This document shows, one piece after another, positions 1-31,506 of a stretch of 31,506 nt of DNA; within the stretch, counting starts at the first letter, position 1, and each line of letters starts with the position of its first letter. Both the position numbers and the translations under genes were made by a program. The notes beneath the pieces are model-generated. The model saw nothing but the letters and a program-made list of their open reading frames with translations. It was not told the DNA's origin and did no database searches. The DNA is from a virus: the IMG/VR virus record IMGVR_UViG_3300044630_000958, positions 1 through 31,506 of that record. One strand, written 5' to 3'.

Positions 1-246
1 GCGGTAGCCCAAGGCCAGACTCAGGTTGCCATCAATGCGGGCAAGATGAACTTCACCAAGAAGTCTGAAACCCCCGCCATCCCCAAGCTGGTCGCACCTG
101 CTGGGTCTGCCGCCGCCGCAGTGAAAGCCGAAGAGGAAGAAGTCAAAGAACCAACCGTGCGCGTCGAGAAGAAGAAGGCCCCCGAAGCTAAACCCAAACA
201 AAACTTGTCGGCTATGGTTGACGAGTGGGGGGACGACGACAAATGA
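1..246 (+). CDS. C-terminal part of a phage protein with acidic tail, possibly ssDNA-binding (5' end outside window)
   Basis: The frame is open from the first base, so the gene starts upstream; an internal ATG at 46 is probably not its start. The 81 visible residues are a low-complexity Ala/Glu/Lys/Pro linker ending in the acidic tail DEWGDDDK. Short acidic tails after a flexible linker are typical of phage ssDNA-binding proteins such as T7 gp2.5, where the tail contacts replication partners, and the primase-helicase lies directly downstream. That fits a replication role, but the DNA-binding fold itself is not in the window, so the function is inference. The stop codon overlaps the start of the next gene (ATGA, 243-246), which indicates translational coupling. 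Confidence 0.6.
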   Translation, partial: AVAQGQTQVAINAGKMNFTKKSETPAIPKLVAPAGSAAAAVKAEEEEVKEPTVRVEKKKAPEAKPKQNLSAMVDEWGDDDK

Positions 247-467
247 TTGGGTACAGCCAGAGAGTTGCTCAACTCAACAAAGCGGCAAGCATAAAGAACT
301 TGGGTGTTCGTCTGGGAAGATACTGCATCTCCCACGACGTCCCTGTTACTGATGTCATGGTGCTTTTCGATGTGACTAGGCAGACGGTGTACAACTGGTT
401 CTCCGGAACTCATACACCCAGCACAGATCACCAGAAACACATCTCCACTTTCTTGAACTTGAAGTAA
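243..467 (+). CDS. Small helix-turn-helix DNA-binding protein (74 aa)
   Basis: The ATG at 243 overlaps the preceding stop (ATGA) and has a G-rich Shine-Dalgarno (GGGGGGA) about 8 bases upstream. A GTG at 225 in the same frame would add six unlike residues and is less likely. Residues around 30-60 read as a helix-turn-helix of the Cro/Xre kind: VTDVMVLFDVTRQTVYNW has the turn and recognition-helix pattern (VTRQTVYNW), followed by a helix leading to the C-terminus. It has no other domain. It sits between a putative ssDNA-binding protein and the primase and could regulate early genes or the folded element just behind it (476-540). The regulatory target is not visible. The HTH call is fairly secure; the specific role is unknown. 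Confidence 0.75.
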   Translation: MIGYSQRVAQLNKAASIKNLGVRLGRYCISHDVPVTDVMVLFDVTRQTVYNWFSGTHTPSTDHQKHISTFLNLK

Positions 468-475
468 ACCGTTTC

Positions 476-540
476 GGGGGGCGACTAGCTCGACGGAGCG
501 AACGGGGTATCCGTCAGCCCCCGTTGCCCCCCTTTCTCTT
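476..540 (+). promoter_or_regulatory. Folded three-way-junction element upstream of the primase gene (possible attenuator/terminator)
   Basis: Three complementary pairs nest into a three-way junction. P1 is GGGGGGC 476-482 with GCCCCCC 526-532. P2 is GCTC 488-491 with GAGC 496-499. P3 is AACGGGG 501-507 with CCCCGTT 519-525. P1 and P3 abut with no unpaired base on the 3' side, so they could stack. The closing stem is followed by TTTCTCTT (533-540), an interrupted U tract. The element fills most of the gap between the HTH gene and the primase. It may be a leaky terminator or a protein/RNA-responsive control element; pairing is read by eye and no energy was computed. Confidence 0.5.
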
Positions 541-558
541 GACGTGCTTGGACACAAT

Positions 559-3396
559 ATGGCGGATGTTCGTTTGCTTGAAGCAGTTGTCCCTTCAGAA
601 GAAGGGTTCTACTGCGTACTTGGTTTGAAGAATGGCTCACACTATTCACAGACCCACCACGAAACAATAGAAGAAGTAGAAGCACAAGCCGACCATCTGG
701 TGGCCAGCGGCGTAGATGTATTCTTTGGGTGCGGTAAGTTCATTACTGATGAAAACCGAGACGCATCCAATTGCGGTTCCTTACAGTCGTTTTTCTTGGA
801 CATCGACTGCGGCGAGGATAAAGCCAAGCCTGACAAGCGTGGGCGTATCAGGGGTTACATTGACCAGCCAACTGGGTTGCAAGCACTCAAGGACTTGTGC
901 AAGACGCTCAAGCTCCCACGCCCAACCATTGTGAATTCTGGCCGGGGCTGGCATGTCTACTGGCCGCTGACCGAGGCTGTACCCAAAGACAAGTGGCTAC
1001 CCGTGGCCGAGACATTCAAGGCCAAATGCCTTGAGCACAAGTTTATTGTTGACCCCGCCGTACCAGCGGATGCCGCAAGGGTGTTGCGTATTCCGGGAAC
1101 AAAAAACTTCAAGGACACGCCACCGCATGACGTTGTCCTTATGCACCTGTCTGAGCCGATAGCGTTTGATGACTTTGCCGCGCTCATGGGCCCGCTGGTT
1201 GACGCCAAGAAACCATATGCCGCCAAGGAATTAGACGACTTCACAAAAGCTGTTATTGGTAATAAGCAGTCACGGTTCCGCACCATCATGAAGAAGACTG
1301 CTGACGGCCAAGGCTGTGAGCAACTTAAGCTGTTGATTGAAGACCAAGAGAACGCTGAAGAACCTCTATGGCGGGCGGGGCTGTCCATCGCCCAGCATTG
1401 CGTAGACCGCGACAAAGCGATTCACATAATTTCCAAGAACCACCCGAAGTACAGCGCACGGGCCACGGAACGCAAGGCCAGCCAGATCAAAGGCCCGTAC
1501 ACCTGTGATACGTTTGACTCGTTTGTCCCCGGCATATGTGGCATATGCCCGCACCGAGGCAAGATCAAATCGCCCATTGTGCTTGGCCATGAGATCGCCA
1601 AATCAGAAGAAGGCGATGTTATTGAGTATCAGACCACAAGCATCGACCCACAGCCCGTTGAATTTGTAGTACCAAAGCTACCAAATCGTTACTTTCGTGG
1701 GAAGAACGGCGGCATCTACAAACATCTGAAGGAAGAGAACGAGGAAGGCGATGGGCCAGCAGTTGCCCTCATCTACGAGTACGACCTATTCGTCACCAAG
1801 CGTATGTATGACCCCGCACTGGGCGAGACCATCCTGATACGTAGGGTTCTCCCTAGGGACGGAGCCAAGGAATTCCCTGTGCCGCTGGTAGATGCGCTGA
1901 GTAAGGACGAGTTACGCAAGGTAGTGTCCTTCCACGGGATTATTGCTGGAGCTACTCAGATGGCATCAATTCTGGATTACCTGATGCAGTGTGCAAAAGA
2001 ACTACAAGTTTCACAAGAGGTGGAGATGATGAGGTTGCAATTTGGTTGGGCCGATGACGACGAGAAGTTCATTCTGGGTAACAGGGAGATTGGGGCAAGC
2101 TATGTGAAGTACAGCCCACCATCCAAGGCAACGAGGGACATTGCCCACGCCCTACGCCCAGTTGGTTCGCTGGATGAGTGGAAGGAAATCATCAACGTCT
2201 ACAACATGCCCGGGTTTGAACCCCACGCCTTTGCCGTGTTCTCAGCGTTTGGCGCACCCCTCATCAAGTTCATGGGCGTCAAGGGTGGCATCATCAACCT
2301 TATAAATAATAAATCTGGAACAGGTAAGTCAACCATACTTCAGGTTATGAACAGCGTCTGGGGACACCCCGACGAGCTGATGATTCAATGGCGGGATACG
2401 CTGAACGTGAAGCTGCACCGCATGGCCGTGATGTGTAACCTACCGCTGGGTGTGGACGAGATCACCAAGATGAGCGGCGATGACTTCTCCGACATGGCCT
2501 ACAGCGTGACCCAAGGCGCACCTCGCCGCAGGATGAAGGCGTCCACCAATGAGGAGCGCGAGTCCCAAGGGTTCTGGGCAACCATGATGGTGGCCACGTC
2601 CAACTCCAGTATGACCGACAAGCTGGAGTCCTTGAAGTCCACGTCCGAGGGTGAGTTGATGCGGTTGATGCAGTACAAGATTGACCCGACCAACAACCTA
2701 GACAAAGCCACGGCCAAGCATATCTTTGGTCGGTTGAACAGCAACTACGGGCTGGCTGGCCAACCATATGCACAGTACCTTGTACAGAATCTGGAAGAGG
2801 TGGTGGACACAGCGTTGAAAGTACAGGCCCGGTTTGACAAGGCGGTCAACATTGATACGCGGGAGAGGTTTTGGTCAGCAATGGCAGGAGCCAACCTAAC
2901 GGGCGCGTTGATAGCCAGCAAGTTGGGATTACATGAGATCAACCACAAGCGCGTGTTTGATTGGGCAGTGGCCGAGGTTTCAGAGATGCAGACTGCCACC
3001 AAGCTGTCGTTCAATGATTACGCTACCGTTGTTGGCGAATTCCTGCTGAAGCATAACCTGAACATTCTGGTGGTGAACAAGTTCAGCAGCTCCAAGTCTG
3101 GTATTGCTTCCACTCCGCTGGTTATGCCCCGTGGCCCGTTGGTTGTGAGACACGAGCCAGATACGCGCCGTATATACATCATCCGTCAGGAGTTGAAAAA
3201 CTTCTGCGTTCTCAAACAAGTCACGTTCAACGACCTGCTGTCTGGCTTGAACAAGACCGGAGCCTTCATCGCGGAAGTTCGCACCCGGTTGGATATTGGC
3301 ACGGACATCAGCGCTCCACCTGTTGTAGCTTTAGAGTTTGATTCAGATTTGCTGGGCGTTGACTTTAACTTTGCCACTCAGGGCGATGAAGATTGA
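559..3396 (+). CDS. Bifunctional primase-helicase (AEP-type primase fused to a P-loop helicase)
   Basis: This 945-aa replication protein should prime and unwind phage DNA at the fork. The N-terminal half carries archaeo-eukaryotic primase signatures: FFLDIDCG with metal-binding D81/D83, SGRGWHVYW with H132, and RVLRIPGTKN with R177. A short Cys/His cluster follows (C316, C327, C330, H332), probably zinc-binding. The C-terminal half has a Walker A NKSGTGKST (K590), a Walker B-like LGVDE (D633, E634) and a sensor-like stretch ATSN, resembling the DUF927/SF3-like helicase modules found behind AEP primases in phages and plasmids. The start is set at ATG 559, with GGA six bases upstream; an in-frame GTG at 544 lacks a ribosome site. 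It overlaps the next gene by 11 bases. The primase-helicase call is secure; the exact helicase family is not. Confidence 0.92.
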   Translation: MADVRLLEAVVPSEEGFYCVLGLKNGSHYSQTHHETIEEVEAQADHLVASGVDVFFGCGKFITDENRDASNCGSLQSFFLDIDCGEDKAKPDKRGRIRGYIDQPTGLQALKDLCKTLKLPRPTIVNSGRGWHVYWPLTEAVPKDKWLPVAETFKAKCLEHKFIVDPAVPADAARVLRIPGTKNFKDTPPHDVVLMHLSEPIAFDDFAALMGPLVDAKKPYAAKELDDFTKAVIGNKQSRFRTIMKKTADGQGCEQLKLLIEDQENAEEPLWRAGLSIAQHCVDRDKAIHIISKNHPKYSARATERKASQIKGPYTCDTFDSFVPGICGICPHRGKIKSPIVLGHEIAKSEEGDVIEYQTTSIDPQPVEFVVPKLPNRYFRGKNGGIYKHLKEENEEGDGPAVALIYEYDLFVTKRMYDPALGETILIRRVLPRDGAKEFPVPLVDALSKDELRKVVSFHGIIAGATQMASILDYLMQCAKELQVSQEVEMMRLQFGWADDDEKFILGNREIGASYVKYSPPSKATRDIAHALRPVGSLDEWKEIINVYNMPGFEPHAFAVFSAFGAPLIKFMGVKGGIINLINNKSGTGKSTILQVMNSVWGHPDELMIQWRDTLNVKLHRMAVMCNLPLGVDEITKMSGDDFSDMAYSVTQGAPRRRMKASTNEERESQGFWATMMVATSNSSMTDKLESLKSTSEGELMRLMQYKIDPTNNLDKATAKHIFGRLNSNYGLAGQPYAQYLVQNLEEVVDTALKVQARFDKAVNIDTRERFWSAMAGANLTGALIASKLGLHEINHKRVFDWAVAEVSEMQTATKLSFNDYATVVGEFLLKHNLNILVVNKFSSSKSGIASTPLVMPRGPLVVRHEPDTRRIYIIRQELKNFCVLKQVTFNDLLSGLNKTGAFIAEVRTRLDIGTDISAPPVVALEFDSDLLGVDFNFATQGDED

Positions 3397-3607
3397 TGGG
3401 GTCACATATCAACTGGCGTGGGACAAGTTCAGAATCGGGAGTTCGTTCTTTGTTCCATGCCTAGATGATGTAAAAGCTCGTGAACGTGTAGAACAAAAGA
3501 TGAAACGTTTGGGCTACGCGACAATCATTAAGTTAGTAATAGAAGATGGAGTGAGGGGCTTGCGCGTGTGGCGGGTTAAGCGCGTACAATCAAAGCGCAA
3601 CTTGTAG
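3386..3607 (+). CDS. Conserved small phage protein of unknown function (73 aa)
   Basis: The ATG at 3386 lies 11 bases inside the end of the primase gene in another frame; AGGG just upstream is a weak ribosome site. The protein is basic and compact. It has an N-terminal strand-rich part (WDKFRIGSSFFVPC), a charged helix (DDVKARERVEQKMKRLGY) and a C-terminal strand pair ending in GLRVWRVKRV, consistent with a small alpha/beta nucleic-acid-binding fold. I recall similar small proteins in other phages but know no function. It is the last rightward gene, directly before an intrinsic terminator. Confidence 0.7.
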   Translation: MKIDGVTYQLAWDKFRIGSSFFVPCLDDVKARERVEQKMKRLGYATIIKLVIEDGVRGLRVWRVKRVQSKRNL

Positions 3608-3628
3608 TTGCTCTCTCCTTTGATCTTA

Positions 3629-3657
3629 GCCCCGCCGTAAAAAGCGGGGCGTTTTTT
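3629..3657 (+). terminator. Rho-independent terminator of the rightward (early) block
   Basis: A perfect 7-bp GC stem (GCCCCGC 3629-3635 with GCGGGGC 3644-3650) encloses an 8-base loop and is followed, after one G, by six Ts. It lies 21 bases after the last rightward gene and before the 3' end of the convergent late operon. Read on the minus strand the stem is followed by TAAGATC, not Ts, so it should stop mainly rightward transcripts. Confidence 0.9.
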
Positions 3658-6600
3658 ATTCCTGCGTGGCAAATTTTGCAAACGGATTTTCTTCAGTTGG
3701 TTTTTTATCACCCTTCTCCGTTATTTTCTTGATGTACGTATCAGTGAACAAATACCGCAGCTTGGGGTCTATATACAAACCATGATCAGCTTGTGCAGAC
3801 TTTTCTAACTTGCCCTTTATTGACTTGATCATAGATTCCGCGTCGAGTGCCAGCGTGGGGTACTTCCTGTTGAACTCCATAATTTTTTCAAGTGCTTCTT
3901 CGTTGCCTTTGGGATCGTTGGTCATAAATGTGAGCGCAAATATGTTCAACAAGTTCTGACGCTTGTCCACAATCTTTTGCTCTTGACCCTTAACCTTGAT
4001 ATTACGGAATTGAATTTCCGCAAGGTCAGCGGGCCGGATACCCAAAGACTGCATCATCAACTCAAACGGAGTGAACTCCTTCTTCATGATATCGCCGCCC
4101 AGAGTTAACGCCCCTTCTTTCCCATATCGAGTAGCAATCATTGGTTGCTTAGCAAAGCCGGGCAGCATCGTCTCAATTGCTCTGTCTGCATGACCCTTGT
4201 TATACAAGTCAACTGCACGGCCAGCGCTTACGGTTAGTCCAGCCAGCGGGCCAAGTATCCCAACAATGAAGCTCTGCACGGCGGCTTCTGCGTCTTGGTT
4301 GTCGCGGCCATCGCGCAGCCACATCCCATCAAGTTTTAAACGGCTGTGCAGGTCTACACCTGCGGCGTTGCCCACACCGCGAGACACCATAGTGCCCATG
4401 TTTACCCCGAACGTATCGACCGCCCAGTTTGCAAACTCAAGCTCAAAGTCAAACAGCTCGTCATCATCACCTGCGTTTGCTACAGCGTTAACGATAAAGG
4501 CAACTGTTGAGAAGCCCCAGAGACCAGTGACTCCAGAAAAGATAGCTGCCATGCCCATTGTTCCAACAAAGCGGGCGCGAGCTTCACGTTTCTCTGCTTC
4601 TGGCAACCGACCAAAAGAATTCCAAGCGTTACGCGCCAAGAAGAAAGTCATGTGCTGCGGAAACTGTTTAAATTGGAAGATGATCTTAGCTGGAGCGTTT
4701 TGCAAGAAACGAGGTTTGTTGGGCTCAGAGTAATCAAACATAGACTGCTGGGTCAAGTCTTTGGCTTCAGCAACTGCCTCGGCAAACGCTTGTTGCTGGT
4801 TTGGATACTTGGCTCGCTTCTCCATTGCAGAACGGAACGCAGACATAGCCACAATCTCGCGGTTGAACCGTTCGGCGTGGTGGAATGCGTAAGCCACAAT
4901 CTGCATGGCCCGGTTGGGGATGCTGCTGTAATCAGATGTTGGACTGGACGCCAAACCTGATTGGTCATAGGCAGCAGTTATATCAATCAACCCGTCAGCA
5001 ACAAACCGGTTGTACGCTGCTCTGTCCACAGCGGACATAGTTTTTGATCTATCCAACGATGGGGACAACAACTTTGAGTCGATGACTCGCCCGCCTCTTT
5101 CTATCCCAAACCCAGTGGCCGTAATTTGGGCCATTGTTTTGAAGGTGTTATAGAGCACGCGCCCTGTTGCCTCTGTGTAACCCATCTTGGGGTTCGCACG
5201 GATTTGTTGACCGATAAGTGTGGGCACGCCAATCATTGCGCCGCCCATCACGTTGACTACAGCCGATCCAATAGATGTCAAATAGTAGATAAACCCAATG
5301 TTTGATAGGTACGATATCCATTTTCCCGTATCTGTCGGATTTAACATTGCTACTAAGCGCTTGTCGATCTCATCAATGTAGTCACGCAGTTCATCGTTTT
5401 CTCTGACAAGGGCGGGGTCAAACGCCGCGCCGGGAGTGAAGCGTCCTTTTATCTGCGCACGAGCGGCATCCAACTGAGAGAACATTTCAGGTGAATACTC
5501 AAACCGCGACATCTGGTACGCCATACTGAACGATGACGATGAAAAACTACGGAGCGCGTCCTCAGAATAACCAGCAATACTGTTGCGGTGCACAAAGGCG
5601 TTACGCATACTGCGGTCTGGCTGGTTGGCCAGATACGTTTGATACAGGTTGTCCTTCAGTTCAGTACGACGTTTTTCTGCTTCAGCTTGGGTAAGCCCAG
5701 TCATGTCCATGCTGTCAACACCAGCAAACGCAGACTTCAAGAACGCAGACTCACGCGCATGGAAGTCCATCTGCTGCTGGTAGTCGTTACCAATATTCTG
5801 GCCAATGGTGGAACCCAAATGTGGGTCACGTTTCAGTCGTTCATCCCGGTGCATATCACGGGCTGCTTCAGACTCAAACATGTAGTATTCACGGTTCTGG
5901 CCTTTGCCCACCTGATACCAGAAGCGGCCAAAGCGCATCAACGGGAAGTATGGGCCAGCCCGCTTACCTTTTTCAAACTCGTTACGAATCTCTGTAATAC
6001 TAGCCTCAGACACACCAAGTTGTCGCATCTGAATAATGCGTCGGTTCATCAAACGCTTGTACTGGCTGTACCTGCGTTCATAGAAATTACGCACTTCACG
6101 ATAGACGGTCTTGGCCTCGGGGCTCAGCGCCCGCCAGTCATTCATCAGCTTCGCGTTGTTTGTGCGTTGGGCCAGCGTGGCTTTGTCTGGATCAACTTCC
6201 AGAATAGTTGCACTGTGCATAACAACACCGAGCTTGCGTGACATCTCAGGGTCGGCGGATTGCAGGCTTTCCCACTTGCGGGATATGTCACCAGATTCTT
6301 TAAGTATCTGCGACTTACGGGCGAGGAACTTCTCAGTCACATTGATGAAGTTGCCAATCTGTCTGATACGCCCGCCCACCAAGTCATTGATTTGGCGAAG
6401 AGTCAATATACCAAGATACGCTTTACGCGCATCCGCATTCATGCTGCGCAACTCACGCATCTTCCCCGATGTCCATGTATCAGCCATCATCCAGCGGCGG
6501 ATTGTTGAAGGCTGGTTTGGCATACCGGGTGGCACAGTAGTGCGGCGGCGTGGGCCTTTTGTGGCCATCGCTTTGGGTCCGGTGGTTACATTTACACCCT

Positions 6601-9600
6601 CCAAGGACATCGTGCCCGACATCATTGCATCAGCAGCAAACATGACTTCAACCATGACGTTGCTGGGGTCACCGGGCTTTACCTTGAACATCTCCCGCAC
6701 AGAGTTTGTGAAGCGATTCCACAAAGAGAATGGTGCAGCTTTGTAACGAATAGAACGCAACAATACTTGCAGCTCTGGATTTGTTAACGCTTCAGAAACA
6801 AACTCATGTAAGTCTTGCAGCCCATACACAGTGTCAACTGTTATACCCTTCTGCTCCAGCAGACCCTTAGAGTACTGATACAACTCGTTGAGGCGCTCGT
6901 AACCTTGGCGTTGAACACCAACAAGCCTGTCGGCGTTGTCAATTAAATGAGACGTTGCGGCATGTATAGATTCATGCAGTAACAAATGATTGGTCAGCCT
7001 ACCTTCACCACGACGTATAACTATGGTGTCGCTGGCTGGGTCGTACTTGCCATCCCACGAAAACTCACGATTTACCAAATCTCCTACACTGTCAAGAAGT
7101 TGTTGGTTGGATTGAGTTCCGCCGTTCTTTTTCAACGTACCCCGCATGGTATCCAGCGCGGCGATTAAACTACTCAATTCACCAGACTTGAGCCCGGCAA
7201 TAATTTCAGCCTGCTGCTCTTGTGGATACAACGTAACAACCAAATCTCGTAGGGCTTCTATCCGTTCGTTGAGAGACTCGGTTACCTGTGGGTCATTGGA
7301 CAGTGACTCCAATGTGTTTTCATTTATCAACCGCGTTTTGGCCGTAAAACCAGTATCTAAGATACGTTGGGCCAGTTCAGAGTAATAACGGTTATTTTTT
7401 GCTTGGGCAAGAAGTTCAAGAGCCGCCCGTGTGTCGCCTCTTTGCAGTGTGCGTACGATTGATGGGTGCAGTTCTGTAAGCACCTCGGTCAACATTTGGA
7501 CAGTTGGTAAGTTCTTGGTATTGGCTTCGGTGAATGGCTCTAAAGTTTCTTCGCTTTCACCAGCTTCCGCTTCCGCTTCCTGCATACTTGCAGCGCGTTC
7601 CTTACGAGTTTTCTTTCTACGCTGGGCTTGCTTTAATGCTTCACGTTCTTCTTTTTCCCGGCTACGTTCTCTTTTTTGCACTGCTGCAAGCTTATCTTCA
7701 TACGCTTTCTTTGCTGCTGCGTATTTTTCATTCTCAGCTGCGTTTTGTTTATGTTCTTCAACAAGCTCATCCAACAGCTGCAAAGTTTCTTCGTTCAGGT
7801 TTTGTTTAATCCACTCCCGAAAATCTTTTGCGTATTGGCCACCTTCTTTGTAGAACAAAGAACCAGCCCCATGCCCTTTGGAGTCAATCTCAAAGTACGC
7901 CAAATCAAACGCCAAATCTCTAAGCGCTTCACCAAATGTAGAGCGATGTGTGTTTGACAGATATGTAATAGCTGCTTGAGCACCAGCCGAAATCTTTTTA
8001 CCCGAGTCTCTTAACTGTTTGAGCACCAAAGCGGCTGAACGTAATTTGTTGTCACTTATCTTGCGTACTATTTCGCGTGTGACGGTTTCTGGCTCACGCG
8101 GTTTATCCGCAACCATAGAATCAAACGACCGCGTGGTTGTAACCCCAGATTTAATATCCTCTTCGTAAGGTATTACACCCCTGAACTCACCAGTGGCTGG
8201 TGCTCGACCAAGGGGCCTTTTTATGCGCACGCCACCTTCAGTACCAAAAGCTTGGCTGAAATGCTCAAGCGTTTCGTCCCTGAAAATATCCATGCCTCGT
8301 CTTGTAGACAAATCTGGCAAACCGTACTTTTTATACAAGGCTGGGTGGTTGCTTCTGTCTGTGCTTTGCAACGCGCCAACCAACTCGCGTAGTTTGCCCA
8401 CCCCACCAACACGGTCGGCCAAATATTTAAGAGCTACGCTGACGCCAGTAGAAGAAAACTCCCCCGGTTCTGTCAGATCAAACTCCAGCAGTTCGTTTTC
8501 AGCTGTGTTCTTTGACTCTCCGTGGCGGGTTTTTTCTCCTTCTTCTTGGTTTTGTGACTCAACCACGTTGAAGAATGAAGATATGAGCTGCCCTTCTGGT
8601 GTTCTACGAACGTGGTCTATTGCTTCTTCTTCACTTTCTACGGCCTTTACAGACTTCTCAGGCGGTGGCTTGCCTTGGCGGGTAGTTTCAGCTGGCTTGT
8701 CTTCTTCCAGATCAGCGTAGTTATCTTCTTGCTCTTTTTCGGCTTTACGTTTTTCAGCTTCTTGTCGGGCTTCTTGAATTTGCTGTCTACGTTCGTCTGT
8801 TTTAGCTGCTTCAGCCGCAGCTTCTTCTTCGTCAAACATGCCCTCTTGTTCAGCTTTCAGCTCTACGCGCTGAATTTCTTGCCGCTGACGTGGAGTAGGC
8901 GTTTCTATGCCGTTATCAAAATCGGCTTCTGCGTCTTGGAGCTGCTCACGCACACCTTGCAAAGTTCTTTCGTACCCGTTTATGGTGTCGGTCACCGCAC
9001 GAATATCTTCAGATGTGGGTCTGTACCCCACCTCACCAGCAGGGCGAGCAGCAAGACCTTGCAACCGGGCCAACTCAGCGCGGGCTTTTGCAAGTTCACC
9101 TTCAACGCGCTTTCTCTCAGCCTTAAAGAGCGCAACACGTTCTTTTGCAGTCATTGAAGCCCCAGCTTGCTGGTTGCGGCCTTTGTTAGCAGCTTCAATT
9201 TCTTTGGATTTTTCTGTTGCCCGCATACGAGACTTGTTCAATTCATCTGCGTTTGCGGCGTTGAACACGTCTTCAATATCTTCGGGTTTCTCTGTACCAA
9301 CGTCAGGCTGACCTTCTGGTTGGCCAAACAATTTACCCTGCATAGCGCGAGGCTGGCCCGTACGCTTTTGCACGATGTCGATTGCGTGGTCAATCTCAGC
9401 GTTTGTTTCCTGTAGAAGACGTTGGAGGATTGAATCTCTGTTTTTAAGTGCTTGGCCAGATGTCATACCAGCAGGACGTCTGCTGATAACTTCTGCGTCG
9501 GTATAACCGCCAGAGTCAACCTTCTCCTGCATACGAGCGCGTTTGTTTTCCAATTCTTGGATTGCGCCATCTGGGTTTTGGCCCGACAAAGCCATAGCGT

Positions 9601-11341
9601 TTGTTGCGAGGCGAGTGGCAGCTTGGAACGTACCAAACAAGTTCCCTTGCATTGCACGGGGCTGACCAACATTTGGCTCAAGTCGAGCCAATACTTGCGA
9701 ACCATCAAACACAGGGTTCTTAAGTTGGTTGGCCACACCTTTGCTGCGGATCAAACCCATGTTGGCGTCAACGACTTCAGCCAGATTTTTCTGGATGGTC
9801 TTACGCAAGTTCATGCCCGCTTGATCTATCTGGCCAGATGGCAGAGAGTTGTACTCATCCCGCAATTCTGTGTACTGCCGTACGAAATCGCTGTAGGCTT
9901 CAAGTGACTGAGTGGGCGCTGCTGGCGCACGGGCAGCAGGGGCGCTTGGTGTTGCGGTGGTTGCAGCGCCAGTGTCTACATCTGTAAACAAACCGGGTGG
10001 CTCGTTGGAGGGCGGTAATGTTTGATCAGCGTCACCGTACTTTGCAGATTGCGTAGAAGTTTGCAGTGCTTCATCAGCGCGTTGCTTGTACAGACCAGTT
10101 TGAGATTTTGGTGCGGCTTGCTGGCCTTCTTGATCTGCAAACAGATCGTCTGGCTCTTGCATATCCCGCGTCAAAGTGTCGAGGATTGTTTGGCGTTCTT
10201 GGTCAGTAGTATCTGGAGACTTAAACTTTTCTGCAAGAGCGCCTTTTAATCCGCTTACACCACCCACTGGAGCGCCACCTAACATACCAAGGATAAGGTT
10301 AGCGGCGGAGTCTTCACCAATCTCTTTGTTTTTTGCTACATTCTGGATCGCAATATCAGCAGCTAAGCCTTCAGTGGTTTCTTGAAGACCTTCTTCACCC
10401 ATACCAATAACTGTACCGGCGGCGGTTCTACCAAGAACGGATTTGCCCGCTGCCTTTTTAAGCATGTCGTCCAACGCACCTGTGGTCAACTTAGCGGTAA
10501 AACGATCCCCAAATGTGGCAACCAAACCCTGCATAATTGCGCCGGATTCCGCTGCCTTACGAGTTGCCAAATCCTTGGCTTCTGCTTGACCCACACCTTG
10601 TTTTATTAGCGACCCATAAAACGGACTGTTCTTCATCAAGTCTTCATGGCTCATATTGCCAATAAACTCTTCTGCTTTTGTAGCGGCTTCGTCAGCAGCC
10701 ATAGCCCCGCCCGCAACACCACCGGCGGTTGGACTCTTGGTTACTACAGCGGTGGCAATAACAGGGGCCAACGAACCAAATATGCTTGCCATCTGCATGA
10801 CGTAACCGCGCACAGTTGGGTTTTCCCCAAAATCTATTTCACCTTTGAAGATGTTCCCTGATATTTGAGACTCTCGTTCCGCTTTTTTATTTTGCTCTGA
10901 TACGCTGGCTTCGATACTTCTTTGAGTTTGTTTACCAAGATCTCGTAGATACGCAGCACCGGGTATTTCGGGTATTTTTGCAAGAGTGCGTTCTACGGCT
11001 ACAGCATCTTCAGCTTGTTTGTCCTTACCGCGAAGTAACTCATCAACTTTCCGCGTTAAAACTTTACCGGCGAGCAAAGGCATTGGCTCGCGTACATCAA
11101 CCTCTCCTGTCGCTGCTTTGCGGATAGCGCCTTTTGCGGCCTCTTCTCCGCCCTTGGGTATGCTGGCAAACCCAGAAATAGTAGAGCCAAGAAACTTTTT
11201 ACCGAAGTCCGCAGCATCAGTCCAAATACTGTTGTCTTCTTGTGGTTTTTGCGGCGCGGCTTCTTCTTGTGGCTGGGCAAATCTGGCAAACGGATTTTGC
11301 TCTGCTTCTGGTTGAGCAAATTTGGCGAAAGGGTTTGCCAT
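3656..11341 (-). CDS. Giant polyvalent internal virion (ejection) protein with HExxH zincin motif (2561 aa)
   Basis: This is the last and largest gene of the late operon. Such giant proteins are packed in the head and ejected ahead of the DNA in podoviruses (T7 gp16, N4 vRNAP as analogues); this role is inferred from size and position. Visible parts in order: two NPFA(K/R)FA peptides (residues 3-9 and 16-22); a hydrophobic segment near 178-201; a Gly/Ala-rich region to about 370; a disordered Gln/Pro-rich part with two QPRAMQG peptides (near 559 and 662); charged coiled coils at roughly 730-880 and 1180-1265; a metallopeptidase signature HESIH (1456-1460, catalytic E1457); long helical segments; and near 2210-2235 KIIFQFKQFPQHM, reminiscent of the LPD38-type large-polyvalent-protein domain, with hydrophobic stretches nearby. 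NPFAKFA recurs at 2552-2558, three residues from the end. The start at 11341 is two bases after the previous stop. Confidence 0.85.
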   Translation of the reverse strand: MANPFAKFAQPEAEQNPFARFAQPQEEAAPQKPQEDNSIWTDAADFGKKFLGSTISGFASIPKGGEEAAKGAIRKAATGEVDVREPMPLLAGKVLTRKVDELLRGKDKQAEDAVAVERTLAKIPEIPGAAYLRDLGKQTQRSIEASVSEQNKKAERESQISGNIFKGEIDFGENPTVRGYVMQMASIFGSLAPVIATAVVTKSPTAGGVAGGAMAADEAATKAEEFIGNMSHEDLMKNSPFYGSLIKQGVGQAEAKDLATRKAAESGAIMQGLVATFGDRFTAKLTTGALDDMLKKAAGKSVLGRTAAGTVIGMGEEGLQETTEGLAADIAIQNVAKNKEIGEDSAANLILGMLGGAPVGGVSGLKGALAEKFKSPDTTDQERQTILDTLTRDMQEPDDLFADQEGQQAAPKSQTGLYKQRADEALQTSTQSAKYGDADQTLPPSNEPPGLFTDVDTGAATTATPSAPAARAPAAPTQSLEAYSDFVRQYTELRDEYNSLPSGQIDQAGMNLRKTIQKNLAEVVDANMGLIRSKGVANQLKNPVFDGSQVLARLEPNVGQPRAMQGNLFGTFQAATRLATNAMALSGQNPDGAIQELENKRARMQEKVDSGGYTDAEVISRRPAGMTSGQALKNRDSILQRLLQETNAEIDHAIDIVQKRTGQPRAMQGKLFGQPEGQPDVGTEKPEDIEDVFNAANADELNKSRMRATEKSKEIEAANKGRNQQAGASMTAKERVALFKAERKRVEGELAKARAELARLQGLAARPAGEVGYRPTSEDIRAVTDTINGYERTLQGVREQLQDAEADFDNGIETPTPRQRQEIQRVELKAEQEGMFDEEEAAAEAAKTDERRQQIQEARQEAEKRKAEKEQEDNYADLEEDKPAETTRQGKPPPEKSVKAVESEEEAIDHVRRTPEGQLISSFFNVVESQNQEEGEKTRHGESKNTAENELLEFDLTEPGEFSSTGVSVALKYLADRVGGVGKLRELVGALQSTDRSNHPALYKKYGLPDLSTRRGMDIFRDETLEHFSQAFGTEGGVRIKRPLGRAPATGEFRGVIPYEEDIKSGVTTTRSFDSMVADKPREPETVTREIVRKISDNKLRSAALVLKQLRDSGKKISAGAQAAITYLSNTHRSTFGEALRDLAFDLAYFEIDSKGHGAGSLFYKEGGQYAKDFREWIKQNLNEETLQLLDELVEEHKQNAAENEKYAAAKKAYEDKLAAVQKRERSREKEEREALKQAQRRKKTRKERAASMQEAEAEAGESEETLEPFTEANTKNLPTVQMLTEVLTELHPSIVRTLQRGDTRAALELLAQAKNNRYYSELAQRILDTGFTAKTRLINENTLESLSNDPQVTESLNERIEALRDLVVTLYPQEQQAEIIAGLKSGELSSLIAALDTMRGTLKKNGGTQSNQQLLDSVGDLVNREFSWDGKYDPASDTIVIRRGEGRLTNHLLLHESIHAATSHLIDNADRLVGVQRQGYERLNELYQYSKGLLEQKGITVDTVYGLQDLHEFVSEALTNPELQVLLRSIRYKAAPFSLWNRFTNSVREMFKVKPGDPSNVMVEVMFAADAMMSGTMSLEGVNVTTGPKAMATKGPRRRTTVPPGMPNQPSTIRRWMMADTWTSGKMRELRSMNADARKAYLGILTLRQINDLVGGRIRQIGNFINVTEKFLARKSQILKESGDISRKWESLQSADPEMSRKLGVVMHSATILEVDPDKATLAQRTNNAKLMNDWRALSPEAKTVYREVRNFYERRYSQYKRLMNRRIIQMRQLGVSEASITEIRNEFEKGKRAGPYFPLMRFGRFWYQVGKGQNREYYMFESEAARDMHRDERLKRDPHLGSTIGQNIGNDYQQQMDFHARESAFLKSAFAGVDSMDMTGLTQAEAEKRRTELKDNLYQTYLANQPDRSMRNAFVHRNSIAGYSEDALRSFSSSSFSMAYQMSRFEYSPEMFSQLDAARAQIKGRFTPGAAFDPALVRENDELRDYIDEIDKRLVAMLNPTDTGKWISYLSNIGFIYYLTSIGSAVVNVMGGAMIGVPTLIGQQIRANPKMGYTEATGRVLYNTFKTMAQITATGFGIERGGRVIDSKLLSPSLDRSKTMSAVDRAAYNRFVADGLIDITAAYDQSGLASSPTSDYSSIPNRAMQIVAYAFHHAERFNREIVAMSAFRSAMEKRAKYPNQQQAFAEAVAEAKDLTQQSMFDYSEPNKPRFLQNAPAKIIFQFKQFPQHMTFFLARNAWNSFGRLPEAEKREARARFVGTMGMAAIFSGVTGLWGFSTVAFIVNAVANAGDDDELFDFELEFANWAVDTFGVNMGTMVSRGVGNAAGVDLHSRLKLDGMWLRDGRDNQDAEAAVQSFIVGILGPLAGLTVSAGRAVDLYNKGHADRAIETMLPGFAKQPMIATRYGKEGALTLGGDIMKKEFTPFELMMQSLGIRPADLAEIQFRNIKVKGQEQKIVDKRQNLLNIFALTFMTNDPKGNEEALEKIMEFNRKYPTLALDAESMIKSIKGKLEKSAQADHGLYIDPKLRYLFTDTYIKKITEKGDKKPTEENPFAKFATQE

Positions 11342-11343
11342 GT

Positions 11344-14300
11344 TTAACGCCCCAATACTTTAGCTGCTGCTCCTGCACCAAACACATCGTCAAAATATTT
11401 TCTGTTTTTAGTTGAAGGGTTTGATTTCAACATGTTCACGGCCTCCGCATCTGGAGTCCTACCTACATCCGCAACAGATTTACCCGGTGCTGGTGTACCG
11501 GGAGCAGCCTTTGAAGTGATACCAGAAGCGCGAGTTTGTCTGTACTCTTCTATAAGTTTTTGGCGCTCTGCTTCTATCTGTCCATCCAACACGGCTATTT
11601 CTTCCGGTGTTTTGCCGGGCATACTCTTCTGCAACATCAACATTTCTGTGCGGTCGGTAAGATCTTTTTGAAACTTGGCGTCGTTTTCAAATGTTTTGTC
11701 TGGTCCAGTGTACCTAGCGCCGTAGCGTGCTGCGCCAATTTCAGCCATAGCTTCTTTGTACTCTGTAGGTGTAAGCTTTCTACCCATACGCTTTTCGTAA
11801 TCGCCAAGCATACGTTCAAATTCACCGGGTTTGTTGGCCGTATCACGATGAGCTTTGGCGCTGATGTTTGCCGCTGCAATAGTGGCATCCTTACCAAGCT
11901 GTGTATTTTGAAGTTGTGAGTGCATCTTGGCTGTGTCACCAGCAACGCCAGCTTTAAGTTCAGCGGCTCTTGCTTTTGCGGTGCGTCCTTTATCAGCTTC
12001 GGCAATTGCCTTATCAGTCATACCGTTGTTGTACAACTCGCTTGCTGTGGCAAGCTGAATCTCAGACTGACGGAGCAAGCGGTCTGCTTCTTTGTTCTCT
12101 TTAGCAACACGACTTACTTCACCAACAAATGCCTTAGTAGAAGCCTTGGCTCCTTCGCGAATATTTTTAGCGCCAATCATTTCCGCAGCAGCCAGTAGAG
12201 CGCCAAGACCTCTAGCCTCATCCATGTTCTTGCCAAGGTTGGCACGCTCAGCCTTTGTCTCTTCCAGATACTTAGGCAAAACGCTTGGTTCGTACAAACC
12301 TTTGATCATGTCCCGTTGCGCCACAATATCTTTTCTCCGGTCTTCTGGAGAAGGCATTGTGGTTGCTTGATCTATAAAACCAAGTTGTTCTTCACGTGCT
12401 TTTTCAGCCCTATCTAAATAAGAACCACCATTAGCAAACGCAACGATACCGCCATTGGCAGCGGACATGATGTTTTCTTGTTGCTCCGCAGGAATTTGGT
12501 CAAACGCACTGCCAAGACCCGCAGTCAAAGATTTAGACTGAGCAAGCTCAGCCATCCGCTCGTCGATTGCGGCCACGGTGTCCATGTCCCGGCGGTCCAA
12601 AGCGTTTTCACGGGCTGCTTGTAGTTGTTCTGGGCCAAGTTTGTCGATGATGCTTTCTACATTGCCTTGACTGGTAACAGAGCCTTGGTCGCCAGCATAG
12701 GTTTTGACTTCACCGCCTTCGGCCATAAACTTGCTCAGACCATACATGCCCATGCCAAGACCAGCAATGTCTTGCAAACCAGAACCTTGAGGCTGGTACA
12801 TGTTGGTAACACTTGAAGAGCCAGTGGGCGTACCGCGCAACAAGTCGGAGTAAAAACCCACTTGCTTGTACGGGTGGCTTTGTTGATTAACAAAGTTTTG
12901 ATACGCAATGTCCGCATCTCTTTGGCGCTGCCCTTGTTCCATTCCGCCGTAAGCAGAGCGCAACTTGTTGATGTCCATACCTTGCTGGAACTGCTGACCG
13001 CCAAGCTGACCAAGCTGTCCGGCGGATTGCAAAGCGGTTTGAAGACCCTGCATCCCCAAGCCCGCGCCGTACTGACGAGACTGCTCACCCAACTGTTGGG
13101 CGGCTTGACCATACTGAGCGCCGAGACCCGCAGCTTGAAGACCTTGGCCAGCGCCAAACTGACGTGATTGTTCGTACATCTGTTGGGCATTCAAGCCCAT
13201 TTGTTGATTGGCCAACTGCGCTTGGAGGTTTTGCCCTGCACCCAATTGCTGGACTCCAAGGTTGGCCGCAAGGTTCTGCGAGCCAACGTTGAAACCCATT
13301 TGTTGATTCGCCAAAGCCGCTTGCATCGCTTGCTGGGCATTCATGCCCATAGCTTGATTTCTGGCTGCTTGGTTTTGTACGTTTGCTTGTTGTTGGCTGC
13401 TTAAATTGGAAAGGGCAGTTTGTAGACCCGTTTGAGCGCCAAGTTGTTGAACACCAAGCGCAGCGCCAAGGTTTTGCCCGCCAACAGTAATACCAGCTTG
13501 TTGGTTGGCTTGTTGAGCTTGCAAACGAGCTTGTTGCTCAGCATTGAACTGTTGCTGTGCTTGGCCGTAAGCAGACTGAAGTCCCTGCGCTTGAATGTCG
13601 CCTTTTTGTTGAGCAAGATTGCGGGCAGCTTCAGATTCCATAATGGCTTGACGAGAGCCGCCAAACGCACCCGCGCCTACAGCTTGGGCACTACGCCCCG
13701 TTCTTGCAACGTCTGCTTGACGTTGAGCTTGACGTTGCTGAACATCCACCACACTCTGCATGTATGGGTTCATGTAGGCTTCTGCTGAGCCGGGGCGGGT
13801 AAAGCTTTGAGTGCGGACACGTTCCGCTGGCCCCATCTGGTATTGCTGCAAGTTGGGGTTATAGGCTGTTTGCGCCGCACCCATTTCTGCTGCGTCATAC
13901 CCTATTGACCGCACATCTTGTGGGCCTTTCATTTGATATTGCTGCAAACCTTGGGCTTGGACATTCGCAGGATTGAACTGGCCAGCTTGGTATGCGTCAG
14001 GAGCTTGGAATTGGTTGGCAAACTGACCGGCTTCGTAGTTCGTGCCCATAGCACGTCGTCCAACGTCCCCAGCCAAACCGGTAGCCGTGCCCAACTGAGC
14101 CGCAGGCCCCATTGTCCTTGCGTCTTCCATAGCGTCTTTTTGCATGGCACCAAAATCAGCCGTGCGATCTCCGCCGTATTTCTCGTATGGAGCATTGGAT
14201 AACGCTTGACCCCTAGCCAAAATTTCTTTGGCGTGCGGCTTTGCCCACGCGGGCAAATCCGTAGTTTGGGTTTGGGATGTTTGGGCAGGGGCTTTTGATC

Positions 14301-14397
14301 CGCCGCCACCATAGATGCGCCCGCCGGGTTTTAAACGGGTAACTGATTCGCCAAGCGGCTCGCCAAATGCTTCAAGTTGTCTACGGGAGTAATTCAT
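11344..14397 (-). CDS. Gln-rich internal virion / ejection protein candidate (1017 aa)
   Basis: The start ATG overlaps the stop of the acetyltransferase gene (ATGA) with GGAG upstream. Residues up to about 110 form a Gly-rich head. About 120-490 is strongly Gln/Ala/Gly-rich with imperfect repeats (GQNLGAALGVQQLGA and SQNLAANLGVQQLGA; LANQQMG twice; EQSRQ(F/Y)GAG twice), which predicts long helical or coiled-coil rods. About 560-680 has GGE/GGIVAFANGG patches that I associate with phage internal proteins. The rest is charged alpha-helix (AEKAREEQLGF, LLRQSEIQLATASELY). It has no enzyme motif. Its place between a 477-aa internal protein and the giant protein parallels the gp14-gp15-gp16 order of T7-like phages, so I infer a head-internal, ejected protein; sequence similarity to T7 proteins is not visible. 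Confidence 0.75.
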   Translation of the reverse strand: MNYSRRQLEAFGEPLGESVTRLKPGGRIYGGGGSKAPAQTSQTQTTDLPAWAKPHAKEILARGQALSNAPYEKYGGDRTADFGAMQKDAMEDARTMGPAAQLGTATGLAGDVGRRAMGTNYEAGQFANQFQAPDAYQAGQFNPANVQAQGLQQYQMKGPQDVRSIGYDAAEMGAAQTAYNPNLQQYQMGPAERVRTQSFTRPGSAEAYMNPYMQSVVDVQQRQAQRQADVARTGRSAQAVGAGAFGGSRQAIMESEAARNLAQQKGDIQAQGLQSAYGQAQQQFNAEQQARLQAQQANQQAGITVGGQNLGAALGVQQLGAQTGLQTALSNLSSQQQANVQNQAARNQAMGMNAQQAMQAALANQQMGFNVGSQNLAANLGVQQLGAGQNLQAQLANQQMGLNAQQMYEQSRQFGAGQGLQAAGLGAQYGQAAQQLGEQSRQYGAGLGMQGLQTALQSAGQLGQLGGQQFQQGMDINKLRSAYGGMEQGQRQRDADIAYQNFVNQQSHPYKQVGFYSDLLRGTPTGSSSVTNMYQPQGSGLQDIAGLGMGMYGLSKFMAEGGEVKTYAGDQGSVTSQGNVESIIDKLGPEQLQAARENALDRRDMDTVAAIDERMAELAQSKSLTAGLGSAFDQIPAEQQENIMSAANGGIVAFANGGSYLDRAEKAREEQLGFIDQATTMPSPEDRRKDIVAQRDMIKGLYEPSVLPKYLEETKAERANLGKNMDEARGLGALLAAAEMIGAKNIREGAKASTKAFVGEVSRVAKENKEADRLLRQSEIQLATASELYNNGMTDKAIAEADKGRTAKARAAELKAGVAGDTAKMHSQLQNTQLGKDATIAAANISAKAHRDTANKPGEFERMLGDYEKRMGRKLTPTEYKEAMAEIGAARYGARYTGPDKTFENDAKFQKDLTDRTEMLMLQKSMPGKTPEEIAVLDGQIEAERQKLIEEYRQTRASGITSKAAPGTPAPGKSVADVGRTPDAEAVNMLKSNPSTKNRKYFDDVFGAGAAAKVLGR

Positions 14398-14858
14398 ACA
14401 GGCTCCGTGCTCAGTATCTTGGTAAAAAGTTTGTCGGTATGTTTGTACCCAAGGTACTCAAACAACCGAGAGTTATCCAAATGGATTTTGGTGTGCATGA
14501 TGATTCTGTTCACACCAGCTTTTTTGAGCACGTCTTCTGCGTACTGGAATAATCGTATTCCTATACGGCCTTGACGGAATTCTTTCTTGACGAAATACAG
14601 GTCTTCAAAGGCTGTTTTGCAAGACCTGTAGTGTAAATGCGGTTGCACAATAAAGATAGCGTACCCGATCAAATCACCGTCACTGCGGCAAGTGATGCAC
14701 TGGAGCATGTCAGCTACAGCCAGTCGGCCATACGCCTCGTAATCCGGTAGCAAGGGAAAGTCCTTGGTAACGCAAAGCTCTTCGTAGTGCTCAGGTAGCA
14801 GCAATTTCAACTCCTCGATGAAGGTGGAGGGGTCTTCATTTGCATACTCTACCGTCAT
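14394..14858 (-). CDS. GNAT-family N-acetyltransferase (154 aa)
   Basis: The protein has the GNAT core. Strand 4 (EDLYFVKKEF, about 85-94) runs into the acetyl-CoA loop RQGRIG (95-100) and helix 3 (IRLFQYAEDVLKKAG). A further strand (RIIMHTKIH) and the C-terminal SRLFEYLGYKHTDKLFTKIL segment are typical of the family. It would transfer an acetyl group from acetyl-CoA to an amine; the substrate is unknown. Both ends overlap neighbours by ATGA (14855-14858 and 14394-14397), so it is co-translated with two internal virion genes. A virion protein or a host factor met during infection is a plausible target, but this is inference. The loop is slightly degenerate (R98 where many members have Gly), as I recall for other phage GNATs. 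Confidence 0.85.
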   Translation of the reverse strand: MTVEYANEDPSTFIEELKLLLPEHYEELCVTKDFPLLPDYEAYGRLAVADMLQCITCRSDGDLIGYAIFIVQPHLHYRSCKTAFEDLYFVKKEFRQGRIGIRLFQYAEDVLKKAGVNRIIMHTKIHLDNSRLFEYLGYKHTDKLFTKILSTEPV

Positions 14859-16288
14859 GCGGGCAAGTATTTCTCAGAGCGGCTGTTCTTGGCAACCTTG
14901 CCCTTACCGACTGTTTTACCGCGAGCCTTCTGGATTCTGTCCATCATGGCGTACAGCTTACGTGCGCCAGCTTCGGTCGAGCCATTGCCCAACTCAGAAA
15001 CAATACGCGCAGGCACAACAAATTCACCGTCGGCCAAACGTGCAGGTTGCTTTTTGCCAATCACAGCAGGGATGGAGTCAGACACGCCATCGCCCGGGCC
15101 TTTGAGCAACCGGCCACCATCGGAGTAGTCGCCAAGGTCAGACAGCCCACCGCGAGCAAATTGTGCTTGGGGTGCAGGGGCGGTGCGCTGTTCTTGGCCG
15201 GTGTAGGGGTCAACAGCTATATCTTGGCTACCCGCCACAACATTCTGAGATATTGGGGTTTGAAAGGGCGTAGCGTACGCACCCTTGCTGATGTCGGCCA
15301 TTGGATAGCCTGTGTTGGCCCCGATAGCGTTTTGATTGGACATCTTCTCAATTGGGCCACCACCTGCGTAGCCGTAAACTCTTTTGGCCTCGGCGCGGCT
15401 AATCGGCGTGAATTTTGGTTGGAAATAAGTTTGTTCCCGTCCAGATGGGTCAAGTTCCGGAAATTTCTCTACCCTGCCGGAAGAGTACAAATATTGTTGG
15501 CCGGGATCGGTGTCCTCTGGCGTTGTGGGCATCTTGGTCTCGGGGTTCATCATTGATGAAATCAAAGGGGCCGCAGCCGCAGCCGCAGTAGTCTTGGGCC
15601 CAAATGTGCCTTCTACGTCGCCAAGATTTTGTAGATACTGAGTAGGAGCGCCGGGTTGCGCCAAGCCCTTCACGCCCTGCCCCATTGTTTTGAGGTTGTC
15701 CGTAAAACTAGCATTTGCAAAGTTGGCTTTACCCGCTTCAAGCGCAGCATTCTGGGCGGCGGCATACGGAGCACTCAAGCCTTGAGCTTGCGCCGCAAAG
15801 TTTGTAGGGTTAAAAGTACCTGCGGCTATTTGCTCTTTGGCCAAATTACCAAGATTAGCAGCCTGACCCTGCATTGTTTGTTGGGCTGCTTGAACCCCGG
15901 CATCCGCGCCAACCGCAGCTTGCGCACCAGAAGTAGCAAAAGCACTGCCAATACCTGCGCCACCATAAGCGCCAAGGCCAGCCATCAAACCTTTTTTCAA
16001 GTCCCCTGTGCGCAAAGCTTCGGCCCCGCCAACACCAAGCCCAATCATCCAAGGAGCTGCTGCGCCACCAGTAGCAGCAGTCAGGCCAACACCAATAATT
16101 GCAGGGAGAAGTTTCTTCAAAAAGCCAGCTTCGGGTAAACCCGTACTAGGGTTGATTGTCAAGTGCCCGCCATGCGCCATTGCTAAGTCGTTCAAGCTTT
16201 TGACCTCATTCTTGGACATATGAATGAGCATATTGTCAGGGCCTCGGCCTTGACTGGAAAGATGTTGGGCGGCAGCGTTTAAACTCAT
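14855..16288 (-). CDS. Internal virion / ejection protein candidate with Ala/Gly-rich hydrophobic segment (477 aa)
   Basis: The ATG at 16288 has AAGAGG about six bases upstream. The N-terminus (GPDNMLIHMSKNEVKSLNDL, then AHGGHLTINPSTGLPEAGFL) is a signature I recall from phage head-internal proteins. It is followed by a long hydrophobic Ala/Gly stretch (about 57-110, LLPAIIGVGLTAATGG onward) that could insert in or cross a membrane during ejection. The middle is low-complexity Ala/Gln. Near the C-terminus is GPGDGVSDSIPAVIG and DGEFVVPARIVSELGNGS, another recurrent phage motif, followed by a basic tail (RGKTVGKGKVAKNSR). I infer a role in DNA ejection beside the 1017- and 2561-aa proteins. 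It has no enzymatic motif. Confidence 0.75.
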   Translation of the reverse strand: MSLNAAAQHLSSQGRGPDNMLIHMSKNEVKSLNDLAMAHGGHLTINPSTGLPEAGFLKKLLPAIIGVGLTAATGGAAAPWMIGLGVGGAEALRTGDLKKGLMAGLGAYGGAGIGSAFATSGAQAAVGADAGVQAAQQTMQGQAANLGNLAKEQIAAGTFNPTNFAAQAQGLSAPYAAAQNAALEAGKANFANASFTDNLKTMGQGVKGLAQPGAPTQYLQNLGDVEGTFGPKTTAAAAAAPLISSMMNPETKMPTTPEDTDPGQQYLYSSGRVEKFPELDPSGREQTYFQPKFTPISRAEAKRVYGYAGGGPIEKMSNQNAIGANTGYPMADISKGAYATPFQTPISQNVVAGSQDIAVDPYTGQEQRTAPAPQAQFARGGLSDLGDYSDGGRLLKGPGDGVSDSIPAVIGKKQPARLADGEFVVPARIVSELGNGSTEAGARKLYAMMDRIQKARGKTVGKGKVAKNSRSEKYLPA

Positions 16289-16316
16289 TTTTGCCTCTTT
16301 AAACGGGGGTTAGTTG

Positions 16317-16345
16317 ATACTATCATGTTGGGCGTTTGTGGACAA
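16317..16345 (-). promoter_or_regulatory. Possible sigma70-like promoter ahead of the internal-protein genes
   Basis: The 57-base gap between the 108-aa and 477-aa genes is one of the few real gaps in the late operon. Read on the minus strand it holds TTGTCC (16340-16345) and TAGTAT (16317-16322) separated by exactly 17 bases, each matching four of six consensus positions. Initiation would fall near 16310, just before the 477-aa gene. The match is weak and could be chance. Confidence 0.25.
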
Positions 16346-16672
16346 CTAAACTTTAATGCGCAGTGGGTAGCTTGTAGCCACGCCACCAGAAGTGTCGTAA
16401 TACACATCGCCGGAACGAAGGTTGGCAAAATCCGCTTGGGTTGGCAGACTGACTTCTGATGCGCCGGAAACAGCGGGATCAGGTTGGGCAAAGGTCATGG
16501 CGGTTACAACATTTGCGGAACCTACACCTTGAGAGGCAAATACGGCGGGTGAGGCGTTGTTCAATTGAGCAAAATACAAACGCATCACGTTGATGAGTTG
16601 ATCCATGTATTGTGGGTCGTACTGCGTCGGGGCAGTAGGAAAGCGCGGTTGCGTTGTATTCTTTAAGCCCAT
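16346..16672 (-). CDS. Small conserved phage protein in the tail module (108 aa)
   Basis: The ATG at 16672 is two bases after the stop of the nozzle-like gene, and AGGAGA overlaps that stop. After a Pro-rich start (PRFPTAPTQYDPQYMDQL) a helix reads INVMRLYFAQLNN. The rest is strand-like and ends in DVYYDTSGGVATSYPLRIKV. There are no membrane segments and no catalytic motif. I recall proteins of this shape next to large tail proteins in other phages, always without assigned function. Virion assembly is likely from position only. Confidence 0.6.
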   Translation of the reverse strand: MGLKNTTQPRFPTAPTQYDPQYMDQLINVMRLYFAQLNNASPAVFASQGVGSANVVTAMTFAQPDPAVSGASEVSLPTQADFANLRSGDVYYDTSGGVATSYPLRIKV

Positions 16673-16674
16673 GC

Positions 16675-18969
16675 TTATCTCCTGCCATCTGGTCGAGTAT
16701 CAATCCGTGGTACGCCCAATTGCCAAGCCACACCAAGATCGTTGGACACCACTTTGAGCGCCATTTGACGACCACGGATACGCACAAACACCTGCTCTGT
16801 GAATTGCTGCACTGGGTAGTAGCGGTCGTCTGTGTAGTTGTCCCCGCTGGTCACAGTAGGCGAATCTGCCGTGCCGTAGTTTGTGCCGGGGAACTGACGA
16901 GGACGCACAGCAAAATCCAGCGATGGGGCTGCTGATGTTGATCCGTCAAACGTCACGTCAGGGATGATGCGACTCACCAAACCAAAGTTGTGTCCGTCAC
17001 CGATGTCAAAGTCTGAAGACTGTATATAGGCTTCAATTGGAAGTAAAGTGCCCGGCGTAGTCGCCCCATCATCGTTACCGTTCTCTTGGTAAATCAGTTT
17101 GCCGTTGTACCCTGTAGCCATTGGTGTTGGGCGCAATGGGCTATCCAACCAAGAAGTACGGGGCATTGTGCCGTAATACCAAGCGCGCTCCAAGTGATTG
17201 AAGATGACATAGCGGTCAAGGGTTGTGTTTGGGTTTGCCGGTGTATTGGATCCAGTCGGCCCAGAGGTAGAACAATAGAACCACCAAATCTCGTTGTAGC
17301 CCTCATTGGTGCTGGCAAAGAATTGGAACGACTGCGTGAGGTTGATGTCACTGTACACATACTGACGCAGGGAGCAAGGAAGCGTTTCCACACGGCCTGA
17401 ATACATGTAGAACTTGTCTGCGCCCATCCAATACGTAATGTTGTTCACCGTTGCCACGGCGTTTGGCCCGGCAATAGAGATATTGTCACCCATCAACTGG
17501 AAGCCCCACACATAGGGTGGGCCAAGGTACTGCATTGAGTAGATGGCAGAGTCTGTGATGACCAAGAACTCTTGACGAGTTTGGATTACTGAAACAATTT
17601 GCGAGCCGTGGCTCAGGGTGTAACTACCCGCTTGATTGGTCGCGTCTGGATACCAAATATCCGGTCTTTCTTGGTCAGACCAACAGATGAACATTGGGTT
17701 TTGGATTAAATCCTGCGGAGACGGTAAGGTTGAATCATTTGCACCAAACGCAATCACAAACCGAGACGAGTCAGAAACAGTCACGATGTTGGCAACTGAC
17801 GGGCAATAGGCATCCGTTGATAAAGTTCCATTCTTGGTGACCACTGACGAGCTTGGGCCAAGAAGTTGGCCGCGATTAAATGTGTTTGCCGAAGCTGAAT
17901 TTGCCCAGTAGTACAGAGCGCCGCCACGGGGGTTAAATATCAAATCTTCACCAAAGTTAGATTCACTATACAAACGAAGCTGAGACCCAATACCTGTAGT
18001 GGCAGGAGACCCCCAGCCAGTAAAGCTTGTTGATTGAACAACTGGAGTTCCATTGATATGGGTGGTGGCTGCGCCTGATCCTAAGCCACCTACACCGCGA
18101 GTACAGCCTGTAAATGTTGTGCCCGTAGTCCCGGTGTATGTGATTGTTTCCGAGTCAATCAGGATTGTGCCGGTAGGCGTAGAAAAACCTGTTGTTGATG
18201 TAACAGTTACCGTAGTATTTGAGGATGACAGTGTTCCGCCGGATATCGCGGTGGTGGCTGTGCCAATAAGAACGCCACCCCAAGAGCCAGCGCCCCAGCC
18301 CACGTTCTGGGTGAAGATTTCATTACCTGTTGTAATTTGGTATCGGCCAATCGTGGAAGAGCCGCCATTACCAGAATCTCCTGCGGTTGCGTTAACCGAA
18401 GCTGTGACGGTGTACTGGTTGGAGCTGACGTAATCAGTTATTTGATACTCACGATTAAGTACGTTGGCTGTGATGTTTCCGCCCAAAGACGCCGCGCCAC
18501 TAAATACCACAAAGTCGCCAGCCTGCGCGCCATGCCCCGCATCCGTAACCGTGATGACTGGAGAGCCCGTTGTTGCGGCAAAAGTTACATCCCCAGCCGA
18601 TGTGGTGAAGCGAATTGGAGTGATGTCAAATATGCTGCCGTTTACACCGTTCTGGATGTAGTACTTGAGGTTTGTACCAAGCGCCAGCAGGTTGTAGCCC
18701 GCCAGATTTAACCAATTCCACATGGAGCGGCAAACACCCCAAAAATTGCCGGAAGGTGGATCAGCGGGGGTGGTCGTGCCGCCTGAAACAAATGTACCGG
18801 CTGGCGAGGTTGAATTGTCTGGGCCTGTATCTAAAATCCAGCCGCCAATCTTTTCAGGGTAGCCAGAACGAAACCGCACTTTGTCGGACTCAAACCAACC
18901 GCCTTCGTTGGCAAGCGTTGTGCCTTCGCGGTTGATGCCGGGTCTAAATTGCAGTTTCTGTAATGGCAT
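16675..18969 (-). CDS. Large podovirus-type tail protein, nozzle/stabilisation protein-like (764 aa)
   Basis: The ATG at 18969 follows GAGGGTGTT and lies 12 bases after the endolysin stop. The N-terminus (FRPGINREGT, NEGGWFESDKVRFRSG, PEKIGGW) and C-terminus (RIRGRQMALKVVSNDLGVAWQLGVPRID, ending PDGRR) match a family I recall as podoviral tail nozzle or P22 gp10-like stabilisation proteins. Between them are many Trp/Tyr-rich beta-strand blocks (DRYVIFNHLERAWYYGTMPR, ITYWMGADKFYMYSGRVETL), consistent with a beta-propeller. Residues about 120-310 are Thr/Ser/Gly-rich and look like inserted Ig-like or adhesin domains. It would form the distal tail tube that closes the tail and opens for DNA release. 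The family is recognised by pattern, not by a search. Confidence 0.78.
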   Translation of the reverse strand: MPLQKLQFRPGINREGTTLANEGGWFESDKVRFRSGYPEKIGGWILDTGPDNSTSPAGTFVSGGTTTPADPPSGNFWGVCRSMWNWLNLAGYNLLALGTNLKYYIQNGVNGSIFDITPIRFTTSAGDVTFAATTGSPVITVTDAGHGAQAGDFVVFSGAASLGGNITANVLNREYQITDYVSSNQYTVTASVNATAGDSGNGGSSTIGRYQITTGNEIFTQNVGWGAGSWGGVLIGTATTAISGGTLSSSNTTVTVTSTTGFSTPTGTILIDSETITYTGTTGTTFTGCTRGVGGLGSGAATTHINGTPVVQSTSFTGWGSPATTGIGSQLRLYSESNFGEDLIFNPRGGALYYWANSASANTFNRGQLLGPSSSVVTKNGTLSTDAYCPSVANIVTVSDSSRFVIAFGANDSTLPSPQDLIQNPMFICWSDQERPDIWYPDATNQAGSYTLSHGSQIVSVIQTRQEFLVITDSAIYSMQYLGPPYVWGFQLMGDNISIAGPNAVATVNNITYWMGADKFYMYSGRVETLPCSLRQYVYSDINLTQSFQFFASTNEGYNEIWWFYCSTSGPTGSNTPANPNTTLDRYVIFNHLERAWYYGTMPRTSWLDSPLRPTPMATGYNGKLIYQENGNDDGATTPGTLLPIEAYIQSSDFDIGDGHNFGLVSRIIPDVTFDGSTSAAPSLDFAVRPRQFPGTNYGTADSPTVTSGDNYTDDRYYPVQQFTEQVFVRIRGRQMALKVVSNDLGVAWQLGVPRIDTRPDGRR

Positions 18970-18981
18970 AACACCCTCGGT

Positions 18982-19446
18982 TTAGGCTACAAGGCCGGGA
19001 AGATAAGTCGTTTTACCAGCCACTTTGGTAGCGGTCAACTCCTGTTGCTTCAGGTTGCTTGGGTCATAAGAGACATGCACCCAGCCACTGTCAGGGATGC
19101 CGGGGGTGTAGAACTCAAGAATGAGTTGTGTGTATTCTAGGTTATCCATGATCCATTGAGCAAGCTCTGCGTTGGCAACACCGGGTATCTCAATATCGGC
19201 TGCTCGGCCAAGGCAATGGTCTGAGGTCTTTGAGCCTCCGGTGGCTTGGTTGACGGCTGGAGCGCGGAACCCTGAGTTCACCTTGACGCCTTTGCCAAAG
19301 TGGTCGCGCACGGGCTGGAGGACTTTCTCGCACAGCAGGCGCAGAGCCTCGATCTCGGCTTCGCCGGGAATGTTGTCCAAATCATTGCGCAAGGCGGTGT
19401 CGGACTTGGTCAGTTCATGGAGGGAAAAGTTAGCGGTCAGATTCAT
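18982..19446 (-). CDS. Endolysin: zinc peptidase of the M15 type (154 aa)
   Basis: This cell-wall peptidase should cut peptide stems of peptidoglycan to release progeny. The M15 signature is complete: NSGFRAPAVNQATGG, then SDHCLGRAADIEI with zinc ligands H77 and D84, then GWVHVSYD with ligand H124. It has no signal peptide or membrane segment, so export depends on a holin, and the candidate holin is two genes upstream. Length is normal for single-domain phage M15 endolysins. The ATG overlaps the Rz stop (ATGA, 19443-19446) with AGGAGC upstream. It is the last gene of the lysis cassette. The exact bond cut (L-Ala-D-Glu or D-Ala-D-Ala type) cannot be told from sequence. Confidence 0.92.
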   Translation of the reverse strand: MNLTANFSLHELTKSDTALRNDLDNIPGEAEIEALRLLCEKVLQPVRDHFGKGVKVNSGFRAPAVNQATGGSKTSDHCLGRAADIEIPGVANAELAQWIMDNLEYTQLILEFYTPGIPDSGWVHVSYDPSNLKQQELTATKVAGKTTYLPGLVA

Positions 19447-19892
19447 TGGGCGCTCCTAGCGTTGTTGTAAAGGGTGATGCAGGCGTTGAGCTTTTCAATG
19501 GCTCTGTTGCCTTCGTCGGTTATGGCGACAAGAGCTTTAGCAGTCTCTCGGTCAAGTTCGGCTGATGGCGCTCCTCCACTATCTCCGGCGGCAACGGCGG
19601 TATCTGCGGCGGCTGGTACGGGGCAGGTCGTTTTGACGCGCAACCGCAAAGCGCCAGAGTCAATAGCAGCATCGCGCTCTTTTGTGGCAAGTTTGGCTTT
19701 TTCATTTGTCTTCCTCAATGCTTCAGCGGTTGTTGTTACGGCAGCGGCTAAAGCCTGCTCCTTAGCCCGTGCTTCGGTGTTTAAACGATCAACTTCCACC
19801 TGCTGGGCTTCTCTCTCGACATACTTGCCGTAGAAATACCCGCCGCCAAATGTCAGCAGCAGGGCAATCAATCCAGAGAGTAAACCCTTCAT
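19443..19892 (-). CDS. Rz: Rz-type inner-membrane spanin (149 aa)
   Basis: An N-terminal membrane anchor (residues about 3-22, LLSGLIALLLTFGGGYFYG) is followed by a periplasmic coiled coil (about 28-75) rich in Ala/Glu/Lys. The conserved-looking C-terminus ALVAITDEGNRAIEKLNACI is typical of phage Rz proteins. With Rz1 it would fuse inner and outer membranes at the end of lysis. The start overlaps the stop of the holin candidate (ATGA, 19889-19892). A proline-rich lipoprotein gene, Rz1, is fully embedded in the +1 frame. One Cys (in TTCPVP) could form an interchain disulfide. Confidence 0.9.
   Translation of the reverse strand: MKGLLSGLIALLLTFGGGYFYGKYVEREAQQVEVDRLNTEARAKEQALAAAVTTTAEALRKTNEKAKLATKERDAAIDSGALRLRVKTTCPVPAAADTAVAAGDSGGAPSAELDRETAKALVAITDEGNRAIEKLNACITLYNNARSAQ
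19520..19705 (-). CDS. Rz1: Rz1-type outer-membrane spanin lipoprotein, embedded in Rz (61 aa)
   Basis: The gene lies wholly within Rz in the +1 frame, the classical nested arrangement. The ATG at 19705 has AGGAAG four bases upstream. The product has a basic start (MKKPNLPQKS), a hydrophobic signal (AMLLLTLAL), a lipobox LCGC with Cys22 as the lipidated residue, then a short Pro-rich periplasmic part (RPAPYQPPQIPPLPPEI). This matches o-spanins, which are lipidated, sorted to the outer membrane and bind the C-terminus of Rz. The overlap, lipobox and prolines together make chance very unlikely. Confidence 0.9.
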   Translation of the reverse strand: MKKPNLPQKSAMLLLTLALCGCASKRPAPYQPPQIPPLPPEIVEERHQPNLTERLLKLLSP

Positions 19893-20209
19893 GGCTTGGG
19901 AGGCTCATCGTTATCGTTGGCCTCTGATTTGGAAATGGCGGTGGCTACAGCTTTGATACCTGACCGGCCAGCAACCCCACCCAGAACGCCTGTGATGAAC
20001 ACCATGATGGTGCTAATCTGGCTTGTGTAAATCTTGTCGATTGGGGCCATGCCGGACATAGGTTGGGTGACGTAGGTCACCGAGTACAGGAACATGGCCA
20101 TCGCTCCGAGCAGGATGCTGACCAGCACCACAATCACGAAAGCCCAGACACGCACCTCAATCTCTTCGGCGGTCAGGCGGTTATTTGTTTTGTAGGCAAC
20201 AGTAGGCAT
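19889..20209 (-). CDS. Probable holin, two transmembrane segments (106 aa)
   Basis: The ATG at 20209 overlaps the upstream stop (TGATG) and has AGGAG eight bases before it; a GTG at 20212 would add one residue. Two hydrophobic segments are seen: about 23-47 (VWAFVIVVLVSILLGAMAMF) and about 68-84 (STIMVFITGVLGGVAG), with a polar N-terminus and an acidic C-terminal tail (EANDNDEPPKP). It lies directly before Rz/Rz1 and the endolysin, so a holin that releases the endolysin is the simplest reading. There is no family-specific signature I can name, and the previous membrane proteins in the cassette are alternatives. Confidence 0.65.
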   Translation of the reverse strand: MPTVAYKTNNRLTAEEIEVRVWAFVIVVLVSILLGAMAMFLYSVTYVTQPMSGMAPIDKIYTSQISTIMVFITGVLGGVAGRSGIKAVATAISKSEANDNDEPPKP

Positions 20210-20391
20210 CACTTTTTCTCCTGTTCAGGTTTAACAAGTTGTTCGGGGCAAGTGCCAGTGGCAGTACAGATCGGGGGCTTGCACTCGGGGTTATTCCAGT
20301 TTGTCGGGTCTTGGCAAGCGTAACGGAAACGGTCTTCGCACCCGATCAAATACAGGGCTATCAGAAATAGTATCGCTAGGCTTCTTTTCAC
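20209..20391 (-). CDS. Cys-rich lipoprotein overlapping the upstream TM/coiled-coil gene (60 aa, spanin-like position)
   Basis: The GTG at 20391 has AGGG six bases upstream and gives a clean lipoprotein signal, MKRSLAILFLIALYLIGC, with the lipobox Cys at residue 18. A GTG at 20412 would put seven extra residues in front. The mature part is short and Cys/Pro-rich (CQDPTNWNNPECKPPICTA, then TCPEQL) with five further cysteines, unlike the proline-rich Rz1. I recall similar lipoproteins near lysis genes of other phages. It overlaps the preceding gene by 101 bases in the +1 frame, the same relation Rz1 has to Rz. A second o-spanin-like function is possible but unproven; a superinfection or lysis-timing lipoprotein is the alternative. 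Confidence 0.7.
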   Translation of the reverse strand: MKRSLAILFLIALYLIGCEDRFRYACQDPTNWNNPECKPPICTATGTCPEQLVKPEQEKK

Positions 20392-20539
20392 GTTTTTCCC
20401 TTTCAATTTCACGCCTTAACCGCTCAAGCTTCTCAGTTTGCGTCTTCACTTCATGCTTGGCTTCCAAGATGTCCAAGTACAACATCCCGAGCACTGGGAG
20501 CATGAGGGCGACCAACACGCAAGCGGCAATCCAGCCCAT
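20291..20539 (-). CDS. N-anchored coiled-coil membrane protein (82 aa), i-spanin-like architecture
   Basis: The ATG at 20539 overlaps the previous stop (TAATG), with GGGGAAG upstream. An in-frame ATG at 20662 would add 41 Pro/Val-rich residues lying entirely over the previous gene, so I prefer the short form. Residues 2-23 (GWIAACVLVALMLPVLGMLY) are a single membrane span. A heptad-like coil follows (LEAKHEVKTQTEKLERLRRE, then REKREKK), then a basic Pro-rich tail (RRPFPLRLPRPDKLE). The layout is that of an inner-membrane spanin, and its 3' part overlaps a lipoprotein gene in +1. No sequence likeness to Rz is obvious. Confidence 0.65.
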   Translation of the reverse strand: MGWIAACVLVALMLPVLGMLYLDILEAKHEVKTQTEKLERLRREIEREKREKKPSDTISDSPVFDRVRRPFPLRLPRPDKLE

Positions 20540-21234
20540 TACGTCTTCCCCAAACGACTGACGAACAGGAGCCACAACCACAGGTAAAGGAGGAATAGGA
20601 TAGTCGCTACGAGATACGCCGACTTTGCTTGGAAGTTTCTTTTTTCCTCCCGTCGTTGCCATTGCTTGTACCTCTCCTGCGCCTCTTCCTTCAACCTTGC
20701 CTTCTCCTGCTCCTCCTGTATCACGCCACGCATCTCAAACACTTTGGAATACAGCGCCCCCATTTCTGGCGGTGACTGATACACCATAGTTTCCCTGATT
20801 GTCACTTCCAACGCAGCCATCTGGTCTTGAGCCATGACCCTCTTCAGGGCGGCTTCCATCAGGTTGGCATTGGGGTCGTAGACAGTCTGGCTCTTTTCTT
20901 CCTCTTCCCTTATATGCGCTGCCAACTGCTCTTGCAGCTTGAAGAACTCAGTAAGCTGGCTGACAACATCCGCCATGACTTTGGACTCGTCAACAGCAAC
21001 GTACTTTTCCTTCTTTTTCGCCACAGGCTTGAGCGCGGCGGGGGTGGGGTTTCCACCAAACATCTTGGCAAGCTTGCCCCAGAACCCATGAACTTCCTTG
21101 GCGATCCCAACAGCTTCATCAACTGTAGCCTTGACCTCCATGAAAGAGGTCTTGGCCTGCTTGTATAGCTCACAGCCTTCTTTGATGGCGGCGACACAAG
21201 CATTTGCGGCAAAGAGGATGCTGATCGGATCAAT
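20539..21234 (-). CDS. C-tail-anchored coiled-coil phage protein with apparent ATT start (231 aa)
   Basis: The first in-frame ATG is at 21141, but coding-like sequence continues upstream without a break (DPISILFAANACVAAIKEGC, then ELYKQAKTSF) to a TAA at 21237-21235. The only initiation site there is ATT at 21234, six bases after a perfect GGAGG (21241-21245), overlapping the stop of a 22-codon ORF. I recall phage proteins of this layout beginning M-D-P. The N-terminal part is helical. The middle (about 75-190) is charged and coiled-coil, and the last 27 residues hold a single membrane segment (AYLVATILFLLYLWLWLLF). It stands at the head of the lysis cassette and is probably membrane-bound with its bulk in the cytoplasm. 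Function unknown. If ATT is not used, the protein starts at 21141 with 200 aa. Confidence 0.75.
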   Translation of the reverse strand: MDPISILFAANACVAAIKEGCELYKQAKTSFMEVKATVDEAVGIAKEVHGFWGKLAKMFGGNPTPAALKPVAKKKEKYVAVDESKVMADVVSQLTEFFKLQEQLAAHIREEEEKSQTVYDPNANLMEAALKRVMAQDQMAALEVTIRETMVYQSPPEMGALYSKVFEMRGVIQEEQEKARLKEEAQERYKQWQRREEKRNFQAKSAYLVATILFLLYLWLWLLFVSRLGKT

Positions 21235-21298
21235 TTACAGCCTCCGCCACCGCCACCACCTTGATGGAGCCGTCGGAGTTCAGGAAGGCGTAGGGCAT
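21230..21298 (-). CDS. 22-codon leader-like ORF between methyltransferase and lysis cassette
   Basis: The ATG at 21298 comes one base after the methyltransferase stop, and the TGA at 21232-21230 overlaps the ATT start of the next gene. It would encode MPYAFLNSDGSIKVVAVAEA followed by two residues. The text resembles the beginning of small phage tail proteins, so it may be a remnant of a longer gene, or a translated relay that carries ribosomes to the ATT. It has no strong Shine-Dalgarno of its own. Without it the stretch 21235-21299 would be a rare gap in an otherwise close-packed operon. Confidence 0.5.
   Translation of the reverse strand: MPYAFLNSDGSIKVVAVAEAVN
21241..21245 (-). promoter_or_regulatory. 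Perfect Shine-Dalgarno (GGAGG) for the ATT-started gene
   Basis: On the minus strand GGAGG stands exactly six bases before ATT (21234-21232). It lies inside the 22-codon ORF. No ATG, GTG or TTG in the frame of the downstream protein lies within reach; a TTG one base on is in a different frame whose product looks random. Confidence 0.7.
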
Positions 21299-21299
21299 G

Positions 21300-21833
21300 T
21301 TATTGCTTTCTGAAATACCAAACCTGACCGCTAATGATTTTTAATTCTGGTATTACTCCAAGCGCCTTGAGAGCTTCTTTGGTTGCACGCACCACCTCTG
21401 GAGTGTATGCTTCATGTCCTGCTAAGATGCCCCCGGGTCGCACCTTGGGAAACCACTTAGTTACGTCATCAAACTGTTCGGCGGCTGTGAAGCCCTTATC
21501 CAAGTACACAAGATCGACACTTGCATCCAACATTTTTGATGCCGCTAAGTCGGACCGCTCTACCCTAAGTTCAATTCTATCGGCAAAGTTGCTTTTGCTG
21601 ATACGCCTTTTAGCAATATCTTCATTCATTCGACTCATTTCAGCTGTGACAACGTAGCCGCCATGCAAAGGATCAGTGTACGTTTCATAGGAATCAATAC
21701 CAATCAAGCGCATTGCTGGGAAGCTCGCGGCCAATGCCAACAGGTTAGTCGCACGCAATACGCCAACCTCTACTAACACACCAGTGTCAGCGATGCCGGG
21801 AATAATCTGTTGCAAACAATCTTCAGATCGCAT
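21300..21833 (-). CDS. Class I SAM-dependent methyltransferase (Methyltransf_24-like, 177 aa)
   Basis: The protein has a Rossmann-type methyltransferase core. The SAM-binding strand and loop is VLVEVGVLRATN (19-30); the acidic residue after strand 2 is D47 (LIGIDSYE). DLVYLDKGF (107-115) and WFPKVRPGGILAGHEAY (127-143) match the D-x-VYLD and LkpGG-xxxGHD pattern of small-molecule or sugar O-methyltransferases often found with glycan genes. The first motif is degenerate, with Ala where Gly is usual. The start is ATG 21833, overlapping the previous stop (TAATG) with GGAG eight bases upstream; a TTG at 21866 is rejected. Lying directly behind fibre and adhesin genes, it may modify a virion component or a host surface glycan; the substrate is inference. 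Confidence 0.85.
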   Translation of the reverse strand: MRSEDCLQQIIPGIADTGVLVEVGVLRATNLLALAASFPAMRLIGIDSYETYTDPLHGGYVVTAEMSRMNEDIAKRRISKSNFADRIELRVERSDLAASKMLDASVDLVYLDKGFTAAEQFDDVTKWFPKVRPGGILAGHEAYTPEVVRATKEALKALGVIPELKIISGQVWYFRKQ

Positions 21834-22282
21834 TAGCGAAGCTCCAAGCCGGGAGAAAGAGGCCAAACAATAGCGTCAGGAAAACCCGTTTGACTTGGCA
21901 AGTCGCGAAGTGCCTGACGATATCCAAGCCACTCAGTTTTTTCAAGATCACCAATTGATGCATCACTTAACTGAGTCCAGTCGCTGTGTGTAAGCAAAAG
22001 GTTGCGCTGTGTTCTGGCAGTTTCTGCTGCACTAGGAACTACAGGTGGAAGAATTTGCACGCTGCCTGTTTGTCCGGGGTTTACCGTAACAACTGGTGTA
22101 TTTTGTTCTTCCCAGTACCGAACTGGAGCATACATCTGAACAATGGCTTCAAGGGTTTCGCCTTCGTATGGAAGTCTTGCTCCAATGTGTAGTGTTTGAT
22201 AGCCCTCTGCGGTGTACACAACCTCCATGCAACGGGCCTGTTGGTCAACAGAAATAATTTCGTATGTGTATGTAATGTTCAT
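21833..22282 (-). CDS. Phage tail (fibre) assembly chaperone (149 aa)
   Basis: The C-terminal block is characteristic: ARTQRNLLLTHSDWTQLSDA, then EWLGYRQALRDLPSQTGFP and a WP near the end (residues about 89-141). This is the tail assembly chaperone pattern (Phage_tail_APC/DUF4376-like). The N-terminal 60 residues form a small beta-rich domain (MEVVYTAEGYQTLHIGARLP). It directly follows the glycine-rich adhesin, the position in which T4-like and other phages keep fibre-tip assembly factors, so it probably helps adhesin or fibre maturation. The ATG at 22282 lies in a 32-bp duplicated block with GGAG eight bases upstream. Confidence 0.85.
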   Translation of the reverse strand: MNITYTYEIISVDQQARCMEVVYTAEGYQTLHIGARLPYEGETLEAIVQMYAPVRYWEEQNTPVVTVNPGQTGSVQILPPVVPSAAETARTQRNLLLTHSDWTQLSDASIGDLEKTEWLGYRQALRDLPSQTGFPDAIVWPLSPGLELR

Positions 22283-22327
22283 GTTATTGCTCCAAATGTA
22301 TATGTAATGTTCATGTTATTGCTCCAA
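22264..22327 (-). repeat. 32-bp tandem direct repeat at a gene junction
   Basis: Copies 22264-22295 and 22296-22327 match at 31 of 32 bases (G at 22268 against A at 22300). Each copy contains, on the minus strand, GGAGCAATAACATGAACATT, that is, a Shine-Dalgarno, the end of the adhesin frame (AIT plus stop) and a start codon. The unit is not a multiple of three, so the two starts are in different frames. Confidence 0.95.
22279..22314 (-). CDS. 11-codon relay ORF created by the tandem duplication
   Basis: The ATG at 22314 overlaps the adhesin stop (ATGA). The ORF encodes MNITYTFGAIT, and its TGA overlaps the ATG of the assembly chaperone (again ATGA). Its first six residues copy the start of the chaperone and its last five copy the end of the adhesin. 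It has its own GGAG. Whether it is translated is unknown; the arrangement favours termination-reinitiation twice in a row. Confidence 0.4.
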   Translation of the reverse strand: MNITYTFGAIT

Positions 22328-23285
22328 GGCGAGTTCCGAACGCCAGCCAAGTTATATTTGCATTGCCCGATACGGCACCACCGGCACTGCCGCCACTATA
22401 TGGACCGACTATGGTTCCAGCAAGGATAAGGCCAGCGCCACTCTGGGTTACGACTCCTCCAGTTGCGCCAGCCGCACCCCGTGTGCCACCACCGCCACCA
22501 GCACCCCCATTACATGGAACATTTGAAGAATAGGATCCTGCTCCACCTGCCCCAGCACCGCCAGATGTGCCTGCACCACCCGCCACAGCATTTGAGTTTA
22601 TCCATAAAACTGACCCTGCGGTGCCGGGAGCTCCTCCTGCTGAGTTGGCCGCAGCGCCTGATTGACCACCGCCACCGCCACCGCCGCGCATATCTGTGAA
22701 GGCTCGGTCGCCGCCAGAGGCGAATCGTACAGTGGCGGCCTGACCACCACCACCACCACCGCCACCGCCACCGATAGTGCCGTTGTTGGTTATGCTAACA
22801 GCAGAAGAAACAGAAAGCGCCAATCCACCGGCAGCGCCAGCAGTTCCGGCCGCAGCAATGCCGGCACCAATACCGCCAGCACCACCCATGCCCGCAATAG
22901 TGCCGTTGTTGATTAGGTCAATTCCACCGGGGAATGATCCGTTGACTGTGAGCGCCGCAGTTCCAGTACCGTTACTACTAATGAATATACCACCGCTAAT
23001 GGTGGCTACAACCTTGCTGGACTGATTCCAACCAGCGTTTACGGCCAGTGTGCGAAGGTTTGCATTGGTTTGATTGCTGCTAATAGTAAAAGAAAACGCG
23101 TTTGATTTGCCATACAAGGAATTCATACCCCATGAAGTTCCACTGCCGCCAACACCAGCTAACGTCCGGACGTTAGCTTGGTTCATTGAAATTGTTGCAG
23201 TCAAACTAAGGCCAAGCTCCTGCGCAACGCTGACTGGGCTACTTGTGCCGCCCATATTCAAAGGGCCGCTTGATGGCATTACCAT
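22311..23285 (-). CDS. Glycine-rich receptor-binding tail-tip adhesin, gp38-like (324 aa)
   Basis: The ATG at 23285 has AAGGAG about seven bases upstream, inside the end of fibre 2. Residues up to about 110 form an attachment region that begins VMPSSGPLNMGG, a start I associate with phage tail proteins. From about 115 on, short asparagine motifs (LINNGTIAGMGG, SITNNGTIGG) alternate with poly-Gly runs: ten Gly near 171-181, seven near 200-206, and later GGAGAGGAG and GGAGGGGG. This is the pattern of the polyglycine-II sandwich adhesins at the fibre tip of S16/T2-like phages, where variable loops between the Gly stretches bind the receptor. Position after a fibre and before an assembly chaperone supports host recognition. 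No catalytic motif. Confidence 0.82.
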   Translation of the reverse strand: MVMPSSGPLNMGGTSSPVSVAQELGLSLTATISMNQANVRTLAGVGGSGTSWGMNSLYGKSNAFSFTISSNQTNANLRTLAVNAGWNQSSKVVATISGGIFISSNGTGTAALTVNGSFPGGIDLINNGTIAGMGGAGGIGAGIAAAGTAGAAGGLALSVSSAVSITNNGTIGGGGGGGGGGQAATVRFASGGDRAFTDMRGGGGGGGQSGAAANSAGGAPGTAGSVLWINSNAVAGGAGTSGGAGAGGAGSYSSNVPCNGGAGGGGGTRGAAGATGGVVTQSGAGLILAGTIVGPYSGGSAGGAVSGNANITWLAFGTRLGAIT

Positions 23286-23288
23286 AGA

Positions 23289-25028
23289 TTACTCCTTGGT
23301 CAGTTCTGCAATTTTTGCTTCAAGCGCCACTACACGTTCCGCCAGTTTAATTGCAGCCACCAATGCGGCGTTGCCATAGGCCACTGATAATTTGCCTTCG
23401 TCGTTTGCAATTACTGCGTGCTCCATGATGGGTTGTAAAGACTGAGCTGACACACCGACCTGCGTGATGTCCTGATCCGTGCGATCATAAACGCCGTGCT
23501 TGACTTTGGCAAGTTGTTCAACGAAATCGGCTGGAAGGTCCCGCCAGTTGGTTTTAAACCGCTCATCCGAGTACGCCGTGACGTTGCCGCCGCAGGTAAA
23601 ATCAGTGCCATCGTACGTTAAATTTGCGCTTGTACTAAAAGCGCCGTAATGAATGTAGCCAGCCGTAAAGCCTGTTGTGCCTGTGCCTCCTGAAGCAATT
23701 GCAAGCGTACTAGATAGCCCAGCAGCATTGCCAGCAATATTCATTGACTGGCCGCTGATAAACGTGGCTACTGCCGCTGCTGTACCTGAACGCAAGAAGT
23801 TGTCGCCCGCCTTAACCATAACAGCGGAAACAGAACCTGTTTGCGAGTTGTCGGTTGAGCTAAAGTAGTTGTTATAAATATAACCACTAGCGTCAGCAGC
23901 AACGATTCGGCTGGCCACGCCAGCAGTTGCGGACGGTGTAAGCCCGCCAGCAGTGGTGGCGTTATTAGCAGTGGCAGCGTTACCAGTAGTGTTCTGGTTG
24001 AACGTGGGCCAAGTAAATGTACCTGTGCTGAAGTTGCCAGACTGGGGAGTTCCCAAGATTGGTGTAGTCAGTGATGGGCTTGTTGATAACACAACTGAAC
24101 CAGAGCCTGTGGAGCCTGTAACCCCTGTACCGCCGTTGGCTACCGGCAGGGTTCCTGTTACGCCAGTTGTAAGTGGAAGACCTGTACAAGACGTCAAAGT
24201 CCCTGATGCAGGCGTACCCAAAATTGGCGTTGTCAGCGTCGGACTGGTGAGGGTTTTGTTGGTCAGCGTCTCTGAACCAGCCAAGGTTGCCAATGTACCC
24301 GCTGTCGGCAGAGTGACAGAGGTTGTGTTGGTAGCTGTGAGGGTGGTTGCAAATGCGCCTGATGTGGTCAGGTTACCCCCCAATGTGATTGTCTTGCCTG
24401 AGTTGGCGACACCTGTACCGCCGTTAGCCCCGAGCAATACGCCAGAAATATCAGCGCTACCAACGTCGATGGCATCCCAGCTTGTGTTTGTGCCGTCGGA
24501 TTTCAGATACCTTCCGTTGGCACTTGTTTGTACTGGAGCCAGAGCGTTGAATGCTGCGTTGGCTGTGGTTTGTCCTGTTCCGCCTTTGGCGATTGGGACA
24601 ACGCCGTTTATCGTCTGGGCAGAGACTTCATAGAACGCAGTGCCTGTGGAGAACACCAAAACCCTAGCGCCAGCCGCAATTGTCGGGCCAGTCGAGTAGC
24701 CTGTGTTGTACAGCGTAACAGCGTAGCTGGTGTCGTTCCAGATGATGTATGTCTTAGATACTGCTGGGGCATAAACGGTTGACGCGCCAACGGCGTTGTA
24801 GAACCGAAGCGAGGCATACACAGACTGATTCAATGCAGACGAAGATGTCGGCCCGTCAATGGATGTCAGTGTGTACGGTGCGGTGGTGATGTCAACAGAC
24901 ACATACCCAGCAATTGCCGAATCAAAGATGTAAGCAAAGTTGTTGTTCGTGGTTGAACCCCACGCGCCTGCTTGGTCACCTGAGCCAATCAGCTCAACAC
25001 GGAGACTGTTTGAATATGTGCTGCTCAT
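23289..25028 (-). CDS. Tail fibre 2 with C-terminal S74 intramolecular chaperone (579 aa)
   Basis: The N-terminus (STYSNSLRVELIGSGDQAGA, then WGSTTNNNFAYIFD) is a recurrent virion-attachment domain of phage fibres. Residues about 140-450 are Thr/Gly/Ser-rich shaft repeats with IAKGGTGQTT- and VANGGTGVTG-type elements. The last 95 residues are an S74 domain. YSDERFKTNW carries the predicted catalytic Ser487/Lys492 dyad (Ser-x4-Lys as in endosialidase), followed by QVGVSAQSLQPIMEH and a C-terminal coil. The domain drives trimer folding and then cuts itself off. AAAGGAT precedes the ATG. The S74 part closely resembles that of fibre 1, which points to duplication or exchange. Confidence 0.9.
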   Translation of the reverse strand: MSSTYSNSLRVELIGSGDQAGAWGSTTNNNFAYIFDSAIAGYVSVDITTAPYTLTSIDGPTSSSALNQSVYASLRFYNAVGASTVYAPAVSKTYIIWNDTSYAVTLYNTGYSTGPTIAAGARVLVFSTGTAFYEVSAQTINGVVPIAKGGTGQTTANAAFNALAPVQTSANGRYLKSDGTNTSWDAIDVGSADISGVLLGANGGTGVANSGKTITLGGNLTTSGAFATTLTATNTTSVTLPTAGTLATLAGSETLTNKTLTSPTLTTPILGTPASGTLTSCTGLPLTTGVTGTLPVANGGTGVTGSTGSGSVVLSTSPSLTTPILGTPQSGNFSTGTFTWPTFNQNTTGNAATANNATTAGGLTPSATAGVASRIVAADASGYIYNNYFSSTDNSQTGSVSAVMVKAGDNFLRSGTAAAVATFISGQSMNIAGNAAGLSSTLAIASGGTGTTGFTAGYIHYGAFSTSANLTYDGTDFTCGGNVTAYSDERFKTNWRDLPADFVEQLAKVKHGVYDRTDQDITQVGVSAQSLQPIMEHAVIANDEGKLSVAYGNAALVAAIKLAERVVALEAKIAELTKE

Positions 25029-25038
25029 GATTTATCCT

Positions 25039-25224
25039 TTATTGGTTGGCGGGTGGGGGCGGAAGACTAACGCTATTTTGTTGATTAGCTTGAAACTCCT
25101 GCCCCAGTTTGCTCAGCTTCATAAACAAATCTATGCACTCGCCAAGCTGCCCAGCGGCCAATTGCTTCATGATGATGTTGAATTCGGCAACCGTTACTTC
25201 GCCAATGTTAATTTTGTCGTTCAT
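25039..25224 (-). CDS. Small helical protein between fibre genes (61 aa)
   Basis: The ATG at 25224 has AAGGA six bases upstream. The product is mostly helix (VAEFNIIMKQLAAGQLGECI, then DLFMKLSKLGQEFQ) with a Pro-rich end (SLPPPPANQ). It has no membrane segment or enzyme motif. It lies nine bases after an accessory protein and ten before fibre 2, so a role in fibre attachment or assembly is plausible. I do not recognise a family. Confidence 0.65.
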   Translation of the reverse strand: MNDKINIGEVTVAEFNIIMKQLAAGQLGECIDLFMKLSKLGQEFQANQQNSVSLPPPPANQ

Positions 25225-25233
25225 GTGTTTTCC

Positions 25234-25584
25234 TTATGGAGTTGGTGGGATTGGCGGCACAGGGGCCGGATTCCAAGGCAACGTAGGTGTTTCTTGCTGC
25301 TGTTGTTGCTGCAACGCAAAAGCTATGGTGTTTTGAAACGACTGCATCTGTGTCAGTGGGGTGTACTGGTCAATCCAAGCCAAAACTTCAGCTTGAGTCA
25401 AATCAGCGTAGGGTGTAAACGGTTGGCCTGCCGTGTATGGCACGTTGGTTATAGCTGGGCAAGAGGCTGTAAAACCGTTTTCAGTACCAATCAGGTTCCA
25501 AGAGATGCTAAAAACAACGTTAGACTCACCGTCAATTTCTTTGTACGCCTGCATTGAGTCAATGGTTTTTGTGTAGACAATCAT
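25234..25584 (-). CDS. Conserved phage accessory protein behind fibre 1 (116 aa, DUF7936-like)
   Basis: The N-terminal half is beta-rich (TKTIDSMQAYKEIDGESNVV, then FSISWNLIGTENG). It is followed by FTPYADLTQAEVLAWIDQY, a block I recall from small proteins next to phage tail fibres (DUF7936 from memory). A helix, a run of six Gln (QQQQQQ) and a Pro-rich tail end the chain. The 'F-x-PYADLT-x-x-x-V-x-x-W' pattern and position suggest a fibre chaperone, but no function is established that I know. The ATG at 25584 follows AAGGGAAACC. Confidence 0.7.
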   Translation of the reverse strand: MIVYTKTIDSMQAYKEIDGESNVVFSISWNLIGTENGFTASCPAITNVPYTAGQPFTPYADLTQAEVLAWIDQYTPLTQMQSFQNTIAFALQQQQQQETPTLPWNPAPVPPIPPTP

Positions 25585-25593
25585 GGTTTCCCT

Positions 25594-28500
25594 TTAACTT
25601 AATTTTGCCACAATGGCCTCTAGCGCAGCAATACGTTCATCTTGTTCAATCACGCGCTTGGCTAATTCAACAGCCGAAACCAAAGCAGCCCCGCCGTAGT
25701 TAACAGCCAAGTTTCCATTCTCATCTTCTGGCGCAGAATATGGAAGAAGTGTTTGCAAAGACTGCGCCGACACACCGTCTTGCGTGAGTTCTATGTCTGT
25801 GCGGTCGTATGTGCCGTGTTTTAATTTAGCAAGTTGCTCAACAAAGTTAGCAGGGTAATCTCGCCAGTTTGTTTTTACACGCTCGTCGGAATAGGCAACA
25901 ACGTTACCTTCTGAGTACACGCCCTTGATTACATATATACCATAAGACGCAGACGTTGACGATGTGCCAACACCCATGCAGGCATTGCCTATGCTGTAGT
26001 AAAAATACCAGCGCCCATTTGCTTCCCGGTAAACACCGCCGTTGCCACCGCTGTCATACATACACTGGTTAACCGCGCTGTAAACATCGTAATAACCACT
26101 GTAGCTGTTTTTGGAGCCTCGGAACTGAAACTGCGTATAAGTTGAACTATTGTTTGGGTCAAAGTGGCAACCAAAGACGGCGGGCCAGTACAGTCCGTAA
26201 TTGCCGTTGAATTGCAGCCACGTATTTACTTGGTAATACGTACTGCCAGCTTGCGATAACACACGGCTACCATTATCAAATATACTTGTAGCGTTAACGC
26301 TGCCTGAAAAATACGCGCTGCCGTTGCTAGTACAAAGCGCCCACTTTGGGGTGCCCGCCTCAAGACCAACGAAAGCCCACTGATCTGAAGGAATTCCCGC
26401 GACGTTGCCCATTGGCCTTCCCGGGCCAGAGTAAGCATAGGCAACGCCGTACATGTTGTTGTAGCTTGTGGAAGTGGGAACGTAGATTCCACCAATACTG
26501 TAGATTACGCCCGTTGTGGAGACGCCTTCTACGCTGCCGTAATCACCATTCAAATATCCTATTCCAGCAGATTGCCGTTTTATCGCACCAGCAAAGCTGA
26601 CATTAGCTGTGCCAAAGTCAACACGAGCCGCCCAACTACCAACATTGGTCAAAAGACCAAAGCCACTGGAATCGTTATAAAGATAACCACGTTGCACGCC
26701 GCCAGATGTGCCAATAACCAATGAAGACGCGCTATTTGTAATAGTTCCGGTCATCGTGCCACCAGACAACAACAAGTTGTTAGATGCCGAACCTGACAAA
26801 CTTCCTGAAAACGTCGGTGCGGTTACCGTCCCCGCAAATCTTGCGGCTCCATCAGACGCGCGAATTTCTGCCACAACTGTTGGTGTAACTTGGTTTGATG
26901 TGCCAGACTCCCAAGTCCAGCCATATCCCGAGGCGTTTTCAATAAAACGCCGAAGCCCCCAAGATGTCACAAGCGTTCCGCTTGGGGCAGTAATATTTCC
27001 ATAAGGCCCGCAAGATGTAGCAGCGGCTGGAGACATGTAATCTGTCCACGCAGAGTATGAGGAGTCATACCAAGCAATACCACTTGCCTGCCCTGCGCTA
27101 CGGTTAACTAAGTGTTTTGGCGCGGTAAGCACCCCGGAGAATGATCCAGTGGTCGCGCTAACTGTGCCGCCAGATTGGTTTGTTGCAGTTGTTGCAGTAG
27201 CCGCATTACCACCAATTGATAAACCAGAAGCTGTGCCGGTCAAGCCTGTACCAGCGCCAATATGGTTGGTGGCTGTTACCGTACCGACAGCAGTAAAGTT
27301 ACCGTTATCACCAAAAGTAAAACGTGTTGTTGGCGTACCAGACACGCTGGTCATCATTCGCAAGTTCCAACCCGTGTTGTCACCAAACTGAATTGTTTGT
27401 GTATTTGGGCTTGTAGCGTTATCAAACAACAAAGTGCCCGTCATTGTTGCGCCAGCTAAGCTCGGATTGGTTGATAGAACCGTACTACCAGTGCCAGTGG
27501 ATGAAGTTACTCCTGTACCACCGTTAGCAACTGGTAAAGTCCCGCTGACATGCGTTGCCAAACCAATCTTGCCCCAGCTTGGGGCCGCAGCCACACCACC
27601 AGAGATCAGTGCATTGCCAACAGCTACATCCGCGAGCTTGGCCAGAGATGTAGTCGTATCTGCGTAGAGCAAATCTCCCACAGCGTAAGAGGTAAGGCCA
27701 GTGCCGCCGTAAACAGCACCAATAGCTGTAGCGTTCCAAGTACCAGCAGTAAGAGTACCGACTCCAGTAACGCCCGTGTAGCTGCCAGACAACCGTGAAG
27801 TGCCCAACGTACCTGTTGTGATATTTGAAGCATTGGTCGTGTCCGTTGTTGCTGAAGCTGCCAAGCCTGAGACTGCGCCTGAAGAAATAGCAATACCTGT
27901 ATTTGTGACCGATGTAACTTGGCCTTGCGCGTTGGTAACAAAGACTGGGACTGACGATGCTGAGCCATACGTACCCGCCGTACCAGTGTTGGCAATATTG
28001 AATGTGTAGGACGGGGACTCACTCAGCCCTGTCCCTGCGGTATAGGTGATAGGGGCAGAAAACTGTTGAAAAACAATCGCTGTTGTGCCAATCGTTATGG
28101 GGGGAGCAGTCTGCTGTACCCAAGCGGTATTGACGTTAGCAGTTCCGCTGGTCACTAAGAAAAAGTCACCCTCGTCAATCTGGTCAACGCCGGTTCCAAC
28201 AGTATCCATGTCTGTTGATCGGGTCAGGATAAACGGCGCACCGGGGGACGAGTTGCCTGCTTGACTGAGCGTGTAAACGCCGTTATGAGCCCCGTTCGCT
28301 TGATTCTTAATCAGAACCCGCGTTCCGTCGTCCGTAGGAGAAGTAAACGTATGGCCATCAATTGTTAAAGCGCCGTTACTATCCCCAGTCAGCGTCGCAC
28401 CAACACCAGATGTGCCGTTGTTGTATGTACATGCAGGTAACGCTGCGGTAGTTGCGTAGCCCACAGCCTCATGGAAGTGAATGCCAGACGCAATCGCATC

Positions 28501-28956
28501 CGCATACGCCTTGTTGACGATGTCAGTGTTGTTGACCGGAGTTGTGGTGATTGTGCCGGACGTGATATTTGCCGTTGTGATGTTTGCAGTGCTTGCGCCC
28601 AGTGTGCCAATATCTAAAAGGGTTACAGCAGACCCCGCCGCATCTAAATACACCGCCCTTTCCGCTGGGTATGTACAAAACACATTTTTTGTTCCAGCAG
28701 CAAAAGCAACCAAGCTACCAGAATTGCTGGACTCCAAAACAGTGGTGCGGCTTAGCGTCGTGCCCGAAGCTGTGTACGTGCCAATACCTACTTCCCATTC
28801 CCCCGTAGTTGGATCGGCAATTGCGTAGTATGTAGTGTTACCGTCGCCAATAATTGCAAACGTTTGGAAACCTAAAACAGCGCCGCCAAGAGCCACTGTT
28901 CCTGTACCAACGGTGGTGGTAATTTCCTGAACTCTGTCTTTGACTACGAATGCCAT
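25594..28956 (-). CDS. Tail fibre 1 with C-terminal S74 intramolecular chaperone (1120 aa)
   Basis: The N-terminus (FVVKDRVQEITTTVGTGTVA, later WEVGIGTYTASGTTLSRTTV) is a recurrent attachment domain of phage tail proteins. About 130-300 contains a compact beta domain (DGTRVLIKNQANGAHNGVYT) like those found in fibres and spikes. A long Gly/Thr/Ser shaft follows to about 880. Near 920-1010 a Tyr/Trp-rich tip domain reads WLQFNGNYGLYWPAVFG and GRWYFYYSIGNACMG. The S74 domain starts at YSDERVKTNW (predicted Ser1023/Lys1028) and ends in a coil (IEQDERIAALEAIVAKL). It should trimerise, autocleave and act in host adsorption. Confidence 0.92.
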   Translation of the reverse strand: MAFVVKDRVQEITTTVGTGTVALGGAVLGFQTFAIIGDGNTTYYAIADPTTGEWEVGIGTYTASGTTLSRTTVLESSNSGSLVAFAAGTKNVFCTYPAERAVYLDAAGSAVTLLDIGTLGASTANITTANITSGTITTTPVNNTDIVNKAYADAIASGIHFHEAVGYATTAALPACTYNNGTSGVGATLTGDSNGALTIDGHTFTSPTDDGTRVLIKNQANGAHNGVYTLSQAGNSSPGAPFILTRSTDMDTVGTGVDQIDEGDFFLVTSGTANVNTAWVQQTAPPITIGTTAIVFQQFSAPITYTAGTGLSESPSYTFNIANTGTAGTYGSASSVPVFVTNAQGQVTSVTNTGIAISSGAVSGLAASATTDTTNASNITTGTLGTSRLSGSYTGVTGVGTLTAGTWNATAIGAVYGGTGLTSYAVGDLLYADTTTSLAKLADVAVGNALISGGVAAAPSWGKIGLATHVSGTLPVANGGTGVTSSTGTGSTVLSTNPSLAGATMTGTLLFDNATSPNTQTIQFGDNTGWNLRMMTSVSGTPTTRFTFGDNGNFTAVGTVTATNHIGAGTGLTGTASGLSIGGNAATATTATNQSGGTVSATTGSFSGVLTAPKHLVNRSAGQASGIAWYDSSYSAWTDYMSPAAATSCGPYGNITAPSGTLVTSWGLRRFIENASGYGWTWESGTSNQVTPTVVAEIRASDGAARFAGTVTAPTFSGSLSGSASNNLLLSGGTMTGTITNSASSLVIGTSGGVQRGYLYNDSSGFGLLTNVGSWAARVDFGTANVSFAGAIKRQSAGIGYLNGDYGSVEGVSTTGVIYSIGGIYVPTSTSYNNMYGVAYAYSGPGRPMGNVAGIPSDQWAFVGLEAGTPKWALCTSNGSAYFSGSVNATSIFDNGSRVLSQAGSTYYQVNTWLQFNGNYGLYWPAVFGCHFDPNNSSTYTQFQFRGSKNSYSGYYDVYSAVNQCMYDSGGNGGVYREANGRWYFYYSIGNACMGVGTSSTSASYGIYVIKGVYSEGNVVAYSDERVKTNWRDYPANFVEQLAKLKHGTYDRTDIELTQDGVSAQSLQTLLPYSAPEDENGNLAVNYGGAALVSAVELAKRVIEQDERIAALEAIVAKLS

Positions 28957-28960
28957 TTGG

Positions 28961-29884
28961 TCAGCCCTGCGTTTTGATTACTTGCCATGTGTCAGTTTGA
29001 CCGTCGTATATGACTGTCCAACCGGCATTTTGAGCATCGTTGATGGTCTGCCAGCTACCCGTCTGGGCTGTTCCAACCGTAGACCAAGTAACAGATTGTG
29101 CAGCATTGATCGTGCCCCAATTTGCCGTTTGCGCATCGTTGATGATCTCCCAAAGCAGCCTTGCAATGATCTGATCTGCGGCTACCGCACCTTCAGTGAT
29201 GGTAGCAAAAAAGACCGCACTTGCAAAGACCACGTCCAGTACTTGCGCCGTTTCGCTGATGGAGGCGTTGAAGGTAGACGGAGCTACCAAAGCACTGTCA
29301 GAACCAACCGCAGCCTCAGAAACCGCGACACCGAAGCCAGCCGCTGCGCTGGGGGTGTCCAACCCAGAAATAAGCTCAGCCACTGCGGCATTGAAATTAA
29401 CGTTTGCGGACACTGCATCAAGCGCGGTAGCAAGCTCAGCAATGACGCAAGCAAATACCTGCACGGCAAGGGTGCTATCGGAACCCGCCGCAGCTTCCGC
29501 AATATTCGTCGCAAAGACCGCAGCAGCCTCAACAATCTCCGCCACAGAGGCGGCTTCAATGACGGCTGTCTCAAACACCGCAAGTGCTGAAACACTATCC
29601 GCGCCGGTAACGCCCTCTGCTATGTTTACGGCAAAGTCAATCAACGCAGACACAATGTCTGGCCCTGCGGTTGCTGATTCGTTAATTACTGTATTGAAAG
29701 TAGACGCAGCCACCAACACAGAATCTGCGGCTGTAGAAGTCTCTGCAATAGATGTGGAAAAAACCGCAAGGACTGCTACCGAATCCGCTGCCGTCGCAGA
29801 TTCATCTACCGAAGAGTCAAAAACTTGCTCAGCCCTTCCCTGAGAAGCGAAAGGGGCGGTAGCAAATGGGGCATCAGCAAACAC
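28961..29884 (-). CDS. Two-tier tandem-repeat virion protein (307 aa)
   Basis: The GTG at 29884 begins three bases after the previous stop; no good Shine-Dalgarno is seen, so reinitiation is likely. Residues 21-240 are eleven units of about 20 residues with the pattern xFxxxIxExATAxDSVxAxA; the Phe recurs at 22, 42, 63, 84, 104, 124, 144, 164, 184, 205 and 225. Residues 245-303 are a second repeat of exactly 11 residues, W-xxI-xxAQ-xxx, with Trp at 245, 256, 267, 278, 289 and 300. Such regularity suggests a solenoid or fibrous shaft followed by a small Trp-laddered domain. It lies just before fibre 1, so a tail-appendage linker is a reasonable inference. Family unknown to me. Confidence 0.75.
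   Translation of the reverse strand: MFADAPFATAPFASQGRAEQVFDSSVDESATAADSVAVLAVFSTSIAETSTAADSVLVAASTFNTVINESATAGPDIVSALIDFAVNIAEGVTGADSVSALAVFETAVIEAASVAEIVEAAAVFATNIAEAAAGSDSTLAVQVFACVIAELATALDAVSANVNFNAAVAELISGLDTPSAAAGFGVAVSEAAVGSDSALVAPSTFNASISETAQVLDVVFASAVFFATITEGAVAADQIIARLLWEIINDAQTANWGTINAAQSVTWSTVGTAQTGSWQTINDAQNAGWTVIYDGQTDTWQVIKTQG
28985..29152 (-). repeat. 33-bp-period coding repeats (11-residue Trp/Ala-Gln units)
   Basis: Five consecutive units of W-xx(I/V)-xx-(A/G)Q-xxx plus a final partial one. The Trp codons lie exactly 33 bases apart from 29152 to 28987. The central dipeptide is AQ in four units and GQ in the last. Confidence 0.92.
29165..29824 (-). repeat. Eleven 60-bp-period coding repeats (20-residue units)
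   Basis: The units encode FxxxIxExATAxDSVxAxA-like blocks. Three of the units are one residue longer. The repeats are diverged at DNA level but keep the phase. They make up about 70% of the 307-aa protein. Confidence 0.9.
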
Positions 29885-29887
29885 ACG

Positions 29888-30463
29888 TTATGCAGCGTCA
29901 AGGCTGAATGTGTAAGTTACGTTCAGAGTATCACCAGATACCACAACACGGTCGCCGGGAGACTGGAAGTCAGATTCAGAGAACAAAATGCCCGCAGTAC
30001 CACTTGAGACGGTGGACAAGAACGCGCCCGCAACAGTTCCGCCAGCACCAGAAATGGTAAAGGAAGAAGGCGCAGCAGAGTTACTGATGACCGAAGGGTC
30101 TGCTGTTGTTGCAGTACCAAATGTGACCAGCTTGCGTGAACCAGCGTAGTCTGTGTACTCAGTCCATGCTTTAGAGGCCAAAGTGTCGGCTGCGGCAAAT
30201 GTTGTACCTGAACCGGGGCCAGTAATCAGACCTAAATATAAGGCGGCGGTGTAGGTTGAACCCTTAAAAAACTCGGTGTTCATGCTCTGCAAGCCTTCGT
30301 TCACAACCAAGTTGCGCTCAGAGGTTTCCCACTTCAGGTTGCCATCTTTGTCAAAACACTGAACGTGGAACACGCCGCCTGCCCGCGCGCCAGAATCGGC
30401 TCCAGTACGAGCGACAAGACCCGCGCTTACGGTGTCTGTTGAAGTTGCTTTTTCGTTAAACAT
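29888..30463 (-). CDS. Phage structural protein (191 aa)
   Basis: The ATG at 30463 has GGAGCG a few bases upstream. The block GGVFHVQCFDKDGNLKWETS, then NLVVNEGLQSMNTEFFKGST and TAALYLGLITGPGS is one I recall from small virion proteins in many phages, where it lies between connector and fibre genes. The second half is Ser/Thr/Gly-rich beta sequence ending in VVVSGDTLNVTYTFSL. It has no enzyme or membrane motif. It could be a capsid decoration or tail-appendage protein; position fits both. Confidence 0.72.
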   Translation of the reverse strand: MFNEKATSTDTVSAGLVARTGADSGARAGGVFHVQCFDKDGNLKWETSERNLVVNEGLQSMNTEFFKGSTYTAALYLGLITGPGSGTTFAAADTLASKAWTEYTDYAGSRKLVTFGTATTADPSVISNSAAPSSFTISGAGGTVAGAFLSTVSSGTAGILFSESDFQSPGDRVVVSGDTLNVTYTFSLDAA

Positions 30464-30472
30464 GGTCGCTCC

Positions 30473-30895
30473 TTAAACGAGTCTGATGAGTGCTGATGTG
30501 CTGGTATTAGCTGGCATCGTTACGGTGAATGTTGAGGTTGAAGTCTTGTCGTTGCCAAAGTCCAGAACGCAGACTGCATCCCCAGTGGTATTGTTGTAAA
30601 TCAGCGCTCCGCGAGCAGTGATTACCCCAGTCCAAGCTGGCGCTGCAAACGTGACATACACAACGCTCCCAGCCGCTGTCGTGGCTGTGGAGACAGTGGC
30701 GGCAATTACTTGCCCGGTAGCCACATAATTCCCACCAGAAGCCTCGCCTGTGGCTGTGTAGCCCGTGGTCGTTTCATCCAGTGTTGCAGCATTTGTGTAC
30801 AGAGCAAGCTTGAAGGCATCAGATGAAAAATTCATCGTGCCGTTCATCAGCGCGGTACGCAAGGTGTTGCATGAATAGTTGCCGGTAAACGCCAT
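30473..30895 (-). CDS. Phage structural protein (140 aa)
   Basis: The ATG at 30895 overlaps the adaptor stop (TGATG); an in-frame TTG at 30898 is unnecessary. The protein is all-beta in appearance: SSDAFKLALYTNAATLDETT, then an Ala/Thr/Val-rich middle, WTGVITARGALIYNNTTGDA and VCVLDFGNDKTSTSTFTVTM. I recall this layout from small proteins lying next to head-tail connectors and the 191-aa type protein in other phages. Virion location is likely; the precise role is unknown. Confidence 0.72.
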   Translation of the reverse strand: MAFTGNYSCNTLRTALMNGTMNFSSDAFKLALYTNAATLDETTTGYTATGEASGGNYVATGQVIAATVSTATTAAGSVVYVTFAAPAWTGVITARGALIYNNTTGDAVCVLDFGNDKTSTSTFTVTMPANTSTSALIRLV

Positions 30896-31506
30896 CAACG
30901 CACTCCGTTATTCTGAGCCAGAGGAGGAACCCTGAACTGACCGCTTCGGTATGCGTCGCTGCGCTCCAGACCATCACCCAGACGCTGAGCCAATGCAAGA
31001 GCCTCTTTGTACTTCCCGTCGTACAAAGCAATCACGTCTTGCTCGCCCTTCATGAACGTGTAAGCCTCAACTAATGATCCGTACAACAGCACGGTGTCAA
31101 AGTTGTCGCCCAACCAAGTCTGGCCAGATGCCACAGTGCTGATTGATTCTGGGTAATAGTAGTAGTGCAACTCGACGTTATAGGCTGCATCAGGGGTTGG
31201 GCCAAGAATAAAGCTCAACTCGTTGGTGATGACGGGGCTTGGGTCGTTGGAAGTTGTTGGCCCAAACAGAGCATAGTACTTAGGTGTGGCAGTGTCAGTC
31301 GCTTTGGGGTAAGCCTGACGGATGAAGTTCACATCTTTGTTCAACAAAAACTCTTGCCCATCCGCAGTCTCAACAGCCAAAGAAAACGAAGACAGGAAAT
31401 CTGCTGGGCATGACAAGTACTTATTGCCGTTTGTTGTAATGCCCGTCACGTTTTTGCGCAGCGATGGAAACTGAACCGTGTTGTAGATGCGCTGCTCAGC
31501 CTGTGT
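30895..31506 (-). CDS. Head-tail adaptor protein, SU10/T7 gp11-like (start outside window)
   Basis: The frame is open to the window edge, so the 5' end is missing. A GTG at 31449 is internal, because coding-like sequence continues upstream (EQRIYNTVQFPSLRKNV). The visible 203 residues read as a portal-binding adaptor: an N-terminal helix with the SLRKN element, GNKYLSCPADFLSSFSLAV, then DGQEFLLNKDVNFIRQAYP and a beta strand pair (YNVELHYYYYPESI). A long helical C-terminus follows (DTVLLYGSLVEAYTFMKGEQ, then KYKEALALAQRLGDG). Such adaptors form a dodecameric ring between portal and nozzle. The portal and capsid genes would be expected just to the right. It is the first gene of the late operon seen here. 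Confidence 0.78.
   Translation of the reverse strand, partial: TQAEQRIYNTVQFPSLRKNVTGITTNGNKYLSCPADFLSSFSLAVETADGQEFLLNKDVNFIRQAYPKATDTATPKYYALFGPTTSNDPSPVITNELSFILGPTPDAAYNVELHYYYYPESISTVASGQTWLGDNFDTVLLYGSLVEAYTFMKGEQDVIALYDGKYKEALALAQRLGDGLERSDAYRSGQFRVPPLAQNNGVR

What the first reader, a model, noticed from the sequence alone, without database searches (positions are those of the whole stretch)
6950..7010. HExxH metallopeptidase signature inside the 2561-aa protein
LLLHESIHAATSHLI at residues 1453-1467 is a zincin-like motif in a helical setting, preceded by a short beta-rich segment (DTIVIRRGEGRL). Polyvalent phage proteins that enter with the DNA are known to carry peptidase domains. 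This one could cut host targets at entry or process the internal proteins during maturation.
Basis: partly seen in the sequence, partly recalled or inferred. Interest (0 to 1): 0.55.

Follow-up and report, generated by a model that had tools for sequence, protein, structure and literature searches.

The report
Zinc-peptidase domain in phage entry protein
A giant protein that this bacterial virus probably carries in its shell and injects with its DNA contains a zinc-peptidase-type domain of a kind already described in other phage proteins; whether it still cuts, and what, is untested.

Summary
HESIH is real (P0001 residues 1456-1460, window 6962-6976, minus strand) and not chance: in 20 of 20 homologous viral contigs H1456, E1457, H1460 and a downstream Glu (E1513) are invariant. 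AlphaFold2 predicts a zincin core (pLDDT 86.8, pTM 0.85) with E1513 on the expected helix. Tyr1506 lies at E-7, the spacing of oxyanion Tyr and third zinc ligand in PPEP-3. Fold matches that span the domain are lethal factor, PPEPs and the N4 virion RNA polymerase C1 domain, all below Z 8. The kind is known: zincin-like MPTases are the commonest domain of phage "polyvalent" proteins (Iyer et al. 2017). New here: a vRNAP-like giant protein with no RNAP found; related domains in ejection proteins labelled "endolysin" (phiKMV gp37, PhiM1 gp48); two active-site layouts that never co-occur (0 of 119 domains; 18 have neither; tree test inconclusive); and P[RK]AM linkers that are missing in the three clade members with the other layout. 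Zinc, activity and substrate are not shown. Favoured function: self-processing after packaging or ejection (inferred).

The parts
3656..11341 (-). 2561-aa giant polyvalent (PLxRFG) protein, P0001; apparently the last gene of the minus-strand late gene run, starting 2 nt after the stop of the 1017-aa ORF 11344-14397
6542..7456 (-). zincin-like domain as modelled (residues 1296-1600)
   Evidence: AF2 on 19-sequence alignment A3: pLDDT 86.8, pTM 0.85
7355..7390 (-). N-terminal core helix, residues 1318-1329
7322..7339 (-). core strand 1, residues 1335-1340
7064..7291 (-). helical insert, residues 1351-1426
7010..7057 (-). core strands 2 and 3 (residues 1429-1434, 1439-1444)
6938..6991 (-). HExxH helix, residues 1451-1468
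6962..6976 (-). HESIH, residues 1456-1460 (two predicted zinc His, general-base Glu)
   Evidence: H, E, H identical in 20 of 20 homologs
6824..6826 (-). Tyr1506, at E-7, candidate oxyanion tyrosine
   Evidence: 16 of 16 homologs with an aligned residue, 4 of 20 gapped; same spacing as Tyr190/Glu197 of PPEP-3
6803..6805 (-). Glu1513, predicted third zinc ligand, on helix 1511-1520
   Evidence: 20 of 20 homologs; helix
6791..6793 (-). Glu1517, at E+4; second-shell role is inference
   Evidence: E+4 is Glu in 43 of 51 domains with Tyr at E-7
10013..11266 (-). N-terminal region, residues 26-443, similar to the N-terminus of N4-like virion RNA polymerases
   Evidence: PHROG 2206 E 7.7e-13, profile 88-492; clade HMM hits Pollock and N4 vRNAP, E 8.4e-10 and 8.7e-7; best reversed decoy 2.1, best short six-frame ORF 0.4
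6002..6445 (-). LPD39 domain, residues 1633-1780
   Evidence: Pfam PF18858 E 1.2e-18, 68 bits against cut-off 27
3758..5956 (-). PLxRFG domain, residues 1796-2528
   Evidence: NCBIfam NF032893, 442 bits against cut-off 100
6557..6583 (-). linker TGPKAMATK directly after the zincin core (residues 1587-1595)
9323..9358 (-). linker motif GQPRAMQGKLFG, residues 662-673
9632..9667 (-). linker motif GQPRAMQGNLFG, residues 559-570
6509..6526 (-). GMPNQP, residues 1606-1611, conserved between zincin and LPD39 domains
   Evidence: G1606, N1609, P1611 in 20 of 20; PNQP exact in 18 of 20 homologs

Best explanation
The motif is the active-site helix of a zincin-like metallopeptidase domain (residues about 1296-1600), of the lineage found in N4-type virion RNA polymerases and other podovirus ejection proteins. 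Predicted site: H1456 and H1460 plus E1513 hold zinc, E1457 is the general base, Y1506 stabilises the oxyanion. The domain belongs to a giant protein encoded at the end of the late genes. Its N-terminal region resembles that of virion RNA polymerases, no polymerase segment was found, and it ends in LPD39 and PLxRFG domains. Most likely the protein is packaged and ejected with the DNA and the zincin cuts its own linkers to free the flanking domains. Shown by computation: conservation, predicted fold, homology. Inferred: packaging, ejection, zinc, catalysis, self-cleavage. The confidence given is for the domain's identity and relatives; for self-cleavage I give about 0.4.
For: Invariant H/E/H/E in 20 of 20 homologs. 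AF2 core topology matches the polyvalent MPTase core described by Iyer et al. (passage). Profile hits to two solved ejection proteins, 8vb2 (E 2.1e-6) and 9sfn (E 9.3e-5), both aligned over HExxH and the later Glu; 9sfn is a near copy of phiKMV gp37. VIA: lethal factor Z 7.4 over 154 residues, rmsd 4.7; N4 vRNAP 9pnr Z 6.4 over residues 2124-2368, the stretch that the N4 paper calls C1 (2124-2375); PPEP-2 Z 6.1. Profile iteration joins 24 domains of 23 proteins out of 25 put in, H/E/H/E intact in 24 of 24. In a six-frame library of 2886 ORFs every hit of the starting profile up to E 1 was an HExxH-bearing ORF.
Against: No Pfam family covers the domain at its cut-off. All VIA Z values are below 8, the level the tool calls middling; the top row is an unrelated helical match (8ubb, Z 7.6, model 55-148); plain Foldseek against PDB gave nothing under E 0.001 (best row lethal factor, E 0.26). 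The starting profile does not reach N4 vRNAP directly (E 0.13). No zinc, activity or virion data were available for this phage. N4 vRNAP is reported packaged unprocessed. 4 of 20 homologs lack the E-7 Tyr.
Confidence: 0.8

Rival explanations
1. Zincin fold kept as a structural or packaging module with little or no peptidase activity.
For: N4 vRNAP is packaged whole and the region with its MPTase is needed for encapsidation (Iyer et al., passage). The E-7 Tyr is absent in 13 of 24 diverse domains, N4 and phiKMV among them.
Against: H, E, H and third Glu are intact in 24 of 24 diverse domains, and the third Glu in 119 of 121 of the wider set (its HExxH was partly a selection criterion). A scaffold need not keep a general-base Glu. 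The window's protein keeps Tyr1506.
Confidence: 0.3
2. Effector protease: the ejected protein cuts a host protein at entry.
For: Offered as an option by Iyer et al. (passage). Nearest folds are effector or secreted endopeptidases.
Against: The domain lies in the middle of a 2561-aa chain next to conserved linkers; it recurs in phages of very different hosts and in many giant viral ORFs, which fits a phage-internal substrate better. No host target identified.
Confidence: 0.2
3. Cell-wall enzyme: homologous ejection-protein domains are annotated 'endolysin' or 'exotransglycosylase'.
For: Record annotations; the PhiM1 paper labels TEP Asp268-Asp528 endolysin/exotransglycosidase-like (passage).
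Against: That range holds the HExxH and the zincin-like alignment at 373-510. Pfam finds no lysozyme or SLT domain in phiKMV gp37, Lelidair gp49 or the window protein. A zinc endopeptidase acting on wall peptides is not excluded.
Confidence: 0.06
4. Chance HExxH in a helix.
For: 113 of 5000 shuffles contain one.
Against: Invariance, third Glu, predicted fold and homology.
Confidence: 0.01

Closest known systems
Zincin-like MPTase of polyvalent proteins (Iyer et al. 2017, PMC5512222; passages read)
   Same: Core of N-terminal helix, three strands, HExxH helix and Glu helix; embedded in a giant phage protein with LPD domains; N4 vRNAP member included
   Different: Window domain has a helical insert of about 76 residues after strand 1 and sits next to LPD39 and PLxRFG with no RNAP found; which of their 12 clades it falls in was not tested
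N4 virion RNA polymerase C1 domain (PDB 9pnr 2124-2368; PMC12633501, passages read)
   Same: HExxH plus later Glu, fold match Z 6.4, related N-terminal region
   Different: N4 protein carries an RNAP and lacks Tyr at E-7 (Ser there, Trp at E+4)
Ejection proteins PhiM1 gp48 (8vb2) and phiKMV-type gp37 (9sfn)
   Same: Sequence-detectable relatives with HExxH and later Glu in virion core proteins
   Different: 1263 and 1337 aa; no Pfam domain found in phiKMV gp37 or in the PhiM1-like Lelidair gp49; labelled endolysin-like
Lethal factor and PPEP-1/2/3 endopeptidases
   Same: Predicted fold; third-ligand Glu; Tyr at E-7 as in PPEP-3
   Different: Secreted bacterial proteins; no sequence-profile match; distance from first motif His to Glu is 57 here, 44 in PPEP-3
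Serratia phage Parlo gp81
   Same: Zincin (1146-1323), LPD39 and PLxRFG-type C-terminus in one chain
   Different: Also SLT, helicase and methyltransferase matches and a weak GNAT match

Membership tests
Polyvalent-protein zincin-like MPTase | HExxH in first C-terminal core helix | tested here: met
Polyvalent-protein zincin-like MPTase | Glu ligand in the second core helix | tested here: met
   E1513 in helix 1511-1520, 20 of 20 homologs; ligation itself not measured
Polyvalent-protein zincin-like MPTase | N-terminal helix and three-stranded sheet | tested here: met
   predicted only
Polyvalent-protein zincin-like MPTase | Part of a large multidomain phage protein | tested here: met
   LPD39 and PLxRFG hits
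Polyvalent-protein zincin-like MPTase | Zinc binding and peptidase activity | not testable with these tools
   needs protein
Lethal factor / PPEP type peptidases | Same fold | tested here: inconclusive
   Z 5.1-7.4 with 143-159 residues aligned, under the tool's level of trust
Lethal factor / PPEP type peptidases | Tyr seven residues before the third-ligand Glu | tested here: met
   Y1506/E1513; PPEP-3 Tyr190/Glu197
Lethal factor / PPEP type peptidases | Sequence-profile match to a family model | tested here: not met
   no such Pfam hit listed for the window domain (limit E 10) or among the 19 members (limit E 1); HMMER's filters drop most hits above about 0.1
N4-type virion RNA polymerase | T7-like RNAP module | tested here: not met
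   Pfam and PHROG hits cover the N-terminus and the zincin, not the RNAP part; the separate Pfam RNA_pol search was uninformative because its controls did not ring
Lysozyme / transglycosylase (label of homologs) | Pfam lysozyme or SLT domain | tested here: not met
Tox-MPTase4 (PF15640) | Score above curated cut-off | tested here: not met
   12.3 bits against 25
PLxRFG domain protein (NF032893) | Score above curated cut-off | tested here: met
   442 against 100 bits

The most novel reading that the evidence does not exclude
The zincin is a self-processing protease of an ejected phage polyprotein. Its cleavage sites are the repeated linkers P[RK]AM at residues 561, 664 and 1589, the last one directly behind the peptidase. 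Enzyme and sites co-evolve: the three clade members whose active site uses the other layout (no Tyr at E-7, Tyr at E+4) lack P[RK]AM at all three linkers and carry A[KR][AP]S at the first two and A-K-x-x at the third. More widely, phage ejection zincins come in two mutually exclusive active-site layouts.
Probability: 0.15. Interest if true: 0.75.

Novelty: new member of a known kind. Interest (0 to 1): 0.42.

Why it matters
It places a peptidase-type domain in virion proteins that phages probably push into cells with their DNA, across N4-like, phiKMV-like and crAss-like phages, and suggests that the 'endolysin domain' label of well-studied ejection proteins should be re-examined. It also gives cheap, concrete tests of whether giant ejected proteins cut themselves, a proposal made in 2017 (Iyer et al.).

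Tried and rejected
Chance motif: rejected. Pfam membership of the domain: nothing over a cut-off. Plain Foldseek against PDB: no hit under E 0.001. An ADP-ribosyltransferase reading of residues 1080-1196: only a weak PHROG 3895 hit (E 0.013), not pursued. Relatives in the GTDB genome contigs: 23 pattern stretches, none a relative. Single-protein scans with the Presley and phi14:2 domains found only the copy of their own phage, and with phiKMV seven near-copies and two distant contigs.

Linker hypothesis, results against it: a general test whether the stretch behind the zincin resembles upstream parts of the same protein more than of other proteins was negative for 81 other domains (own mean 23.6, cross 23.9; own higher in 39 of 81) and weak in the clade (own higher in 12 of 21). 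Among the 18 clade ORFs without the switch, 10 have P[RK]AM at three or more places, 6 at two and 2 at one; the copy behind the zincin is in 18 of 18, while sites 1 and 2 also read EARAM, EARGM, QPRGM, QPNAM or PARGM, and L023 has no alignable site 1. L024 lacks the E-7 Tyr but keeps Glu at E+4 and its three P[RK]AM. So the co-variation rests on one clade and probably one switch.

Two-layout pattern, caution: Fisher p 2.4e-18 on 119 domains treats relatives as independent. On a tree built without the columns around the Glu only 3 independent pairs stood on supported branches and the sign test was inconclusive (median p 0.5). 18 of 119 domains have neither feature. The set includes near-identical copies (for example L002/L003/L012; phiKMV with L076 and L133).

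Rows dropped: one search dropped 3 aligned segments without HExxH and left 2 of 121 out of the table (one Asp, one 31-aa ORF that is probably chance, though it is among the 76 of 80 profile hits). One search left out L003 and L022, which run off their contigs.

Full report
The observation. The 2561-aa ORF lies at window 3656-11341 on the minus strand. HESIH is at residues 1456-1460, window 6962-6976. The composition-based expectation for HExxH in this protein is 0.023, and 113 of 5000 shuffles contain one, so the motif alone proves little.

Conservation. Two scans of viral contigs returned 20 loci with relatives of residues 1360-1600, 49-79% identical; some are near-identical to each other. 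In a full-length alignment with all 20, H1456, E1457, H1460, E1513 and F1514 are identical in 20 of 20; Y1506 in the 16 of 16 with an aligned residue (4 have a gap: L009, L010, L022, L024); H1512 in 19 of 20.

Fold. AlphaFold2 on residues 1296-1600 with 19 sequences gave pLDDT 86.8 and pTM 0.85. Order of elements: helix 1318-1329, strand 1335-1340, a helical insert 1351-1426, strands 1429-1434 and 1439-1444, HExxH helix 1451-1468, helix 1475-1497, a short turn starting at Y1506, and helix 1511-1520 with E1513. This is the core that Iyer et al. 2017 (PMC5512222, passages read) describe for polyvalent MPTases: N-terminal helix, three strands, HEXXH helix, Glu helix. I had no coordinates, so the zinc site was not measured.

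Structural neighbours. VIA-align listed lethal factor structures at Z up to 7.4 (154 residues, rmsd 4.7), N4 vRNAP 9pnr at Z 6.4 (model 1-298 on chain 2124-2368), PPEP-2 6.1, PPEP-3 5.9 and PPEP-1 5.3. The first row, 8ubb at Z 7.6, and many others match mainly the helical insert. All values are below 8, which the tool calls middling. Plain Foldseek against PDB had no hit under E 0.001; its best row was lethal factor at E 0.26. The case rests on coherence: in the 50 rows shown, those that span most of the domain are lethal factor, PPEPs or N4 vRNAP. In the viral library 8 hits are under E 0.001, among them three LPD-type proteins and the phi14:2 structural protein; a virion RNA polymerase (Vibrio phage phi 1) follows at 1.2e-3 and internal core proteins at 1e-2 or weaker.

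Sequence relatives. The 10-sequence profile A1 hits two solved virion ejection proteins, PhiM1 gp48 (8vb2, E 2.1e-6) and 9sfn (E 9.3e-5), each aligned over the HExxH and the later Glu. phiKMV gp37 matches 9sfn over all 1337 residues as a near copy. I then put 25 proteins, mostly chosen because a search had hit them, into iterated profiles. This joins 24 domains from 23 of the 25, including N4, Presley, Pollock, CB1, MIF8 and Vibrio phi 1 vRNAPs, phiKMV-like and Phimunavirus ejection proteins and crAss-like phi14:2 and cr1_1; phi14:2 gp077 and the Atu_ph08 giant protein, which have no HExxH, did not join. H, E, H and third Glu are intact in 24 of 24. In a library of 2886 six-frame ORFs the starting profile hit only ORFs with HExxH (limit E 1). 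N4 itself joined only after iteration; the starting profile gave it E 0.13.

Labels. Records call the phiKMV-type proteins 'internal virion protein with endolysin domain'. The PhiM1 paper (PMC11440229, passages read) places an endolysin/exotransglycosidase-like domain at Asp268-Asp528 of its tetrameric ejection protein. The zincin alignment, at 373-510, lies inside that range. Pfam found no domain (limit E 1) in phiKMV gp37 or in Lelidair gp49, a Phimunavirus homolog. I read this as a likely mislabel, not proven. N4 vRNAP as a zincin carrier is in print (PMC5512222, PMC8472413, PMC12633501; passages).

Architecture. Residues 26-443 match the virion RNA polymerase PHROG at its N-terminus (E 7.7e-13). 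A profile of this region hits Pollock vRNAP (E 8.4e-10), N4 vRNAP (E 8.7e-7), the Atu_ph08 giant (E 8.5e-10) and several giant ORFs of the pattern scan, while the best reversed decoy is at 2.1 and the best short six-frame ORF at 0.4. No hit covers an RNAP. LPD39 and PLxRFG follow the zincin. Parlo gp81 has zincin, LPD39 and the PLxRFG-type end plus SLT, helicase and methyltransferase matches. So this is a vRNAP-like giant protein without a recognisable polymerase, at the end of a gene run that holds virion structural, tail-fibre and lysis genes. That it is packaged and ejected is inferred from relatives.

Active-site layouts. PPEP-3 has Tyr190 in the oxyanion hole and Glu197 as third ligand (PMC12828418, passages), a spacing of 7, as Y1506/E1513. 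Of 121 domains with HExxH, 119 have Glu in the third-ligand column. Of these 119, 51 have Tyr at E-7 and none of the 51 has an aromatic at E+4 (43 have Glu); 50 lack that Tyr and have Tyr or Trp at E+4; 18 have neither. HExxH is a selection criterion for the 80 pattern loci. The tree-based test was inconclusive. The exclusion is a strong regularity whose number of independent origins is unknown. In the window's own clade L009, L010 and L022 show the second layout.

Linkers. P[RK]AM occurs at residues 561, 664 and 1589; the composition-based expectation for the protein is 0.046 copies, and 0 of 5000 shuffles have three. In the 21 clade ORFs it occurs 45 times in 50,419 aa; in the other giant ORFs 2 times in 199,996 aa. 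It is absent from L009, L010 and L022, where the first two linkers read A[KR][AP]S and the third starts A-K. These are the three members with the other layout. Of the other 18 ORFs, 10 have three or more copies, 6 two and 2 one, always including the copy behind the zincin. The switch is probably one event. A general test in other proteins was negative. The first two sites continue with QGx[LM]F, which recalls the sliding-clamp binding motif (recalled, not tested), so a binding-motif reading is open.

Mechanism. I favour self-processing (about 0.4): a peptidase in mid-chain, conserved linkers, the proposal of Iyer et al., and the co-varying linker. Against it stands N4 vRNAP, packaged whole; activity could begin only after ejection. 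A structural role (0.3) and a host target (0.2) remain open.

Verdict. A confirmed observation, a partly supported interpretation, and a new member of a known kind, with two side observations (layouts, linkers) that deserve a test. I found no description of the two layouts or the linkers in the passages I read or in the listings of paper searches; none of these searched for exactly these two features (119 looked for the terminal peptides), and the library misses most subscription papers.

Noticed in passing
window 11276-11335 and 3668-3688 (residues 3-22 and 2552-2558 of P0001): The same short peptide stands twice at the N-terminus (NPFAKFA, NPFARFA) and once at the C-terminal tip (NPFAKFA). 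In relatives the peptide differs (GPWDKY, NFFDQFD and others) but the two ends agree in 13 of 19 proteins (score 26 or more; 5 of 19 show no match, L008 a weak one): own mean 29.2, cross 19.8, 0 of 10,000 permutations, relatedness not corrected. Possibly a packaging or partner-binding tag.
   Followed up: partly
window 9323-9358 and 9632-9667: Repeated linker GQPRAMQG[NK]LFG; its QGxLF part resembles a sliding-clamp binding motif (recalled, not tested).
   Followed up: partly
L051 (Vibrio phage phi 1 vRNAP): Two tandem zincin domains with intact H/E/H/E in one virion RNA polymerase.
   Followed up: no
L013, L026, L047, L048: Ejection proteins annotated 'internal virion protein with endolysin domain' carry the zincin-like domain; Pfam finds no lysozyme or SLT in the two tested, L013 and L026.
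   Followed up: partly
window 21300-21866, minus strand: ORF resembling a methyltransferase (PHROG 2675, E 1.3e-16) among the late genes.
   Followed up: no
window 14394-14858, minus strand: Acetyltransferase-like ORF (PHROG 1249, E 1.4e-13) among the late genes.
   Followed up: no
window 18982-19892, minus strand: Endolysin (PHROG 894) followed by an Rz-like spanin.
   Followed up: no
window 544-3396, plus strand: 950-aa ORF with primase/helicase matches (PHROG 8841, 1139; best hit PHROG 25314 of unknown function), on the strand opposite to the giant gene.
   Followed up: no
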